Part shown: positions 1 through 64,000 of the stretch, piece by piece
Position numbering within the stretch: the stretch's first letter is position 1
How the letters are laid out: each line of letters starts with the position of its first letter
Source: Mesorhizobium sp. LSHC420B00
GTDB taxonomy: Bacteria > Pseudomonadota > Alphaproteobacteria > Rhizobiales > Rhizobiaceae
Assembly: GCF_000503055.1 (NCBI RefSeq)
Contig: NZ_AYVY01000001.1
Coordinates: 297,592 to 361,591, forward strand
DNA length: 64,000 bases
Direction: 5' to 3'
The notes under the pieces: generated by a model
Told to the model about the DNA's origin: nothing
What the model saw: only the letters and a program-made list of their open reading frames with translations
The model's database searches: none
Program-made: the position numbers and the translations under genes

Positions 1-33
1 CGACAGTGCTTCGAACGGCGATTTCCCAGTCAT
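1..33 (-). CDS. Start of a minus-strand gene cut by the window edge
   Basis: An ATG on the minus strand (complement of 31-33) is preceded by a strong ribosome binding site, GGGAGGTGAGG directly upstream. The frame stays open to the window edge and gives MTGKSPFEALS. Eleven residues are too few to assign a family. The gene diverges from the sugar ABC transporter at 169, and the palindrome at 105-131 lies between them, so it could encode the regulator or a catabolic enzyme of that system. That role is inferred only from position. Confidence 0.5.
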   Translation of the reverse strand, partial: MTGKSPFEALS

Positions 34-104
34 CCTCACCTCCCGCTTATGTGCTCCGATGATAGCGGAGCCATGGCGGTCGGGCCAAGCTAGGAAGCCC
101 GCTA

Positions 105-131
105 GCAATTGTCAATCGTGTTGACAATTGC
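105..131. promoter_or_regulatory. Palindromic operator between divergent genes
   Basis: GCAATTGTCAA and TTGACAATTGC form a perfect 11-bp inverted repeat around a 5-base spacer. The right arm contains a TTGACA that serves as a good -35 box for the ABC operon, so a bound dimeric regulator would block RNA polymerase. The regulator is not known; it may be the divergent gene at 1-33. Confidence 0.65.
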
Positions 132-149
132 CGATATAGCCCATAGCGT
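121..149 (+). promoter_or_regulatory. Probable sigma-70 promoter of the first sugar ABC operon
   Basis: TTGACA (121-126), a 17-base spacer and TAGCGT (144-149) lie 20 bases before the ATG at 169. The -35 is consensus and the -10 is weak. The -35 is embedded in the operator at 105-131, which suggests repression in the absence of substrate. Confidence 0.45.
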
Positions 150-168
150 CACGGTCAGGGAGGAACGA

Positions 169-1680
169 ATGGGCAATGATGCCGTGTTCCGCGTCGACGG
201 CCTGAGGAAATCCTTTGGCCATATCGAGGTGCTTGGCGGCGTCTCGCTCGAATTGCATGCCGGCGAAGTCACCGTGCTGATGGGTGCCAACGGCGCCGGC
301 AAATCCACCCTCGTCAAGATCATCAGCGGCGTCTACGACCATGGCGGCGGCTCGATGTCGCTTGTCGGTCAGGACTTTGCGCCGAAAACGCCGGCCGAGG
401 CGATCTGCGCCGGCGTCGTCACCGTCCACCAGAACATCAATGACGGCGTCGTCGCCGACCTCGACGTCGCAACCAACCTCACGCTCGACAGGCTGAGCGG
501 CAGCGGCGTGCCGACGCTGTTCAATCCAGGCCGGGTGCGCCGTGAGGCCAAGGCGGTTGCCGACCGCATGGGGCTGGCCATCGACCTCAAGGCCCGCATC
601 AGTGACCTCTCGCTGGCCGATCGTCAGATGGTGGCGATCGCCCGCGCCATGGCGCACCGGCCGAAAGTGCTGATCCTCGACGAGCCGACCTCCTCGCTGT
701 CCAGTGCCGAAGCCGACCGGCTGTTCGCATTGCTCGACCGGCTTCGCCAGCAAGGCGTGGCCATTCTCTATATTTCGCACCGTATGTCTGACATCAGACG
801 GCTTGCCGACCGCATCATTTCGATGCGCGACGGGGTCATCTCAGGTATCTTCGACAGGAAGCCGCTGGACTATGAAGGTGCGGTCAACGCCATGCTCGGC
901 CGCAAGATCCAACTCGAGCGGATCGTCGCCAGGAATTCGGCCAAATCAATTTTTATTGCCGACGGCTTGCGGATTGCCGAAGGCGCCAGGCCGATTTCGC
1001 TGACGCTCGGCGACGGCGAGGTCGTCGCCATCACCGGCCTCGTCGGCGTCGGCAAGACCGCGCTCGCCGAGACGCTGTTCGGCTTGCGCCAGCCGCTGTC
1101 CGGGACCATGGTGCTGAACGGGAAACCCTATGCTCCGGCGTCGACGGGCGAAGCGATTGCCGCCGGCGTGTTTCTCGTCGCCAAGGACCGGGGCGAAAAC
1201 GGCATCGTCGGCGACTTCAACATCCAGGAAAATATCAGCCTGCCGTTCCACAGGCGAATGTCGCGTCTCGGCGTCCTCAAGCGCCGCATCGAACGCGCCA
1301 TTGCCCGCCAGCAGATCCAGGAGTTGGGCATCGTCTGCCGCTCGGAGAAGGACGAGATGTCGTCGCTTTCCGGCGGCAATCAGCAGAAGGTGATGGTCGC
1401 CCGCTGGATATCGCAGACCGCAAGGCTTTTCATCCTCGACGAGCCATTTCAGGGCGTCGACATTTCGGCCAGGCGCGATATCGCCGCCAAGCTGCGGGCC
1501 AGCGCCAGCGGCCGCGCGACGCTGCTGTTCGTCACCGAACTGGACGAAGCCCTGGAGACGGCCGATCGCATTCTGGTGATGTCGGAGCAGACGATCGTCG
1601 GCGAGCACCGCAACACCGATGTCGATCTCGAGCGGCTGCTGGCCGAAGTGGCGGGCGGGCCGTTGCACAGCGCAGCCTGA
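169..1680 (+). CDS. Sugar ABC transporter, double ATP-binding protein (RbsA/MglA type)
   Basis: The product is 503 residues, the usual length for a ribose/galactose-type importer ATPase with two fused ABC modules. The N-terminal module has Walker A GANGAGKST and a Walker B ending LDEPTS. The C-terminal module keeps GLVGVGKT, the signature SGGNQQK and LDEPFQG. It powers import of a monosaccharide or polyol at the cytoplasmic face. The start at 169 is chosen because AGGGAGGAACG lies just upstream and homology begins there; an in-frame ATG at 109 has no such site and would overlap the operator. It is the first gene of a three-gene operon with the permease and binding protein. The substrate cannot be read from sequence. 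Confidence 0.93.
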   Translation: MGNDAVFRVDGLRKSFGHIEVLGGVSLELHAGEVTVLMGANGAGKSTLVKIISGVYDHGGGSMSLVGQDFAPKTPAEAICAGVVTVHQNINDGVVADLDVATNLTLDRLSGSGVPTLFNPGRVRREAKAVADRMGLAIDLKARISDLSLADRQMVAIARAMAHRPKVLILDEPTSSLSSAEADRLFALLDRLRQQGVAILYISHRMSDIRRLADRIISMRDGVISGIFDRKPLDYEGAVNAMLGRKIQLERIVARNSAKSIFIADGLRIAEGARPISLTLGDGEVVAITGLVGVGKTALAETLFGLRQPLSGTMVLNGKPYAPASTGEAIAAGVFLVAKDRGENGIVGDFNIQENISLPFHRRMSRLGVLKRRIERAIARQQIQELGIVCRSEKDEMSSLSGGNQQKVMVARWISQTARLFILDEPFQGVDISARRDIAAKLRASASGRATLLFVTELDEALETADRILVMSEQTIVGEHRNTDVDLERLLAEVAGGPLHSAA

Positions 1681-1763
1681 CGGCAGGAAGACGATGAGAA
1701 TTGGAATGGAGAGGGCATGAGTTCAGGTTGGGTAAAGACAGTGCCAGCGTGCGGGAGCGCTGA

Positions 1764-2759
1764 ATGATCCTGCGCGACCGTGCCATCCGGTATGGCTTCA
1801 TCGTCCTGTTGTTCGGTCTGATCGCCTATTTCGCCATTGCCGCCGATGGCTTCGTGTCGCCGCAAAGCGCCGTCTTCATCTTCCAGTCGGTCGCCATCAC
1901 CGGCGTTCTGGCGCTCGGCGTCACCGCCACGCTGGTCGTCGGCGGCTTCGACTTGTCGATCGGCTCGGTCGCCACCAGCGCCATGATGGCGGCTGCCTAC
2001 GTCATGGTGGTGCTGGAGCAGAATGCCGTCGTGGCGGTCGTCGCCTGTCTTGTGATCGGCGCCGTTGTCGGCCTCATCAATGGCTGGCTGATCGTCTATA
2101 TGCGGGTGCCGGACCTTTTAGCGACGCTCGGCATGATGTTCCTGCTCGTCGGCCTGCAGCGCATCCCTACCGAGGGCCGTTCGATCGCCACCGGCATGAC
2201 CATGCCCGACGGCTCGGTCGCCAACGGCAGCTTCGGCGCCGCGTTCCTGGCGCTTGGCCGCCATCGCTTCGATTTCTTCATCCCGAACCTCATTCCGGTG
2301 TCGGTCGTCGTCCTGCTCGTGCTGGCGGTGCTGATCTGGTTCTTTCTCGAATACACCCGTTTCGGCCGCATGATGTACGCCGTCGGCAGCAACGAGCGCG
2401 CTGCCGAACTCGCCGGCGCGCCTGTCAAGGCATACAAAATCTGGGCCTACGTTATTTCTGGGGTTTTTGCCTCGATCGGCGGCATTTTGCTCGCCGCCCG
2501 GCTTGGACGCGGCGACATCGCCTCGGGTAATAATCTGTTGCTCGACGCGGTGGCTGCGGCACTCATCGGTTACGCGGTTCTCGGCGCCGCCAAACCGAAC
2601 GCCTTCGGCACGGCCGTCGGCGCGGTGTTTGTCGGCGTGCTGCTGCAGGGCCTGACGATGATGAACGCGCCTTACTACACGCAGGATTTCGTCAAGGGCG
2701 TGGTTCTCGTGGTCGCCCTTGTCTTCACCTTCGCCCTGTCCGGCAGGGGCAGGAGATAG
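1764..2759 (+). CDS. Sugar ABC transporter permease (RbsC type)
   Basis: A 331-residue, strongly hydrophobic protein with the layout of the ribose-type permease family (BPD_transp_2). The family signature GGFDLSIGSVA occurs near residue 50, and many membrane segments follow. It would form the homodimeric channel driven by the ATPase encoded 83 bases upstream, with the binding protein 46 bases downstream. The reverse order of ATPase before permease is normal for rbs-like operons. Substrate unknown. Confidence 0.93.
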   Translation: MILRDRAIRYGFIVLLFGLIAYFAIAADGFVSPQSAVFIFQSVAITGVLALGVTATLVVGGFDLSIGSVATSAMMAAAYVMVVLEQNAVVAVVACLVIGAVVGLINGWLIVYMRVPDLLATLGMMFLLVGLQRIPTEGRSIATGMTMPDGSVANGSFGAAFLALGRHRFDFFIPNLIPVSVVVLLVLAVLIWFFLEYTRFGRMMYAVGSNERAAELAGAPVKAYKIWAYVISGVFASIGGILLAARLGRGDIASGNNLLLDAVAAALIGYAVLGAAKPNAFGTAVGAVFVGVLLQGLTMMNAPYYTQDFVKGVVLVVALVFTFALSGRGRR

Positions 2760-2805
2760 GGTTCGACCGGGTCACATTTTGGGTTCAACAAGTGGAGGAA
2801 ACGAC

Positions 2806-3861
2806 GTGAACATCACAAGAAGACTTTTGGGGAAAGCAGCGCTCGGGCTTGCCGGCGCAACATTGCTGATGCAGTTGCCGGCAATTGCGCAGGACAGGCC
2901 GGCGCCGTTCGACAAGCCGGGTGCCGTCAAGATCGCGCTGGTCCGCTATCTCTCGACCGGCGACTTCTTCCAGGCCTATCTCTCCGGCGTTGAGGCGCAG
3001 GCCAAGGCGCTCGGCGTCGACCTGCGCGTGCTCGACAGCCGTCAGGACGCGGCGCTTCAGGCGGACATGGTCGACCAGGCCATCGCGCTCGGCGTCCAGG
3101 GCATCATCATCCAGCACGGATTGACGGAATCGATGAAGGACGCCGCCCAGCGTGCCGTCGATGCCGGCATCAAGGTCGTCGCCTTCGACGTCAATGTCGA
3201 AAACCCCAAGATCCCGCAGATCGAACAGTCCGACCGCGACCTCGCGCGCCTGGCGCTCGAACAGGCGGTCAAAGACAATGGCGAGAGCTGGAAGGCCGGC
3301 TATGTCTATGTCGCCGGCATCGCCCCGCTCGATCGCCGCAACGAGACCTGGGTCGAATTCAAGAAGAAATATTCGGGCATCAACGAAGCCGCCATGTTCG
3401 GCACGCTCGACAATCCGATCGCCAATTCGGTTGCCAACCAGGCTCGCTCGGTGTTGTCGGCTCATCCCGACATCAAGGTGATGTTCGCGCCCTATGACGA
3501 ATTCGCCAAGGGCGTAAAGATCGCCGTCGACGAGGCCGGGCTGAACAAGGATATCAAGATCTATTCGGCCGACATCTCGACCTCCGACATCGCCGCGATG
3601 CGCGAGCCCGACAGCGCCTGGGCGGCAACCGCCGCCACCAACCCGGCCGTCGTCGGCCAGGTCTCGGTGCGTGCGCTGGCGCAGCTCTTGGCCGGCGAAG
3701 ATCCCGGCCACAACGTCATCGTGCCACCGACGCTGATCACCCAGAAGGACCTGCTCGACAAGGACATCAAGAACATGGAAGACCTCTCGGCCAAGCTGCC
3801 GCAGTTCGCCCATGCCGATGTCGCCATGCCGGCCTGGATGCCGAACCCGAACGCGAAGTAA
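2806..3861 (+). CDS. Sugar ABC transporter periplasmic substrate-binding protein
   Basis: A 351-residue periplasmic binding protein of the ribose/LacI-like fold (Peripla_BP_4). I place the start at the GTG at 2806 because GGAGGAA lies just before it; the open frame runs further upstream without such a site. The leader carries TRRLLGK, which resembles a twin-arginine motif, then a hydrophobic stretch and a likely cleavage after AIA. Folded export by the Tat route is therefore possible, although most family members use Sec. It ends 23 bases before a strong terminator and so closes the operon. Substrate unknown; the nearby RhaD-type aldolase makes a deoxy sugar or pentose conceivable. Confidence 0.9.
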   Translation: MNITRRLLGKAALGLAGATLLMQLPAIAQDRPAPFDKPGAVKIALVRYLSTGDFFQAYLSGVEAQAKALGVDLRVLDSRQDAALQADMVDQAIALGVQGIIIQHGLTESMKDAAQRAVDAGIKVVAFDVNVENPKIPQIEQSDRDLARLALEQAVKDNGESWKAGYVYVAGIAPLDRRNETWVEFKKKYSGINEAAMFGTLDNPIANSVANQARSVLSAHPDIKVMFAPYDEFAKGVKIAVDEAGLNKDIKIYSADISTSDIAAMREPDSAWAATAATNPAVVGQVSVRALAQLLAGEDPGHNVIVPPTLITQKDLLDKDIKNMEDLSAKLPQFAHADVAMPAWMPNPNAK

Positions 3862-3884
3862 CTTTCGGCACGAGCAAAACAATA

Positions 3885-3919
3885 GCCGCCTGCAGCAGCT
3901 TGCTGCAGGCGGCTTTTTT
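3885..3919 (+). terminator. Rho-independent terminator of the sugar ABC operon
   Basis: A perfect 13-bp stem (3885-3897 with 3901-3913) around a GCT loop is followed by six T residues. It lies 23 bases after the stop codon of the binding-protein gene. Confidence 0.93.
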
Positions 3920-4017
3920 GTCGAAGATGTCTGGCGCGCCGGACTGCCGAATTTCAATTGTCGCAGTCTCCGATTTGCAGGCCGATTGGACGGTTGAACC
4001 CAGGATTCGACGGGTAC

Positions 4018-4863
4018 ATGGAGGCGCATGCGGTAAGAGAGGAAAGTCCGACCGGTGTCGTCGCCGGAACATTTTTCCGACGCTCGCAGGCCACCACGGG
4101 CGTTGTGGTGTTGGGTGGATCGAGTGGTCGTGTTGATGTCGGGCGCGCGCGGCTTTTTACAGATGCCGGTACGTCGGCCTTGGCGTTGCAGTGGTTTGGC
4201 GGCGAGGGCCAGATTCCGGGAATATGTGAAATTCCCCTGGAAACGTTCTTTGCAGCAACAGACTATCTCATTGAAACAGGGTGCCGTCGCATCGTTTATG
4301 TCGGCACATCCAAAGGTGCCGAGGCCTCATTGCTTGCCGCGGTCCATGACCAGCGAATCAACGCGGTGGTCGCGATCAGCCCGTCATCGGTAGTTTGGGG
4401 GAATATCGGTGCGGGCCGGGATGGTGCCAGTTGGCCTGAACGATCCTCATGGTCGCTCAACGGTATCGCGCTGCCGTTTGTGCCGGCAGATCCAGATTGG
4501 ACACGAGAGTATGTGGATGGCCTGGTATCTTACAGGGGGCTTTTCAAATGCTGTTTGAAAACCTTCAAGAGCGAAGCGAATGCGGCGACCATCCCCGTTG
4601 AGACCATATCGGCCGAGCTTCTGCTTGTCGCCGGTGGCAACGATGCGCTGTGGCCTTCCCTATCGTTCGCCCGAGATATTATTAGGCGGCGCGGCGAAGC
4701 AGGTAAGGTCACTCATCTCATTTCGTCGCCGGATGCGGGACACCGCATTCTGTTGCCAGGCGAGAGCACACCACGCTCGACATTGCACGCACATGGAGGC
4801 AATGACGAGGCCGATTCAAAGCTGGGCAGAAAGGCTTGGGAAGGCATCCGAGGCCTGCTGTAG
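4018..4863 (+). CDS. Alpha/beta hydrolase, BAAT C-terminal (acyl-CoA thioesterase) family
   Basis: About 281 residues. It resembles the C-terminal domain of bile-acid-CoA:amino-acid N-acyltransferase/acyl-CoA thioesterases: a nucleophile elbow GTSKG, an acidic residue in GGNDALWPS and a histidine in DAGHRIL form the expected triad. The N-terminal domain of the animal enzymes is absent, as in many bacterial members. The start is uncertain; ATG 4018 is favoured because residues before it are low quality, but no clear ribosome site is visible. It stands alone between a terminator and a convergent gene, so context gives no substrate. Confidence 0.7.
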   Translation: MEAHAVREESPTGVVAGTFFRRSQATTGVVVLGGSSGRVDVGRARLFTDAGTSALALQWFGGEGQIPGICEIPLETFFAATDYLIETGCRRIVYVGTSKGAEASLLAAVHDQRINAVVAISPSSVVWGNIGAGRDGASWPERSSWSLNGIALPFVPADPDWTREYVDGLVSYRGLFKCCLKTFKSEANAATIPVETISAELLLVAGGNDALWPSLSFARDIIRRRGEAGKVTHLISSPDAGHRILLPGESTPRSTLHAHGGNDEADSKLGRKAWEGIRGLL

Positions 4864-4936
4864 TAGCAGTTCGAGAATGCCTTCCATGGCCGTGTCGCAA
4901 AATTCCGAGTTGCGTGCCTGTCTCGGCCGGTTCCGC

Positions 4937-6991
4937 CTACCGCAGCGCCGCCGCGATGTTGCCGCCGTCGACCGTCGTCACATCGGCTGTGGTCCGATCG
5001 GCCAGCGCTTGATGCAGAAAGGCCTGGGCGACGTCTTCGGCCATCACTTCCTGCCCGAGCAGGTTGCCGGACATGTACTCCTTCTCCGATACGCCGCGCG
5101 CGCCCGAGCGGCTGGCGATCATGGCGTCGGTCAACAGCCCCGAACGGATGCGGTCGGCGTTGACGGCATTGGAGCGGATGCCTTGCGCGCCGTAGTCGAG
5201 CGCATATTGCCTGGACATGAACAGCGTTGCCGCCTTCGGGATGCCGTAAGCGCCGAACTTCGGTCCCGGATTGATCGCCTGCTTGGAGGTATTGAACAAC
5301 AGCACGCCGCCGGTGCCCTGTTCGAGCATGATGCGCACGGCATTCTGCGCCGCCGACTGGTGGGCGAAGAAATTGAGTTCGAAACTTTTGCGCAAAGTGG
5401 CGTCGTCGAGCTCGCCGATCCGGCCCTCCCAGGCTGCGCCCGCATTGGAGACGAGAATGTCGAGGCCGCCGAAGACGGCGACGGCTTTGTCGAACGCAGC
5501 GCGCATCTGCTCCGGATCGGTGATGTCGGCGCCAATGCCGATCGAACCGTTACCGGCTTTTTTGGCGGCCTCGGCAGCTCTTGACCCGTCGACATCGACG
5601 ACCACCGCATGGGCACCGTTGTCGGCGAATAGCTTTGCCGTGGCAGCACCGATCGCGCCGGCGCCGCCGGTGACCAGTACCACCTGGCCGGTCAGCGGCT
5701 TCGGCTTGTTGGCGGCGAGTTTGGCCTGTTCCAGCGACCAGTATTCGAGCGGGAACAGATCGGCTTTGGAGAGCGGGCGGAAATCGCCGACGGCTTCGGC
5801 GCCGCGTACCGCCTCGATCCACATTTCGCCGACGTCGGAGGCGATCTTCGCGTCCTTGAGCGTGCGGCCGTGGCCGAACATGCCGAGGCCGGGCACCAGC
5901 GTCAGCCGTGGCATCGTGTCGAGCATGGTGCGCTTCACGTCGTCGAGCGCATCGTTGGTTTCGAAATAGGCGCGATAGTCCTTGGCGAATTTTTCGACAT
6001 GCTGGCGGATGACGGATTTGTAGTCGCCGACATTGTCCGCGTCGGGCGCCGGCAGTGCCATCGGTCCGGTCTTGATGCGGATCGACAGGTCGGGCGTCGA
6101 CACGCCGCGTCCGGCATAGTCGGCAATTCTAGCCGAATTGATGAAATCGACGATCGCATCCGAGGTGCGGAAATCGCTGACCATGCGGTCGAAGCGGCCT
6201 TCGCCGCGTGCCACCGCCACCGCGCCGCGCAGCATCGGCGCAATGTCCGCGGGCTTGGCCAATCTGGCCGGCAAGGCCGCTTTTTCGGTGCGCGGCTTGC
6301 CGTGGCTGGCGATGAAATCCTCGGCGACGTTCACATAATGGATCATCCGGTCATAGGCCTGCCTGGCATCGTCGCCGAAGGTGAAAATGCCGTGCTTGTC
6401 GAGGATCAGGCCTTCGACCGTCGGGTCGGCGTCGAAAACATCGGCGGCAGCCTTCGCCAGATCGAAGCCCGGCATGATGTAAGGCACGAACCCCATTTTC
6501 TCGCCGAACACTTTTCTGCTCAGCGCCTCGCTGTCCTCCTGGTCGACGATGGCCAGGATTGCGGTCGAATGCGTGTGGTCAACGAATTTGTGCGGCAGGA
6601 AGGCGTGCAGCAGCGTCTCGACCGAAGGGTTGGGCGAGGACGGATCGATCAGGTTCGCCCGCTGCAGCGCGACCATGTCCTCGTCGGAGAGCTTCTTGAG
6701 CGACCGCGCCTTCAACAGCGCGCCGAGCTTGACCGCCGGCAGGCCCTGCGGCTCGATGACGCCCATGTCCCAGCCGCTGCCCTTGACGCAGAGCACGTCC
6801 CATTCGTCGCCGACAAGATCGGTGGCCTTGGTCTTGCACGAGGTGTTGCCGCCGCCATGCAGGACGAGCCGCGGCTCGCCGCCCAGCAGCCTGGTCGTAT
6901 AGACGCGCAGCGCCAGGTCGCGGGCCACACCCTTCTTTGCATAGTCGGCGACCAGCTCCTCCGCGTCGCCGTCATTCCACAGGTTCTTCAT
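4937..6991 (-). CDS. Bifunctional aldolase / short-chain dehydrogenase (RhaD-type)
   Basis: A 684-residue fusion. Residues 1 to about 390 are a class II aldolase (AraD/FucA/RhaD) domain with candidate zinc-binding histidines in DHTHST (139, 141) and LDKHG (200). Residues about 430-684 are a short-chain dehydrogenase with the nucleotide motif TGGAGAIG (441-448), NAG (516-518) and catalytic Tyr582/Lys586 in AYGIPKAA. In rhizobia such fusions cleave rhamnulose-1-phosphate and convert the lactaldehyde product. Here no rhamnose isomerase or kinase is adjacent, so the real substrate may be another deoxy- or keto-sugar phosphate. It lies 85 bases downstream of a SorC regulator on the same strand. 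Confidence 0.85.
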   Translation of the reverse strand: MKNLWNDGDAEELVADYAKKGVARDLALRVYTTRLLGGEPRLVLHGGGNTSCKTKATDLVGDEWDVLCVKGSGWDMGVIEPQGLPAVKLGALLKARSLKKLSDEDMVALQRANLIDPSSPNPSVETLLHAFLPHKFVDHTHSTAILAIVDQEDSEALSRKVFGEKMGFVPYIMPGFDLAKAAADVFDADPTVEGLILDKHGIFTFGDDARQAYDRMIHYVNVAEDFIASHGKPRTEKAALPARLAKPADIAPMLRGAVAVARGEGRFDRMVSDFRTSDAIVDFINSARIADYAGRGVSTPDLSIRIKTGPMALPAPDADNVGDYKSVIRQHVEKFAKDYRAYFETNDALDDVKRTMLDTMPRLTLVPGLGMFGHGRTLKDAKIASDVGEMWIEAVRGAEAVGDFRPLSKADLFPLEYWSLEQAKLAANKPKPLTGQVVLVTGGAGAIGAATAKLFADNGAHAVVVDVDGSRAAEAAKKAGNGSIGIGADITDPEQMRAAFDKAVAVFGGLDILVSNAGAAWEGRIGELDDATLRKSFELNFFAHQSAAQNAVRIMLEQGTGGVLLFNTSKQAINPGPKFGAYGIPKAATLFMSRQYALDYGAQGIRSNAVNADRIRSGLLTDAMIASRSGARGVSEKEYMSGNLLGQEVMAEDVAQAFLHQALADRTTADVTTVDGGNIAAALR

Positions 6992-7076
6992 GTCAGCTTC
7001 GTCCGATTTCTCTTTTGTTGTGAACAGGAATGCCGCGACGCCCTGATGACAATGCGTCGGCGACTGAAACTAGGTA

Positions 7077-8042
7077 TCAGGCGACCTTTTCTGCTACTGC
7101 TCCGGCATGGTCGAGCAGCCGTCGCGCCATGCGCGCGCCGACGACGAGATGGGTGCAGAGCCCGCCGGCGATCGCCGCGACGAGCGGTTCGAACTTGCTC
7201 TCTTCCTGCACCACCACAAGGCGCTTTTCGATCTGGCGCAGCGATGACAGCTCTGCCGAAATCAGCCGGCGGTTGTAGCTGCAGTCGAGCGCCCGGCCTT
7301 CGGTATCGATGATCTGCCCGGCAATGACGCCGGCTGCACCCGCCTTGCGCAATGCAGCCATTTCGCTTGGCGTCAGCGCGCCGCATTTGACCAGATGGCT
7401 GTCGGTATCCACCGAGCCAACCGAGTATAGCGCCAGGTCGCAGTCACCGATACCCGACAACTGCTCGCGGATCACCGGTTCGGCGCGCAGGCCGCGTGCC
7501 AGTTCTTCCGTCGTCAGCACCAGCGGCGCGTAAAAATTCAGCCCCTTGGCATTGAGCCGGCGCGCGATTTCCATGGTGCATTGGTCCGGCCGGTACGAAT
7601 AGGGTGCTCCCAGATTGCCGCAGAGCTGCACCACCGTCACGTCCTGCAGGTCGGCATAGGACATGATGTCGGCGATCGTGTAGATGGTCCGCCCCCAGGC
7701 GACGCCGATACGGTCGCCCTTCCTGACCAACTCAAGAAAGACGCTTGCCGCCAGCACCGCGATGTCGGTCGACGGATCGGCGACATAGCTGTTTTCCGGC
7801 GCGATCCAGACCGCGTCGAGCTTAAGCGCGTCTTCCAGCTTGCGTGCCAGCACGTCGTCGGTGAAAAGCTGGGTCGAGGTCGAGATGTTGACGATGCCGG
7901 TCTCGCGCGCCTTGCGCAGATACATCGCCACCGAGGCACGGGAAATCTTGAGCTGGCTGGCCACCTGGTCCTGGCGCAGGCCGTGTGCATAGTAAAGCCA
8001 GGCGGCCTTATGGATGAGCTGTTCTGCCGGTCGGATCGCCAT
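7077..8042 (-). CDS. SorC/DeoR-type sugar-responsive transcription regulator
   Basis: A 321-residue SorC-family protein. Residues about 15-50 form a helix-turn-helix (GLRQDQVASQLKISRAS region); the rest is the sugar-phosphate-binding domain related to NagB, with WGRTIY and ICxC-like core segments. Proteins of this type act as tetrameric repressors or activators that sense a phosphorylated sugar. It is the upstream gene of the aldolase/dehydrogenase at 4937-6991, so it probably controls that enzyme and itself. It diverges from the acyl-CoA synthetase at 8234. Confidence 0.87.
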   Translation of the reverse strand: MAIRPAEQLIHKAAWLYYAHGLRQDQVASQLKISRASVAMYLRKARETGIVNISTSTQLFTDDVLARKLEDALKLDAVWIAPENSYVADPSTDIAVLAASVFLELVRKGDRIGVAWGRTIYTIADIMSYADLQDVTVVQLCGNLGAPYSYRPDQCTMEIARRLNAKGLNFYAPLVLTTEELARGLRAEPVIREQLSGIGDCDLALYSVGSVDTDSHLVKCGALTPSEMAALRKAGAAGVIAGQIIDTEGRALDCSYNRRLISAELSSLRQIEKRLVVVQEESKFEPLVAAIAGGLCTHLVVGARMARRLLDHAGAVAEKVA

Positions 8043-8233
8043 GCCATCTCCTTGCTGACATTATTCACGGCTCTCGACAAAAGTCAAATTGGGCGCGGGC
8101 AGGTAATGCTCTTGCGCCCGTCGAATCGAGATCGTCATTGTTGTTCCAAATGCGGTCTGTCGTGGCATCGTTGGTGGTGACGGGCCGGAAGCCGGTAGCT
8201 AAAGTTCTCGACGAACACATTGCGGAGGACGGG

Positions 8234-9874
8234 ATGGGCAATCCCTACGAACAGGATCTCGACAGGAACCCGGCCAACCACCAGCCGCTGAGCCCGCTGA
8301 CCTATTTTGAGCGGGCGGCAAAAACGTTTCCCGACCAGACCGCCATCATCCATGGCCGCCAGCGCACGACCTATCGCGATTTCTGGAAGCGCTCGCTGAG
8401 GCTTGCCTCGGCGCTGGCGAAGCGCGGCATCGGCAGGGGCGACACCGTTACCGTCATGCTGTCCAACACGCCGCCGATGCTGGAAGCGCATTTCGGCGTG
8501 CCGATGACCAAGGCGGTGCTGCATTCGCTCAACACCCGCCTCGACGCCGCAGTCATTGCCTTCCAGCTCGACCATGCCGAAACCAAGGTGCTGATCGTCG
8601 ACCGCGAATTCGCCGGCGTGGTTAGACAAGCGCTGACGCTGGCCAAGGTCAAGCCGCTGGTGATCGACTACGACGATCCCGATTACGCCGCCGACGCGCC
8701 CTATGCCAAGGGCCTGCGGATCGGCACGCTCGACTACGAGGCGTTTGTCGCCGGCGGCGACGAGGATTTCGCCTGGTCGATGCCGGACGACGAATGGGAC
8801 GCCATATCGCTCAACTACACCTCCGGCACCACAGGCAATCCGAAGGGCGTCGTCTGCCACCATCGGGGCGCGGCACTGATGGCCTATGCCAACACCATCC
8901 ATGCCGGGATGGGCAAACACCCGGTCTATCTGTGGACGTTGCCGATGTTCCACTGCAACGGCTGGTGCTTTCCCTGGACGCTTGCCGTACAGGCCGGCAC
9001 CCATGTCTGCCTGCGCTGGGTGCGGCCGAAGCCGATCTATGACGCCATCGCCGATCACGGCGTCACCCATCTCTGCGGTGCGCCGATCGTCATGTCGGTG
9101 CTGATCAACGCCAGGGACGAGGACAAGCGGCAGTTTCCGCAGACCGTCACCTTCAACACCGCCGCGGCGCCGCCGCCTGAGGCGGTGCTGTCGGGCATGG
9201 CCGATGCGGGTTTTGCCGTCACCCATCTCTACGGCCTGACCGAAACCTACGGCCCGGCCGTCGTCAACGAATGGCATGGCGAGTGGGACCGGCTTGCGAA
9301 GGGGGCGAGGGCGGCGAAGAAGGCCAGGCAAGGCGTGCGCTATGCCGCGCTCGAAGGTCTGACCGTGATGGACCCGCAGACGATGCAAGAGATGCCGGCC
9401 GACGGTGAGACGATCGGCGAGGTGATGTTCCGCGGCAACATCGTCATGAAAGGCTATCTCAAGAACCGCAAGGCGAGCGACGAGGCCTTTGCCGGCGGCT
9501 GGTTCCATTCGGGCGACCTCGGCGTCATGCATCCGGACGGCTACATCCAACTCAAGGACCGTTCCAAGGACATCATCATCTCCGGCGGCGAGAATATTTC
9601 CTCGATCGAGGTCGAGGAGGCGCTCTACAAGCACCCCGCCGTTGCTTCCTGTGGCGTTGTCGCCCGATCCGACGACAAATGGGGCGAGGTGCCGGTCGCC
9701 TATGTCGAGCTGAAGCCGGGCAAGGCGGCAACCGAGGCCGAAATCATCGAGCACTGCCGCGCGCTGCTCGCCCGCTTCAAGGTGCCGAAAGCGGTGATCT
9801 TTGCAGAAATCCCCAAGACTTCGACGGGCAAGATCCAGAAGTTCCGGCTGCGGGAGATGGCGAAGCAGCCTTAG
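8234..9874 (+). CDS. AMP-forming acyl-CoA synthetase
   Basis: A 546-residue adenylate-forming ligase. It has the ATP motif YTSGTTGNPKG, the A5 motif YGLTETYGP, the A7 motif HSGDLGV and the catalytic lysine near the C terminus in TSTGKIQK. It activates a carboxylic acid as acyl-AMP and transfers it to CoA in the cytoplasm. Overall character matches the medium-chain or branched acyl-CoA ligase group that includes DmdB (methylmercaptopropionate-CoA ligase), but substrate cannot be assigned from motifs. The start at 8234 has GGAGGACGGG upstream; the frame is open from 8138 but without support. It is a single-gene unit. Confidence 0.88.
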   Translation: MGNPYEQDLDRNPANHQPLSPLTYFERAAKTFPDQTAIIHGRQRTTYRDFWKRSLRLASALAKRGIGRGDTVTVMLSNTPPMLEAHFGVPMTKAVLHSLNTRLDAAVIAFQLDHAETKVLIVDREFAGVVRQALTLAKVKPLVIDYDDPDYAADAPYAKGLRIGTLDYEAFVAGGDEDFAWSMPDDEWDAISLNYTSGTTGNPKGVVCHHRGAALMAYANTIHAGMGKHPVYLWTLPMFHCNGWCFPWTLAVQAGTHVCLRWVRPKPIYDAIADHGVTHLCGAPIVMSVLINARDEDKRQFPQTVTFNTAAAPPPEAVLSGMADAGFAVTHLYGLTETYGPAVVNEWHGEWDRLAKGARAAKKARQGVRYAALEGLTVMDPQTMQEMPADGETIGEVMFRGNIVMKGYLKNRKASDEAFAGGWFHSGDLGVMHPDGYIQLKDRSKDIIISGGENISSIEVEEALYKHPAVASCGVVARSDDKWGEVPVAYVELKPGKAATEAEIIEHCRALLARFKVPKAVIFAEIPKTSTGKIQKFRLREMAKQP

Positions 9875-9881
9875 CGCCTGA

Positions 9882-9905
9882 CCCGAAAACGGAACCGATT
9901 TCGGG
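9882..9905. repeat. Short rhizobial-type palindrome after the acyl-CoA synthetase gene
   Basis: CCCGAAA and TTTCGGG form a perfect 7-bp inverted repeat around 10 bases, seven bases after the stop codon. The string matches the style of small interspersed palindromes common in rhizobial intergenic regions. No T run follows, so termination is doubtful. Confidence 0.5.
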
Positions 9906-10070
9906 AGGCATCATTTCAAAATCCTGTGCGTTCAAAAAGACGCGCGGTGTTGCAGGCGTGCCCGGCGGGAACCACATGCGCTTCATGGGCCAACTCCGTC
10001 CAGAGATGTCACCATCTGTCATCAGTGGCATCAGCTGGCCGAAATCATGTCTTGACAGGTGATGGTTTTC

Positions 10071-10112
10071 AATTTACGAGTGACGAAATTCTAAATTCGT
10101 CAGTCGTAAATT
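10071..10112. promoter_or_regulatory. Probable operator of the TetR regulator and RND pump
   Basis: A 17-bp inverted repeat with one mismatch: AATTTACGAGTGACGAA (10071-10087) and TTCGTCAGTCGTAAATT (10096-10112), separated by 8 bases. It ends 12 bases before the TetR start codon. A TTGACA at 10052-10057 is a plausible -35. The size fits two TetR dimers or one extended site, implying autorepression of the operon. Confidence 0.65.
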
Positions 10113-10124
10113 TTGGCCAACGAG

Positions 10125-10733
10125 ATGCTTGAAACCTTAGACACCACCGCCGATTCCGCCCGCCAGGAAAATGTCACGCGCATCCTGGATTGCGCGGAGC
10201 GATTGTTCCGCCACTACGGCTACGGCAAGACCAACGTCGCCGACATAGCGCGCGAACTCGGCATGTCGACCGCCAACATCTATCGCTTCTTCGCCTCCAA
10301 GGTGGAAATTCACCAGGCGGTTTGCGGCCGTATGCTCGCCACCTGCTACCGGTTGACCTACGAAGCCTGCCATGGTCCCGGCACCGCCAGCGAGAAGCTC
10401 CGCCGCTATGTGCATACGCACTATCAGTGGACGCTCGAGACCATGATCGACCAGGAGAAAGTGCACGAGATGGTCATCGTCGCCATCGAACGCGATTGGC
10501 ATGTCATCGAAAAGCACATCGACAGCATCCACGAATTGGTCGCGGAAGTGATCCGCGAGGGCATCGCCACCGGCGAGTTCGTCGATCAGGATCCGGTGAT
10601 CGCGTCCAGGTGTTTCGGCGCTGCTATTATCAGCCTCTGTCATCCGCAGATGATGGCCCAATGCCTCGCCAAGAAGAACCGGGCGACGCCGGACGAGCTT
10701 ACCGAGTTTGCCATCAGAGCCTTGAAGAAATGA
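10125..10733 (+). CDS. TetR-family transcription repressor
   Basis: A 202-residue TetR/AcrR-type regulator. The N-terminal helix-turn-helix covers about residues 15-60, with the recognition stretch MSTANIYRFFASK. The C-terminal ligand domain resembles the AefR-like or TetR_C_7-type helices. ATG 10125 is chosen over an upstream TTG at 10113 that overlaps the operator. It is followed after 62 bases by the adaptor and pump genes, so it very likely represses this efflux operon until a toxic ligand binds. Confidence 0.88.
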   Translation: MLETLDTTADSARQENVTRILDCAERLFRHYGYGKTNVADIARELGMSTANIYRFFASKVEIHQAVCGRMLATCYRLTYEACHGPGTASEKLRRYVHTHYQWTLETMIDQEKVHEMVIVAIERDWHVIEKHIDSIHELVAEVIREGIATGEFVDQDPVIASRCFGAAIISLCHPQMMAQCLAKKNRATPDELTEFAIRALKK

Positions 10734-10795
10734 CCGTTGCCGCCCGTCGGGCGGTGATGTCGGCAATTCATCCCCACAGTTCGGGAGTACGAAAA

Positions 10796-11947
10796 GTGTC
10801 TTTGTCCAAGTCCATCACCTACAGGCTACCGGCCGCCGGCCTGGCACTGATTGTCGTTGCCGCTCTCGGCCTCGCCGGCTGCTCGCAGGAGAAAGCCGAG
10901 GTCAAGGAGATCATCCGCCCGGTCAAGGTGGTCGAGATCGCCAAGGCGAGCGATACCCGTCAGCTCTCCTATTCCGGATCGGTGCGCGCCCGCACCGAGA
11001 TGAATCTCGGCTTTCGCATCAACGGCAAGATCACCGAGCGCCTTGTCGACATCGGTGACCGCGTCAAGCCCGGCGACGTTCTCGCCCGCATCGATCCCAC
11101 CGACTACGAGCTTTCGGTGAGAAGCGCTCAGGCCAGCCTCGATGCCGCCGACCGTCAGGTCGAGACAGTCGAGCTTACGCGCAAGCGCGCCGAACAGCTC
11201 TACGCCAAGAATTTCGCACCGAAGTCGCAGCTCGAGCAGGCGACGCTCAGTTACAATCAGGCGGTCGCCACGCGCGACTCCGCCCGCTCGCAGCTTGCCC
11301 AGGCACAGAACCAGGTCCGCTATACCGATCTCAAGGCGGACAAGAATGGCATCGTCACCGCCGTTGCCGCCGATGTCGGCCAGGTGGTCGGCTCAGGCAC
11401 GCCGGTGGTGACCGTTGCCATCGACGGCGAGAAGGAAGTCCTGATCGCTGTTCCCGAAACCGATATCGCCGAGTTCAAGCCGGGCAAGACCGTCAAGGCG
11501 GGTTTCTGGTCCGATGAGGCGCTGACGCTCGAAGGCAAGGTCCGCGAAGTCGCCGGCAGCGCCGATCCGCAGTCGCGCACCTTTGCCGTTCGCGTCAGCC
11601 TGCCCAACGATCCGAACGTGCTGCTTGGCATGACGGCCTCCATCGAAGCCGCGGCGGGCAACCGGCAGCAGCTGGTGTCGATCCCGCTGAGCGCATTGGC
11701 ACAAAAGGACAGCCAATCGATCGTCTGGACCGTCGACCGCAGTGGCGGTACCGTTCATGCGCATCCGGTCAAGGTCGCCGCCTTCACGCCTGACGGCGTC
11801 AGTGTCGCCGACGGGCTGAAGCCGGGCGATGTGGTCGTCGCTGCCGGCACGCAGTTCATGACCGAGAATCTGAAAGTCAAGCTTACCGGTGATGCAGCAC
11901 AACAGTCGGCCTCGGCCGATGATGACGCCGCAAGGCGCTTGCGCTGA
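10796..11947 (+). CDS. RND efflux periplasmic adaptor lipoprotein (membrane fusion protein)
   Basis: A 383-residue adaptor of the AcrA/MexA family. It begins with a lipoprotein signal ending LAGC, so the mature protein is anchored by a lipidated cysteine. A biotinyl-lipoyl half-motif, a helical hairpin (about residues 100-180) and the beta-barrel and membrane-proximal domains follow. I choose the GTG at 10796 because GGGAG lies about ten bases before it and the signal peptide then has normal length; ATGs at 10730 and 10757 are possible. It connects the inner membrane pump encoded next to an outer membrane channel that is not in this window. Confidence 0.88.
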   Translation: MSLSKSITYRLPAAGLALIVVAALGLAGCSQEKAEVKEIIRPVKVVEIAKASDTRQLSYSGSVRARTEMNLGFRINGKITERLVDIGDRVKPGDVLARIDPTDYELSVRSAQASLDAADRQVETVELTRKRAEQLYAKNFAPKSQLEQATLSYNQAVATRDSARSQLAQAQNQVRYTDLKADKNGIVTAVAADVGQVVGSGTPVVTVAIDGEKEVLIAVPETDIAEFKPGKTVKAGFWSDEALTLEGKVREVAGSADPQSRTFAVRVSLPNDPNVLLGMTASIEAAAGNRQQLVSIPLSALAQKDSQSIVWTVDRSGGTVHAHPVKVAAFTPDGVSVADGLKPGDVVVAAGTQFMTENLKVKLTGDAAQQSASADDDAARRLR

Positions 11948-12155
11948 CGGCCAGGCAATTCACGGTTTCCGGGCGGCAGGCGCCCCCGATTTTCGAGATC
12001 TCAGGTCGATGTAACCCCCACATCGATCCTCGTGTCCCACCGCGATGTAGATCTCTCAACTCGGAAAGCCTCGCCGCTCGGAAGCCCACATCGGAAGTTC
12101 CTTGGGCATGCGAAAGCGCGTGCTCTGTTGATCAAATTGAAACGGACTGACGCCG

Positions 12156-15100
12156 ATGACCACCGACACCACTGAAAAGCGGTCTTTCAATCTTTCGCGC
12201 TGGGCAATCGGCCATCCGAGCATTGCCCGCTTCCTGTTCGGGCTTATCATCGTCGCCGGTGCGCTCGGCCTGATGCGCATGGGCCAGAAGGAAGATCCCG
12301 ATTTCACCTTCCGCGTCATGGTCGTCCAGGCGATCTGGCCGGGCTCCTCGATCAAGGAGATGGAGGACCAAGTCGTCAACAAGATCGAGCGCAAGCTGCA
12401 GGAAACGCCGCATCTCGATTTCGTCCGCTCCTACACCCGCGCCGGCAGCGCCATCATCACCTTGCAGGTCAAGGGCGACACCAGTCCCGCGCAGGTCGCG
12501 GATGCGTTCTATCAGGTGCGCAAGAAGGTCGGCGATATCTCGAATGAACTGCCGCAGGGCTTGCTCGGGCCCTACTTCAACGACGAATTCGGCGACACAT
12601 TCATCACCCTGCATTCGATCAGCGGCGATGGCTACAGCTATCCCGAGCTGAAGAAATTCGCCATCCAGGCACGCGACATGCTGCTGACGACGCCCGGCGT
12701 CGAGAAAGCCGTGATCATCGGCGACCAGCCGGAAAAGCTCTACATCGACGTTTCATCCAAGGTGCTTGCCGAACGCGGCCTGACGCTGACCGACCTGCAG
12801 AATGCGATCAGGGGCCAGAACAATGTCGACCCGGCAGGTTCGGTCGACACCGGCCAGCGTTCGGTGCGCATCTCGGTCGAAGGCGACGTGGCCAGGGCGG
12901 CCGACATTCGCGAGCTTCGGCTGCGGGCCGGCAACCAGGTGACGCGCCTCGGCGACATCGCCACCGTGACCTCCGGCCTCGAGGACCCTTATCAGCGCAA
13001 ATACCGCTTCAACGGCCATGACAGCGTCCAGCTCGGCGTCGTCATGGCCAAGGGCTTCAACGTCACCGACGTCGGCAAGGACGTCGAAGCGACCTACAAG
13101 CGCTTCGAGGAGGCGCTGCCCTACGGCGTGTCGGTGGACCAGGTCTCCGACCAGCCGGAAGTCGTCAAGGATGCGGTGGCCGAGTTCATGGAAGCGCTCG
13201 GTGAAGCGCTGCTGATCGTGCTTGTCGTCTCGTTCCTGTCGATCGGCTGGCGTTCGGGTCTGGTGATCGCGATCGTCATTCCGCTGGTCCTGGCCGCCAC
13301 CTTCGCCATCATGTACGAGCTCGGCATCGACCTGCAGCGCATCTCGCTCGGCGCGCTGATCATCGCCCTTGGCCTCTTGGTCGACGACGCGATGATCGTC
13401 GTCGAAATGATGGAGCGAAAGCTCGAGGAAGGCTTGGTCAAGGTCGAGGCGGCGAGCTTCGCCTATTCCTCGACCGCCTTCCCGATGCTGACCGGCACGC
13501 TGATCACCACGGCCGGCTTCATCCCCGTCGGTTTCGCCGCCTCGACGGCTGGCGAATATGTGCGCACCCTGTTCTACGTCGTCGGTATCGCGCTGGTCGT
13601 GTCCTGGTTCGCGGCGGTCTATTTCACGCCATGGCTCGGCCACATGATCCTGAAGCAGCGCAAGCACGCCGGCAGCCATCACGATGTCTTCGACACGGGC
13701 TTCTACCGTCGCCTTCGCTCGACCGTGACCTGGGCCGTGCGCCATCGCATCATCGTGCTGGTGATGACGATGATGACCTTTGCCACCAGCCTGTGGGCGT
13801 TCCAGTTCATCCCGCAGAATTTCTTCCCGCAATCGTCGCGCCCGGAAATCCTTGTCGACCTCTGGCTGCCGGAAGGCACCAGCATCAAGGAAGTCGAGAC
13901 ACAGGCCAAGGCGCTCGAAGCCAGGATGATGGACGACAAGGACAAGCGCTTCATCGCCACCTATATCGGCGAAGGCGCGCCGCGTTTCTTCCTGCCGCTC
14001 GACCAGCAGCTTCGCAATCCGAATTTCGCCCAGCTTCTGGTGATGGCCAATGACGAACCGGCCCGCGAGCGGCTGATTGTCAAGCTGCGCACCATCCTGG
14101 CCGAGGATTTCCCGTCGATCCGCGCCAAGGTCGACCGCCTGTTCCTTGGTCCGCCGACCGGCTGGCCGGTGCAGATGCGCGTCATGGGTCCGGATCGCCA
14201 GGAGGTGCGCCGCATCGCCGACGAGGTGAAGGCGAAGTTCCAGGCAAATCCGCTGCTCGGTGCCATCCACGACGACTGGCTGGAGCCGGTGCCGGCGATG
14301 AAGCTGGTGATCGACCAGGATCGCGCCCGTGCGCTCGGCGTCACCTCGCAGCGCATCCGCCAGATGCTGCAGGCGACCATGTCGGGAGCGCCGCTCGATG
14401 ACTTCCGCGACGGCGAGGAGACGGTTTCGATCGTCGCCCGCGAACCGGAGGCAAGCCGTCACCTGCTGTCGGCGGTCGATTCCGTCTATATCCCGACGGA
14501 TTTCGGTGGCTCCGTGCCGCTGTCGCAGGTCGCCAAGATTGTCCCGGTGCTGGAGCAAGGCGTCGAATGGCGGCGCGACCGCTTGCCGACCATCAGCGTA
14601 CGCGCCACGCTGCCGGATGGCGTGCAGCCGAACGATGTCGCCATGAAAATGTATGGCGAGATGTCGGGCCTGCGCGCCGGCCTCGCACCCGGCTACAAGA
14701 TCGAGATCCAGGGCGGCGCCGAGGATGCGGCCGAAAGCCAGGCCTCGATTGCGGCGAAAGCTCCAGTCATGCTGGCGGTCATCGTCGTGCTGCTGATGAT
14801 CCAGCTGCAGCATTTCGGGAAGGCGATGCTGGTGCTGGCGACCGGTCCGCTCGGCATCATCGGTGCGGCGGCGGCACTTTTGATCAGCGGTGCGCCGTTC
14901 GGCTTCGTCGCCATCCTCGGTGTTATCGCCCTGCTCGGCATCATCATGCGAAACTCGATCATCCTGGTCGATCAGATCGACCAGGACATCGCCGCCGGCG
15001 TGGAGCGCTCCGAGGCCATCATCGGCTCGGCCGTTCGCCGGTTCCGGCCGATCGTGCTGACGGCGCTGACGGCGGTGCTGGCGCTGATCCCGATCTCGCG

Positions 15101-15290
15101 CGGCGTCTTCTGGGGGCCGCTCGCCTATGCCATGATGGGCGGCATCCTGGTCGCCACGGTGCTGACCATCCTTGTCCTGCCGGCAGCCTACGCGCTGTTC
15201 TTCGGCCGGGAGCCCAAGAAGGTGGTGGAGCAGCCGGCCGAGACGGAAGAAAAGAACGAAAGGCCGCAACTGGCCCTGGCGGCCGAATAG
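12156..15290 (+). CDS. RND multidrug efflux transporter (AcrB/MdtB family)
   Basis: A 1044-residue inner-membrane proton antiporter with the duplicated RND layout: TM1, a large periplasmic loop, a TM2-6 bundle, a second loop and TM8-12. The proton-relay motif LLVDDAMIVVE lies in TM4. It would export hydrophobic or amphiphilic toxic compounds with the adaptor encoded 208 bases upstream. No gene for an outer membrane TolC-type partner follows, so a genome-encoded channel must be shared. Drug range cannot be predicted. Confidence 0.92.
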   Translation: MTTDTTEKRSFNLSRWAIGHPSIARFLFGLIIVAGALGLMRMGQKEDPDFTFRVMVVQAIWPGSSIKEMEDQVVNKIERKLQETPHLDFVRSYTRAGSAIITLQVKGDTSPAQVADAFYQVRKKVGDISNELPQGLLGPYFNDEFGDTFITLHSISGDGYSYPELKKFAIQARDMLLTTPGVEKAVIIGDQPEKLYIDVSSKVLAERGLTLTDLQNAIRGQNNVDPAGSVDTGQRSVRISVEGDVARAADIRELRLRAGNQVTRLGDIATVTSGLEDPYQRKYRFNGHDSVQLGVVMAKGFNVTDVGKDVEATYKRFEEALPYGVSVDQVSDQPEVVKDAVAEFMEALGEALLIVLVVSFLSIGWRSGLVIAIVIPLVLAATFAIMYELGIDLQRISLGALIIALGLLVDDAMIVVEMMERKLEEGLVKVEAASFAYSSTAFPMLTGTLITTAGFIPVGFAASTAGEYVRTLFYVVGIALVVSWFAAVYFTPWLGHMILKQRKHAGSHHDVFDTGFYRRLRSTVTWAVRHRIIVLVMTMMTFATSLWAFQFIPQNFFPQSSRPEILVDLWLPEGTSIKEVETQAKALEARMMDDKDKRFIATYIGEGAPRFFLPLDQQLRNPNFAQLLVMANDEPARERLIVKLRTILAEDFPSIRAKVDRLFLGPPTGWPVQMRVMGPDRQEVRRIADEVKAKFQANPLLGAIHDDWLEPVPAMKLVIDQDRARALGVTSQRIRQMLQATMSGAPLDDFRDGEETVSIVAREPEASRHLLSAVDSVYIPTDFGGSVPLSQVAKIVPVLEQGVEWRRDRLPTISVRATLPDGVQPNDVAMKMYGEMSGLRAGLAPGYKIEIQGGAEDAAESQASIAAKAPVMLAVIVVLLMIQLQHFGKAMLVLATGPLGIIGAAAALLISGAPFGFVAILGVIALLGIIMRNSIILVDQIDQDIAAGVERSEAIIGSAVRRFRPIVLTALTAVLALIPISRGVFWGPLAYAMMGGILVATVLTILVLPAAYALFFGREPKKVVEQPAETEEKNERPQLALAAE

Positions 15291-15360
15291 AGCTGTTGGC
15301 AAATGTGACCTCCGGCGGTTTAATCCGCCCACCAGGCGTAGGTGCCGGAGGAGGACCGTC

Positions 15361-16848
15361 ATGACCATAGCTCAGGCACCGCTGCGGCTGCCGATCGACG
15401 GACGCCATCGCCAGATGTTCATCGGCGGTGGCTGGGTCGATGCCCGCTCCGGCCGGACCATGGAGACCCGCAATCCTGCCACCGGCGCGGTCATCGCCAC
15501 GGTGCCGCGCGGCGACCGCCTCGACATCGACTTGGCGGTGACTGCCGCCCGCAAGGCGTTCGAGGGACCGTGGAGCCGGCTCAAACCTTACGAGCGGCAG
15601 GTACTGCTGCTGAGGATCGCCGATCTCTTCGAAAAGAACTGGGAAGAGATCAGCCTCTCCGACACCACCGACATGGGTATGCCGATCGTGCGCACCCGCG
15701 CCAATCGCAACCGCGTCATCGGCATGCTGCGCTATTATGCCGGCATGGCGACGGCGCTGCACGGCGAGACGATCGAGAACTCGCTGCCCGGCGAAATCGT
15801 CTCCTTCACCCGCAAGGAGGCGGTCGGCGTCGTCGGCGCCATCATTCCCTGGAACGCGCCGACCGCCGCGTCGATCTGGAAAATTGGCCCGGCGCTGGCG
15901 ACCGGCTGTACCATCGTGCTGAAACCATCGGAAGAGGCGCCGCTGACGCCACTGCTGATCGCCGACATCATGAACGAGGCCGGCGTCCCGGAAGGCGTCG
16001 TCAACATCGTCACCGGCACCGGCACCGAGGCGGGCGCCGCACTCGCCGAGCACATGGGCGTCGACAAAATCGTCTTCACCGGCTCGACGGCGACCGGCCA
16101 GTCGATCGTGCGCGCCTCGGCCGGCAACCTCAAGCGCGTCTCGCTGGAGCTTGGCGGCAAGTCGCCGGTCATCGTCTGCGCCGATGCCGATCTCGACAAA
16201 GCGGTGCCGGTGGCCGCGATGTCGGTGTTCGCCAATTCCGGCCAGATCTGCATCGCCGGTTCGCGCCTTTTCGTCGAACGCGCGGTCCATGACGAGTTCA
16301 TCGAGCGTCTCGCGGCATACGCCAAGGGTCTCAGGGTCGGCGACGGCATCGACCCGGCGACCGAGATCGGCCCGCTCGTCTCCGAAAAGCAGTTGCAACG
16401 GGTCACCGGTTACCTCGAGGCCGGTACTGCAGAAGGGGCGAAACTCGTCACCGGAGGCACCCGGCTTGTGGAAGGCGCGCTTGCCGCCGGCAATTTCGTC
16501 GCGCCGACTGTCTTTGCCGGCGTCTCGGACGATATGAAGATCGCCCGCGAGGAGATCTTCGGGCCGGTGATTTCAGCCTTGCCGTTCGATACGCTGGACG
16601 AGGCGGTCGAGCGGGCCAACAACACGCCTTACGGCCTGGCTGCAGGGGTCTTCACCCAAAATCTCGCCACCGCCCACCGGCTGTCGCAAAAGATCCGCGC
16701 CGGCTCGGTCTGGGTCAACACCTATCACGCCATCGATCCGGCCGTGCCCTTCGGCGGCTACAAGATGAGCGGCTACGGCCGCGAGGGCGGCGCCGAACAC
16801 CTTGACGAATATCTCAACACCAAGGGCGTGTTCATCAAGATCGATTGA
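15361..16848 (+). CDS. NAD(P)-dependent aldehyde dehydrogenase
   Basis: A 495-residue ALDH-superfamily enzyme of normal length. The catalytic glutamate lies in LELGGKSP (Glu263), the nucleophilic cysteine in SGQICIAG (Cys297), and the nucleotide fold includes FTGSTATG. It oxidises an aldehyde to its carboxylate. Family character is that of betaine-aldehyde, phenylacetaldehyde or gamma-aminobutyraldehyde dehydrogenases; none can be singled out. The start is supported by GGAGGAGGACCGTC directly upstream. It lies 70 bases after the RND pump gene but probably has its own role. Proximity to the amine island makes an amine-derived aldehyde possible, which is inference. Confidence 0.88.
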   Translation: MTIAQAPLRLPIDGRHRQMFIGGGWVDARSGRTMETRNPATGAVIATVPRGDRLDIDLAVTAARKAFEGPWSRLKPYERQVLLLRIADLFEKNWEEISLSDTTDMGMPIVRTRANRNRVIGMLRYYAGMATALHGETIENSLPGEIVSFTRKEAVGVVGAIIPWNAPTAASIWKIGPALATGCTIVLKPSEEAPLTPLLIADIMNEAGVPEGVVNIVTGTGTEAGAALAEHMGVDKIVFTGSTATGQSIVRASAGNLKRVSLELGGKSPVIVCADADLDKAVPVAAMSVFANSGQICIAGSRLFVERAVHDEFIERLAAYAKGLRVGDGIDPATEIGPLVSEKQLQRVTGYLEAGTAEGAKLVTGGTRLVEGALAAGNFVAPTVFAGVSDDMKIAREEIFGPVISALPFDTLDEAVERANNTPYGLAAGVFTQNLATAHRLSQKIRAGSVWVNTYHAIDPAVPFGGYKMSGYGREGGAEHLDEYLNTKGVFIKID

Positions 16849-16869
16849 GCCAGAATAGGCCCAGAAACG

Positions 16870-16892
16870 AAAAACCCGCCTCAGCGGCGGGT
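16870..16892 (-). terminator. Terminator serving the minus-strand APC permease
   Basis: ACCCGCC (16874-16880) and GGCGGGT (16886-16892) pair around a 5-base loop, and on the minus strand a run of five T follows. On the plus strand the hairpin has no T run. It lies about 215 bases beyond the permease stop at 17107. Confidence 0.6.
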
Positions 16893-17024
16893 CTCGGGGC
16901 GAATCAGCACCATGGCGGGATTAGTAGCATAGCTGCCGGCACAAAGCAAGAACAAAATGCAAGCGATCGAGCGCGCATCGCGCGCCCAATCCGTAGAACG
17001 GTTCATCGTTTCACGGAAACGCCG

Positions 17025-17096
17025 AACCGCTCTATTTTTTGTTTTGAGGCAATTCCGGCCGGAAAACCGTTCACACCTTTTCCTGGAATTGCTCTC
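17025..17096. repeat. Conserved rhizobial intergenic repeat
   Basis: Read on the minus strand, this stretch carries GAGCAATTCCAGGAAAAG, GGTTTTCCGGCCGGAATTG and then AAAACAAAAAATAGAGCGG. This is the widespread intergenic element I recognise from rhizobial and agrobacterial genomes. It sits directly after the permease stop codon. Its function is unknown. Confidence 0.7.
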
Positions 17097-17106
17097 AAGG
17101 CAAGCC

Positions 17107-18816
17107 TCAGATGACGAACAGCCAGTTGGCGAGCAGCATCACCGCGACGCCGGCGATCAGCGTCAGGTAGGGCAGCATGCCCGCCTTTCGCACTGCGAGG
17201 TCGGACGAGTTCATGCCGAGATCGGCCAGCATGTGGTCGGGGAACTTGCCTTTGTCCTGGATGTAGTGCCGGAAGCAGAACACCGGGATGATCAAGGCGG
17301 CCGTGATCAGCCCGGCCCACAATGCCATCGGGTTCCAGACCTTGGCTCCGGCGCCCATGAAGACCGCGTTGACATAGGCAAAGATCGCGCCGAGGCCGAG
17401 CAGCCAGCTCGGCGCCTTCCAAGGCCGCGCGATGTGGCCATTGTCGATGCGGTGGATCCAGCCGGCGTTGAGGTTGAGGAAATTGAAGATGATGTAGCCG
17501 CAATTCGACACCGCCAGGATGAAGAAGAAGCTCGTCGCGTCGGCCGAGGCGATGGCCAGCACGATCAGGTTGAAGATCAGGTCCGTCCACATCGCCCGCG
17601 TCGGCGCGCCGTGCTCGTTGACATGGCTGAGGTAGCGCGGCAGCCAGCCATCGACCGAACCCTGGTAGAGCGTGCGCGAGGAGCCGGCCATCGCCGTCAT
17701 GATGCAGAGCACCAGCGCCAGGATCATCAGCATCACCAGCAGGCTGTGGATCAACTGTCCGCCGCCGACCATGCCGGCCAGCGCGTCGGCAACGCCGGAG
17801 CCGTCGACGATCGGCGTCGCCAGCATGCCGTTCAAGCCGAGCACGCCCTGAAAGGTGAATGGCACCAGGATGAACAGCAGCATGCACAACAGGCCGGAAT
17901 AAAAGATCGCCTTGAAGGTATCTGTGCCGGGGTTCTTGAACTCGGAGGTGTAACAGACGGCGGTCTCGAAACCGTAAGTTGACCAGGCCGCGATGAACAT
18001 GCCGCCGAGCACCAGCGTCCAGCCGGCGATGTTCCACGCACCGGGCTCCGGCGCATAGGCTGCCGCGAGCGGCACCAGCGGGGAGAAATTCGCCCAGTTG
18101 ATCTGGCCGGTGACGATCGGCACCACGCCGACGATGAGCATCGGGATGATAACCAGCAGGCCGATATATTTCTGCACATTGGCCGTGCCCAAGATGCCGC
18201 GATGCTGGATCGAGAAGATGATCAGCATCAGCACCGCGCCGATGAAGAAGGTGGCGTTGAAGGTGAAGGAAACCGGACCAAGCGTGTGACCGTAGAGCGT
18301 CCAGTTGCGGATCGCCGGCGTCGCCGCCGCGGTGACCGCGGTGATGGCGTCGGCGGCGCTGGTTCCGGCATGGGCCGCGATATAGGCGGCGACCTCCGGC
18401 GAAGTGTCGGTGAACAGCGGCACCGGCGCCAGCGCGTTGAGGATATAGGCGGCGGCGATCGAGCAGCCGAGCGACAGCACCGGCGACCAGGCGAACCAGT
18501 TGCACCACACCGAAAGCGGCGCGATGAATTTCGAATAGCGCAGCCACGCGGTGGCGCCATAGATCGAGGCGCCGCCGGACTTGTTCGGGAACAGGCCGGC
18601 GATTTCCGCATAGGTGAAGGATTGCAGGAAGCCCATGATCATGGATGCGGTCCAGATCATGAAGGCCAGCGTTCCGGTGGTGCCGGCAATGCCGCCGATC
18701 GAAAACAGGACAAGGGCCGGAACGCCGCTTGCCACCCAAAAGGCGCCGCGCCAATCGATGTTCCGGTGCAGCTGCCCTTCGGCAGGCGGCACCAAGGTGG
18801 TGACTATCGTGCTCAT
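17107..18816 (-). CDS. APC-family amino acid/amine permease (second permease of the amine island)
   Basis: A 569-residue integral membrane protein with about 12 to 14 hydrophobic segments and the APC-type start in TM1. It is longer than typical APC permeases because of extended loops, notably around residues 80-180. It would import an amino acid or amine. It lies downstream of tdm on the same strand, separated by a repeat element, so it may take up trimethylamine, TMAO, glutamate or another substrate tied to this pathway. That is inferred from position. An AT-rich stretch at about 18905-18950 is the likely promoter area. Confidence 0.85.
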   Translation of the reverse strand: MSTIVTTLVPPAEGQLHRNIDWRGAFWVASGVPALVLFSIGGIAGTTGTLAFMIWTASMIMGFLQSFTYAEIAGLFPNKSGGASIYGATAWLRYSKFIAPLSVWCNWFAWSPVLSLGCSIAAAYILNALAPVPLFTDTSPEVAAYIAAHAGTSAADAITAVTAAATPAIRNWTLYGHTLGPVSFTFNATFFIGAVLMLIIFSIQHRGILGTANVQKYIGLLVIIPMLIVGVVPIVTGQINWANFSPLVPLAAAYAPEPGAWNIAGWTLVLGGMFIAAWSTYGFETAVCYTSEFKNPGTDTFKAIFYSGLLCMLLFILVPFTFQGVLGLNGMLATPIVDGSGVADALAGMVGGGQLIHSLLVMLMILALVLCIMTAMAGSSRTLYQGSVDGWLPRYLSHVNEHGAPTRAMWTDLIFNLIVLAIASADATSFFFILAVSNCGYIIFNFLNLNAGWIHRIDNGHIARPWKAPSWLLGLGAIFAYVNAVFMGAGAKVWNPMALWAGLITAALIIPVFCFRHYIQDKGKFPDHMLADLGMNSSDLAVRKAGMLPYLTLIAGVAVMLLANWLFVI

Positions 18817-19046
18817 TTACGTGGATTCCCCATTTTTGATGTTCCCCATCGGCAACAGCCGCAATCTCGCGAGGCGTCATCGACGCTCACGTTGAACTGC
18901 CCAGGCGTTTTCCGCTCAGTAGTATTTTATTCTTAGCAGTGAAGATTGACCCAACGCGCTTTCACGTCAAGCGGTTTGTGACGCTGTGCACATTGCGCGT
19001 GTGAAACAGTCGAGCTTCGTTGGCGCTGCCAACGGGTGCGGTCTTT

Positions 19047-19191
19047 CCTTCTCCCCTTGTGGGAGAAGGTGGCCGAGCGTAGCTCGGTCGGATGAGGGGT
19101 GTTCCAGCTTGGCAAAACCGCACTTCGTCCAGCGCGCCTCAACCGTCTCGGCGCTGCGCGCCGATCCACCTTCTCCCACAAGGGGAGAAGG
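19047..19191. repeat. Intergenic mosaic repeat element, copy 1 (tdm 3' side)
   Basis: The ends are a perfect 26-bp inverted repeat (19047-19072 and 19166-19191). Inside are a short GAGC-rich hairpin, the block GGATGAGGGGTGTTCCAG and the block GGCGCTGCGCGCCGATCCACC, all shared with the copy at 21687-21870. No open reading frame is plausible. The 395-base gap between the permease at 18816 and tdm at 19212 is otherwise promoter-like AT-rich DNA. Confidence 0.85.
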
Positions 19192-19211
19192 GAAGAACCG
19201 GGCAGCGTCGA

Positions 19212-21581
19212 TCAGGAGCGCGGCCTGGTCTTCTGCGGATCGTAGTGGGCAATGGCGACGACGCGCGCCGGCAGCCGCTTGCTGTGGCCGTCGAGCTTGC
19301 CGATCTCGACCTCGGTGCCGATCGCCGAATGGGTGACGTCGAGCCTGGCCAGCGCGATGGTCTTGTTCAGCACTGGCGAGCGCATGCCGGAGGTGACGAC
19401 GCCGATCTGGGCGCGACCGACATGCACGCAATCGCCGTGGCCGACCGCGACATTGGCGTCGATGTCGAGGCCGACCAGCTTCTTCTGCGGATTTTCCTTG
19501 CGTCGGATCAGCGCCTCGCGGCCGATGAAATCGTCGCTCTTGGTCTTCAGCGGCACGGTGAAGCCGATGCCGGCCTCGAACGGATCGGTCTGGTCGGAGA
19601 ACTCGTAGCCGGCAAAGATCAGCCCGGCCTCGATGCGCACCATGTCGAGCGCCTGCAGTCCCATCGGCTTCAGGCCGTGCGGCTGGCCAGCCTCCCAGAT
19701 GGCGTCGAACACCTTTTCCGCGTCGCGCGGATGGCACCAGATCTCGTAGCCGAGCTCGCCGGTGTAGCCGGTGCGCGAGACAACGACGGGAATGCCGTTG
19801 CCGCCGCCGATGCGGGCGACGGCAAAGCGGAACCACTCGAGCTCGTCGATCGACGGCTGCAGCGGCGAGGTCCAGATGATCTGCCTGAGAATGTCGCGGC
19901 TTTTCGGTCCCTGCACGGCGACATTGTGCATCTGGTCGGTCGATGAACGCACCAGCACGGTAAGGCCGAGTTTCGTCGCCGTTTCGCGCAGCCATTCGCC
20001 GAATAGATCGTCGCCGCCAACCCAGCGGAAATTATCCTTGCCGAGCCGAAGCAGCGTGCCGTCGTCGATCATGCCGCCATGCTCGTAGCACATGGCGGAA
20101 TAGACGACCTGGCCGACGCCGAGCTTCCTGATGTCGCGGGTCAGCGTGTATTGCAGCAGCGCTTCCGAATCCGGGCCGGTGATCTCGAACTTGCGCAGCG
20201 GCGACAGGTCCATGATCACTGCATCCTGCCGGCAGGCCCAGTATTCGCCGATCGGGCCTTGCTTGGCGAAGGAATTGGCCAGCCAATAACCCTTGTACTC
20301 GACGAAGTTGCGGGTGTGCTTGGCAAAGCTCGAATGAAAGGCGGTCTCGCGGGTCATTTTCGGTTCCGAATCGGGCGTCATGCGTCTGGCGATCGCTCGC
20401 GAGAATTTGTGCTGGCCGGAATAGGTCCGCACATGGATGTCGGTCGGGTTCCAGCCATTGGCCGGCGTCGTATCGTCGGGGCAGGCGGACGAGACGCAGA
20501 CGATGTCGGTCAGCGCCCGCAGCAGCACATAGTCGCCCGGCCGCGACCACGGCTCGTCGGAAACCACGACGCCATACGCGTCGATGGCCGTGTTGAAGAA
20601 GAAGTTGATCGCCATCCAGCCGGCGCGGGGCGTCACGCCCTTGTCGGCCAGCGCGCGGTTGAAATTCTCCGAGCAGTTGGGATGGCCGGGATAGCCGATG
20701 TCGTCGTAATATTTGGCAGCGCAGGCGAGCGCGAATGCATCGTGGCGGCCGCAAGTGTCCTGGATAACCTCGACCAGCGGCTCCATGTCCTGGTCATAAT
20801 ATTTCGAGTGCAGCCCGGGCATCGGATAGCTCGAACCCATCAGCGTGCGCGTCGTCGTCACGTCGAGCGGATGATCGCGGCCCTTGTCCAGCTTGCGCGC
20901 CGAAAAGCACTGGAAGTCGGTGCATTGGCGCCCGTCGACATCGATGATCTGCAGATAGTCGCCGGCTTTGACGAAATAGGCTTCCGCCGTCGCCGAATGG
21001 ACGCGCAGATCGAGCACCGGATCGGCCAGCGGGTCGGCAAGCCGCGACTTCGCAGCTGGACGGATCGTGGCGCGGCGCAGGATGACGCTGAGCGGCGTTG
21101 CGGTATCGTGGCCGTCGACCAGCATCGGACCGCCGGGTGCAGCGACGAGCATCGAGCCGTCGCGGGCGATCGCAAAGCTCTGTTCGGTGCCGGCAGGGGT
21201 GGAGCCGCCGAAGACGCGGACCGCCTTTGCCTGATCTAGCTGTACCTGGCGACGTTCGAGGCCTCGGCGCAAGGAAGCGAGGCTATCGTCGCTATCGGCC
21301 AGCAGCGCCTTAATGCCGGCGGCATTGCTGTTCGATTTTTCGCCGAGAATACCGGGATCGGTTACGCCGGTGCTGTCCCATACCAGCAGCTCGCAGGCCT
21401 GCCCGCCCTCGATATTGCGCACAGTGATGCTGTCGCCGGCCTCGACCTCGATCAGCACCGCGCCATTGCCCTGAACCGAATAGCGCTCCATCCCGGCCGG
21501 CAGCGCGATCTGGCCTGGCCGCAGGATCAGACTCGGCCGGGGCGGTCCGGCGGCGATTACGGGGTAGGGCGACTGGCTCAT
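19212..21581 (-). CDS. tdm: Trimethylamine N-oxide demethylase (TMAO aldolase)
   Basis: A 789-residue two-domain protein. Residues about 1-400 match the DUF1989/urea-carboxylase-associated domain; cysteines at 277, 303, 362 and 367 are candidate metal ligands. Residues about 420-789 are a GcvT-type tetrahydrofolate-binding domain. This exact fusion is known as Tdm, which converts TMAO to dimethylamine and formaldehyde, the GcvT part capturing formaldehyde on folate. The start at 21581 (MSQSPYP) is preferred over an ATG at 21605. It is co-directional with mgdABCD but separated from mgdD by a repeat and its own promoter region. With Tmm and Dmm in the same island the assignment is strong. Confidence 0.92.
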   Translation of the reverse strand: MSQSPYPVIAAGPPRPSLILRPGQIALPAGMERYSVQGNGAVLIEVEAGDSITVRNIEGGQACELLVWDSTGVTDPGILGEKSNSNAAGIKALLADSDDSLASLRRGLERRQVQLDQAKAVRVFGGSTPAGTEQSFAIARDGSMLVAAPGGPMLVDGHDTATPLSVILRRATIRPAAKSRLADPLADPVLDLRVHSATAEAYFVKAGDYLQIIDVDGRQCTDFQCFSARKLDKGRDHPLDVTTTRTLMGSSYPMPGLHSKYYDQDMEPLVEVIQDTCGRHDAFALACAAKYYDDIGYPGHPNCSENFNRALADKGVTPRAGWMAINFFFNTAIDAYGVVVSDEPWSRPGDYVLLRALTDIVCVSSACPDDTTPANGWNPTDIHVRTYSGQHKFSRAIARRMTPDSEPKMTRETAFHSSFAKHTRNFVEYKGYWLANSFAKQGPIGEYWACRQDAVIMDLSPLRKFEITGPDSEALLQYTLTRDIRKLGVGQVVYSAMCYEHGGMIDDGTLLRLGKDNFRWVGGDDLFGEWLRETATKLGLTVLVRSSTDQMHNVAVQGPKSRDILRQIIWTSPLQPSIDELEWFRFAVARIGGGNGIPVVVSRTGYTGELGYEIWCHPRDAEKVFDAIWEAGQPHGLKPMGLQALDMVRIEAGLIFAGYEFSDQTDPFEAGIGFTVPLKTKSDDFIGREALIRRKENPQKKLVGLDIDANVAVGHGDCVHVGRAQIGVVTSGMRSPVLNKTIALARLDVTHSAIGTEVEIGKLDGHSKRLPARVVAIAHYDPQKTRPRS

Positions 21582-21618
21582 CTCAACCCTGGTTTCGAGA
21601 AACAAGTTTGCCTGTGCG

Positions 21619-21632
21619 TGAAATTATTTTAG
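21619..21632. promoter_or_regulatory. Candidate shared operator upstream of tdm
   Basis: TGAAATTATTTTAG lies 38 bases before the tdm start. It resembles TGAAA-N4-TTTCA motifs found before tmm, the small-protein/APC operon and mgsA. The right half is degenerate here. Confidence 0.35.
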
Positions 21633-21686
21633 CGGGAAGAATAGGGCAGAAGAGCCGGAGTTGGCAAGGTGAAGGTGGCACAAGCT

Positions 21687-21870
21687 CCCCCTTCTCCCCT
21701 TGGAGAGAAGGTGTCGCCGAAGGCGACGGATGAGGGGTGTTCCAGGGAACGCCAGCCTCTCACTCCGCTGGAACACCCCTCATCCGTCTCGGCGCTGCGC
21801 GCCGATCCACCGCCCTGGGCGAGCCACGGGTCTCGTCCCGTCCTTCGGACCCCACAAGGGGAGAAGGGAA
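21687..21870. repeat. Intergenic mosaic repeat element, copy 2 (tdm 5' side)
   Basis: Outer ends are complementary C/T-rich and G/A-rich blocks ending in CCACAAGGGGAGAAGGG. The interior contains the same GGATGAGGGGTGTTCCA and GGCGCTGCGCGCCGATCCACC blocks as the copy at 19047-19191, with GGATGAGGGGTGTTCCA also present in inverted form. It fills most of the 300-base gap between mgdD and tdm. Confidence 0.82.
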
Positions 21871-21882
21871 GACGCGCCAAGG

Positions 21883-22512
21883 CTATGCCAATTCCTCGGA
21901 ATGCCGGATATCGACGCCATACTCCGCGGCGGCATCGAGCATCGTGTGCCACAGGCTCCCGGCAAACGTCGCGAACACCAGGAGATTGAACACCGCCTGT
22001 CCATCCGGCCAGTCATTGCCGCGCCAGAGATTGATGCTGGTGTGATCGACCGATGTTGCGGCGGCGGTGCCGACCGGAAATGCCGCCGGGTGCAGGTCTA
22101 GTGAAGACAATTTGGCCAGCATCGAGCGCGCTTTTTCTCCCGAAACGCTGATCAGGACGCGCGCATGCGACTGGTCCGATAGCGAGGCGGATTGCGAGAA
22201 CGCCTGGCTCAGCGGTTCGATCGCGTGCTTGCCGGCATTGGACAGGACGAGGAACTGATCCGGTCCCGACCAGATCAGCGTAGCGTCGGGAACTCGGACC
22301 GCCTTGGGCGTTTCCGGTGCGGCAACGCCGAAACGGGCCTGGGCAGCTTTTGCCAGCTCCGCCGTTTTGCCGCGCCGCGCCATCACCTGGATCAGGTCGA
22401 AATTGCGGATTTCCGTCAGCCAAACGCCGGCCTCGGTGCCGCGCGCGCCATGGGCGCCGACGACGAGCGCGTGCTCCAGCGGACTGCGGGCAATCCAGGA
22501 AAACTCAGCCAC
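21883..22512 (-). CDS. mgdD: N-methylglutamate dehydrogenase subunit D (SoxG-like)
   Basis: About 209 residues, similar in size and character to the gamma subunit of heterotetrameric sarcosine oxidases (SoxG). In N-methylglutamate dehydrogenase this is MgdD, a small GcvT-like accessory subunit. I choose the GTG at 22512 because GGAGG sits eight bases before it; an ATG at 22527 is possible but has no ribosome site. The gene overlaps the end of mgdC by eight bases, which suggests translational coupling. It ends the mgs-gmaS-mgd operon just before a repeat element. Confidence 0.83.
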   Translation of the reverse strand: MAEFSWIARSPLEHALVVGAHGARGTEAGVWLTEIRNFDLIQVMARRGKTAELAKAAQARFGVAAPETPKAVRVPDATLIWSGPDQFLVLSNAGKHAIEPLSQAFSQSASLSDQSHARVLISVSGEKARSMLAKLSSLDLHPAAFPVGTAAATSVDHTSINLWRGNDWPDGQAVFNLLVFATFAGSLWHTMLDAAAEYGVDIRHSEELA

Positions 22513-25489
22513 GCTGGCGCCCTCCATCCGGATCGTAGAAGACCGGGCTGCACAGCTCGACATCGTAGTCTTCGCCGCGCAGCGGGTCATGCGTATGGAC
22601 GATCTCGCCGATGCGCTCGCGGCCGCATTCGACCAGGCCAAGCCCGATCCACTGGTCGAGCGTCGGCGAGAAGCAGACCGAGGTGACGTAGCCCTGGTCG
22701 TTGTCGGGACCGGGTGTCTTGTCCTTCGGAATGATATGCGCGCCGGAACGCAGGCGGCTTGCCTTATCCGTCGGCTTGATGCCGACCACGACCTGCCGGT
22801 CCGGGGCGACCAGCGCCTCGCGCCCGGCCATGACGCGGCCGATAAAATCCTTCTTGGTCGACATCATCTTGCCGAGGCCTAGGTCGGCGGCCGTCGTCGT
22901 GCCGTTCAGCTCCGGCCCGGCGACATGGCCCTTTTCGATGCGCATGACGCCGAGCGCCTCGGTGCCGTAGGGCGTAACGCCGAATGGCTTCCCGGCCAGC
23001 ATCAAATTGCGCACCAGCGCGTCGCCGTAACGGGCGGGAACCGAAATCTCGAACGCCATCTCACCGGAGAACGAGATGCGGAACAGCCGTGCCCTGGTGC
23101 CGCCGCGAAGCGATACCTCGCGCGCCCCCATGAACGGAAAACCTTCATTCGACAGATCCTCGGCCGGATCGACGATTTCCCGGAGCAGGTCCCGGGTCCT
23201 AGGTCCAGCGATCGAGAATTGCGCCCACTGGTCAGAGACGGAGGTGAGCTGGACGTCGAGCTCAGGAAATAGCACCTGCCGGCAGAATTCGAGATGCTGC
23301 ATCACCAGCCCGGCCTTGGCGGTGGTGGTGGTCAGGAAATAATGGTCCTCGGCCAGCCGCGAGGTGGTGCCGTCGTCATAGACGATGCCGTCCTCGCGCA
23401 GCATCAGCCCGTAGCGGGCTTTTCCCACGGCAAGACTGGAGAAGGTGTTGATGTAGACGCGGTCGAGGAAAGCGCCGGCGTCCGGGCCGTGCACGTCGAT
23501 CTTGCCGAGCGTCGAGACGTCGCAGAAGCCGACGCCGGAGCGCACCGCCTTGACCTCGCGCGTCACCGATTCCAGCCAGTCCTTTTCGCCGGCGCGCGGA
23601 TACCATTGCGCGCGCTTCCACAGGCCGGTGTCGACGAACACCGCGCCCTGTTCGGCTGCCCAGTGATGCGACGGCGTCAGCCTCGTCGCATGGAAGTTCT
23701 CGTCGCGATGATGGCCGGCGAAGGCGCCGATAGCGACCGGCACATAGGGCGGGCGGTAGATCGTCGTGCCGGTCTCGGGAATGGATTTGCCTGACAACGT
23801 AGCCATGATGGCGAGGCCGGCGACGTTCGAGGTCTTGCCCTGGTCGGTGGCCATGCCGAGCGTCGTATAGCGCTTCAGATGCTCGACCGATTCGAAACCC
23901 TCGCGCTGCGCCAGTTCGATGTCGGACGCCGTGACATCGTGCTGGTAGTCGACAAAGGCTTTGCCCTTGCCGGCGACATGCCAGAGCGACGTCAGCGAAA
24001 ACGCCTCATCGTCGGCGACCGGCGGCGTGCCGGCATTGCCGCTGCGCCCGGCACTCTGTGCTGCCGCCGCTCCTGCGGCAAAGCCCTGGCGCAGGCAGTC
24101 GCCCAGCCCGAAGGCGCCGTTGGCGGCGCCTGCGGCCATCATGCCCGGAGGCGCACCGTCCGGGACGAAGGCTGCGATGTCGTCCTGCCATTTCGGCCGG
24201 CCGCGATGGTAGGAGGTCAGCCCGACCGCCGGATTCCAGCCGCCGGAGACGGCAAGCCCGTCGGCTTCGACTTCCGCCCGTGCGCCGCCGGTCAGCGAGA
24301 TCGCGATTTTCCGGACGCCGGCCTTGCCGCCTTCGACCCCGTTGACCGAGCCGCTGAGCACCGGAAAGCCGGCCTTGGCGGCGAGCGCGCGATGTGCGGC
24401 GGAGACGTCCGGGCGCGCATCGACGACCGCCGCGATCTGCAATCCGGCGGCGAGCGCGGTCTCGACCGTGCGCCAGCCATCCGCATTGTTGGTGGACAGC
24501 GCGATCCTCTTTGCCGGCGCCGCCGCGTAGCGCGCGACATAGGTCCGCATCGCCGAAGCCATCATCACGCCGGGCGTGTCGTTGCCGGCAAACACGATCG
24601 GCCGCTCGATGGCGCCGGCGGCAACGACGCAGCGCCTAGCCACGATCCGCCATAGCCTTTGGCGCACTTGGTGCTCTGGCGGGGAGGGCAGGTGGTCATT
24701 GACCCGCTCGATCGCGCCATAGGTGCCGCCATCATAGACGCCGAACAATGTCGTGCGGTTCATGATGCGGATATCGGGGAGTGCTGCGAGTTCGGCCAGC
24801 GTGCGCGAAATCCATTCGGCCGCCGGCAGGCTGTCGATGGTGCCGCCGTCGGCAAGCAGACGGCCGCCGAACGCAAAATCTTCCTCGCACAGGATGACAC
24901 GGGCGCCGCTGCGCCCGGCCGCCAATGCCGCCGCGAGCCCGGCCGGGCCAGAGCCGGCGATCAGCACGTCGCAATGCGCCCACGCCTTGTCGTAATGGTC
25001 GGGATCGGCGACGCCGGCGGCGCGGCCGAGACCGGCGGCTCGGCGGATCGCCGGTTCGTAGACCGCTTCCCAGAATTTCGCCGGCCACATGAAGGTCTTG
25101 TAGTAGAAGCCGGCGACGAAGATCGGCGCAAACAGCTGGTTGACCGCCATCAGATCGTGGCGCAGCGACGGCCAGCGGTTCTGGCTGGCGGCCTCGAGCC
25201 CGTCGTAAAGTTCGGCCGTGGTCGCCTTGGTGTTCGGCTCGCGCCGCGCTCCGCTGCGCAGTTCGACCAGCGCGTTGGGCTCCTCCGACCCGGCGGTCAG
25301 GATGCCGCGCGGGCGATGGTATTTGAACGATCGGCCGATCAACTTGACGCCATTGGCAATCAGCGCCGAGGCCAGCGTGTCGCCTTGGAAGCCGGCAAAG
25401 CTCTTGCCGTCGAAGCGGAAGCTCAGCGGCGCGGCGCGATCGATGAGACCGCCGCTCTCCAGCCGGTGTGTCTGCGCAGGGCCAACCAT
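22505..25489 (-). CDS. mgdC: N-methylglutamate dehydrogenase large subunit (SoxA-like)
   Basis: A 994-residue alpha subunit of the heterotetrameric sarcosine oxidase family. Order of domains: an N-terminal ferredoxin-like Fer2_4 region (about 1-110), a nucleotide-binding region with the GSGPAGLAAA motif near residue 180, a second FAD/NAD domain to about 490, and a C-terminal GcvT folate-binding domain (about 600-994). It oxidatively demethylates N-methylglutamate to glutamate and places the methyl carbon on tetrahydrofolate. Its ATG overlaps the mgdB stop as ATGA. Sarcosine oxidase is the alternative by homology alone, but the adjacent gmaS and mgsABC genes argue for N-methylglutamate. Confidence 0.9.
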   Translation of the reverse strand: MVGPAQTHRLESGGLIDRAAPLSFRFDGKSFAGFQGDTLASALIANGVKLIGRSFKYHRPRGILTAGSEEPNALVELRSGARREPNTKATTAELYDGLEAASQNRWPSLRHDLMAVNQLFAPIFVAGFYYKTFMWPAKFWEAVYEPAIRRAAGLGRAAGVADPDHYDKAWAHCDVLIAGSGPAGLAAALAAGRSGARVILCEEDFAFGGRLLADGGTIDSLPAAEWISRTLAELAALPDIRIMNRTTLFGVYDGGTYGAIERVNDHLPSPPEHQVRQRLWRIVARRCVVAAGAIERPIVFAGNDTPGVMMASAMRTYVARYAAAPAKRIALSTNNADGWRTVETALAAGLQIAAVVDARPDVSAAHRALAAKAGFPVLSGSVNGVEGGKAGVRKIAISLTGGARAEVEADGLAVSGGWNPAVGLTSYHRGRPKWQDDIAAFVPDGAPPGMMAAGAANGAFGLGDCLRQGFAAGAAAAQSAGRSGNAGTPPVADDEAFSLTSLWHVAGKGKAFVDYQHDVTASDIELAQREGFESVEHLKRYTTLGMATDQGKTSNVAGLAIMATLSGKSIPETGTTIYRPPYVPVAIGAFAGHHRDENFHATRLTPSHHWAAEQGAVFVDTGLWKRAQWYPRAGEKDWLESVTREVKAVRSGVGFCDVSTLGKIDVHGPDAGAFLDRVYINTFSSLAVGKARYGLMLREDGIVYDDGTTSRLAEDHYFLTTTTAKAGLVMQHLEFCRQVLFPELDVQLTSVSDQWAQFSIAGPRTRDLLREIVDPAEDLSNEGFPFMGAREVSLRGGTRARLFRISFSGEMAFEISVPARYGDALVRNLMLAGKPFGVTPYGTEALGVMRIEKGHVAGPELNGTTTAADLGLGKMMSTKKDFIGRVMAGREALVAPDRQVVVGIKPTDKASRLRSGAHIIPKDKTPGPDNDQGYVTSVCFSPTLDQWIGLGLVECGRERIGEIVHTHDPLRGEDYDVELCSPVFYDPDGGRQRG

Positions 25490-25764
25490 CAGGCGCCCAC
25501 CTTGGCGGCGCCAACGCCCGCAGCCGGCTCGACCGACGAAATCTCGTGCGTCAGCGTGTTGCGGGCGACCTTCAGCCAGGCCCGGCAGCCGCCGCCATGA
25601 TACCAGTATTCGCTCATCGGCCCGGCGACATTGTCGCGCAGATAGACATAGTCGAAGACCTCGTCTTCGGAGGAGCCGGCCGCCGGACGCACCGGCCTGG
25701 CGTCGCCCAGATAGGTGAACTCGCCGAGTTCGCGTTCGCCGCAGAAGGGACAGACAATGCGCAT
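25489..25764 (-). CDS. mgdB: N-methylglutamate dehydrogenase subunit B (SoxD-like)
   Basis: A 91-residue protein with the SoxD zinc-site pattern: Cys5-x2-Cys8 at the N terminus and His56/Cys60 in YWYHGGGC. SoxD is the small delta subunit of sarcosine oxidase complexes; here it is MgdB. It lies between mgdA (17 bases upstream) and mgdC (ATGA overlap), as in known mgdABCD operons. Confidence 0.9.
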   Translation of the reverse strand: MRIVCPFCGERELGEFTYLGDARPVRPAAGSSEDEVFDYVYLRDNVAGPMSEYWYHGGGCRAWLKVARNTLTHEISSVEPAAGVGAAKVGA

Positions 25765-25781
25765 GCTTCTTCAGCCAGCCT

Positions 25782-27035
25782 TCAATGCAGGTTCGGTTGG
25801 GCGCCCTGGCCCTTTTCGTCGATCATCGCACCTCGCCGGAAGCGGTCGAGACGAAAGCGAGTAGCCTCCTTGTGCGGCTCGTCGCGCGCCAGCAGATGGG
25901 CAAAGACCAGGCCGGAGCCGGGCGTCGCCTTGAAGCCGCCATAGCACCAGCCGGCGTTGAGATAGAGCCCGTCGACCGGTGTTTTGTCGATGATCGGCGA
26001 GCCGTCCATCGACATGTCCATGATGCCGCCCCACTGACGCAGAAGCCGTATCCGGCCGATCATCGGCATCAGCGCCATGCCGCCTTCGCAGACGTCTTCC
26101 ATGACAGGCAGATTGCCGCGCTGGGCGTAGGAATTGTAGCCGTCTATATCGCCGCCGAAGACCAGGCCGCCCTTGTCGGACTGGCTGACGTAGAAATGCC
26201 CGGCGCCGAACGTCATGACATTGGGGATCAGCGGCTTGATCGCCTCGGAGACGAAGGCCTGCAGCACATGGCTTTCGATCGGCAGCCGCATGCCGGCCAT
26301 CGCCGCGACGCGCGACGAGGAGCCGGCGACCGCCATGCCGACCTTGGCCGCGCCGATCCTGCCGCGGCTCGTCTCGACGCCGGTCACCTTGCCGCTGCCG
26401 TCGCGGATAAAGCCGGTCACTTCGCAATTCTGGATGATGTCGACGCCGAGCGCGCTCGCCGCATGCGCGTAGCCCCAGACCACGGCATCGTGTCGTGCCG
26501 TGCCGCCGCGTCGCTGCAAGAGGCCGCCCTGCACCGGGAAACGTGCGTTGTCGAAGTTCAGGAAGGGCATCATCTTCCTGACCGCCGTCAGATCGAGCAG
26601 TTCGGCATCGATGCCGTTGATGCGCATGGTGTTGCCGCGCCGTGCGTAGGCGTCGCGCTGCGCGTCGGAATGGTAGAGATTGATGACGCCGCGCTGGCTG
26701 ACCATGGTGTTGTAGTTGAGGTCCTGCTCCATCCGTTCCCACAGCTTCATCGACAGCTCGTAGAAGCCGGTATTGCCGGGCAGCCCGTAATTGGAGCGGA
26801 TGATGGTGGTGTTGCGGCCGGCATTGCCGGAGCCGATCCAGCCTTTTTCCAGCACCGCGACATTCCTGATGCCGTACTCGCTGGCGAGGAACCATGCCGT
26901 CGCCAGTCCATGGCCGCCGCCGCCGATAATCACCACGTCGTAGTGGCTCTTCGGGCTGGCGTCGCGCCAGGTACGCTGCCAGTTCTTATGGCCGGAAAAT
27001 GCCGCCCGGGCGAGGGAGAAGATCGAGTATTTCAT
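25782..27035 (-). CDS. mgdA: N-methylglutamate dehydrogenase subunit A (SoxB-like flavoprotein)
   Basis: A 417-residue FAD-dependent oxidoreductase of the DAO/sarcosine oxidase beta family. The dinucleotide motif VIIGGGGHGLATAW begins near residue 35, and the histidine after the glycine run is typical of SoxB proteins that hold FMN covalently elsewhere. With MgdBCD it forms the enzyme that oxidises N-methylglutamate. It follows gmaS by 36 bases on the same strand, in the usual pathway order. Confidence 0.9.
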   Translation of the reverse strand: MKYSIFSLARAAFSGHKNWQRTWRDASPKSHYDVVIIGGGGHGLATAWFLASEYGIRNVAVLEKGWIGSGNAGRNTTIIRSNYGLPGNTGFYELSMKLWERMEQDLNYNTMVSQRGVINLYHSDAQRDAYARRGNTMRINGIDAELLDLTAVRKMMPFLNFDNARFPVQGGLLQRRGGTARHDAVVWGYAHAASALGVDIIQNCEVTGFIRDGSGKVTGVETSRGRIGAAKVGMAVAGSSSRVAAMAGMRLPIESHVLQAFVSEAIKPLIPNVMTFGAGHFYVSQSDKGGLVFGGDIDGYNSYAQRGNLPVMEDVCEGGMALMPMIGRIRLLRQWGGIMDMSMDGSPIIDKTPVDGLYLNAGWCYGGFKATPGSGLVFAHLLARDEPHKEATRFRLDRFRRGAMIDEKGQGAQPNLH

Positions 27036-27071
27036 GAACCTGTTTCGCGCCGGGCGTGCAACAATTCCGGA

Positions 27072-28379
27072 TCAGATGTCGAGCGTGTGGTCGCGCTCCC
27101 ACTGGGTGAAGTGGGAAGCATAGGAATTCCATTCCTGTTGCTTGAGCTTTAGATAGGCCGACGAGAATTCCTCACCCAGCGCCGCCTTGAGCGATTTGTC
27201 GTTGTCGAACTCGCGCAATGCGTCGAGCAGGTTGAGCGGCAGCTTCGGCGCCCCTTCGACCGTATGGCCGAACTGGTACATGTCGATGTCGTAGCGCCGG
27301 CCGGGATCGGCCTTCGAGCGGACACCGTCGAGCCCGGCGGCGATGATCACGGCCTGCAGCAGATAGGGGTTTGCCGCGCCGTCGGGCAGGCGCAGCTCGA
27401 AGCGGCCGGGGCCGGGCACGCGCACCATGTGGGTGCGGTTGTTGCCGGTCCAGGTCACGGTGTTCGGCGCCCAGGTGGCGCCGGAGATGGTGCGCGGTGC
27501 GTTGATGCGCTTGTAGGAATTGACCGTCGGGTTGGTGATGGCGGCAAGCGCGGAAGCATGTTTCATGATGCCGCCGAGGAAATTCCTGCCCTTGGCCGAC
27601 AGGCCGAGTTCCATCGCATTATCGGCAAAGACATTGGTCTTGCCGTCCCTGTCCCAAACCGAGATGTGGGCATGGCAGCCATTGCCGGTCAGGCCCTGGA
27701 ACGGCTTCGGCATGAAGGTCGCGCGCAGCCCGTGCTTTTCGGCAACGGATTTCACCATGAATTTGAAGAAGGAATGCTTGTCGGCGGTCGCCAGAGCATC
27801 GTCGAAGGCCCAGTTCATCTCGAACTGGCCGTTGGCGTCCTCATGGTCGTTCTGGTAGGCGCCCCAGCCGAGCGCCAGCATATGGTCGCAGATCTCGGCG
27901 ATGACGTCGTAGCGGCGCATCACCGCCTGCTGGTCGTAGCAGGGCTTCGACGCCGTGTCGTATTCGTCGGAAATCGTCTTGCCGTCCGGCGAGATCAGGA
28001 AGAACTCGGCCTCGACGCCGGTCTTGATGTGCATGCCGTCGCCGGCGGCCTCGGCGATCAGCCGCTTCAGCGTGTTGCGCGGCGCCTGCTCGACCGATTT
28101 GTCGTCCATCATGCAGTTGGCGGCGACCCAGGCGACTTCGGGCTTCCACGGCAACTGGATCACCGAATCCGGATCCGGCACGGCCAGCATGTCGGGATGC
28201 GCCGGCGTCAGGTCGAGCCAGGTAGCAAAGCCGGCAAAGCCGGCGCCGTCCCGCTGCATGTCGGCGATCGCCTGCGACGGCACCAGCTTGGCACGCTGCC
28301 CGCCGAACAGGTCGGTGTAGGATATCATGAAATATTTGACGCCCTTCTCCTTGGCGAAGGCGGCGAGATCGTTCCCCAT
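27072..28379 (-). CDS. gmaS: Gamma-glutamylmethylamide synthetase
   Basis: A 435-residue member of the glutamine synthetase superfamily, in the group once called type III/GlnT. It uses ATP to ligate methylamine to the gamma-carboxyl of glutamate, giving gamma-glutamylmethylamide. Visible glutamine-synthetase elements include the N-terminal beta-grasp region, GVEAEFFL, NGCHAHIS and the catalytic NRTHMVRVPG loop. GAGGAATTATA precedes the ATG. Location between mgsC and mgdA is the diagnostic context: the same fold alone could mean glutamine synthetase III, but this operon makes GmaS far more likely. Confidence 0.93.
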   Translation of the reverse strand: MGNDLAAFAKEKGVKYFMISYTDLFGGQRAKLVPSQAIADMQRDGAGFAGFATWLDLTPAHPDMLAVPDPDSVIQLPWKPEVAWVAANCMMDDKSVEQAPRNTLKRLIAEAAGDGMHIKTGVEAEFFLISPDGKTISDEYDTASKPCYDQQAVMRRYDVIAEICDHMLALGWGAYQNDHEDANGQFEMNWAFDDALATADKHSFFKFMVKSVAEKHGLRATFMPKPFQGLTGNGCHAHISVWDRDGKTNVFADNAMELGLSAKGRNFLGGIMKHASALAAITNPTVNSYKRINAPRTISGATWAPNTVTWTGNNRTHMVRVPGPGRFELRLPDGAANPYLLQAVIIAAGLDGVRSKADPGRRYDIDMYQFGHTVEGAPKLPLNLLDALREFDNDKSLKAALGEEFSSAYLKLKQQEWNSYASHFTQWERDHTLDI

Positions 28380-28413
28380 TATAATTCCTCGCTTACTGGC
28401 ATTTTGGTTTGTC

Positions 28414-29742
28414 TTAGAAGCCGTTCTTGCCCGGTATCCAGTTGGTGCCGGTCAGCGGCACGCCGGCCATGGCGGCGGCTTCGATCGTCAAGGCGACAAG
28501 ATCCTCGGGCTCGAGATTGTGCAGGCTGTTCTTGCCGCAAGCGCGGGCGATTGTCTGAGCCTCAAGTGTCATTACCTTAAGATAGTTCGCCAGCCGTCGT
28601 CCGGCCGCAATCGGATCGACCCGTTTCATTAGCTCGGGATCCTGCGTGGTGATGCCGGCCGGGTCGCGTCCCTCATGCCAGTCGTCATAGGCGCCGGCGG
28701 TGGTGCCGAGCTCGTTGTATTCCGCTTCCCAGCGCGGGTCATTGTCGCCGAGCGCGACAAGCGCTGCCGTGCCGATCGACACCGCGTCGACGCCGAGCGC
28801 CAGCGCCTTGGCGACGTCGGCGCCGTTGCGTATGCCGCCGGAGACGATCAGCTGCACCTTGCGGTGCATGCCGAGATCCTGCAGCGCCTGCACAGCCGGC
28901 CTGATGCAGGCAAGCGTCGGCTGGCCGACATTTTCGATGAACACTTCCTGGGTTGCCGCCGTGCCGCCCTGCATGCCGTCGACGACGACGACATCGGCGC
29001 CCGATTTCACGGCAAGCGCGGTATCATAATAGGGCCGCGCGCCGCCGACCTTGACGTAGATCGGCTTTTCCCAATCGGTGATTTCGCGCAGTTCGAGGAT
29101 CTTGATCTCGAGGTCGTCCGGCCCGGTCCAGTCGGGGTGGCGCGAGGCCGAGCGCTGGTCGATGCCTTTCGGCAGCGTGCGCATTTCGGCAACGCGGTCG
29201 GAAATCTTCTGGCCGAGCAGCATGCCGCCGCCCCCGGGCTTGGCGCCCTGGCCGACGACCACCTCGATCGCATCGGCGCGGCGCAGATCGCGGGGGTTCA
29301 TGCCGTAGCGCGACGGCAGGTACTGGTAAACCAGCGTCTTCGAATGGCCGCGCTCTTCCTCGGTCATGCCGCCGTCGCCGGTGGTGGTCGAGGTGCCGGA
29401 CAGCGTCGCCCCGCGGCCGAGCGCTTCCTTGGCCGGACCGGACAGCGAGCCGAAGCTCATGCCAGCAATGGTGATCGGGATCTTCAGCTCGATCGGTTTC
29501 TTCGCATAGCGCGAACCGAGCACGACGCTGGTGTCGCAGCGCTCGCGATAGCCTTCGAGCGGATAGCGCGAGATCGAAGCGCCGAGGAACAGAAGGTCGT
29601 CGAAATGCGGAAGCTTGCGCTTGGCGCCGGCGCCCCTGATATCATAGATGCCGGTCGCCGCGGCGCGGCGGATCTCGGAAAGCGTATAGTCGTCGAAGGT
29701 CGCGGATTTGCGCGGCGTCGTCGGCGGGTTGCGATAGGTCAT
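28414..29742 (-). CDS. mgsC: N-methylglutamate synthase FMN-binding subunit (glutamate synthase-like)
   Basis: A 442-residue FMN-binding protein corresponding to the central/FMN domain of glutamate synthase large subunit. Recognisable parts include the SFGSLSGPAKEA segment, GQGAKPGGGGML, a phosphate-binding SGGIRNGADVAKALALGVD region and a cysteine-containing C-terminal part. With MgsA and MgsB it transfers methylamine from gamma-glutamylmethylamide to make N-methylglutamate. It begins six bases after mgsB. Confidence 0.91.
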   Translation of the reverse strand: MTYRNPPTTPRKSATFDDYTLSEIRRAAATGIYDIRGAGAKRKLPHFDDLLFLGASISRYPLEGYRERCDTSVVLGSRYAKKPIELKIPITIAGMSFGSLSGPAKEALGRGATLSGTSTTTGDGGMTEEERGHSKTLVYQYLPSRYGMNPRDLRRADAIEVVVGQGAKPGGGGMLLGQKISDRVAEMRTLPKGIDQRSASRHPDWTGPDDLEIKILELREITDWEKPIYVKVGGARPYYDTALAVKSGADVVVVDGMQGGTAATQEVFIENVGQPTLACIRPAVQALQDLGMHRKVQLIVSGGIRNGADVAKALALGVDAVSIGTAALVALGDNDPRWEAEYNELGTTAGAYDDWHEGRDPAGITTQDPELMKRVDPIAAGRRLANYLKVMTLEAQTIARACGKNSLHNLEPEDLVALTIEAAAMAGVPLTGTNWIPGKNGF

Positions 29743-29748
29743 GCTGCC

Positions 29749-30483
29749 TCAATACGCATCGGCGTTGTCGATATTGAAATTGTAAAGCGTGCGCGCCGAA
29801 CCGTAGCGCTTGAACTCCGCCGCCTTGACGCCGGTCACGCCGGCACGGTCGAGCAGGTTTTGCAGCAATTCCAGGTGTTCGGGCCGCATCTCCTTGGCGA
29901 TGCAGTCGGCGCCGAGGCTTTCGACCTTGCCGCGCACGAAGAGCCGCGCCTCGTAGATGGAATCGCCGAGCGCATCGCCGGCATCGCCCAGCACCACGAG
30001 GTTGCCGGATTGCGCCATGAAGGCCGACATGTGGCCGATATTGCCGTGGACGACGATGTCGATGCCTTTCATCGAGATTCCGCAGCGCGACGACGCATTG
30101 CCTTCGATGACCAGCAGCCCGCCCCGGCCGGTGGCGCCGGCATACTGGCTGGCATCGCCTTTGACGACGATCTGGCCGGACATCATGTTTTCGCCAACGC
30201 CGGGCCCGGCCGAACCATGCACGGTGATGGTGCCGCCGTCGTTCATGCCGCCGCAATAATAGCCGACGCTGCCGCGGACATCGATGGCGACCGGCTGGTC
30301 GACGCCGACGGCGACCGAATGGCTGCCGCGCGGATGCAGTACCTCCCAGGCGGTCTCGTTCGAACCGGGAGCCAGATCGTGCAGCGCCTGGTTGAGCTCG
30401 CGCAGCGACATTTCGGCCAGGTCGAAGACCCTCGATGCCTGGCCCGGCTCGCGCGCGGCCTTGGAGAGGTTAATTGCCGGCAT
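29749..30483 (-). CDS. mgsB: N-methylglutamate synthase GXGXG subunit
   Basis: About 244 residues matching the C-terminal GXGXG right-handed beta-helix domain of glutamate synthase, as a separate polypeptide. Regular glycine-rich repeats such as GDASQYAGATGRGG and GNIGHMSAFMAQSG show the helix turns. In the enzyme complex this domain is structural, between the amidotransferase and FMN parts. I take ATG 30483 (MPAINLS) as the start; the open frame extends to 30540 but that would overlap mgsA heavily. Confidence 0.9.
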   Translation of the reverse strand: MPAINLSKAAREPGQASRVFDLAEMSLRELNQALHDLAPGSNETAWEVLHPRGSHSVAVGVDQPVAIDVRGSVGYYCGGMNDGGTITVHGSAGPGVGENMMSGQIVVKGDASQYAGATGRGGLLVIEGNASSRCGISMKGIDIVVHGNIGHMSAFMAQSGNLVVLGDAGDALGDSIYEARLFVRGKVESLGADCIAKEMRPEHLELLQNLLDRAGVTGVKAAEFKRYGSARTLYNFNIDNADAY

Positions 30484-30487
30484 AAGA

Positions 30488-31381
30488 TCAATGCTCCCAG
30501 AAATAGACGGTTGCGGGCTCGGGTTCCCAGACCTTCGCATTGTCTATGCCGGGCAGTTTGGTCAGCGCACGATATTCCGAGCCGAAGGCGACATACTGGT
30601 CGGTTTCGGCCATCACGGCGGGCTTGCAGGCGATCGGATCGCGCACCACGCCGAAGCCATTCTTGGTGCCGACGACGAAGGTGAAGAAGCCGTCGAGGTC
30701 GCTCAGCGTGCCTTCCAGCGCCTCGCCGAGGTTCTTGCCATGCGCCATCTGCGAGGAGAGATAGGCGGCCGCGACTTCGGTGTCGTTCTCGGTCTCGAAT
30801 GTCATGCCTTCGCGGATCAGCTCGCGGCGGACATTGTTGTGGTTGGACAGCGAGCCATTATGCACCAGGCACTGGTCGGCGCCGGTCGAGAACGGATGCG
30901 CGCCCATCGTCGTCACCGCCGATTCGGTCGCCATGCGGGTATGGCCGATGCCGTGCGTGCCGGTCATCTCGCGGACGCCGAACCGATCGACGACCGCTTC
31001 CGGCAAGCCGACTTCCTTGTAGATCTCGACGACGTCGCCGGCGCCCATGATGCGGATGTCGGGGCGCAGCGCCTGGATCGCCTCGCGCGCTTCGTCGATC
31101 TTGGCAGGCGTCGTCCTGACCACCGCATGCGTCGACTTCGCAGCCAAGCTCACCGGCGCGCCGATCGCCTTGGCGAGGTCGGCGTCGAGGCCGCGGAAAT
31201 CGCGCTCCGGCTTGGCCGACTGGATGGTGATCTTGGCTTCATTGGAAGACGCGCCATAGATGGCGATGCCGGCGCTGTCGGGACCGCGATCGCTGAGCGA
31301 GATCAGCATCTCCGACAGCATCGCGCCAAGCTGGGGCTCAAGCGACTTGTCCTTCAAAAACAGTCCGACGATTCCGCACAT
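30488..31381 (-). CDS. mgsA: N-methylglutamate synthase amidotransferase subunit
   Basis: A 297-residue class II (Ntn) glutamine amidotransferase. The start at 31381 puts Cys2 in MCGIVGLF exactly where the N-terminal nucleophile must be after methionine removal; an upstream ATG at 31438 would bury it. In MgsABC this subunit releases methylamine from gamma-glutamylmethylamide and channels it to the synthase site. It is preceded by a 95-base gap with an AT-rich motif, so it may have its own promoter besides read-through from the upstream genes. Confidence 0.91.
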   Translation of the reverse strand: MCGIVGLFLKDKSLEPQLGAMLSEMLISLSDRGPDSAGIAIYGASSNEAKITIQSAKPERDFRGLDADLAKAIGAPVSLAAKSTHAVVRTTPAKIDEAREAIQALRPDIRIMGAGDVVEIYKEVGLPEAVVDRFGVREMTGTHGIGHTRMATESAVTTMGAHPFSTGADQCLVHNGSLSNHNNVRRELIREGMTFETENDTEVAAAYLSSQMAHGKNLGEALEGTLSDLDGFFTFVVGTKNGFGVVRDPIACKPAVMAETDQYVAFGSEYRALTKLPGIDNAKVWEPEPATVYFWEH

Positions 31382-31444
31382 GTCAGGCTCCGAGATTTGT
31401 TCCCTTGGAGATGTATCGAATGAGTCCCGGGAATTCAATTAGTA

Positions 31445-31458
31445 TGAAAAAAATTTTC
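31445..31458. promoter_or_regulatory. Candidate shared operator upstream of mgsA
   Basis: TGAAAAAAATTTTC, 64 bases before the mgsA start, fits TGAAA-N4-TTTC. It lies in the 95-base gap between the 106-residue membrane-protein gene and mgsA, so it may mark an internal promoter. Confidence 0.35.
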
Positions 31459-31476
31459 CTGTCGTTATATATCGGC

Positions 31477-31797
31477 TCAGGCGCTGCCGGCCGCACTATC
31501 GCTGCGCTTGCCGCCATTGTGAACCCATTTGGCATGGCGGACGCGGGCGATCTTGTAGGCATCCAGGATCGACAGGGCATAGATCAGGAAGCCGCCGGCA
31601 TGCCGGCCGATGAAGCTGGCATCCGGCGGCGCGATCTTGGCGGTGACCCAGGCCAGGATCACCATGAAAAACAGGAACTGCAGGCCGCGCACCGGCACAC
31701 CTAGCACGACATGCCCGCTCGCCGGCAAGACGATCGCGGCGCCGAGAACCAGATACGGGTTCGGTGGCGCGGGGGAGGTGGTGCTCTGCCTGCTCAT
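31477..31797 (-). CDS. Small membrane protein of unknown function, in the amine operon
   Basis: 106 residues with about three hydrophobic segments (roughly 15-35, 37-55, 70-88) and a basic C-terminal tail. I do not recognise the family. The pattern of a short hydrophobic start, a GHVVLG turn and a DAYK motif after the last segment recalls small TM2-like proteins. Its ATG overlaps the stop of the 226-residue gene upstream as ATGA, so the two are translationally coupled and probably function together. It ends 95 bases before mgsA. Confidence 0.7.
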   Translation of the reverse strand: MSRQSTTSPAPPNPYLVLGAAIVLPASGHVVLGVPVRGLQFLFFMVILAWVTAKIAPPDASFIGRHAGGFLIYALSILDAYKIARVRHAKWVHNGGKRSDSAAGSA

Positions 31798-32474
31798 GCC
31801 GCTTGCCGTTCGCTTTGATTGATGGCATCGCGCAGTGCCGACGCCGACGACAGCAGCCTCTCGACCAGCGCCGGATCGAGCCTGACCGTGCCGAATTCGG
31901 CTTGCCGGAACACGCCATAGCGCGCCCGCTCGGCCTCGGCCAGCAGCCAGACGATGCGCACGCCGTTCGGCGTGATCAGCAATTCCTTGGCGCGCCCCTC
32001 GACAAAGACATCGAGGTGGTCGGTGATAATGGCGTCAGGGAAGCGCACGCCCTTGCGGTCGCTCCGCAGCACCGCTTCGGCTGGAAATTCCGCCGCCTTC
32101 GGCAGTGTATGGTCGAGATGATCGAAATTGGAAAAAGTCGTCGGCGATCCTGGCCGCATCATCATGTCGAAAGTGCCTGGCACCGCGACTTTTTCGTTGA
32201 TCGAAACGCTCAGCCAGCGCGCTGGCAGCTTCCTGATCGCCAGCGTGTCAACGATGGTCCGTACCTGCACCCGCCGGCCGTTCCACGAGCCGGCGAAGGT
32301 GACGACGCCGGCGGTGCCGTCCGAGACGTTGGCCACGTCGGGAATGATTTCGCGAAGTCCCGCTTCGTCGGCGGCAAGTGCGGTCGAAGCCTTGTTGCGG
32401 TTGGCGCGCGCAAACCAGGTCATGTGGAGGACGAGAGCCAGGGCAACCGCCCCGGCGAGCAATGCTGAGATCAC
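31794..32474 (-). CDS. Membrane-anchored protein of unknown function, in the amine operon
   Basis: 226 residues: a single N-terminal hydrophobic segment (about 3-22), then a soluble domain with mixed strands and helices. No conserved enzymatic motif is seen. The soluble part could face either side; positive residues after the segment favour a cytoplasmic location. It lies 51 bases after the APC permease and is fused by an ATGA overlap to the 106-residue membrane protein, placing both between transport and methylamine enzymes. A role in sensing or modulating uptake is a guess. Confidence 0.65.
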   Translation of the reverse strand: MISALLAGAVALALVLHMTWFARANRNKASTALAADEAGLREIIPDVANVSDGTAGVVTFAGSWNGRRVQVRTIVDTLAIRKLPARWLSVSINEKVAVPGTFDMMMRPGSPTTFSNFDHLDHTLPKAAEFPAEAVLRSDRKGVRFPDAIITDHLDVFVEGRAKELLITPNGVRIVWLLAEAERARYGVFRQAEFGTVRLDPALVERLLSSASALRDAINQSERQAA

Positions 32475-32525
32475 CTAACGCACCTCGTCACGCAAATGCC
32501 CGCCCAGACAGGGCGCGCCCTCCTG

Positions 32526-33926
32526 TCAGTACCCCTGTGGTTTCGGCCACGGCATGGTGAACTGGGCACCGCGGCGCACGAATCTGTAGCGGTAGAAATG
32601 GAACCATAGCGAGATCAGGAAGTAGAAGGCGACCATGGCGATCAGCTGCGAGCCGAAGCCGAGGAAGATCGCAAAGAAGGTGACCACGCAAAGGCAGAAC
32701 AGCACGATCGCCGGCAGCGGATGGAAGGGATGGGTGTAGCCGCGGCGGATCGAGCCGAGCGGCCACTTCTTCCTGAACATGATGATGTTGATGCTCATGA
32801 AGGTGTATTGCAGCACGCCCGACAGGATCGAGAAGGTGATCGCCTGGTTGAGGTCGGCGATGAAGGCAAAGGCCAGCGCGATCGGCAGCAGGAACAGGAT
32901 CGAGCGATAGGGCGTGCGGTATTTCGGATGCACCGCCGAGAACCAGGTCGGCAGATAGCGGTCGCGGCCAAGCGAGAACCAGGCGCGCGCGGCGTCGTTG
33001 ATGCAGCCATTGGCCGAAGCAAGTGCAGCAAGCAGCGTCGCGATGAACAACAGGTTCTCCAGCAGCGGGCTGCCGGTCAGCTTGCCTGCGTCCCAGAGCG
33101 GATAATAGGTGATGCCGAGATATTCCCAGGGCATCAGCGAGGCGCAGACATACCAGGTCATGGCGGCGGCGATCAAAAGCGTAATCATGCCGGCCATCGT
33201 GCCGTAAGGCAGCGAGCGCGCCGGCGAGCGAACTTCCTCGGCGGCCTGCGTGGTGCCCTCGATGCCGAGATAGTACCAGATGCCGAACTGGAAGGCGGCG
33301 ATGACGCCGATCCAGCCATAGGGCAGGGCGTTGCCGGGGGTGACCAGCTCGTTCAGCTTGAGCACGGCGCCTTGCGTCCACGGGCTGACCGAGAAGAACA
33401 GGATGACGATCGAGACATAGGCGATGGCGGTGATGACGAAGTTTACGTTGAGCGTCATCAGCACGCCGCGATAGTTCAGCCATGCCAGCACGACGATGGT
33501 CGCGGCGATGAAGGAATTGTGGTTGAGGCCTTCGACGCCGGCCTTGGCGACGATCGTGTCGCCGAGCAGGATAGCGTCCGACACTTCGAGCATGGTGTAG
33601 GCAAAGACCAGGAACAGCGCGACGTTGAAGGCCATCAGCGGCCCGACAATGTGCTTTGCCTGCGCATATTGGCCGCCGGCGGCGGCAACCGTTGAGGTGA
33701 CTTCGGAATCGATCATGGCGACCGAGGTGTAGAGCAGGCCGACGATCCAGCAGACGATCAGCGCCGCCAGCGCGCCGCCCTTGTCCGCCGCGAAATTCCA
33801 GCCGGTGAATTCTCCGACCAGAACAATGCCGACGCCGAGTGCCCAGACATGGGCGGGGCCGAGCACCCTGAGCAGCGAAACCCTGTCGCCTTGCACTTGC
33901 ACTGCCGGTTCAAGCGTGACCGTCAT
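32526..33926 (-). CDS. APC-family amine/amino acid permease with small-protein partners
   Basis: 466 residues with about 12 transmembrane segments of the APC superfamily. It should import a cation-like amino compound by secondary transport. It is the fourth gene of a compact cassette: three small membrane proteins of 95, 125 and 53 residues precede it with gaps of only 11 to 16 bases. Given its place at the head of the methylamine operon, methylamine, dimethylamine or a pathway intermediate such as glutamate is the likely substrate. That is inference from location; APC sequences alone do not give specificity. Confidence 0.87.
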   Translation of the reverse strand: MTVTLEPAVQVQGDRVSLLRVLGPAHVWALGVGIVLVGEFTGWNFAADKGGALAALIVCWIVGLLYTSVAMIDSEVTSTVAAAGGQYAQAKHIVGPLMAFNVALFLVFAYTMLEVSDAILLGDTIVAKAGVEGLNHNSFIAATIVVLAWLNYRGVLMTLNVNFVITAIAYVSIVILFFSVSPWTQGAVLKLNELVTPGNALPYGWIGVIAAFQFGIWYYLGIEGTTQAAEEVRSPARSLPYGTMAGMITLLIAAAMTWYVCASLMPWEYLGITYYPLWDAGKLTGSPLLENLLFIATLLAALASANGCINDAARAWFSLGRDRYLPTWFSAVHPKYRTPYRSILFLLPIALAFAFIADLNQAITFSILSGVLQYTFMSINIIMFRKKWPLGSIRRGYTHPFHPLPAIVLFCLCVVTFFAIFLGFGSQLIAMVAFYFLISLWFHFYRYRFVRRGAQFTMPWPKPQGY

Positions 33927-33941
33927 CGTTCAATCCCCTAC

Positions 33942-34103
33942 TCAGATCCGGTGTTTTTCGGACACGGCTTCAAGTTCGCCTTCCCTGGACGAGGTCAGCA
34001 CGTCTTCGGAAAATGTCGTGTCGATCTTGAACCAGTCGTAGAGCATCCACAGCGCGAGCACGATCGAGATGCCCCAGCATGCGTAAGATAGTGCCACCCA
34101 CAT
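33942..34103 (-). CDS. 53-residue single-pass membrane protein
   Basis: A short frame from ATG (complement of 34101-34103) to TGA. Residues about 3-23 are one transmembrane segment rich in Trp (MWVALSYACWGISIVLALWM), followed by a charged tail ending SEKHRI. It fills the gap between the 125-residue gene (16 bases upstream) and the APC permease (15 bases downstream) and so is very likely translated. Size and context suggest an accessory subunit of the transporter. No family recognised. Confidence 0.7.
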   Translation of the reverse strand: MWVALSYACWGISIVLALWMLYDWFKIDTTFSEDVLTSSREGELEAVSEKHRI

Positions 34104-34119
34104 GACGATGCTTCCCGGT

Positions 34120-34497
34120 TTATTTGTCGTCGAATTTTTCGTTGATGACGTCGCGGTATTCGCGGTCCGATGCGCGGAACAGAAAGATGAAATAGCCGAT
34201 CAGCACTGCGGCCATGATGATCAGCGTCGGCCAGTCGATGATGTAGTGGAACCGGTTCTGGATGATGTCGTGCGCGGTTTCCGGCGTGTAGCCGAGCTTT
34301 TCCCAGATCGAGGCCATGGTCGGGTTCTGGCCGAGCGCTTCCCACGTCTTGGCGTCGAGCGCGTCGATGGATTTTGCCGCCCCTGCCAGCCCCAGTTTCA
34401 GCGGCAGCCACAGCGCGACAAAAATCGCGACCACGACGACGGCGATATCGAAAACCTGTCCGGCCTTGCTCTGTTCGGGCGGTGTGTAGCGGGCCAT
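34120..34497 (-). CDS. 125-residue membrane protein of the APC permease cassette
   Basis: The start MARYTPPEQ (34497) lies 11 bases after the preceding stop; the longer frame upstream overlaps that gene and is not protein-like. Two hydrophobic segments (about 17-37 and 88-107) enclose a polar loop that begins ALDAKTWEALGQ, followed by a charged C-terminal tail. No family recognised. As the middle member of three small membrane proteins before an APC permease, it is probably a transporter accessory subunit. Confidence 0.75.
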   Translation of the reverse strand: MARYTPPEQSKAGQVFDIAVVVVAIFVALWLPLKLGLAGAAKSIDALDAKTWEALGQNPTMASIWEKLGYTPETAHDIIQNRFHYIIDWPTLIIMAAVLIGYFIFLFRASDREYRDVINEKFDDK

Positions 34498-34508
34498 GCG
34501 TCTCCCCC

Positions 34509-34796
34509 TCAGGACTTGCGGTTGCGGTAAGCGTCGGCATTCTTGATGTCGAGGCCGTAGATGAAGTCCTTGTCTTCCTTGTAGTGGTTGACCATCGCCA
34601 GGATGGCGGCCGTGTTGAAGATCAGCACCGCGGCGGCAGCGACCGCGACGACTAGCTTGATGCCTGCGTCGGGGATGTACGGCCATGTCATGAAGAGGAC
34701 GAAGAGGATCGTCGCCCACAGACAGACGATTAGGAGCACCGATCCACGAAGGTCGGAACGGTACAGGGCTTCAATGCGCTGCTGCATGTCGGACAT
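34509..34796 (-). CDS. 95-residue membrane protein, first gene of the APC cassette
   Basis: The start MSDMQQRIE (34796) has GGAGGGG about five bases before it; an in-frame ATG at 34823 lacks one. Two transmembrane segments at about 18-40 and 47-70 are followed by a soluble tail with NHYKEDKDFIYG. No family recognised. It is the promoter-proximal gene of the minus-strand amine operon and diverges from dmmD. Confidence 0.75.
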   Translation of the reverse strand: MSDMQQRIEALYRSDLRGSVLLIVCLWATILFVLFMTWPYIPDAGIKLVVAVAAAAVLIFNTAAILAMVNHYKEDKDFIYGLDIKNADAYRNRKS

Positions 34797-34828
34797 CGGT
34801 TCCCCTCCATCGCTCTCTTTCAAGAGAG

Positions 34829-34842
34829 TGAAATTTTTTTCA
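34829..34842. promoter_or_regulatory. Candidate shared operator upstream of the small-protein/APC operon
   Basis: TGAAATTTTTTTCA is a clean TGAAA-N4-TTTCA palindrome 33 bases before the first gene of the minus-strand operon. It lies in the 248-base divergent region shared with dmmD. Confidence 0.45.
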
Positions 34843-34927
34843 TAACTTCAAGCCGAACTCCGCAATTGTCAAGACGATTTTACGCAACGTTAACTGTTTG
34901 TTTGACCAGCCGGATTTTGCCTGACAA

Positions 34928-34941
34928 TGAAATTATTTGCT
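34928..34941. promoter_or_regulatory. Candidate shared operator half-site upstream of dmmD
   Basis: TGAAATTATTTGCT, 104 bases before the dmmD start, shares its first ten bases with the tdm site. The second half does not match the palindrome, so this is the weakest of the series. Confidence 0.25.
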
Positions 34942-35044
34942 TGCGGGTATTGCAGGCTCTCGGCGTTTGCGATCAATATTCGGGCAACGCTCCCGCCAGG
35001 GAGCAGGGGAAAGCAAGAAGTTTTTTCGAACGGAGGACCAGCGG

Positions 35045-36178
35045 ATGACGGCATCCTGGAGATTTTCGGCCCTTGCGGACCGCCATCGCGCGCTCGGCTC
35101 GAAGCTCGAAGACTGGAGCGGCATGGGCACCGCGTGGACCTACGACAAGGACGCCGACGAAGAGTATATCGCCATCCGCACCAAGGCTGGCCTGATGGAC
35201 GTGTCCGGCTTGAAGAAGGTCCACATCACCGGGCCGCACGCCTCGCACCTGATCGACCTGGCGACGACGCGCGACGTCGAAAAGATCTATCCCGGCAAGT
35301 CGGCCTATGCCTGCATGCTGAACGAGGCCGGCAAGTTCACCGACGACTGCATCCTCTACCGCACCGGCCCGAATTCCTGGATGGTGGTGCATGGCTCGGG
35401 CACCGGCCATGAAGAGCTGCAGCGCGCTTCGGTCGGTCGTGACGTGTCGCTGCGCTTCGATGACAATCTGCACGACCTTTCGCTGCAAGGCCCGACCGCC
35501 GTCGACTATCTGGCAAAGCATGTGCCGGGCATTCGCGACCTCAACTATTTCCATCACATGCAGACGCAGCTGTTCGGCTTGCCGGTGATGATCTCGCGCA
35601 CTGGCTACACCGGCGAGCGCGGCTACGAGATCTTCTGCCGTGGCCAGGACGCCGGCACGATCTGGGACAGGATCCTCGACGAGGGCAAGAGCGCCGGCAT
35701 CATCCCGTGCCGCTTCACCACGCTCGACATGCTGCGCGTCGAGAGCTACCTGCTGTTTTACCCCTACGACAATTCGCAGAAATACCCGTTCGAGAACGAA
35801 GGCCCCGGCGACACGCTGTGGGAGCTCGGCCTCGATTTCACCGTCAGCCCCGGCAAGACAGGCTTTCGCGGCGCCGAGGAGCATTATCGCCTCAAGGGCA
35901 AGGAGCGCTTCAAGATCTTCGGCGTGCTGCTCGAAGGCAAGGAGCCGGCCGACGAGGGCGCGCCAGTCTATCGCGACGGCAAAAAAGTCGGCGTGGTGAC
36001 CTGCGCCATGTATTCGCCGCTGGTCAAAAAATCGATGGGCATCGCCCGGCTCGACGTCGACTGCGCGGTACAAGGCACCAGGCTCGAGATCCGCAACAAG
36101 AGCGGCGCCATCAGCGCAACCGCCGAGCCGCTTCCGTTCGACGATCCGAAGAAGACCAAGCGCACGGCGAAAGGCTGA
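35045..36178 (+). CDS. dmmD: Dimethylamine pathway GcvT-like folate protein
   Basis: A 377-residue aminomethyltransferase-family (GcvT) protein. It should bind tetrahydrofolate and capture formaldehyde released in the demethylation of dimethylamine. ATG 35045 is chosen because GGAGG lies eight bases upstream; the frame runs further back without support. The gene order here, GcvT then a Cys4 protein, a reductase and a DUF3445 protein, matches the dmmDABC order described for marine Roseobacters. By homology alone it could be a glycine cleavage T-protein, but no gcvH or gcvP is nearby. Confidence 0.87.
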   Translation: MTASWRFSALADRHRALGSKLEDWSGMGTAWTYDKDADEEYIAIRTKAGLMDVSGLKKVHITGPHASHLIDLATTRDVEKIYPGKSAYACMLNEAGKFTDDCILYRTGPNSWMVVHGSGTGHEELQRASVGRDVSLRFDDNLHDLSLQGPTAVDYLAKHVPGIRDLNYFHHMQTQLFGLPVMISRTGYTGERGYEIFCRGQDAGTIWDRILDEGKSAGIIPCRFTTLDMLRVESYLLFYPYDNSQKYPFENEGPGDTLWELGLDFTVSPGKTGFRGAEEHYRLKGKERFKIFGVLLEGKEPADEGAPVYRDGKKVGVVTCAMYSPLVKKSMGIARLDVDCAVQGTRLEIRNKSGAISATAEPLPFDDPKKTKRTAKG

Positions 36179-36192
36179 GGCATACTGCGGGT

Positions 36193-36789
36193 ATGGCAGC
36201 GAAAAGCATCATCAGCCGGCCGGTCTATGGGACCCTGTCTCCGCAGCCCGGCAAGCATCATCTTTTCATAGCGGATGCAGAGGGAGCGCTGGCCATTGCC
36301 GATCTGGCCGCCAAGGCACCGGCGGATTTCTTCGGCGGCGCCCACATCATTTTCATTCCCGGCCGCGACAGCAAATATGCCGATGTGCTCGAAGCGCTGA
36401 AGCCGGCGCAGTTCTACCTCGGCCATTCCTTTGCCAGCGCTTTGCCGCGGCTGAAGCAGACGCTGGCAAACGCGCATATGGGACTCAGGCTCTACCTTGC
36501 CGGCACCGAAGGGCTGATCGGCCAGGCCATGCAGGCGGCGCTCGAAGCCGGCATCGACCACACCTCGATCCAGACCGAGCATCGCGGCTCGCTGGCGCGC
36601 CGCATGCAGTGCGTCCACTGCAAGGGCATCACCGAGAATGTCACGACGCAGCCGGCGACCTGTTCGCATTGCGGCCTGCTGCTTCTGGTGCGCGATCACT
36701 ATTCGCGGCGGCTCGCCGCCTTTCAGGGCGTCTGCATCAACGCCGAGGACCGCAGTGAAATTCCTCCGACGGAGGAGGTCTTTCGATGA
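36193..36789 (+). CDS. dmmA: Dimethylamine monooxygenase subunit DmmA
   Basis: 198 residues. The N-terminal part has a Rossmann-like pattern without clear motifs, and the C terminus carries Cys140-x2-Cys143 and Cys157-x2-Cys160, a zinc-ribbon or rubredoxin-like site. This fits the small DmmA-type subunit placed between the GcvT and reductase genes. Its stop overlaps the dmmB start as ATGA. The start MAAKSII at 36193 follows dmmD by 14 bases. Role: structural or electron-transfer component of the three-part dimethylamine monooxygenase. Confidence 0.85.
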   Translation: MAAKSIISRPVYGTLSPQPGKHHLFIADAEGALAIADLAAKAPADFFGGAHIIFIPGRDSKYADVLEALKPAQFYLGHSFASALPRLKQTLANAHMGLRLYLAGTEGLIGQAMQAALEAGIDHTSIQTEHRGSLARRMQCVHCKGITENVTTQPATCSHCGLLLLVRDHYSRRLAAFQGVCINAEDRSEIPPTEEVFR

Positions 36790-37751
36790 GCACCGGCACC
36801 ACCAAGCTCGACGTCATCGTCAGCGATGTCGTTCCGGTCAACGAGTTGGTGACGCGCTTTCACTTCCGCAGGCGCGACGGCGAGCTCTTGCCGACCTTTT
36901 CCGGCGGCGCCCATGTCGTCGTCGAGATGCGCGATGGCGAACGCACCAGGCTCAATCCCTATTCGCTGATGGGCTCGCCGCTCGATACCCGCGAATACAC
37001 CATCTCGGTTCGCCGCGACGACGCCGGCCGCGGCGGCTCGCTGTTCATGCACAGGCAGGTCAGGCCCGGCACCGAGATGGTGGTCAGCTATCCCGTCAAC
37101 CTGTTCTCGCTCGATCTGCGCGCCAGGAAGCATCTGATGCTGGCCGGCGGCATCGGCATCACCCCGTTCATGGCGCAGACCGCGCAGCTGGCGGCGGAAG
37201 GCGGCAATTTCGAGTTGCATTACACCTGCCGCACCGCCTCGCTCGGCACCTATGCCGACCTGCTCAAGGAGCGCTACGATCGCCGGGTCAGGCTCTATCA
37301 CGACGACCGCGACGAGCGCGTCGATCTCGACCGGCTGTTGTCGTCGCAGCCACTCGGCACGCACCTCTATGTCTGCGGCCCGTCCGGCATGATCGGCTGG
37401 GTGCGCGAGCGTGCCGCCGCCCTCGGCTGGCCTCCCGAGACCGTGCATTTCGAGCATTTCGCGGCCCCGCAGCCCGGCGCGCCCTTCGACGTGACGCTGG
37501 CGCTCAGCGACAAGACCATCAGTGTCGACGAGCAGCAGAGCCTGCTCGAGGCGATCGAGGCGGCCGGCGTCGATCCGCCCTATCTCTGCCGCGGCGGCGT
37601 CTGCGGCCAGTGCGAGACCAACGTCATTTCGCATGACGGTAAATTCATCCACAACGACCACTGGCTGAGCGAGGAAGACCACCGTTCGGGCTGCAAGATC
37701 ATGCCCTGCGTCTCGCGCTTCGAGGGCCGGTCGCTGGTGCTGGAAAGATAG
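36786..37751 (+). CDS. dmmB: Dimethylamine monooxygenase reductase subunit
   Basis: A 321-residue phthalate dioxygenase-type reductase. Order: a flavin-binding barrel, a NAD(P)H-binding domain with GGIGITPF (120-127) and CGPSG (197-201), and a C-terminal plant-type [2Fe-2S] domain with Cys268-x4-Cys273-x2-Cys276 and a further cysteine at 303 or 308. It transfers electrons from NAD(P)H to the oxygenase. It overlaps dmmA by four bases and precedes dmmC by nine. Confidence 0.91.
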   Translation: MSTGTTKLDVIVSDVVPVNELVTRFHFRRRDGELLPTFSGGAHVVVEMRDGERTRLNPYSLMGSPLDTREYTISVRRDDAGRGGSLFMHRQVRPGTEMVVSYPVNLFSLDLRARKHLMLAGGIGITPFMAQTAQLAAEGGNFELHYTCRTASLGTYADLLKERYDRRVRLYHDDRDERVDLDRLLSSQPLGTHLYVCGPSGMIGWVRERAAALGWPPETVHFEHFAAPQPGAPFDVTLALSDKTISVDEQQSLLEAIEAAGVDPPYLCRGGVCGQCETNVISHDGKFIHNDHWLSEEDHRSGCKIMPCVSRFEGRSLVLER

Positions 37752-37760
37752 GAGGCGAGC

Positions 37761-38801
37761 TTGGGCATCACCTTTCGCAAGGAAACCTTTCGCGACGACT
37801 TCACCTTCAGGAACAGCCCCGAGCACATCAGGCGGTTCCCGTTCCCGTTCCACGAAGACAGCTACATGTATGCGGTCAACATCGAGCCGCATGTCGTCGG
37901 GCCGAAGGGCAGCGTGCTGCAGAATTTGATCGACGTCGACGAGCACTATGTCGCCGAGATGCAGGACCGCGCTTTGGTGCTGGCCGAGGATCCGCTGCGC
38001 TGCCAATCGCTGCCGCACATGACGCTGGCCGGCTGGGATCTGCTTGAGCTTTTGATGGAGCAGCAGGCGCTGGCCTATCCCGAGCATTTCACCCTGGCCC
38101 GCGACGGCGACCGCTGGCGCTGGATCAACCGGCCGCTCGGCATCGACGACAGCTTCACCTTCGGTGACGTCTCGACGCTGCCCTATGGGCCGATGGAATA
38201 CATCACCCGCCAGAGCCAGGGCGATTTCTGCATCCTCGACCAGCGCGACGGCAATCTGTGGATGGATGCCGGCATGGTCACCACCCAGGCCGACTGGTCG
38301 CTCGATTTCGACATCGGCATGAACTTCTTCGAATGGCACGCGCCGGTGCCGCTGGCGCATGAGAAGGGCATATTCGTCCGGGCGCTGAAGTTCCTCACCA
38401 ATATCCAGCAGGGTAAGCCGGCGCGCCGGCTGAACTGGACGATGACCATCAATCCGCGCCTCGATACCAGCCCGGAAAATTACCACAAATGGGGTCCGGA
38501 CCGCGCCACGGTGACGCCGGAAAATGTCGGCGACAAGGTTCATCTGCGCGTCGAGCTGCAGAGCTTCTGGCGGCTGCCGCGCTCGAATGCGATCGTGTTC
38601 CCGATCCGCTGTTACCTGATCAAGATGGACGAGCTGGTGATGCAGCCGAAATGGGCACGGCGCCTGCACCGCGTCATCCGCGACCTGCCCGAGGAACTCG
38701 CCACCTACAAGGGCCTGACGCGCTACCGCGCGACGCTCGTCGAATGGCTGTCGAAGTTGGATGACGGCAGTGCGACGTCGCCGGGGTTTGGGCCGGATTG
38801 A
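37761..38801 (+). CDS. dmmC: Dimethylamine monooxygenase DUF3445 (heme-dependent N-demethylase) subunit
   Basis: A 346-residue DUF3445-family protein, the heme-dependent oxidative N-demethylase fold. It is the catalytic candidate that oxidises dimethylamine to methylamine and formaldehyde with DmmA and DmmB. The start codon is TTG at 37761, supported by GGAGGCGAGC directly before it and by the lack of an in-frame ATG near the right place. It is the last gene of the dmmDABC operon; a repeat and a DUF559 gene follow. Confidence 0.88.
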   Translation: MGITFRKETFRDDFTFRNSPEHIRRFPFPFHEDSYMYAVNIEPHVVGPKGSVLQNLIDVDEHYVAEMQDRALVLAEDPLRCQSLPHMTLAGWDLLELLMEQQALAYPEHFTLARDGDRWRWINRPLGIDDSFTFGDVSTLPYGPMEYITRQSQGDFCILDQRDGNLWMDAGMVTTQADWSLDFDIGMNFFEWHAPVPLAHEKGIFVRALKFLTNIQQGKPARRLNWTMTINPRLDTSPENYHKWGPDRATVTPENVGDKVHLRVELQSFWRLPRSNAIVFPIRCYLIKMDELVMQPKWARRLHRVIRDLPEELATYKGLTRYRATLVEWLSKLDDGSATSPGFGPD

Positions 38802-38840
38802 GTTTTTCTTGCCCCTGTTGGCGCTGCCCTAAAGCAGCCA

Positions 38841-38884
38841 ATCTCCCCCCTAGAGGGGGAGATGCCCGGCAGGGCAGAGGGGGG
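38841..38884. repeat. Intergenic palindromic repeat, left copy beside the DUF559 gene
   Basis: ATCTCCCCCCTAGAGGGGGAGAT is an inner palindrome, followed by GCCCGGCAGGGCAGAGGGGG. The same 44 bases recur inverted at 39318-39361 with about four differences. Confidence 0.8.
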
Positions 38885-38936
38885 CGCCGTGGAGCGCCGG
38901 CCTTGCCCAATCTCCACCCCAGCGCCTCCGCGAAGC

Positions 38937-39308
38937 TCACGACGCGCCGCCCAGCCCAGCCACGATCACGACATGCTGACAGACATTGTCGATATCGCGA
39001 ATGACATCGTCGTTCCAGAAGCGCAGGACCGTCCAGCCCAGCGCTTCGAACTTCGCGGTTCTTGCAGCGTCCGATTCCGACGTTTCGGCCTGGCCATGCT
39101 GGGAACCATCAAGCTCGACGATCAGCTTTTTGTCCGGGCATGCAAAATCGACGACATGGCCGGCGATAGGCATCTGGCGTCGAAATCCCAGTCCCATCAA
39201 CCTGTGTGCCCTGATCTCATTCCAAAGCTTGAGTTCGGCATCGGTCATCACCTTGCGCATCTTGCGCGCATTGCGGCGGTTGTTGGCGGATACTAGATTA
39301 TGCGTCAT
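38937..39308 (-). CDS. DUF559 endonuclease-like protein
   Basis: A 123-residue DUF559 protein. It has the PD-(D/E)XK-like core seen in Vsr-related nucleases, with FACPDKKLIVELDGSQH as the acidic/lysine stretch and RFWNDDV at the end. Its biological role is not established; such genes are frequent and mobile-looking in rhizobia. It is flanked on both sides by inverted copies of a 44-base repeat (38841-38884 and 39318-39361) and separates dmmC from the XRE regulator. No obvious ribosome site. Confidence 0.82.
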   Translation of the reverse strand: MTHNLVSANNRRNARKMRKVMTDAELKLWNEIRAHRLMGLGFRRQMPIAGHVVDFACPDKKLIVELDGSQHGQAETSESDAARTAKFEALGWTVLRFWNDDVIRDIDNVCQHVVIVAGLGGAS

Positions 39309-39317
39309 CGCGGTTCG

Positions 39318-39361
39318 CCCCCCTCTGTCCTGCCGGACATCTCCCCCTCAAGGGGGGAGAT
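39318..39361. repeat. Intergenic palindromic repeat, right copy beside the DUF559 gene
   Basis: This is the reverse complement of the repeat at 38841-38884 with about four differences. Together the two copies bracket the DUF559 gene. Further palindrome-like fragments follow at 39420-39460. Confidence 0.8.
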
Positions 39362-39464
39362 CGAATGTCACTTCGGCTTCGCCAATCCCCAATGCTGCAA
39401 AGAGTAGCCGTCGCGAAGCCGCCGATCTCCCTCACGAGGCGACCAAGGGGAGATCGAGCTCCGC

Positions 39465-40181
39465 TCACCCCGCGCTCTGCGGGTAGCAAATGATCGACAA
39501 ATAGCGCATCGGCAGAACGGTCAGCACTTCCGGTCCGTGCGGTGCGTCGGCGTCGAAGAATAGGCTGTCGCCGGGCTTCATCGGGTAGAGATTGCTGCCG
39601 TGCCGGTAAACCACTTCGCCTTCGAGCATATACAGGAACTCCATGCCTTCGTGCTGGAAGGTCGGAAACACGTCGGAATCTTCGGTCAGCGTGATCAGAT
39701 AGGGTTCGACGACGACGCCGCTGGTGTTGGAGCCGATATGGCCGAGCAGATTGTACTGGTGGCCGGCGCGCGTGCCGCGGCGCTCGACGTCAAGGCCTTC
39801 CCCGGCCTTGACAAAGACGGCGCTGCGCTCTTCCTCGAAGCGGCGGAAGAATGCGGTGACGGGAACGCCGAGTGCCCGCGACAGCGCCTGCAACGTGGTC
39901 AGCGACGGCGAGGTGATGCCGTTCTCGATCTTCGACAGCATGCCAAGCGAAATGTCGGTGGCGGCCGCCAGATCGGCGACGGTGATGCCGAGCTTCTTGC
40001 GGAATGCCCGCACCTCGCGGCCGATCGCGACCTCCAGCACTTTTTCGCGAGTGTCGCGAATGGCGTGCGGGTTCTGGGTGAGCGGCGCGCGCATCTTGCG
40101 CGGATCGATTACAGCAACCGACGGCTTGGCTTTGCCCGCGGCGGCTGCCGCAGGCTTTAGACTGGTCGCTTTTTTCGCCAT
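39465..40181 (-). CDS. XRE-type regulator with C-terminal cupin domain
   Basis: 238 residues. A disordered Lys/Ala-rich N-terminal tail of about 45 residues precedes an XRE helix-turn-helix (about 55-110: VADLAAATDISLGMLSKIE) and a cupin (about 165-235). Proteins of this build are local repressors sensing small metabolites, often in amine or amino acid catabolism. It is divergent from tmm with 260 bases between, so regulation of tmm and perhaps the whole amine island is likely. The motif at 40400-40413 overlaps the presumed tmm transcription start. Confidence 0.87.
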   Translation of the reverse strand: MAKKATSLKPAAAAAGKAKPSVAVIDPRKMRAPLTQNPHAIRDTREKVLEVAIGREVRAFRKKLGITVADLAAATDISLGMLSKIENGITSPSLTTLQALSRALGVPVTAFFRRFEEERSAVFVKAGEGLDVERRGTRAGHQYNLLGHIGSNTSGVVVEPYLITLTEDSDVFPTFQHEGMEFLYMLEGEVVYRHGSNLYPMKPGDSLFFDADAPHGPEVLTVLPMRYLSIICYPQSAG

Positions 40182-40363
40182 TTCGCCACCCCGGACCTTG
40201 CCGATTCATTTCACTCACGGTGAACATATTCGGTGCCGATACAGAAGCGCAACTCTTACGGCAAGCCACCCGTGTCGAATTGCGCAATGTCCGGATTTCG
40301 CCCGAGCTACCGCGTCGCTTGGAAATCCAGCGTGGTGAAACGAGGGTTTCGCGACAAGGCCTG

Positions 40364-40391
40364 TTGACAGCATCGAAGGGGTAATTACTGT
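40364..40391 (+). promoter_or_regulatory. Probable tmm promoter
   Basis: TTGACA (40364-40369), a 16-base spacer and TACTGT (40386-40391) precede tmm by about 50 bases. The -35 is consensus, the -10 weak. Confidence 0.4.
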
Positions 40392-40399
40392 CCTGTCAG

Positions 40400-40413
40400 T
40401 GAAATTTGTTTCG
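40400..40413. promoter_or_regulatory. Candidate shared operator at the tmm transcription start
   Basis: TGAAATTTGTTTCG is TGAAA-N4-TTTCG, 28 bases before the tmm ATG and just downstream of the proposed -10. A repressor here would block tmm transcription. Confidence 0.45.
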
Positions 40414-40441
40414 TTAGAGAAATGAGATCGGGAGGCCCGAA

Positions 40442-41800
40442 ATGAAAGATCGTGTTGCCGTCATCGGAGCCGGGCCGTCCGGCATGGCCCAGCTCAGGGC
40501 CTTCAAGTCGGCCGCCGACAACGGCGCCGACATTCCCGAGATCGTCTGCTTCGAAAAGCAGTCCGACTGGGGCGGCCTGTGGAACTACACCTGGCGCACC
40601 GGCCTCGACGAGCACGGCGACCCGGTGCACGGCTCGATGTACCGCTATCTCTGGTCGAACGGCCCGAAGGAATGCCTCGAATTCGCCGACTATACGTTCG
40701 AGGAGCATTTCGGCCGGCCGATCGGCTCCTATCCGCCTCGCGCCGTGCTGTGGGACTACATCAAGGGCCGTGTCGAAAAATCCGGCGTGCGCCAATGGGT
40801 GCGCTTCAACAGCCCGGTGCGCATGGTCACCTTTTCCGATGCGACGAAGAAGTTCACCGTCACCGCGCATGACCGCACCAACGACGTCACCTACTCGGAA
40901 GAGTTCGACAATGTCGTCGTCGCTTCGGGGCATTTCTCCGTGCCCAACGTTCCTTATTTCGAGGGCTTTTCGACCTTCAACGGCCGTATCCTGCACAGCC
41001 ATGACTTCCGCGACGCGATGGAATTCAAGGGCAAGGACATTTTGATCATCGGCCGCTCCTATTCGGCCGAGGACATCGGCTCGCAATGCTACAAATACGG
41101 CGCCAGATCGATCACCTCCAGCTACCGCTCGAAGCCGATGGGCTTCAGATGGCCGGAGAACTGGAAGGAAGTGCCGCTGCTGCAGAAGGTCGTCGGCAAG
41201 ACCGCGCATTTCAAGGACGGCAGCACCAAAGACGTTGACGCCATCATCCTGTGCACCGGCTATCTCCACTCCTTCCCGTTCCTGACCGAAGATCTGAAGC
41301 TGAAGACCGCCAACCGCATGTGGCCGGACGGGCTCTACGAGGGCGTCGTCTGGGAGAAAAACCTGAAGCTGTCCTATATCGGCATGCAGGACCAGTTCTA
41401 CACCTTCAACATGTTCGACGCGCAGGCCTGGTTCGCCCGCGACGTCATCATGGGCCGCATCAAACTGCCCTCGGCCGATGCGATGGCCGAGCACGGCAAA
41501 AAGTGGCGGGCACGCGAGGAAACGCTGGAAGACGCCGAGCAGATGATCTGGTTCCAGGGCGACTACACCAGGGAGTTGATGGAGCAGACCGACTATCCCG
41601 GCTTCGATGTCGAGGCTGTCAATCAGACCTTCATGGAGTGGGAGCACCACAAGGCGGAAGACATCATGGGCTTCCGCGACCATTCCTATCGCTCGCTGAT
41701 GACCGGCACGATGGCGCCGCTGCATCACACGCCCTGGCTGCAGGCGATGGACGATTCGATGGAGAGCTATCTCGAGGTGAAGGGCGTGGCGGCGGAGTAG
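40442..41800 (+). CDS. tmm: Trimethylamine monooxygenase (flavin-containing monooxygenase)
   Basis: A 452-residue class B flavin monooxygenase. It has the FAD motif GAGPSG (9-14), the FMO-identifying motif FxGxxxHxxxF (179-189) and the NADPH motif GRSYSAED (204-211). Bacterial Tmm of this length oxidises trimethylamine to TMAO with NADPH and O2. GGGAGGCCCGAA lies just before the ATG. Co-location with tdm, dmm and gmaS is the strongest support for trimethylamine as main substrate; related sulfide or indole oxidation by such enzymes is possible as a side activity. Confidence 0.93.
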
Positions 41801-41827
41801 GCAAGTCCGAACGACGATTGCCTTGCC

Positions 41828-43165
41828 TCAGACAACGTCCCGCGCCGGGTCGGCCGCCAGCGCCAGGGAATTTGCGACGTGCTCGAGGTGCTCCTCGCTC
41901 AAGATGCTGGTCGCGACGCGCACGGCACTGGTCTTCCCGGTCGAAAACTTGGCCCCGGCATGGACCGCGATGCCGTGGGCAGCCAGCGTGACCATTGCGT
42001 AAGGTTCCGAAGCAACCGGAATGAGGACGCTGAGACCGTGTCCGGCGTCGATCCCGACATTGCGTTTCGCCAGTTCGCCGGCGAGCCGTTCGCGACGGCG
42101 GCGGTACACTTCCTTCGCCTGCTCGACCAAGACAGCCGTGGCCGGGTCTTGCAGCAGCCAGGCGGTGGCCGCCTGCAGGATACGGCTGGTCCATCCCGAG
42201 CTGAAGCTGCGATAGGACTGGATCTGTTCGACGATCGTCGCCGATCCGGACAGCACGGCGAGCCGCAGGTCCGGGCCATGGGTCTTGGAATAGGACAGGA
42301 TGTGGACGACGCGATCGGGAAAACGCCGGCCAAGCGAAATGCCCGGCGCATCGGCAATATCGCCAACGCCGTCATCTTCGACAATCAGCACGTCGGTGCC
42401 GGCGAGCAGGTCGCCGATGACTTCCAGCCGCGCCGACGACATGCAGGCGCCGGTCACCGAATGGACGCGCGGCTGGAATAGGAACGCGACCGGCCGCTGC
42501 CGCAGAGCGTTGGCGAGCGCGTCGGGCAAGGGGCCGTCACTGTCGCAGTCGACCGGGATGATCGGCACGTCGAGATCTTCGAGGATGTCGAGCAGGCGAA
42601 GCGCCGTCGGATTCTCGATGGCCACAGGCGCCCCCGTCGGGACCAGCGCATGCAGCAAGGTGTAGATGGCGTTGTAACCGCCATTGGTGGCCAGGAACGC
42701 GCCGGGATCGTACGGCCATGACGGGCGCACCGCGGCCTCCAGCTCGGGCAGGATGCGCACCCGGTCGTAGCTGTTGAGCTTTTCGGCGCGCGCGCCATGC
42801 GCCAGCGCGATGTCGAGCGGCGGCAAGAGCTTCACATCGGGCTCCGCGATCGCCAGGTTCAGAATGTCCGCACCGTAATTGCCGCCGCTCATGTGGCGCT
42901 CGGGCCGGGCGGCAAAGCGGTTGCCCATGATCCAGGTGCCGTTGCGCCCGCGGCCGCCGATGATCTTGTAGCGCCGCAGCTCGCTCCACGCCTGCGAGAC
43001 CGTCGCCGGGCTGACGCCGAGCACATAGGCAAGATCGCGCACCGGCGGAAGCTTTGCGCCGACAGGCAGCGCGCCGCTTCTGATCAGCGCGCTGGTCTCG
43101 CGCGCGATGCCGCGCGTCGTGCGGTCACCGAGGCGTTCAGCGAACCATCCTGCATCGAAATCCAT
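41828..43165 (-). CDS. MocR-type regulator (GntR DNA-binding plus aminotransferase domain)
   Basis: A 445-residue MocR/PdxR-class protein. Residues about 1-75 form a winged helix of the GntR type (LPPVRDLAYVLGVSPATVSQAW). The rest is a fold type I aminotransferase domain keeping the pyridoxal-phosphate lysine in SYSKTHGPDLR. It should sense an amino compound or PLP derivative. It diverges from the ABC and amidohydrolase genes at 43268-48079 and probably controls them. It converges with tmm, whose stop is 28 bases away. Confidence 0.9.
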   Translation of the reverse strand: MDFDAGWFAERLGDRTTRGIARETSALIRSGALPVGAKLPPVRDLAYVLGVSPATVSQAWSELRRYKIIGGRGRNGTWIMGNRFAARPERHMSGGNYGADILNLAIAEPDVKLLPPLDIALAHGARAEKLNSYDRVRILPELEAAVRPSWPYDPGAFLATNGGYNAIYTLLHALVPTGAPVAIENPTALRLLDILEDLDVPIIPVDCDSDGPLPDALANALRQRPVAFLFQPRVHSVTGACMSSARLEVIGDLLAGTDVLIVEDDGVGDIADAPGISLGRRFPDRVVHILSYSKTHGPDLRLAVLSGSATIVEQIQSYRSFSSGWTSRILQAATAWLLQDPATAVLVEQAKEVYRRRRERLAGELAKRNVGIDAGHGLSVLIPVASEPYAMVTLAAHGIAVHAGAKFSTGKTSAVRVATSILSEEHLEHVANSLALAADPARDVV

Positions 43166-43187
43166 CGAATCAACGACTGTCAGTGTG

Positions 43188-43234
43188 AATGTTCAGTAAC
43201 ATAATAACATTTGATCGGCCAAAAATAAACATTT
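43188..43234. promoter_or_regulatory. Probable MocR operator
   Basis: AACATTT occurs twice (43206-43212 and 43228-43234), 22 bases apart, about two helical turns. An inverted half-site AATGTT is at 43188-43193. MocR regulators typically bind direct repeats, and the repeats lie between the divergent genes. Confidence 0.5.
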
Positions 43235-43267
43235 ACCAATCGCCGGTCAAACATAGCTTTGAAGTTC

Positions 43268-44263
43268 ATGCCGATGCCCGCCTCCACCACGCCCGTCTCC
43301 ATCACCATAGCCACCCGCGATTGGGACTACCTCACTCCCTTGGTCCTGGGTGACGTCACTTCGAGCCGCCTGTCGGTGAAGGTCGACCGTGTCGCCACGC
43401 TGATCCCGGATCTCTGCACGGATCCGAACTACGATGCGGCGGAGGTCTCGTTCAGCCGTTATGTGTCGGCCATGGCGTCGGGCCGGGATACGGTGGTTGG
43501 AATACCGTGTTTCATCATGCGCGGCTTTCGCCACCGCTGCATCATCACGGTCAGTGACAGTCCGCTGGTACGGCTCTCCGACCTTGCCGGCAAACGCATC
43601 GGCGTCACCGGCTGGCGCGATTCCGGCAACACATGGACGCGGGCGGCACTTCGCCGCGAAGGTGTCGGCGTCGAGGACGCCTACTGGTTTGCCGGCAGGC
43701 TGACATCCGAGCACCCGGTCGCCGACCGCCTCGACGGATTCGGCAGGCCGGGTCGCATCGAAGCAGCGCCAGGCGAGCGCCCGATGATGGAGCTGCTGGC
43801 GCAAGGCGAGCTCGACGCCGTTTTCACACCCTTCATGCCGGACGGCTTTTTCGGCCCGGCTTCCGGCTTCCGGCAAGTGCTGCGCGATTTTCGCGCGGCC
43901 GAACGCGCCTATTTCGCCGACGTCGGTTATGTCCCGGGCATGCATCTGGTCGCCGTCAAGGCCGTCCTGGCCAGGGAGCACCCCTGGCTGCCGCAGGAAC
44001 TCGCCAGGCTGATCGACGAAAGCCAGCGCGTCTGGACGGGCAAGCGCCGAAAATATGCCGATACCTCGCCCTGGATCCTCGAGGAGCTGCTTCATGCGGG
44101 GCGCGACCTGCCTGCCTCCTGGAACGCCAGCGGCCTGCCCGCCAACCGGCGCATGATCGAGGATTTCGTCACCGAGCTACATGCCCAGGGCATTCTGACG
44201 GAACCGATTTCCGCCGAAGCCTTGTTTCCTTTCGACGCCAGGTCGCGGGCCACCGCAGCCTGA
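43268..44263 (+). CDS. Substrate-binding-like protein (dihydroxyphthalate decarboxylase/NMT1-like)
   Basis: About 331 residues with a two-lobed periplasmic-binding-protein fold resembling 4,5-dihydroxyphthalate decarboxylase-like and NMT1/THI5-like proteins. No signal peptide is visible, so it may be cytosolic. Enzymes or ligand binders of this family are poorly understood. The start is unsure: TTG 43259, ATG 43268 and ATG 43274 are all possible and none has a good ribosome site. It is the first gene of the operon with an amino-acid-type ABC transporter and an amidohydrolase. Confidence 0.7.
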   Translation: MPMPASTTPVSITIATRDWDYLTPLVLGDVTSSRLSVKVDRVATLIPDLCTDPNYDAAEVSFSRYVSAMASGRDTVVGIPCFIMRGFRHRCIITVSDSPLVRLSDLAGKRIGVTGWRDSGNTWTRAALRREGVGVEDAYWFAGRLTSEHPVADRLDGFGRPGRIEAAPGERPMMELLAQGELDAVFTPFMPDGFFGPASGFRQVLRDFRAAERAYFADVGYVPGMHLVAVKAVLAREHPWLPQELARLIDESQRVWTGKRRKYADTSPWILEELLHAGRDLPASWNASGLPANRRMIEDFVTELHAQGILTEPISAEALFPFDARSRATAA

Positions 44264-44296
44264 CAACGCGCAACGAAGAACACGAAGGAGAATGCC

Positions 44297-45166
44297 ATGA
44301 GGACAATCAGCTTCATATTCGCCTCGCTCGTCACCATTCTGGCGCAGGCCAGCTTCGCCCAGGATATCCAGAAGCAATCGGTGAACGAAGATTTGCGGGC
44401 CCGGCTGCCGGAAGAGATCCGCACGGCGGGAAAGATCACGGCCGTCAACAACGGCTCGTTCCCGCCCTATGAGATCGTCACCGGCACCGAACTGACCGGG
44501 GCAACCAGGGACATTTCCGACGCCATCGGCCAGCTGCTCGGTGTCGAAGTCGATCACGCCTCGGTCGCCGGCTTGCCGGCCTTGCTGAGCGGCATCAATG
44601 CCGGCCGTTATCAGTTCGCGATGGGACCTGTCGGCGACTATCCCGACCGCCAGAAATCCAACGACTTCATCGATTGGGTGCGCGAATACGTCGTCTTTTC
44701 CGTCGAGAAGGGCAATCCGCAAGGCATCACCTCGCTCGACACGGCGTGCGGCAAGCGCATCGCCGTGATGTCGGGTGGCTCAGCCGAAAAGGTCATCAAG
44801 CAGCAGGCGCAGAAATGCACCGAGGGCGGCAAGCCGGCCGTCGAGGTGCAATCCTTCACCGACCAGCCGAGCTCGATACTGGCCGTCCGGTCGAAGCGCT
44901 CCGACGCATTCTTCTCCTCGCAGGCGCCACTGACCTATTTCGTCGAGCAGGCGAAGGGCCAACTGGAACTTTCAGGTGTCGGCCAGGCCAATGGCTTCAA
45001 GGACATCTATCAAGGCGCCGTCGTCAAGAAGGGCTCGCCGCTGGGCGGTGTACTACTCGACGCGTTCAAGATCCTGATGAAGAACGGCACCTACGCCGCG
45101 GTGATGAAGAAGTGGGGTCTCGAGAAGAACATGATCGACGCGCCCGGCATCAACCAGGGACAGTAG
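44297..45166 (+). CDS. ABC transporter substrate-binding protein, polar amino acid family
   Basis: A 289-residue secreted binding protein (SBP_bac_3). It has a signal peptide with cleavage after SFA, the NNGSFPPYEI ligand entry segment and alternating lobes. It captures an amino acid or related compound in the periplasm. AAGGAGAATGCC precedes the ATG. It precedes the cognate permease by eight bases. Substrate unknown; the M20 amidohydrolase at the operon end suggests an N-acylated amino acid or amide. Confidence 0.9.
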   Translation: MRTISFIFASLVTILAQASFAQDIQKQSVNEDLRARLPEEIRTAGKITAVNNGSFPPYEIVTGTELTGATRDISDAIGQLLGVEVDHASVAGLPALLSGINAGRYQFAMGPVGDYPDRQKSNDFIDWVREYVVFSVEKGNPQGITSLDTACGKRIAVMSGGSAEKVIKQQAQKCTEGGKPAVEVQSFTDQPSSILAVRSKRSDAFFSSQAPLTYFVEQAKGQLELSGVGQANGFKDIYQGAVVKKGSPLGGVLLDAFKILMKNGTYAAVMKKWGLEKNMIDAPGINQGQ

Positions 45167-45174
45167 AGGCTGCC

Positions 45175-46095
45175 ATGACCGACGCGACCGCTGCCTACGC
45201 GTCCGAGGTGCCGCGACGTCCCGACGACGCTCTGCGCGATGTCAAGCGAGCCCACCGGCCGTTTCCGCTTGTCCGGCTGGCGCTCTGGGCGTTCACCGTC
45301 GCCGTGGCGGCCGGCTTCGCCTATATCGTCGCGGTCAACCCGAATTTCGGTTGGCCAGTCGTCGCCCAGTATTTCTTCGATCCGACGGTCATGCAGGGGC
45401 TTTCCGTAACGCTCGGCCTGACGGTCGTGGCGATGATCCTGGGTATCGTGCTCGGCCTGCTGCTCGCCATCGCGCGCATGTCGAAAGACAGGCTGGCATC
45501 TTTTCTATCCGGACTGTTCATCTGGTTCTTCCGGGGAACGCCGCTGCTGGTGCAGCTCATCCTGTGGTACAATCTTTCGACGCTGTTTCCGCGCATTTCC
45601 ATCGGTTTCGCCAGTTGGAACACCAACGACCTGATCACGCCTTTGACGGCGGCTATCCTCGGTCTGGCGCTGAATGAGGCCGCCTATATGGCAGAGATCA
45701 TTCGTGGTGGGCTGCTGTCGGTGGACAAGGGGCAGGCCGAAACGGCTGAAGCCTTCGGCATGACCCGCGCGCGGGCCCTGCGGCGCATCATCATCCCGCA
45801 GGCGATGCGCTCGATCGTGCCGCCGACCGGCAATCAGCTGATCAGCATGATCAAGGCGACGTCGCTGGTCAGCGTCATCGCCATGGCCGACCTGCTGTAC
45901 TCCGTGCAGTCGATCTACAACCGCACCTTCGAAATCATTCCGCTGCTGATGGTTGCGGTGCTCTGGTACCTGCTGATCATCTCGGTTCTCAATGTCGCGC
46001 AGGGCGCGATCGAACGCCATTACAGCCGCGGCGACCGCGGCGCCCGCGAGAAGACGGCGACCGCCACCCTGGAGGCCGCCAATGAGCGCGCATGA
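45175..46095 (+). CDS. ABC transporter permease, polar amino acid family
   Basis: A 306-residue HisM/GlnP-type permease with a charged N-terminal tail, one leading transmembrane helix and the BPD_transp_1 domain. The EAA loop reads EAFGMTRARALRRIIIPQAMR. A single permease gene is present, so it would work as a homodimer. The ATG at 45175 follows the binding protein stop by eight bases, and its own stop overlaps the ATPase start by 14 bases, indicating translational coupling. Confidence 0.91.
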   Translation: MTDATAAYASEVPRRPDDALRDVKRAHRPFPLVRLALWAFTVAVAAGFAYIVAVNPNFGWPVVAQYFFDPTVMQGLSVTLGLTVVAMILGIVLGLLLAIARMSKDRLASFLSGLFIWFFRGTPLLVQLILWYNLSTLFPRISIGFASWNTNDLITPLTAAILGLALNEAAYMAEIIRGGLLSVDKGQAETAEAFGMTRARALRRIIIPQAMRSIVPPTGNQLISMIKATSLVSVIAMADLLYSVQSIYNRTFEIIPLLMVAVLWYLLIISVLNVAQGAIERHYSRGDRGAREKTATATLEAANERA

Positions 46096-46855
46096 CACGC
46101 CCTTGGTCCGGGCGCGCAACGTTCACAAGGCCTTCGGCCCGCTCGAGGTGCTGAAGGGCATCGACCTGGACGTCGCGCCTGGCGAGGTGGTGGTCGTTCT
46201 CGGACCGTCCGGCTCCGGAAAGTCGACCTTCCTGCGATGCATCAATCATCTCGAGGCGATCGACCAAGGGGCGATCGAGGTGGACGGCGAGCAGATCGGC
46301 TACCGGTTGCACGACGACCGTCTCGACAAGCTCTCCGATCGGGCGATCGCGGCGCAGCGGCGCAAGATCGGCATGGTGTTCCAGCAGTTCAATCTCTATC
46401 CACACATGACGACCCTTCAGAACGTCATCGAGGCTCCGGTCGGCGTTCACCGGGAGAACCGCAAGGAAGCGATCGGCTACGCCCGCGAACTGCTGACCCG
46501 TGTCGGTCTCGCCGACAAGATCGACGCCTATCCGCGCCAGCTTTCAGGCGGCCAGCAGCAGCGCGTCGCCATCGCCCGTGCGCTCGCCATCCGCCCGAAA
46601 TTGATGCTCTTCGACGAGCCGACGTCGGCGCTCGATCCGGAGTTGGTCGGCGAGGTGCTCGCCACCATGCGCGATCTTGCCAGGCAGGGCTTGACCATGA
46701 TCGTGGTCACGCATGAGATCGGCTTCGCCCGCGAAGCGGCGGATCGGGTGGTGTTCATGGACGACGGCAATGTGATCGAGGCCGGGCCTCCGGACGAGGT
46801 TCTCGCCAAACCCAGGCACCCGCGCACGCGGGCCTTTTTAAGCCGTTTCATCTGA
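46082..46855 (+). CDS. ABC transporter ATP-binding protein, polar amino acid family
   Basis: A 257-residue GlnQ/HisP-type ATPase with Walker [10 protein letters not shown], signature [15 protein letters not shown] and Walker [13 protein letters not shown]. It drives import by the permease encoded just upstream. The coding end contains a hairpin (CCCGC / GCGGG) followed by CCTTTTT about ten codons before the stop, probably a codon-composition effect. Start chosen at 46082 (MSAHDTP). Confidence 0.92.
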
Positions 46856-46897
46856 CAGAAAAGCCGGCGCCATTACGTGCTCGGCAAAGGACCCCTC

Positions 46898-48079
46898 ATG
46901 CCAAAGACCTCCAACCAGTTCGCCGATGTTTCCGACTTCGCCGACAAGGCCGCCGAGCTTGCTGCGGCTCGCCAGCACCTGCACGCGCATCCCGAGCTTT
47001 CCTTCCAGGAGCACGAAACGGGTGCATACGTTGCCGAACGGCTCGAAAGCTGGGGCTATGAGGTGACACGCAATGTCGGCGGGCTCGGGGTCGTCGGCCG
47101 CTTGCGCCAAGGCAGCGGCCGCAGCATTGCCATCCGCGCCGACATGGACGCCTTGCCGATCACCGAAGCGACCAATCTCCCTTATGCCAGCCAAGCCAGC
47201 GGCAAGATGCACGCCTGCGGCCATGACGGCCACACCACGATGCTGCTCGGCGCGGCCGAATACCTGGCGCGCACGCGCCATTTCAACGGCACGGTGAACC
47301 TCATCTTCCAGCCGGCCGAGGAAGCCGGCAAAGGAAGCGGGGCGCAGGCGATGATCGCCGACGGCCTGTTCGAGCGCTTTCCCTGCGATGCGATTTTCGG
47401 GCTGCACAACCATCCGGGCGCGCCGGCGGGTTCCTTCCTGATGCGCGCGGGGCCGCTGATGGCAGCGAGCGATACCGTCACCATCAAGATCGCCGGGCGT
47501 GGCGGCCACGCCTCGCGTCCGCACCTGACGGTCGACCCGATCGTCGCTGCCGCCAACATCATCATGACCCTCCAGACGGTGGTGTCGCGCAACGTCAACC
47601 CGATCGAGACGGCTGTCGTCACCGTCGGCACCATTCACGGCGGCACGGCCTCCAACGTCATCCCCGAACAGGCCGAGATCACGCTCAGCGTCCGCTCCTT
47701 CTCGGTCGAGATTCGCGATAGGCTCGAGCAGCGTATTCGCAGTATCGCAGCACTTGTGGCGCAGGCGCATGGCGCAACCGTCGAGATCGACTACGAGCGC
47801 GGCTACCCGGTGGTGGTCAATTCCGAGAGCGAGACGTCCTTTGCGACAGACGTCGCTGTTGAACTCGTTGGTCACGACAAGGTGGCCGTCTGCCCGTTGA
47901 TCCCCGGCAGCGAAGACTTTTCCTATTTCCTCGAGCACAAACCCGGTTGCTTCCTCCGCCTCGGCAACGGCGAGGATTCAGCCATCCTTCACAGCTCGAA
48001 ATATGATTTCAACGACGGCAATTTGACCGTTGGCGCAGCGCTCTGGGCTCGATTGACCGAGAGATTCCTGGCCGCTTGA
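46898..48079 (+). CDS. M20 family amidohydrolase (hippurate/N-acyl amino acid hydrolase type)
   Basis: A 393-residue M20D metallopeptidase-like amidohydrolase. Metal ligands appear in MHACGHDGH and EEAGKGSGA, and the dimerisation domain follows in the middle. It hydrolyses N-acyl or N-carbamoyl amino acids such as hippurate or indole-acetyl conjugates. It closes the MocR-linked operon 42 bases after the ATPase, suggesting that the transporter imports a conjugate cleaved here. Start at 46898 with AAAGGA upstream. Confidence 0.9.
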   Translation: MPKTSNQFADVSDFADKAAELAAARQHLHAHPELSFQEHETGAYVAERLESWGYEVTRNVGGLGVVGRLRQGSGRSIAIRADMDALPITEATNLPYASQASGKMHACGHDGHTTMLLGAAEYLARTRHFNGTVNLIFQPAEEAGKGSGAQAMIADGLFERFPCDAIFGLHNHPGAPAGSFLMRAGPLMAASDTVTIKIAGRGGHASRPHLTVDPIVAAANIIMTLQTVVSRNVNPIETAVVTVGTIHGGTASNVIPEQAEITLSVRSFSVEIRDRLEQRIRSIAALVAQAHGATVEIDYERGYPVVVNSESETSFATDVAVELVGHDKVAVCPLIPGSEDFSYFLEHKPGCFLRLGNGEDSAILHSSKYDFNDGNLTVGAALWARLTERFLAA

Positions 48080-48106
48080 TCCATACTTGCGGCTGGGATC
48101 GCCGAT

Positions 48107-48139
48107 CGGCCGGTCGAGCAGAATTGGGGCGACCGGCCG
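48107..48139. repeat. Inverted repeat after the amidohydrolase gene
   Basis: CGGCCGGTCG (48107-48116) and CGACCGGCCG (48130-48139) are a perfect 10-bp inverted repeat with a 13-base loop. No T run follows on either strand, so termination is uncertain; it lies between convergent genes. Confidence 0.55.
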
Positions 48140-48202
48140 CGCGACCATCTTCAACGAACTCTCACCGCATTCCAGCTACTTCGAACAGGTAAGGTTTCAC
48201 TT

Positions 48203-49768
48203 TCAGACGAACAAAAAGTCACTCGTTGTCAGCGGGCTCGCAAAGTTTGCGAGAGTAACTTGATCGACTCCCGCGGTAATAATGGTGTCGGTTCCACTTT
48301 GCGCAATTGTGAGATCATCGAACGATTGCACGCCCTCCACGCCACTAAACACGATAGTGTCGCCTTGGGTCTGGCTGAAGTCGTAGATGGTGTTTTGGGT
48401 TCCGACCGTCATTGAACCATCGTGCTTGAATATGAATTGGTCTGCGCCGCCCTGAGCCAACTCGCTCAGTTGTCCATCCCCCCACATGTCATTGATGACC
48501 GTGCAGCCAGGTGCCGCGCTCCCTGCGTACAGGACATCGTTGCCGCCCTGAGCCGAACCGGACATTTGCAGAGCGTCGCCGCACAGGAAGTTGCGAACTT
48601 GGCCGCTTTCGCTGTTCTGGCCCCCGGTAAGAATGTCATTGCCGCCCTGGGCGGAGCCGGACATAGCGCGCGCGTCGCCGGACAACTCGTTTAGAACGTC
48701 AGGAAAGGCGCTCTTGTCCCCGCCGGTCAGGGTGTCATTGCCGCCCACAGCGTTGCCGAGCATCGTCACGGCGTCGCCATACCCCACATTATGGGCGGTG
48801 CCTTGCAGCACGGCCACGTCATCGCCCCCAAGCGCATGGTCGAACATACTGCCGCCCGCGTCACCGTAGAACGTTACCCGGGACCCACCCACGCTCGTGA
48901 AGGTGTCGTTGCCGCCCGTGGCAAAACCGGAAAGATCGCCGCCCGCATCGCCATAGAGAGTTTTGCTCCCGAGATCCCCAAACGTGTCTGTGTAATAGTC
49001 GTCGCCGCCCAGAGCATGGCCAGACATGTTGCCGCCGGCGTCGCCGAAGAAAGTGTTGGTGGAAAAGGAGCGGCCCGTAAAGGTATCGTTGCCACCCCTA
49101 CTGTCGTCCGACATGTCGCCGCCGGCATCGCCGTAGAAAGTGTTGAATGAATCGCTCTTGCCCGTGAAGCTATCGTCGCCGCCCCGCGCATTGCCGGACA
49201 TGTTGCTGCCGGCGTCACCGTAGAAAATGTTATTGGCTTCTTTCGAGCCCTCGAAGGTGTCGTTGCCGCCCTTGCTGCGATCGGACATCTCGCCGCCTGC
49301 ATCACCGTAGAAGGTGTGGTCGGCTCCTTGTTTGGTTTGGGTCAGGAAAGTGTCGTCACCCCCATGAGCATGGCCGAGCATGTTGCCGCCGGCGTCACCA
49401 TAGAAGGTATCGACTACCTGCCTTGCCAATCCACTGTTGAAGGTATCGTTGCCGCCCTTGCTGTGGTCCGACATATCGTCGCCCGCGTCACCATAGGCAG
49501 TCGTCGTGGTGGACGAAAGCCCCGTGGTGAAGGTGTCGTCACCGCCCCGAGCAAAATTGAACAAGCTCCGAGCCGCGTCACCGTAGAAGGTGTAGGTCGA
49601 CGGTGCGGTTTCCGTAAAGGTATCGTTGCCGCCTCTCGAGAAATCGAGCAGGCTGCCGCCGGCGTCGCCGGTCAAGATATTCGTGTTTGGATCGCCTGTG
49701 AGGGCGTCATCGATACCCCACTGATGATCTGCTAGATCACCGGTAGTAAAGGGAACGCGTTTAGACAT
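48203..49768 (-). CDS. Repeat-rich RTX-like secreted protein
   Basis: 521 residues. From residue 34 to 445 there are 14 tandem repeats of roughly 30 residues with core [FYW]-G-D-A-G-G-x-M-x5-G-G-[ND]-D-T-F. The last 76 residues resemble the C-terminal domain of type I-secreted RTX proteins, with YDFSQTQGDTIVFSGVEGV and an end SPLTTSDFLFV. No N-terminal signal peptide is seen, consistent with type I secretion. Start MSKRVPF has AGGAGAG upstream. The acidic Asp/Asn-rich repeats may bind calcium. No T1SS genes are nearby, and the function is unknown. Confidence 0.83.
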   Translation of the reverse strand: MSKRVPFTTGDLADHQWGIDDALTGDPNTNILTGDAGGSLLDFSRGGNDTFTETAPSTYTFYGDAARSLFNFARGGDDTFTTGLSSTTTTAYGDAGDDMSDHSKGGNDTFNSGLARQVVDTFYGDAGGNMLGHAHGGDDTFLTQTKQGADHTFYGDAGGEMSDRSKGGNDTFEGSKEANNIFYGDAGSNMSGNARGGDDSFTGKSDSFNTFYGDAGGDMSDDSRGGNDTFTGRSFSTNTFFGDAGGNMSGHALGGDDYYTDTFGDLGSKTLYGDAGGDLSGFATGGNDTFTSVGGSRVTFYGDAGGSMFDHALGGDDVAVLQGTAHNVGYGDAVTMLGNAVGGNDTLTGGDKSAFPDVLNELSGDARAMSGSAQGGNDILTGGQNSESGQVRNFLCGDALQMSGSAQGGNDVLYAGSAAPGCTVINDMWGDGQLSELAQGGADQFIFKHDGSMTVGTQNTIYDFSQTQGDTIVFSGVEGVQSFDDLTIAQSGTDTIITAGVDQVTLANFASPLTTSDFLFV

Positions 49769-49928
49769 TATCCGCTCTCCTGTTGAGCCTACCCGTCCCA
49801 TCACAGCCGTACGATGTGAGCCAAGAGCGAGCAATAATCCCGAAGGGCTATGTCGTTAGGCGTAGGGATCGGTAACTCGTCACCGGGGCGCCATTAACGG
49901 CAGCTTCCTGTGGCCGTCCTATTCCCGG

Positions 49929-51911
49929 CTATCCCAGCCTCGCTCTCGCCTTGGCCGTCCATGCATTGAACAGCCGGTCGGCGACGATGCCGATGAAGGC
50001 GATGGCCAGGCCGGCGACGATGCCGCGGCCGGAATCGGCCTTGGACAGGGCGATGAACACTTCCTGGCCGAGATCGCGCGTGCCGACCATGGCGCAGATG
50101 ATGATCATTGCCAGCGCCATCAGGATAGTCTGGTTGACGCCGAGCATGATCTCCGGCAACGCCAGCGGCAGCTGCACGCGAAAGAAGGTCTGGCGCTTGG
50201 TGCAGCCGGAAACCTTCGCCGCCTCGATCAGCGCCGGCGGCACCTGCCGGATTCCGTGATTGGTGTAGCGGATGGCCGGCACCACGGCGAAGGCGACGGT
50301 GGCGATCATCGCGGTGACGTCGCCGACTCTGAACAGCATCACCACCGGAATGATGAAGCAGAACGACGGCAGCACCTGCAGCGTGTCGATGACCGGCGTC
50401 ACGATCTTTTCGAAGCGGTCGCTGCGCGATGCCATCAGCCCGATAGGGATGCCGATCAGGCAAGCGATAAAGGCCGAGATGCCGCACAGGTAGACCGTCG
50501 CCATGGTCTTTTCCCAAAGGCCGGTGACGGCGCAGAACGCTGTCAATGCCGCGACCAGGGCGGCGAAGCGCAAGCCGCCGAGCTGGTATCCGGCAAGGCC
50601 GAGGAGACAAACCGCGCCCAGCCACGGAAAGCCCTCGCAGAGAGCGCGCACCGGGTTCAGCACATTGAGGATCAGCGCCACGCGGAACGCCTCGATCGTG
50701 TCGAAGAAGTTGATGGTGATCCAGTTCACCGCCGCCTTCCACAAAGGCGCGGTGGTGAAGGTGATCGCCTTCGGCACCGCCGCGAAGGCCGGCACGAACA
50801 GGCCGAACAGTGTGCTGACGGCAAGGATGGCAACGGCCAGCGTCAGATTGGGATAACGGCGCCAGAAGCTCGGGCTCACGTCCTGATAGACATTGCCCTT
50901 GGCGTGATTGTGCGCGATCGCCTGGCTCAGCCGGTCGAGCGCAATTGCCAGTGCGACGATGGCGAGGCCTGCCTCCATCGCCTCGCCGACCTTGAGCGCG
51001 CGCAGCGCCAAAAGCACATCATAGCCGAGGCCGCCGGCGCCGATCATCGAGGCGATGATCACCATATTGAGCGCCAGCATGATAACCTGGTTGACGCCGA
51101 CCATCAGCGTCGGCCGCGCCGACGGCAACAGCACCCGCCACAGCTTCTGCCGTGCCGTGCAGCCGGCCATCTCGCTGAAATCGTCGATCTCCGACGGCAC
51201 CCGCGACAGGCCCAGCATCGTCGCCCGCACCATTGGCGGTGTCGCGAAGATTGCCGTCGCGATCATTGCCGAGACTGGGCTGTTGCCGAACAAAAGCAGC
51301 ATCGGGATGAGATAGGCGAAGGTTGGGATCGTCTGCATCAGATCGAGGGCAGGGGAGATCAATAGCCTTTCTGCCCAAGGCTTGCGCCATGCCCAGATGC
51401 CGGCGAACAGCCCGGTGACAATGCAAAACGGCACAGCGATCGAGATCAGGCCCAGCGTCAGCATGGCGCTGGTCCACTGCCCGAACAGCGCGATGTAGAG
51501 AAAACACCCGCCGACCAGCGCGCCCAGCTTCCAGCCGCCGGCAGCGCGGCCGGCAAGGTACGCGGCAGCGCAGACGCCGACCCAGGACAGGCGCGGCAAG
51601 ACGATCATATCCGCGCCATGGCCGATCTTGAAATTCTTGGCGAGAAGATTGAGCGCGAAATCGAGCGGCACGCCGAGCACGGCGGTGAGCGAGCGCGTCA
51701 GCCAGGAGAAGTTCGACTTCACCCAGTTCATCAGCGCGCTGACCCAGTCGGCGACGGGAATGACGGCATTGGCTGGGTAATTGACCGTCCAGGGCAGGCT
51801 TTCCTGCAGCAGGAAGACAACAAGCACGGCGGCGAGCGCGCAGGCCCAGATCACCAGCCAGGTCTGACCCTGCCGCGGCCTCGCTGCGCTCGCGCTTGCC
51901 GTGACCGTCAT
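49929..51911 (-). CDS. tmoV: Quaternary amine/TMAO ABC permease with two fused ProW-like modules
   Basis: 660 residues with two complete permease modules (BPD_transp_1) in tandem. The EAA-type loops are EMAGCTARQKLWRVLLPSARP and EAAKVSGCTKRQTFFRVQLP, near the middle of each half. It belongs to the glycine betaine/proline (ProW/TmoV) group. Its start overlaps the ATPase stop as ATGA. Assigning TMAO rests on the TmoX-like binding protein and the amine island 8-30 kb away; glycine betaine, choline or carnitine are alternatives. Confidence 0.75.
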   Translation of the reverse strand: MTVTASASAARPRQGQTWLVIWACALAAVLVVFLLQESLPWTVNYPANAVIPVADWVSALMNWVKSNFSWLTRSLTAVLGVPLDFALNLLAKNFKIGHGADMIVLPRLSWVGVCAAAYLAGRAAGGWKLGALVGGCFLYIALFGQWTSAMLTLGLISIAVPFCIVTGLFAGIWAWRKPWAERLLISPALDLMQTIPTFAYLIPMLLLFGNSPVSAMIATAIFATPPMVRATMLGLSRVPSEIDDFSEMAGCTARQKLWRVLLPSARPTLMVGVNQVIMLALNMVIIASMIGAGGLGYDVLLALRALKVGEAMEAGLAIVALAIALDRLSQAIAHNHAKGNVYQDVSPSFWRRYPNLTLAVAILAVSTLFGLFVPAFAAVPKAITFTTAPLWKAAVNWITINFFDTIEAFRVALILNVLNPVRALCEGFPWLGAVCLLGLAGYQLGGLRFAALVAALTAFCAVTGLWEKTMATVYLCGISAFIACLIGIPIGLMASRSDRFEKIVTPVIDTLQVLPSFCFIIPVVMLFRVGDVTAMIATVAFAVVPAIRYTNHGIRQVPPALIEAAKVSGCTKRQTFFRVQLPLALPEIMLGVNQTILMALAMIIICAMVGTRDLGQEVFIALSKADSGRGIVAGLAIAFIGIVADRLFNAWTAKARARLG

Positions 51912-52984
51912 GCGCCGGCTCCGGGACGTTCGATGCCAGCGAGAAGATCGATCACCGCCTGCGGCGTTACCTCGCCGATCGGCTTGCCGGTGCCGTTGAC
52001 CACCGCGAAGGGCTTGCCGGCAGAGACGATATCTGCCGAGAAACTGGCGATCTTGGCATCGGGCGCGACCGTGCCGCCATGTTCAGCGCCGTCGCAGGCG
52101 CGCATCAGGCTCTTGGCCGAGATCACCTTGGCGCGGTCGACGTCGCGGGTGAATTCGGCGACATAATCCGTCGCCGGGTTGACCACCAGCTCTTCCGGCG
52201 TGCCGATCTGGATGACCTCGCCGTCCTTCATGATGGCGATCCGGTCGGCCAGCCGGATGGCCTCGTCGAAATCATGGGTGATGAAGACGATGGTCTTGTG
52301 CAGCATGGTCTGCAGCCGCATCAGCTCGTCCTGCATCTCACGGCGGATCAGCGGATCGAGCGCCGAGAATGGCTCGTCGAGGAACCAGATTTCCGGCTTG
52401 GTGGCGAGGCTGCGGGCGATGCCGACACGCTGCTGCTGGCCGCCGGAAAGCTCGCGTGGATAGAAATGCTCGCGGCCGCGCAGGCCGACCAACTCGATGA
52501 CCTCGCGAGCCCGCTTTTCGCGCGTCGGCCGGTCCTGCCCCTGGATGCCCAAGGGAAAGGCGATGTTCTCCAGTACGTTGAGATGCGGCAGCAGGGCAAA
52601 ATTCTGGAACACCATGCCCATGCGGTGGCGTCGCAGCTCGATCAGCGCGGCATCGGAAATCTTGAGCAGGTCCTTGCCTTCAAACTCGACCTTGCCGTGG
52701 GTCGGCTCGATCAGCCGCGACATGCAGCGCACCAGCGTCGACTTGCCTGATCCCGAAAGTCCCATGATGATGAAGATCTCGCCTTGCCGGATTTCGAGAT
52801 CGACGGCGCGCACCGCGCCAACCAGTCCGGCAGCGGCGATGTCCGCCAGGCTGGCCTTGCCGTCGCGCCGGCGGATGAAATTGGCCGCGTCCGCCCCGAA
52901 CAGCTTCCAGACATTGCGGCAGGCAAGCTTTATCGGGCGGGCATCGTTGCCCGCTTTCGCCGCGCGTTCAATCGTATCGGTCAT
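51908..52984 (-). CDS. tmoW: Quaternary amine/TMAO ABC transporter ATP-binding protein
   Basis: A 358-residue ProV/OpuAA-type ATPase with an N-terminal extension of about 70 residues before Walker A GLSGSGKST, signature [15 protein letters not shown], Walker B LDEPFSALD and two C-terminal CBS-like segments (about 275-358, shorter than in ProV). It drives the fused permease and follows the binding protein gene after a 73-base gap holding a stable hairpin. ATG 52984 is chosen over 53023. TMAO specificity is inferred. Confidence 0.78.
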   Translation of the reverse strand: MTDTIERAAKAGNDARPIKLACRNVWKLFGADAANFIRRRDGKASLADIAAAGLVGAVRAVDLEIRQGEIFIIMGLSGSGKSTLVRCMSRLIEPTHGKVEFEGKDLLKISDAALIELRRHRMGMVFQNFALLPHLNVLENIAFPLGIQGQDRPTREKRAREVIELVGLRGREHFYPRELSGGQQQRVGIARSLATKPEIWFLDEPFSALDPLIRREMQDELMRLQTMLHKTIVFITHDFDEAIRLADRIAIMKDGEVIQIGTPEELVVNPATDYVAEFTRDVDRAKVISAKSLMRACDGAEHGGTVAPDAKIASFSADIVSAGKPFAVVNGTGKPIGEVTPQAVIDLLAGIERPGAGA

Positions 52985-53014
52985 GCAATCGTCCTTCTGG
53001 AATAGGGATCGAGA

Positions 53015-53034
53015 CCCGGCCACGAATGGCCGGG
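53015..53034 (-). other. Stable hairpin between tmoX and tmoW
   Basis: CCCGGCCA and TGGCCGGG form a perfect 8-bp stem with a CGAA loop. Hairpins after a binding protein gene commonly protect that upstream mRNA segment and lower expression of the rest of the operon. Confidence 0.7.
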
Positions 53035-53057
53035 CCGTCGGATTTCCAGTCAGACGG

Positions 53058-54032
53058 TCACTCGGCCCAAGCTTTCCAGTCGGCTTCGTGGGCGGCGATC
53101 CAGGCGGCGGCGACGTCTTCCGGCGTCTTGCCTTCGAGATCGATCTCGCCGCTCATCTTGTTGAGCTCGTCGGTATCGACCGTGTAGTTTTTGGCGACCT
53201 TGTAGGCGACCGGCCATTTGTCCTTCATGCCGGCCCAGGAATATTTCCAGATCTCGCCATGCGGCTTGCCACAGTCGTATTTCGCATCGGGGTTCACGCC
53301 CCATTTCGGGTCGGTGTAGCACTCTACAGTATAGTCGGGGAATTCGATCCATTCGCCCTTGTATTTGGCCGGTGCCCAATGCGGCGAATAGATCCACAGC
53401 ATTATCGGCGCCTTGCGCTGATAGGCCGAGTCCAGTTCGGCGAACATCGCTGCATCGGTGCCAGCATGGATGACGGTGAAGGGCAGTTTCAGCGCCTCGA
53501 CGCGCTCGTCGTCAAAACCTTCCCATGTCACAGGGCCGCCGAGATAGCGCCCCTTCGGTGTTGTTTCCGCCGTCGAAAAGGTCTCGGCGCATTTCGGGTC
53601 CTTCAATGCCTCCCAGTTCGGCAGGCCCGGGCATTTCTCTTTCATATATTCAGGAAACCACCATTCCTCCTTGGCCTTGGGCCCGAGCTTGCCGAGACGT
53701 TCGGTCTGGCCGGTCGCATCCGAGGCCTTCATCGCTTCGCCGGCCGTCGTGTCCCAGAACTCCATGCCGACATCGATGTCGCCATTGGTCAGGCCGGTGG
53801 TCAGGCTGGAGAGATAGTCGGCGGTCGGGTACTCGACGGTATAGCCGAGCTTTTCGAGGATGCCGCCGAGGATCTTGGCGTTCAGATTGACGCTGGTCCA
53901 GTCGAACAGCGCGATCTTGATCGGGTCGTTGGATTCCGGCGCCGCTGCTTGTGCCGGTAGTGTCAGCGCGCTTGCTGCGGCAAGCGCCAAGGCTCCCATT
54001 GATAGTTTCGAAATCATGCTCCGAAGTAACAT
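53058..54032 (-). CDS. tmoX: Quaternary amine/TMAO-binding periplasmic protein
   Basis: A 324-residue OpuAC-type binding protein with a signal peptide cleaved near AQA. Many tryptophans, including W45, W93, W124/W125, W170, W213 and W219, offer the aromatic box typical for quaternary ammonium or TMAO ligands; cysteines at 134/148 and 238/254 may form disulfides. TmoX in Roseobacters binds TMAO and has this architecture. The ATG at 54032 has AGGAGAACAAGC upstream. Choline, betaine or carnitine binding cannot be excluded from sequence. A candidate operator lies far upstream at 54336-54360. Confidence 0.75.
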   Translation of the reverse strand: MLLRSMISKLSMGALALAAASALTLPAQAAAPESNDPIKIALFDWTSVNLNAKILGGILEKLGYTVEYPTADYLSSLTTGLTNGDIDVGMEFWDTTAGEAMKASDATGQTERLGKLGPKAKEEWWFPEYMKEKCPGLPNWEALKDPKCAETFSTAETTPKGRYLGGPVTWEGFDDERVEALKLPFTVIHAGTDAAMFAELDSAYQRKAPIMLWIYSPHWAPAKYKGEWIEFPDYTVECYTDPKWGVNPDAKYDCGKPHGEIWKYSWAGMKDKWPVAYKVAKNYTVDTDELNKMSGEIDLEGKTPEDVAAAWIAAHEADWKAWAE

Positions 54033-54591
54033 GCTTGTTCTCCTGTCAAGCTCTGGTGGACGTTATCGTTCGTTCCCTTCTTGCGTCTTTTTTTGATTGT
54101 GTTGGAAAAGCTGGTCGTTGCGCAAGGCCGTCGGCGCCACAATGCTGCCGAAGCGGATGCCGGCGCAAAACGGCGTGGTGCCCAAATTGGTGAAGATGTG
54201 GCGGGACCGGCCGCGTCATGACTGCCGAACGATTGCTGCCGAGGCAGTGATCCACGGATCGATCGCCGGTCTTGAGGTGCAAACCATCAAAGTCCCATGA
54301 TCTCGGCTGTTGGCTCTGTAATTTGCCAGAGCCACTTTCATGAGATGAAATTATATATACCAACGTTCACGTGGCGCAACGATTAACGCCTGCGCCAATT
54401 TCACGGCCGTCTTTTTGCATGAACCCTTAGATCGGTTCGAAAAAAGCCAAGGTTGCCAGTCATCGGGTTACCAGCCGCGACGACAGGATATCGACACAAT
54501 GCAGCAGACCAGAGCGCCTTATTTCTTCGCCAACCGCGGTATCGCCGTCGGCTTCTGACCCTTTCAACACCAGATCGTCTCCGAGGCTTGC
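54033..54591. other. Intergenic region between tmoX and ddl
   Basis: A 559-base gap between divergent genes. Near 54336-54350 it contains TTTCATGAGATGAAA, an inverted repeat of the same TGAAA half-sites seen in the amine island, and TATATATAC just beyond, probably the tmoX promoter area. Between 54060 and 54200 a minus-strand frame reads like real protein (GTTPFCAGIRFGSIVAPTAL) but is interrupted by a stop, so it may be a gene remnant. Nothing else recognised. Confidence 0.5.
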
Positions 54592-55668
54592 ATGACCTCT
54601 TCCTTGAACAGACTGCGCATTGCCGTGCTCTTTGGCGGACGTTCCGCCGAACATGACGTTTCGGTGCTTTCCGCAACCAATGTCATGCGTGCGCTGCTGC
54701 CTGCCAAATACGATGCCGTCCCAATCTTCGTCACGCGCGAGGGACGGTGGCGGCTGAGCAGCTTTCAGGATGGTAAGCTCGCGAAACCTGCAGGCGGCAC
54801 GGAAGTTTGCCTGCTTCCGGGTGGGCGCGGACGGATGATGGCGATCCCGGCCGACGGCACGCCCTATGATCTGCCAACGATCGACATCCTGTTTCCCGTC
54901 CTGCACGGCCCCCATGGCGAAGACGGCTCGGTACAGGGGGTGGCCGAGGTGGCTCTGGTGCCGCTCGCCGGCTGCGGCATCCTGGGTTCAGCAACCGCAC
55001 TGGACAAGGATATCACCAAGCGGCTCCTGAAAGCGGCGGGTCTGCCAATCGCGCGCTCAGTGACGGTCTATGAAGGTGCGGCGCCTGCCCTCGCCATACT
55101 AGAAAGCGAACTCGGCCTGCCGTTCTTCATCAAACCGGCGCGTCAGGGGTCGTCTGTCGGGGTCAGAAAGGTCAATGCCAGCCAGGAATTCGATGGGGCG
55201 CTTGCTGAAGCCTTCCAGCACGATTGCAAGCTGTTGGCCGAGGAATTCGTTCATGGGCGCGAGATCGAATGTAGCGTGTTGGAGGACCCGGCAGGCGACC
55301 TGTTCGTCTCGCGGCCAGGCGAGATCGTGCCGGCGGAAAGCCACGGTTTCTACAGCTACGATGCCAAATACATCGACGAGAACGGCGCGGCGCTAAAAGT
55401 GCCGGCCGAACTGCCGCCCGAGGTCGAGGCAAGCATGCGGGATGTGGCTGCAAGGGCTTTCAGAGCCGTCGGCTGTGACGGGATGGCGCGCATCGACTTT
55501 TTCCTGACACCGGACATGCAGTTCTTGGTCAATGAAATCAACACCATCCCCGGCTTCACCGATATCAGCATGTACTCCAAGGCAATGGCGGCAAGCGGCG
55601 TCAGCTATTCCGAAATCATCGACCGGCTCGTGGAACATGGATTGGCGCGGGCCGGCCGAGCAGCCTGA
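54592..55668 (+). CDS. ddl: D-alanine--D-alanine ligase
   Basis: A 358-residue ATP-grasp enzyme of the DdlA type. It contains HGPHGEDGS, the ATP-grasp segment FIKPARQGSSVG and the C-terminal NEINTIPGFTDISMY motif with the metal-binding residues. It makes the D-Ala-D-Ala dipeptide for peptidoglycan. It stands alone rather than in a division and cell-wall cluster, so it may be a second copy. A related role on other D-amino acids cannot be ruled out. Confidence 0.9.
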   Translation: MTSSLNRLRIAVLFGGRSAEHDVSVLSATNVMRALLPAKYDAVPIFVTREGRWRLSSFQDGKLAKPAGGTEVCLLPGGRGRMMAIPADGTPYDLPTIDILFPVLHGPHGEDGSVQGVAEVALVPLAGCGILGSATALDKDITKRLLKAAGLPIARSVTVYEGAAPALAILESELGLPFFIKPARQGSSVGVRKVNASQEFDGALAEAFQHDCKLLAEEFVHGREIECSVLEDPAGDLFVSRPGEIVPAESHGFYSYDAKYIDENGAALKVPAELPPEVEASMRDVAARAFRAVGCDGMARIDFFLTPDMQFLVNEINTIPGFTDISMYSKAMAASGVSYSEIIDRLVEHGLARAGRAA

Positions 55669-55724
55669 ATGCAGCGAAGCGGCTTTCAGATCCCGGCGGA
55701 TGGAACGTTGGCCTGTGTCGTATC

Positions 55725-56510
55725 TTACGACATGATCAGGCCGCCATCGACATTGATGGTCTGCCCGGTGATATAGGCCGCATCGTCGCTGGCGAGAAAG
55801 CTGACCAGGCCGGAGACGTCCTCGCCGCTGCCGGCGCGGCCCATCGGGATGTTCTCCACCCATTCGGCCATCAGCTCGCCGGGCTTGTAGTCGCCCATCA
55901 ACTTGCCCCATGCGGCATCGTTATAGGCCCACATATCGGTGTCGATGATGCCGGGGCAGATCGCGTTGACGGTGATCTTCTCCTTCGCCACTTCCTTGGC
56001 GAGGCTCTGGGTGATGCCGACGACGCCGAATTTCGAGGCCGCATAATGCGGCGTGTAGATAAAGCCCTGCCGCGCCTGGCCGGATGCGGTGTTGATCAGC
56101 CGGCCGCCATCGCCATGCTTGCGGATGCGCGCGATCGCCTCCTGGCAGCACAGGAACACGCCCTTGGTGTTGACCGCCATCACCTTGTCCCATTCTGCCT
56201 CGGTCATCGCCTCGATCCTGGCGATGGTGATGACACCGGCATTCTGCACGGAGATGTCGACGCGGCCGAACTCCTGCTCGGCCAGATCGTAGAGCGCGAC
56301 GACTTCGTCCTTTTTGGTCACGTCCATGCGCATCCACGCGACCTTGGCGCCCGCAGTCTTCAGATCGGCGGCAACCTCTTCGACGCGCGCGTCGATGGCG
56401 CTGACGACGACCGCAGCACCTTCCGCCGCGAAGCGCCTGGCCATTGCCGCGCCAATGCCGCCGCTCGCGCCGGTGATCACCGCCGTTTTTCCCTGGAATC
56501 GCTTCTGCAT
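55725..56510 (-). CDS. Short-chain dehydrogenase, polyol type
   Basis: A 261-residue classical SDR. TGASGGIG near residue 13, NAG at about 89, and the Tyr-x3-Lys pair in YAASK give the catalytic site. Overall character is that of sorbitol, galactitol or xylitol dehydrogenases. AGGAG lies just before the ATG. It is the last gene of the sugar/polyol operon starting at 61050, only eight bases after the second SDR. Confidence 0.87.
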   Translation of the reverse strand: MQKRFQGKTAVITGASGGIGAAMARRFAAEGAAVVVSAIDARVEEVAADLKTAGAKVAWMRMDVTKKDEVVALYDLAEQEFGRVDISVQNAGVITIARIEAMTEAEWDKVMAVNTKGVFLCCQEAIARIRKHGDGGRLINTASGQARQGFIYTPHYAASKFGVVGITQSLAKEVAKEKITVNAICPGIIDTDMWAYNDAAWGKLMGDYKPGELMAEWVENIPMGRAGSGEDVSGLVSFLASDDAAYITGQTINVDGGLIMS

Positions 56511-56518
56511 TTTTTCTC

Positions 56519-57283
56519 CTACCAGCAGACGAAGCCGCCATCGACGATCAGGTCGATGCCGGTGACGAAACTCGCGGCGCGGCTGGCCAGGAACACGGTC
56601 GGGCCGACCATCTCTTCCGGCGCCGCCATGCGGCCCATCGGCGTGTCGCGCTCAAAGATCCTGACCTGGTCGGCGACCTCCGGCCGCTTGTTCATCGGCG
56701 TCAGCGTGTAGCCGGGGCTGACGACGTTGACGCGCAGGCCGCGATCGGCCCATTCCATGGCGAGGCTCTTCGACATGTGGATGACCGCGGCCTTCGACGA
56801 GTTGTAATGCGCCTGGGTCAGGCCGCGATTGACGATCGAGCCCGACATCGACGCGATGTTGATGATCGAGCCCTTGCGCCGCGTCAGCATGGCACGGGCC
56901 TCGGCCTGGCAGGACAGGAACACGCCGCTGACATTGACGTCGTAGAGCTTCTGCCATTTCTCCAGCGACAGCGTCTCGGCCGGCTCGGCAGCGGCAACGC
57001 CGGCATTGTTGACGGCGACGGTCAGCGCGCCGAGCTCAGCCTCCGTACGCTCGATCGCAGCCGCCAAATCGGCCTCTGAAGTCACCGTGCCAGTCAGCAC
57101 CAGTGCCTTGCGGCCGAGTGCTGTGATCTGGTGTGCGGTCTCCTCCAGCCCGCCTTTGGAGGCGTGACCGAAACAGGCTATGTCGGCGCCGGCTTCGGCC
57201 AGGCCGATGGCGATTGCTTGCCCGATGCCGCTGCCGGCGCCTGTCACAAGTGCCACGTCACCATGAAGTTCGAATAGTTTCAT
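56519..57283 (-). CDS. Short-chain dehydrogenase
   Basis: A 254-residue classical SDR with TGAGSGIG, NNAG and the catalytic YNSSK. Likely an NAD(P)-dependent sugar, sugar-acid or polyol dehydrogenase. MKLFELHG at 57283 is chosen as start because GGAGAGGGACCGACG precedes it. It lies between the ABC ATPase (127 bases upstream, with a hairpin in the gap) and the other SDR, so two successive oxidations of one transported substrate are plausible. Confidence 0.87.
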   Translation of the reverse strand: MKLFELHGDVALVTGAGSGIGQAIAIGLAEAGADIACFGHASKGGLEETAHQITALGRKALVLTGTVTSEADLAAAIERTEAELGALTVAVNNAGVAAAEPAETLSLEKWQKLYDVNVSGVFLSCQAEARAMLTRRKGSIINIASMSGSIVNRGLTQAHYNSSKAAVIHMSKSLAMEWADRGLRVNVVSPGYTLTPMNKRPEVADQVRIFERDTPMGRMAAPEEMVGPTVFLASRAASFVTGIDLIVDGGFVCW

Positions 57284-57324
57284 CGTCGGTCCCTCTCCTC
57301 CAACCGCCGTCCTCCGGAAATAAA

Positions 57325-57352
57325 GGGGCGCCAACTCTGTTGCTGGCGCCCC
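57325..57352 (-). terminator. Hairpin with T-rich tail after the ABC ATPase gene
   Basis: GGGGCGCCA and TGGCGCCCC pair perfectly (9 bp) around a 10-base loop, and on the minus strand TTTATTT follows. It lies about 60 bases after the ATPase stop and before the SDR genes, so it may attenuate the operon at this point. Confidence 0.6.
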
Positions 57353-57409
57353 GCGCGGTCTGGTGCCCGGGAGGATACCACCTGCTGCGCTTTGTTTCGA
57401 TGGGCTGTC

Positions 57410-58918
57410 CTAGCTTGTGGCGAGTTCCATGACGGCGACATTGCTCGCATCACTGCGGTCGAGAATGCCGCGCTGACGGCCGCGGCTCAGCACGAGCACG
57501 CGATGCGACAGGCCGAGCACTTCCTCGAGGTCGGAACTCACCACCACCACCGCCATGCCGGAACGGGCAAGGTCGGCGATGACATCGTAGATCGCGGCGC
57601 GGGCACCAACGTCGATGCCGCGCGTCGGCTCGTCCAGGATAAACACCTTGGGCGGGCGCGACACCCATTTGGCAATGATCACCTTCTGCTGGTTGCCGCC
57701 TGAAAGCTTGCTGACCGCCTGGTTCGGCCGGCCTTTGACGCCGAGCCGGCGAATACCGGCCTCGGCGAATTTCTGCACCGCCTTCGGGAACACCCAGCCA
57801 TTCGGCGCGACATGGTCGAAATTGCCGATCGCCAGATTCTCGCCGATCGTCTGGTCGAGCACCACGCCTTGCGCCTTGCGGTCTTCCGGCACGAGCACGA
57901 CGCCGGCCTTGATCGCCGCCGCCGGCCCATTGAGATGCACCGGCTTGCCGGCGACGCGCACCGAGCCGGATGAGATCGGGTCGGCGCCGGCGATCGCCCT
58001 CACCAGCTCCGTGCGGCCGGCGCCGATCAGCCCGGCAATGCCGAGGATTTCGCCGGCCCGCACCGAAAAGCTGACATTTTGAAAACTGCGTTCCGGCGAG
58101 GACAGGTTCTCGACCTCGAGCAGCGTGTCGTTGCGGGGCGCCGACAAAGTCGGGAACATCCGCTCGACGCTGCGGCCGACCATCTGCTCGACAACGGTGC
58201 GCACCGGAATGTCGGCGCGCTCGTGCCGCGCGACGATGCGCCCGTCGCGCATCACCACCACACGGTCGGCGATTTGGGCGATTTCGTCCAGCCGGTGGCT
58301 GATATAGATGAAGGACATGCCTTCCGCCTTGAGCTTGCGGATTTGCTGGAACAGGAGCTCCGTTTCCTCGCCGCCAAGGGCGGCCGTCGGTTCATCGAAG
58401 ATCAGCAGCTCGGCATTGAGCGTCAGCGCCTTGGCAATCTCGACCTGCTGCTGGGCGGCGATACGCAGCGTGCGCACCTTGCGCTCGGGCGAGACATCGA
58501 GCCCGAGGCGCTTCAACTGGGCTGATGCCCGTGCATTCATTGCCGCGCGGTCGATGCGGCCGCCGCGCATCGGCAGGCGCCCGACATAGACGTTTTCGGC
58601 GACCGACAGATCCGGCAGCAGCTTCAGCTCCTGGTGGATCATGCCGATGCCGGCGTCGATCGCCGCGGCAGGATTGGCGGGGGAATAAGCGTTCCCCCGC
58701 CAGGTGATGGTGCCGGCATCGGGCTTGGTCGACCCGGCGATGATGTTCGAGACGGTGGACTTGCCGGCGCCGTTTTCGCCAAGCAGCGCCACGACCTCGC
58801 CCGGCCGCACCTCGAAGCTCGCATCGGCCAGGACCTGCACCGGTCCGTAGCTTTTGCAGAGGCCGCTGACGACGAGACCCAGATTGGGGCTGTGCGTGTG
58901 GCGAGGTTCGGTGGACAT
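57410..58918 (-). CDS. Sugar/polyol ABC transporter, double ATP-binding protein
   Basis: A 502-residue RbsA-type ATPase with two modules. The first has Walker A GENGAGKST, the second a degenerate GLIGAGRTE and the signature SGGNQQK, as usual for this family. It powers uptake with the permease (60040-61050) and binding protein (58952-59890). Order on the minus strand is permease, binding protein, ATPase, SDR, SDR. Substrate unknown; the locus as a whole suggests a polyol. Confidence 0.92.
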   Translation of the reverse strand: MSTEPRHTHSPNLGLVVSGLCKSYGPVQVLADASFEVRPGEVVALLGENGAGKSTVSNIIAGSTKPDAGTITWRGNAYSPANPAAAIDAGIGMIHQELKLLPDLSVAENVYVGRLPMRGGRIDRAAMNARASAQLKRLGLDVSPERKVRTLRIAAQQQVEIAKALTLNAELLIFDEPTAALGGEETELLFQQIRKLKAEGMSFIYISHRLDEIAQIADRVVVMRDGRIVARHERADIPVRTVVEQMVGRSVERMFPTLSAPRNDTLLEVENLSSPERSFQNVSFSVRAGEILGIAGLIGAGRTELVRAIAGADPISSGSVRVAGKPVHLNGPAAAIKAGVVLVPEDRKAQGVVLDQTIGENLAIGNFDHVAPNGWVFPKAVQKFAEAGIRRLGVKGRPNQAVSKLSGGNQQKVIIAKWVSRPPKVFILDEPTRGIDVGARAAIYDVIADLARSGMAVVVVSSDLEEVLGLSHRVLVLSRGRQRGILDRSDASNVAVMELATS

Positions 58919-58951
58919 TGTTGCGCTCGTCGACTGCCGGACTGGTCTAAA

Positions 58952-59890
58952 TCAGGGATGCTTGGCGATGAACTGCTCGACATTGTCCTTGGTGGTCAGC
59001 GTCGCATCCTGCAGCTGTTCTGCGGGAATGGTCTCGCCGGCCACCAGCTTGATTGCCGCATCGACGGCAAGCCGGCCCATGCCCTGGGTCTGCTGCGTCG
59101 CCGTCACGTCGAAGACGCCGTCCTTCAGCGCCTTGAGCGCCGCCACGTCGCCGTCGAAGCCGGCAACCCAGACCTTGTGGCCGGGATTGGCGACCTTGAC
59201 CGCCTGCGCCGCACCGAGCGCCAGCGCATCGGCCTGGCCGATGACGATCGACACGTCGGGATGCGACTGCAACAGATCCTGCGTCAGCTTGAAACCTTCG
59301 TCCTGGTGCCAGCCTTCGCTCCACAATTCGCCGACGACCTTGATGTCGGGATAGCCCTTCAGCGCTTCGCCGCAGCCCTTCGAGCGATCGACCTCGGGCG
59401 TCGTACCCTTCTGGCCGTGGATGATGATCAGCTCGCCCTTGCCGCCGGCCTGCTTGGCGATGTAGTCGCAAACCGCTTTCGCCGATGCCACGCTATTGGT
59501 GGCGATGAAGGTGTCGCCGGGCGCGCCGTCGGCGTTGCGGTCGACATTGATGACTGGGATGCTGGCAGCCTTGGCCGTCTTGGTCGGCACGGTGGCGGCG
59601 GTGGCGCCGGCCGGAATGTAGATCAGCGCATCGATATTCTGCGTGATCAGATCCTGCACCTGGCTGACCTGGGTCGCCGAATCGCCCTTGGCGTCGACGG
59701 TGACGACCTCGATGCCCTTTTCCTTGCCGTAGGCTTCGACGGACTGCTTGATCTGGTTGAAGAAGTCGGCCTGCAGATTGGCGACGGCGAGGCCGAGCTT
59801 CTTGGCTTCCTTGGCCGAGGCCATGTCGGACAGGCTAAGCAGCGGGATGATGGCCGCGGCGGCAACCAGCAATGAACGTTTAGTCAGCAT
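58952..59890 (-). CDS. Sugar/polyol ABC transporter periplasmic binding protein
   Basis: A 312-residue RbsB-like protein (Peripla_BP_4) with a signal peptide cleaved after MASA. The binding cleft region includes NVDRNADG and IGQADALALG. It captures the substrate of the ABC system. The gene lies 149 bases after the permease, a gap with a small direct repeat, and 33 bases before the ATPase. Confidence 0.91.
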   Translation of the reverse strand: MLTKRSLLVAAAAIIPLLSLSDMASAKEAKKLGLAVANLQADFFNQIKQSVEAYGKEKGIEVVTVDAKGDSATQVSQVQDLITQNIDALIYIPAGATAATVPTKTAKAASIPVINVDRNADGAPGDTFIATNSVASAKAVCDYIAKQAGGKGELIIIHGQKGTTPEVDRSKGCGEALKGYPDIKVVGELWSEGWHQDEGFKLTQDLLQSHPDVSIVIGQADALALGAAQAVKVANPGHKVWVAGFDGDVAALKALKDGVFDVTATQQTQGMGRLAVDAAIKLVAGETIPAEQLQDATLTTKDNVEQFIAKHP

Positions 59891-60039
59891 GTTATTCCTC
59901 CGTTGATGTTCAATCTGTCCTGCCCGCGCATCGCGGCGCCCCGTGGCCGAACAACTCCCAGTTTCGGATCACCGATCCGTTTTCGCCCGAATATCCGGGT
60001 GAATCTCATTGAGCCCAATTCTTCATTGTGCCCCATTTT

Positions 60040-61050
60040 TCATTGTGCTCTGCGCCGCCAGGTGTCGGTGGCCACCGCCAGCGCGATCACCACGCCGATA
60101 ACCACTTGCTGGATGAAGGGCGAGACACCGAGCAGGTTCAGCCCGTTGCGCAGCACGCCGATGATGAGGACGCCGATGGCGGTGCCGCCGATCGAACCGA
60201 CGCCGCCCGACAGGCTGGCGCCGCCGATAACCACCGCCGCGATGGTGTCGAGCTCGTAGCCAAGGCCGGAGCTCGGCTGGACGGAATCGAGCCGGGCGGC
60301 AAGCACGATGCCGGCGAGACCGGCCAGCACGGCGCAGATCGTATAGACCCAGTTTGTCAGCGACCTGACCGGTATGCCGGACAGCCGGGCGACTTCGGCG
60401 CTGCCGCCGATTGCGTAGAGGCTGCGGCCGGTGGCGCGATAATTCAGGAAGATCGCGAAAATGACGGCAAGCACGATCATCAGCCCGACGGTGACCGACA
60501 GGAAGCCGAAATGGCGGATGATCGACAGGCTGGTGAACCAGTCGGGAAAGCCGACGATCTGCGAGCCGTCGGTGATCATATTGGCGAGACCGCGCGCCAC
60601 CGACATCATGGCCAGCGTGGCGATGAAGGGCGGCAGCTTGGTGACCGTCACCAGCAGGCCCGAAACCAGCCCGCAAAGGCCGGCGACGACGAGGGCTGCG
60701 GCGATGCCGGCCGGCAGGCCGAGATTGAGATAGTCCGGATGGGCGACGAAGCCCATCACCATGGAAGCCAGCGCCAGCACCGAGCCAACGGACAGGTCGA
60801 TGCCGCCGATCAGGATGACCAGCGTCATGCCGATCGCCATGATGCCGAGTACGGTAACCTGGTCGAGCACGTTGAGGATGTTGCGGATGGTCAGGAACGT
60901 ATCGGTGGTCAGCGAGAGCGCCAGGCACAGCAGGACCAGCCCGATCAGCGGGCCCATGGTTCCGGCAAAGACAGCCGAAAACTTTGCGCCCGTCGTGGCC
61001 TGCGTACCAGAGCCTGCTTTCAACTCGCTTGCGTCGTTGCTCACAGCCAC
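60040..61050 (-). CDS. Sugar/polyol ABC transporter permease
   Basis: A 336-residue RbsC-type permease with the GGIDLSVGSVLALASM signature and about eight to ten hydrophobic segments. The start is GTG at 61050, supported by GGAGGAGACGAA directly upstream. It is the first gene of the minus-strand operon, divergent from a SorC regulator with an operator-like region between them. Confidence 0.91.
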   Translation of the reverse strand: MAVSNDASELKAGSGTQATTGAKFSAVFAGTMGPLIGLVLLCLALSLTTDTFLTIRNILNVLDQVTVLGIMAIGMTLVILIGGIDLSVGSVLALASMVMGFVAHPDYLNLGLPAGIAAALVVAGLCGLVSGLLVTVTKLPPFIATLAMMSVARGLANMITDGSQIVGFPDWFTSLSIIRHFGFLSVTVGLMIVLAVIFAIFLNYRATGRSLYAIGGSAEVARLSGIPVRSLTNWVYTICAVLAGLAGIVLAARLDSVQPSSGLGYELDTIAAVVIGGASLSGGVGSIGGTAIGVLIIGVLRNGLNLLGVSPFIQQVVIGVVIALAVATDTWRRRAQ

Positions 61051-61094
61051 TTCGTCTCCTCCACAGCAATCCGGCGCTGCATCACCGGGCCACT

Positions 61095-61150
61095 TTGTTC
61101 ACCAGGCCCCTCCATGTGAACAATTTATCTTTAACATGCAATTTTGTTCA
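61095..61150. promoter_or_regulatory. Operator half-sites between the polyol operon and its SorC regulator
   Basis: TTGTTCA (61095-61101), TGAACAA (61117-61123) and TTGTTCA (61144-61150) are copies of one 7-base half-site in alternating orientation, spaced 20 to 30 bases apart. SorC regulators are multimeric and bind such spaced inverted half-sites. A TTGACA on the minus strand at 61173-61178 is a likely -35 of the permease operon. Confidence 0.6.
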
Positions 61151-61315
61151 GCTAAACTGTTCGTCGGAAAATTGTCAAGGCCTGCCGTTTCATTCGACGA
61201 CGGTTTGCGCTGTCCGCCGGTTTGCCTTACGCAAGGTCTCGGAAATCTTGGGCATTTCGAAGTCGCCGGATTGGAATATCATGAGCAGAGCCGGCGGCTG
61301 CGGCAAGGCAAACAG

Positions 61316-62278
61316 ATGACGATCGTAGAGAACGAAAGAGCCTCGCGCTTTCCCGACGCCGAACTCAAGGCCCGCGCCGCCTGGCACTATTATGTCGAGG
61401 GTCTTACACAGGAGCGGATTTCCGAAATTCTTGGCGTCGGCCGCATCAAGGTACATCGCATTCTCTCAGCCGCCCGCGAAGAGGGTGTCGTCCAGTTTCG
61501 CATCCGCGACAGCGTCGTCGAATGCGTGGTTTTGGAGGAAAGCCTCAAGCAGAGGTTCGGGCTCAGCCAGGCTGTTGTGGTGCCGTCGGCTGCCGACCGA
61601 AGCAACGCACCGCTGATGATCGGCCACGCCGCCGCCGCCTATCTGGCCGACCATGTGAATGCCGGCGATGTCATTGCGCTGGGCTGGGGGCGGACGCTGA
61701 AATTCGCCATCAATGAGTTGCCAAGGCGGCCTATCGCCAGGACCACGGTGGTTTCGATGCTTGGCGGCCTGACCCATGCACAGCCGCTCAACCCGACAGA
61801 AAGCGCCTGGGATTTCGCCGAGAAGATCGGTGCGGAGTGCTTCCTGCTGCCGGTGCCGGTCTATGCCGACCGGCCGGAACAGCGCGACGCGTTCATGAGC
61901 CAGCGCAGCGTTCAGGACGTTGTCTTCCGTGCACGCCGGGCAAACATTGCCGTGCTCAGCGTCGGCTCGTTTTCCAACGACAGCCCGATCGCCAATTACG
62001 GCTTCATCAAGCCAAGCGAACTCGAGGAACTGCAGGCGGCCGGCGCCGTCGGCGATATTCTGTGTCATTTCATCGACGCCGAGGGCCGCCCGGTCGACCA
62101 CGAGGTGAACCGCCGCGTCTGTGCCTATCCGCTGCAGGATCTGTCGGATATCCCGAGCATCATCCTGGTGTCGGGAGGGCAGGAAAAGATTGCCATCATG
62201 CGGGCAGCACTCGCCAACACCAAGGTATCGGTTCTGATCACCGACGAGGATGCGGCAAAGGGGCTGCTCAACCGCTAG
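61316..62278 (+). CDS. SorC/DeoR-type sugar-responsive regulator
   Basis: A 320-residue SorC-family protein. The N-terminal helix-turn-helix includes GLTQERISEILGVGRIKVHR; the rest is the sugar-phosphate-binding domain with GWGRTLKFA and SVGSFSNDSP. It should regulate the divergent transporter and dehydrogenase operon. The true start is MTIVENER (61316); the frame is open for 185 codons before it without protein-like content. Its stop overlaps the end of the convergent kinase gene. Confidence 0.87.
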   Translation: MTIVENERASRFPDAELKARAAWHYYVEGLTQERISEILGVGRIKVHRILSAAREEGVVQFRIRDSVVECVVLEESLKQRFGLSQAVVVPSAADRSNAPLMIGHAAAAYLADHVNAGDVIALGWGRTLKFAINELPRRPIARTTVVSMLGGLTHAQPLNPTESAWDFAEKIGAECFLLPVPVYADRPEQRDAFMSQRSVQDVVFRARRANIAVLSVGSFSNDSPIANYGFIKPSELEELQAAGAVGDILCHFIDAEGRPVDHEVNRRVCAYPLQDLSDIPSIILVSGGQEKIAIMRAALANTKVSVLITDEDAAKGLLNR

Positions 62279-63767
62279 TCGCGTTGAGAGCACTCAGCCG
62301 CACGTGGATATCGCGCGTCGCTTGATAGAGATCGCGGTAGATTGCCTTGCGGCCGCGATAGCCGGCAACAAGTCCATCGACCGGGTCGACATGCATGGTG
62401 GGAGCGGCAGCCATTGCCTTTGCGGCGGCTTCCGGCGAGGCAAACCAGCCGACCGCGGCGGCCGCCAGCATGGCGGCGCCGAGTGCGGCGGCTTCGTTGA
62501 CCGGCGAAACCGAGATCGGCCGCTCGAGCACGCTTGCCATGATCTGCATGAGGAGTACGCAATTGGTGCCGCCGCCGGCGGCAATCATCGCCGCCTGTCC
62601 GCCGGCCTGGGCTTCCATGGCCTCGGTGGCAACGGCCTGCTCGAAGGCGATGCCTTCCAGGACAGCGCGGAAAAGATGCTCCGGCCGGTGGTCGAGCGAC
62701 AGGCCGACAATGGCGCCACGCGCGGCACCATCCCAATAGGGGCTCATGACGCCGGCCCAATAGGGCATGACGAGCAGGCCCTCGCTGCCAGCGGCAACCT
62801 CCAGCGCCGCTTTCTCCAGTGCTGCCGCCGACGGCGAACCGGTCGTGCGGACAATCCAGTCGACCAGTTGCATGCCCGAACGCAGCACTGTCTCCAGCAT
62901 GAAACCGGAACCGGTCGGCGAGACCAGCGTGCGAAAGGCGTCCGAGGTTTTCACCTTGCCGGAATAGCAGCCGCTGACCACGCCGGAGCCGAGCGAGAGA
63001 TAGCTCTTGCCTTCGCCGTAGACGCCCATGCCGAGGCCCATCGCCTGGCCGTCCCCAGCGCCGGCAACGACCGGCGTGCCGGCCCTCAGGCCGGTCAGTT
63101 GCGCCGCGGTTGCGGAAAGCCCGCCGCAAATTGCGCCCGGCGCGACCAGGTCGGGCAATTGCTCCATCTGCAGTCCGGCGGCCGCAACGAGGCGGGGATG
63201 CCAGGTACCTCTCTCGACGTCGAGGAGCCCGAGCGGATCCGCACTTGCGGTGCTGGTGACCAATCGCCCGGTCAGCCGCTGGACGAAGAAACCGTGCACG
63301 TCGACCAGTGCCGCTGCCTGGTGAAGCACCTGAGGCTGGTGTTCGGCAAGCCAGGCGATGGCGTAGAGCGCCGGCGTCGGGTCCGGCGGCTTGCCGCTCC
63401 AGTCGCGGATCGCCTCGCGGCCGAGTTCGGCCGAAAGCCTGATAACCTGCGGCCGGGCGCGTTCGTCCAGCCACAGGATCGCCGGAATAAGTGGTTTGCC
63501 GGCGCTGTCGACCAGCGTGAAGGTCTCGCGCTGGTGGGCAATGGAGATCGCCGCCACGCGGAAAGCGCCGACCGCCTCAGTGACCTGCTTCAATGCGCCA
63601 AGCAGCGCCGTCCACCAATGTTCGGCGTCCTGCTCGAAATGGCTGGGCTTCGGATTTGAAAGCGGATAAGTCTCGCGCGCCTGGAACAGCTCCTCGCCGT
63701 CGCGGGTGAAGGCAATCGCCTTCACGGCCGTGGTCGAGGCGTCGATCCCGATTACGATATCGTCCAT
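62268..63767 (-). CDS. FGGY-family sugar kinase (xylulokinase-like)
   Basis: A 499-residue FGGY carbohydrate kinase. The N-terminal phosphate motif GIDASTTAVKA and a C-terminal AAGGGTNC segment are present, and the substrate-binding domain is nearest xylulokinase. It would phosphorylate the keto-sugar produced by the two SDRs. The start is MDDIVIG (63767). Its 3' end overlaps the SorC gene by 11 bases in convergent orientation. It lies directly downstream of the SAF-domain gene that runs off the window. Confidence 0.9.
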   Translation of the reverse strand: MDDIVIGIDASTTAVKAIAFTRDGEELFQARETYPLSNPKPSHFEQDAEHWWTALLGALKQVTEAVGAFRVAAISIAHQRETFTLVDSAGKPLIPAILWLDERARPQVIRLSAELGREAIRDWSGKPPDPTPALYAIAWLAEHQPQVLHQAAALVDVHGFFVQRLTGRLVTSTASADPLGLLDVERGTWHPRLVAAAGLQMEQLPDLVAPGAICGGLSATAAQLTGLRAGTPVVAGAGDGQAMGLGMGVYGEGKSYLSLGSGVVSGCYSGKVKTSDAFRTLVSPTGSGFMLETVLRSGMQLVDWIVRTTGSPSAAALEKAALEVAAGSEGLLVMPYWAGVMSPYWDGAARGAIVGLSLDHRPEHLFRAVLEGIAFEQAVATEAMEAQAGGQAAMIAAGGGTNCVLLMQIMASVLERPISVSPVNEAAALGAAMLAAAAVGWFASPEAAAKAMAAAPTMHVDPVDGLVAGYRGRKAIYRDLYQATRDIHVRLSALNATSG

Positions 63768-63787
63768 CAGGCGGAGATCCGGCGGGG

Positions 63788-64000
63788 TCAAGCCGCGTTG
63801 GTAGCGAACCGTCCGTCCGACTGATCGAGACGACGGCGGATCTGGGTTATCACCATCGAATCGTCGGGTACACAATTTTCATAGGTCAGGAAATCGCCGA
63901 TCTTGAGCGGCTTGACCACCTTGGCCCGTTCGGCAAGGCCGAGCGGCAGCGCGCCCCGGGCGCGTGCATCTTCCCATGTCATGGCGAAGCCGCGATAGTC
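63788..64000 (-). CDS. C-terminal part of an SAF-domain (homoserine dehydrogenase-like) protein
   Basis: The minus-strand frame is open from the window edge and ends at 63788; only the last 70 residues are inside. PLKIGDFLTYENCVPDD is the SAF-type end of proteins annotated as homoserine dehydrogenase-like NAD(P)-binding oxidoreductases that occur beside sugar ABC loci. An ATG at 63982 is internal rather than a start. It ends 20 bases before the kinase start, so both belong to one operon. Confidence 0.65.
   Translation of the reverse strand, partial: DYRGFAMTWEDARARGALPLGLAERAKVVKPLKIGDFLTYENCVPDDSMVITQIRRRLDQSDGRFATNAA

Follow-up and report, generated by a model that had tools for sequence, protein, structure and literature searches.

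Why is an APC-superfamily permease at the head of a methylamine operon preceded by three very small membrane proteins, and do these proteins belong to the carrier? Methylamine is a widespread source of carbon and nitrogen. The transporters named in the methylated-amine literature, as far as the available portions extend, act on TMAO (TmoXWV, TmoP) or ammonium (AmtB), and among the matches listed in our survey of the methylamine-transporter literature, likewise available in part, no dedicated methylamine carrier for the N-methylglutamate pathway is named.

Organization of the Cassette and Its Surroundings

All coordinates refer to the window, i.e., the whole 64-kb stretch of DNA that was analyzed. 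The small cassette proteins are labeled S1, S2, S3, S5 and S6, with the permease as the fourth gene, and all six genes lie on the reverse strand. S1 (95 amino acids; 34509–34796) has two membrane helices according to hydropathy and a C-terminal tail with the majority form HYxEDKxFIYGLDI. S2 (125 amino acids; 34120–34497) likewise has two predicted membrane helices, here flanking a loop of approximately 50 residues, and a tail with the majority form SxxEYRxVIxEKF, while S3 (53 amino acids; 33942–34103) has a single predicted helix and the majority tail LTSSREGExEA. The permease (466 amino acids; 32526–33926) matches Pfam AA_permease and carries the motif VGE-x-x-GWN in its first transmembrane segment (TM1). 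The intergenic gaps S1/S2, S2/S3 and S3/permease measure 11, 16 and 15 bases, so that the open reading frames and spacing correspond exactly to the preliminary description of this locus, which had noted membrane proteins of 95, 125 and 53 residues tightly packed before a 466-residue APC permease. The unit of four genes proposed there is upheld for its four members but was drawn too small, since two further genes follow the permease. S5 (226 amino acids, GTG start; 31794–32474) combines a membrane helix at its N terminus with an alpha/beta domain whose predicted fold is TtfA-like (AlphaFold2). S6 (106 amino acids; 31477–31797), the final cassette gene, has two membrane helices according to hydropathy and overlaps S5 by 4 bases.

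The open reading frame of mgsA, encoding the glutaminase-like subunit of N-methylglutamate synthase (30488–31438, reverse strand, start codon unsettled), begins 38 bases past S6; its matches to glutamine-amidotransferase-like profiles all remain below cut-off. It is followed on the same strand by mgsB (29749–30540) and mgsC (28414–29742), and all three names are based on the gene order mgsABC-gmaS given in the available part of PMC4543880. The adjoining gmaS (27072–28379, reverse strand), encoding a gamma-glutamylmethylamide synthetase of the type III GS family, scores 673.5 bits with TIGR03105 (cut-off 469.6). The large subunits of N-methylglutamate dehydrogenase (mgd) span 22505–27035 on the reverse strand, with a soxB-like (25782–27035) and a soxA-like subunit (22505–25489) that as a pair exceed the TIGR01373/TIGR01372 cut-offs; the pathway name is taken from the context. 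Further along the reverse strand lies tdm, encoding a TMAO demethylase (19218–21515; NF053776, 1270.7 bits, cut-off 1100), adjoined by a second and distinct APC permease that is TmoP-like (17107–18816, reverse strand; AA_permease_2). Opposite mgsA, the transporter slot is bordered by a dmmD-like gene (34937–36178, forward strand; open reading frame from TTG, start unsettled), the first of the divergent dmm genes.

The Small Proteins Are Encoded by Genuine, Undescribed Genes

Purifying selection acts on all six cassette genes. Among modal-length orthologues from Mesorhizobium and close relatives, the median dN/dS amounts to 0.16 for S1, 0.075 for S2 and 0.15 for S3 (144 to 150 pairs each), and among the six only the permease evolves more slowly than S2. 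Orthologues of S1, S2 and S3 are present in Alpha-, Beta- and Gammaproteobacteria. Because of these low ratios and this distribution across three classes, we consider S1–S3 to be real genes. The absence of S2 or S3 from the annotation of some public records could suggest chance open reading frames or annotation noise, yet dN/dS values far under 1 and conservation across classes already refute this explanation, to which we give practically no credence.

No Pfam or NCBIfam model is matched above its cut-off by any of the small cassette proteins, and S1–S3 yield just weak matches far below, in agreement with the earlier failure to recognize a family. All five partner families are new with respect to the curated libraries searched. 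For S2 on its own, AlphaFold2 yields a poor model (pLDDT 66, pTM 0.29), too weak for a structure search. In Sinorhizobium meliloti Ak57 (L034), S3 continues in frame into the permease, which might be taken as a sign of contact. This fusion was not counted as evidence, since it results from a single-base difference in one strain in which S2 also lacks its stop codon, and the genes are separate in the three other Sinorhizobium records examined (K101, americanum and RAC02).

Co-conservation Suggests a Single Transport Module

The preliminary description had suggested looking for joint conservation of the genes near gmaS or dmm, and the outcome is positive, with a fixed gene order and a strict pairing of S2 and permease. 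All six genes occur in the same order in 111 of the 114 permease-clade loci, the remaining three ending at contig ends; in none of the 111 loci with room is the permease found without the other cassette genes. The same order is kept in all seven loci located via Tdm and permease searches, for which the small genes did not serve as queries. Laboratory strains that carry the cassette include Mesorhizobium ciceri WSM1271 (L049) and Paracoccus aminophilus JCM 7686 (L031). Permease and S2 are present in an identical set of 14 genomes among 398 sampled Pseudomonadota and in an identical set of 22 records among 72,556 plasmid records, and in neither collection does a member of the permease clade occur without S2. 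In the plasmid records, the next-closest APC proteins after this clade are just 27–28% identical. In one genome classed as complete (G064), S1 and S2 lie at a contig start with the remainder of the locus beyond the contig, and neither gmaS nor Tdm exceeds its cut-off.

We therefore propose, with a probability of about 0.55, that the six genes encode one transport module for the import of methylamine, the partners being either integral or accessory. Gene presence and order, co-conservation, selection, genomic context, the TM1 residues and the predicted fold of S5 are observed, whereas the physical complex, its substrate, the direction of transport, the topology and the role of each protein are inferred. 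The APC permease would be the carrier, bringing in methylamine (CH3NH3+) to feed the N-methylglutamate pathway, whose genes lie directly downstream. S1, S2 and S3 would act as small integral subunits whose membrane helices pack against the carrier and whose conserved charged tails probably face the cytoplasm, whereas S5, with its membrane-anchored TtfA-like domain, and S6 may help to assemble, stabilize or regulate the carrier as accessory factors.

Alternatively, the permease may act alone, with the small genes encoding a separate, co-transcribed membrane complex with a sensor, chaperone or stress function. Such a separation would be compatible with the indirect nature of the case for physical association, with an orphan S2 relative (G090, L137) that has no permease within the 19.5 kb read, and with a UspA-like gene that can lie within the operon, after the permease and before S5 (L136 and L144). 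It is difficult to reconcile, however, with a permease that never occurs without S2 in the genomes or plasmid records, with the completeness and fixed order of the cassette across classes and with the slow evolution of S2, and we regard it as improbable.

The single-module reading would have consequences for the APC fold, which, if the small proteins are subunits, can form a multi-part machine in bacteria. In its strongest form, which we put forward tentatively as falling short of even odds, the cassette would represent an obligately hetero-oligomeric bacterial APC carrier, a dedicated methylamine importer composed of a carrier and five previously undescribed partner families, one of them TtfA/CCDC47-like and acting from the cytoplasm, that has been passed along with methylotrophy gene clusters among lineages and plasmids.

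The Permease and Its Probable Substrate

The fourth cassette protein is a member of the APC superfamily, with scores of 109.6 and 95 bits for PF00324 and PF13520 (cut-offs 24.6 and 27). In a Pfam scan with E-values up to 1, it matches just the two AA_permease models and not the ammonium transporter model PF00909. Its best NCBIfam model is that of the ethanolamine permeases (TIGR00908; 168 bits), the cut-off of 381.75 being missed. By sequence, the best PDB match is GkApcT (5OQT, 6F34), and the PDB relatives also include SLC7 light chains, which form part of heteromeric carriers. Residues E39, G42, W43 and N44 of TM1 are invariant in 105 of 105 aligned permeases, mostly from Mesorhizobium. The invariant glutamate lies next to the carboxylate-binding residues of GkApcT, and at the matching position Asp or Glu is found in two annotated ethanolamine permeases. 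According to the available part of the GkApcT report, the carboxylate contacts are made by backbone amides (PMC5803215), and the side-chain change in TM1 is therefore suggestive only.

Several observations make methylamine the likeliest substrate. In 22 of the 24 cassette genomes gmaS is present, while Tdm exceeds its cut-off in only 17; one genome (G171, 82% complete) has Tdm but lacks any match to gmaS with an E-value of up to 1e-120. Among relatives, gmaS occurs in 53 of 54 S2-positive versus 17 of 47 S2-negative genomes. Outside the genus, the link between cassette and gmaS among relatives is not significant (2/3 versus 11/37, p = 0.24); Fisher values ignore kinship, and weight is placed on the one-to-one gene pairing instead of on p-values. 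In four sister genomes, the exact slot between dmmD and mgsA is filled by an Amt-family transporter matching PF00909, with no cassette genes in these four slots, which suggests that both may perform the same job. Strict mutual exclusion was considered and ruled out, as Amt and cassette occur together in three of 41 divergent loci (L136, L140 and L142), and the two are thus not simple substitutes. The invariant TM1 glutamate is a further point in favor of methylamine, and the separate TmoP-like permease for TMAO in the window makes methylamine the likelier substrate among methylated amines here. The earlier proposal of a multi-subunit APC transporter for methylated amines thus survives as the best reading, narrowed to methylamine as the likelier cargo, and the strictly conserved cassette becomes an immediate, genetically testable candidate for a methylamine importer.

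The same multi-component carrier could transport another substrate such as N-methylglutamate, gamma-glutamylmethylamide, dimethylamine, trimethylamine or another small amine. APC carriers mostly transport amino acids, and cassettes without gmaS in the stretch are found beside tmm and tdm (L146 and L149) or dmm (L150 and L152); in 17 of the 41 divergent loci, the fetched stretch contains no methylated-amine gene of those tested for. The coexistence of Amt and cassette points in the same direction. Given the invariant acidic residue beside the carboxylate site, shared with two annotated ethanolamine permeases, the frequency of gmaS in cassette genomes and the Amt transporter in the same slot, we consider a different substrate rather unlikely.

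Comparison With Known Transport Systems

An APC permease in a methylated-amine locus recalls TmoP, and if the cassette permease were this TMAO permease, the finding would already be explained. TmoP of Methylocella silvestris was reportedly described as an APC-superfamily permease by Zhu and co-workers in 2014, and a TMAO demethylase gene is present in the window. However, the tdm-tmm locus of genome G902, presumably that of M. silvestris, encodes a different APC permease, 22% identical to the cassette permease over 348 residues, while a full cassette is located elsewhere in this genome, beside mgsABC-gmaS. The window has its own tdm-linked, TmoP-like gene, which is separate from the cassette and whose product shares 79% identity with the G902 protein over 561 residues. 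The cassette permease thus fails as an orthologue of TmoP, and this explanation, largely refuted, is very improbable. With the ethanolamine permeases, the cassette permease shares an acidic TM1 residue followed by GWN or GWS, but it is only 27–28% identical to the two annotated representatives, whose genes have no small companion annotated in the 400 bases inspected around them. Amt/Mep transporters occupy the cassette slot in some sister genomes, yet show no Pfam relation to the permease.

The AlphaFold2 model of S5 (pLDDT 87.5) has TtfA (6t84) as its best PDB match, with a Foldseek E-value of 7.4e-4 yet low TM-scores of 0.34 and 0.42. By VIA, S5 and TtfA align with a Z-score of 11.1 and an rmsd of 3.6 over 156 residues at 10% identity, and a translocon chain (7tm3_4), which we take to be CCDC47, reaches a Z-score of 10.0. 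Structure matches below TtfA and the translocon chains have Z-scores under 7 and were disregarded. TtfA, an accessory protein of the mycolic-acid transporter MmpL3 in the portion of the literature available, resembles the S5 model in its N-terminal membrane helix and predicted fold, though a shared fold shows no function.

Small two-helix partners encoded beside a LeuT-fold carrier are familiar from SSS symporters (DUF4212, DUF485), a gene arrangement similar to the one seen here. By hhalign, S1–S3 show no resemblance to the DUF4212 profile (probability 0.7–2.3%, control 98.1%), and they have no Pfam match to DUF4212 or DUF485 at E up to 1; DUF485, with one above-cut-off sequence in 61 genomes and thus too few for a profile, was compared by Pfam scan only. 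The statement in the preliminary description that APC permeases normally work alone was too strong: in the available part of the structural report, GkApcT was crystallized with the single-helix protein MgtS (PMC5803215), and heteromeric SLC7 carriers are among the PDB relatives. The SLC7–SLC3 pairs and GkApcT–MgtS each combine an APC carrier with a partner contributing a membrane helix, as proposed for the cassette. The cassette differs from the former in that none of its proteins has a large ectodomain, with no Pfam match at E up to 1 to the glucosidase-like heavy-chain ectodomain families. In the GkApcT crystals, as far as the accessible text describes, MgtS was derived from the E. coli expression host (PMC5803215), whereas the cassette partners are encoded beside their carrier in every locus with room for them.

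Composition and coding capacity of the cassette

The four open reading frames claimed in the preliminary description are present exactly so on the minus strand of the window: three genes for small membrane proteins, S1 (34509-34796; 95 amino acids), S2 (34120-34497; 125 amino acids) and S3 (33942-34103; 53 amino acids), and an APC permease of 466 amino acids (32526-33926), with gaps of 11, 16 and 15 bases, respectively. Based on hydropathy, S1 and S2 have two membrane segments each and S3 has one. The unit extends further along this strand with two more genes, S5 (31794-32474; 226 amino acids, one membrane segment by hydropathy) and S6 (31477-31797; 106 amino acids, two such segments). The mgsA reading frame lies 38 bases past S6 and is followed by mgsB, mgsC, gmaS and mgd. 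None of the five small proteins of this six-gene cassette reaches a cut-off in Pfam or NCBIfam scans. The window holds the whole TMA-TMAO-DMA-methylamine route (tmm, tdm, dmm, gmaS, mgs, mgd) together with two different APC permeases.

Among modal-length orthologues from loci L037-L108, almost all from Mesorhizobium (144-150 pairs per gene), the median dN/dS is 0.16 for S1, 0.075 for S2, 0.146 for S3, 0.039 for the permease, 0.20 for S5 and 0.24 for S6. The tails past the last membrane helix are conserved in alignments of 15 sequences per gene from Alpha-, Beta- and Gammaproteobacteria, with the majority forms HYxEDKxFIYGLDI (S1), SxxEYRxVIxEKF (S2) and LTSSREGE (S3). Judged from sequence, S1-S3 are real genes. 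In one alphaproteobacterial genus (g81; loci L138, L140, L141 and L142) S2 measures 159-162 amino acids, with an insertion of ~30 residues within the loop joining both membrane helices.

Strict pairing and fixed gene order

A profile search located S2 in 14 of 398 sampled Pseudomonadota genomes, and the permease clade (E<=1e-50) occurs in the identical 14. Likewise, 22 of 72,556 plasmid records carry S2 and the identical 22 carry permeases at least 60% identical; at E<=1e-30 only two further plasmid permeases appear, both of them annotated ethanolamine permeases with 27-28% identity. S2 is sparse (6/385 genomes of the class sample). Gene order was surveyed with HMMs of all six genes in 116 loci, each 5 kb or longer, omitting shorter loci and those fetched for other questions. 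A clade permease is present in 114 of these, 107 of which were located via S2 (78 by related-locus search, 17 from genomes, 12 from plasmids) and some of which are closely related to one another. In 111 of the 114, a single strand carries all six genes, arranged S1-S2-S3-permease-S5-S6; the remaining three are without S5 and S6, and their sequence stops at most 126 bases from the permease match. The other seven of the 114, found via Tdm (TMAO demethylase) and then permease searches, with the small genes unused, all hold the six genes; they come from another family of the same order as the window's organism. As for the two loci without a clade permease, a contig start cuts L135 after S2, and L137 contains a lone S2 relative in a genome (G090) with a full cassette elsewhere.

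This orphan S2-like protein (L137:9929-10336; 135 amino acids, 45% identical) adjoins cytochrome-like genes. In a Rhizobium sp. RCAM05350 plasmid (L157) the permease gene is in two pieces and in a gammaproteobacterial MAG (L113) its N-terminus is short, each with an apparent frame change that seems to reflect decay or sequencing error. On pSymB of Sinorhizobium meliloti Ak57 (L034:9330-9640) the S2 stop is absent and S3 runs in frame into the permease; this read-through is seen in one strain, the genes being separate in three other Sinorhizobium records.

Methylated-amine context

Where the permease is at least 90% identical (close loci), the examined stretch contains N-methylglutamate-pathway genes in 72/73 loci and some methylated-amine gene in 73/73; the corresponding counts for the divergent loci are 19/41 and 24/41, with several stretches of only ~6 kb. 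Conservation of the four genes together near gmaS or dmm, the check proposed in the preliminary description, is thereby confirmed (111/114 ordered loci; 73/73 close loci with methylated-amine genes). Calling gmaS by TIGR03105 over cut-off in 101 relatives, we found it in 53/54 S2-positive versus 17/47 S2-negative genomes, uncorrected for kinship. Within the genus the figures are 51/51 versus 6/10; outside it the difference (2/3 versus 11/37) is not significant. Across 24 cassette genomes gmaS exceeds its cut-off in 22 and Tdm in 17, an 18th Tdm match (G833) beginning at a contig end just below cut-off; the cassette thus follows methylamine assimilation more closely than TMAO use. The exceptions are G064 (100% complete), where a contig begins with S1 and S2 and neither gmaS nor Tdm exceeds its cut-off, and G171 (82% complete), with Tdm and no gmaS at E<=1e-120.

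A 238-amino-acid protein is encoded at 39465-40181 (minus strand); its L034 relative is annotated as an XRE-family regulator, and relatives lie near 67/73 close and 12/41 divergent cassettes. Since TmaR, the master regulator in Ruegeria, is AraC-type, these clusters may have a different regulator.

TmoP is an APC permease. Published work names it as the TMAO permease of Methylocella silvestris. Identity of the cassette permease with TmoP was rejected: the window has a separate TmoP-like gene beside tdm (17107-18816, minus strand), and the cassette-type and tdm-linked permeases are 22% identical over 348 residues. In G902, a genome which we take to be M. silvestris partly from gene order, the tdm-tmm locus encodes an APC permease of 580 amino acids, 79% identical over 561 residues to the tdm-linked permease of the window, and a full cassette occupies a separate site, divergent from mgsABC-gmaS-mgd. 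With its own tdm-linked permease copy in the window, TMAO seems to have a separate carrier there.

Exchange with Amt in the transporter slot

In the window, the cassette occupies the slot between dmmD, the first divergent dmm gene, and mgsA. We surveyed the gmaS surroundings of all 17 S2-negative, gmaS-positive relatives, four pieces being only 5-11 kb owing to contig ends. Four relatives from the window's genus (G016, G020, G051, G052) have in this slot a single gene of 465-466 amino acids, in the same orientation, encoding an Amt-family transporter (PF00909, 185-192 bits); this may go back to a single ancestral event. Amt proteins are termed methylammonium permeases (e.g., in PMC6338640), and the exchange of Amt and cassette thus fits a shared job. 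An Amt-family gene also lies close to the mgs genes of G066, a genome from another family; in the window's genus, G001 has dmmD adjoining mgsA with neither Amt nor cassette between, and the examined gmaS piece of G006 has no Amt relative. Amt relatives occur in the cassette stretch of 0/73 close and 3/41 divergent loci, the latter three counting against a simple either/or.

Proposed mechanism and relation to known carriers

The strict pairing, the fixed gene order, the context and the slot exchange are direct observations. The six genes quite probably encode one transport machine. We infer a complex, its substrate, its topology and the individual roles of its proteins as follows: the APC permease would be the carrier importing methylamine, S1-S3 would be assembled with it, and S5 and S6 would serve it. 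We give this whole statement a probability of 0.55.

The best PDB sequence match of the permease is GkApcT (6F34, 5OQT; E ~1e-15), in which, according to PMC5803215, Thr43 and Gly44 of the first helix hold the substrate carboxyl through their backbone amides. In the alignment the cassette permease has Val37 and Gly38 at these two places; GkApcT Gly42 is opposite a gap and GkApcT Ile45 corresponds to Glu39. E39, G42, W43 and N44 are identical in 105/105 permease sequences, mostly from Mesorhizobium; at the E39 position two annotated ethanolamine permeases carry Asp or Glu, then GWN or GWS. The residues around E39 would fit an amine substrate without carboxylate, a reading that is suggestive only because the carboxyl contacts in GkApcT go to the backbone. 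The cassette permease misses the ethanolamine permease family cut-off (168 versus 381.75 bits). Amino-acid permease homologues and urea/ammonium transporter homologues are both reported to respond to methylamine in Methyloversatilis universalis FAM5.

The confident predicted structure of S5 (pLDDT 87.5) has a sole Foldseek match at E<=0.001, TtfA, an accessory protein of MmpL3 (E 7.4e-4; TM-scores only 0.34 and 0.42). VIA also matches TtfA (Z 11.1, 10% identity, rmsd 3.6 over 156 residues); next come chains from ribosome-translocon complexes (Z 8.6-10.0), which we take to be CCDC47 or its relative. The N terminus of TtfA is reported to be required for interaction. The modeled fold points to S5 as a putative carrier accessory factor, although similarity of fold does not establish function. 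A UspA-like gene, read by eye, lies between permease and S5 in two distant loci (L136:11545-11976; L144:7758-8192), and Paracoccus sp. MA has an annotated universal stress protein (L158:1939-2352) ~320 bases ahead of S1; such proteins are possibly nucleotide-sensing regulators of the carrier.

Profile comparison gives no relation of S1-S3 to DUF4212, the small subunit of SSS symporters. This six-gene module is not described in the abstracts and passages of the matches listed from open-licence full text on methylamine transporters, gmaS-linked permeases, TmoP and APC accessory subunits. Its nearest known counterparts are the Eat-type APC carriers and those APC carriers that have a helix partner. 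The latter provide a precedent in GkApcT-MgtS, where the single-helix partner MgtS packs against TM5 of the APC carrier. The module is a variant, hitherto undescribed among the matches listed, of Eat-type or helix-partnered APC carriers.
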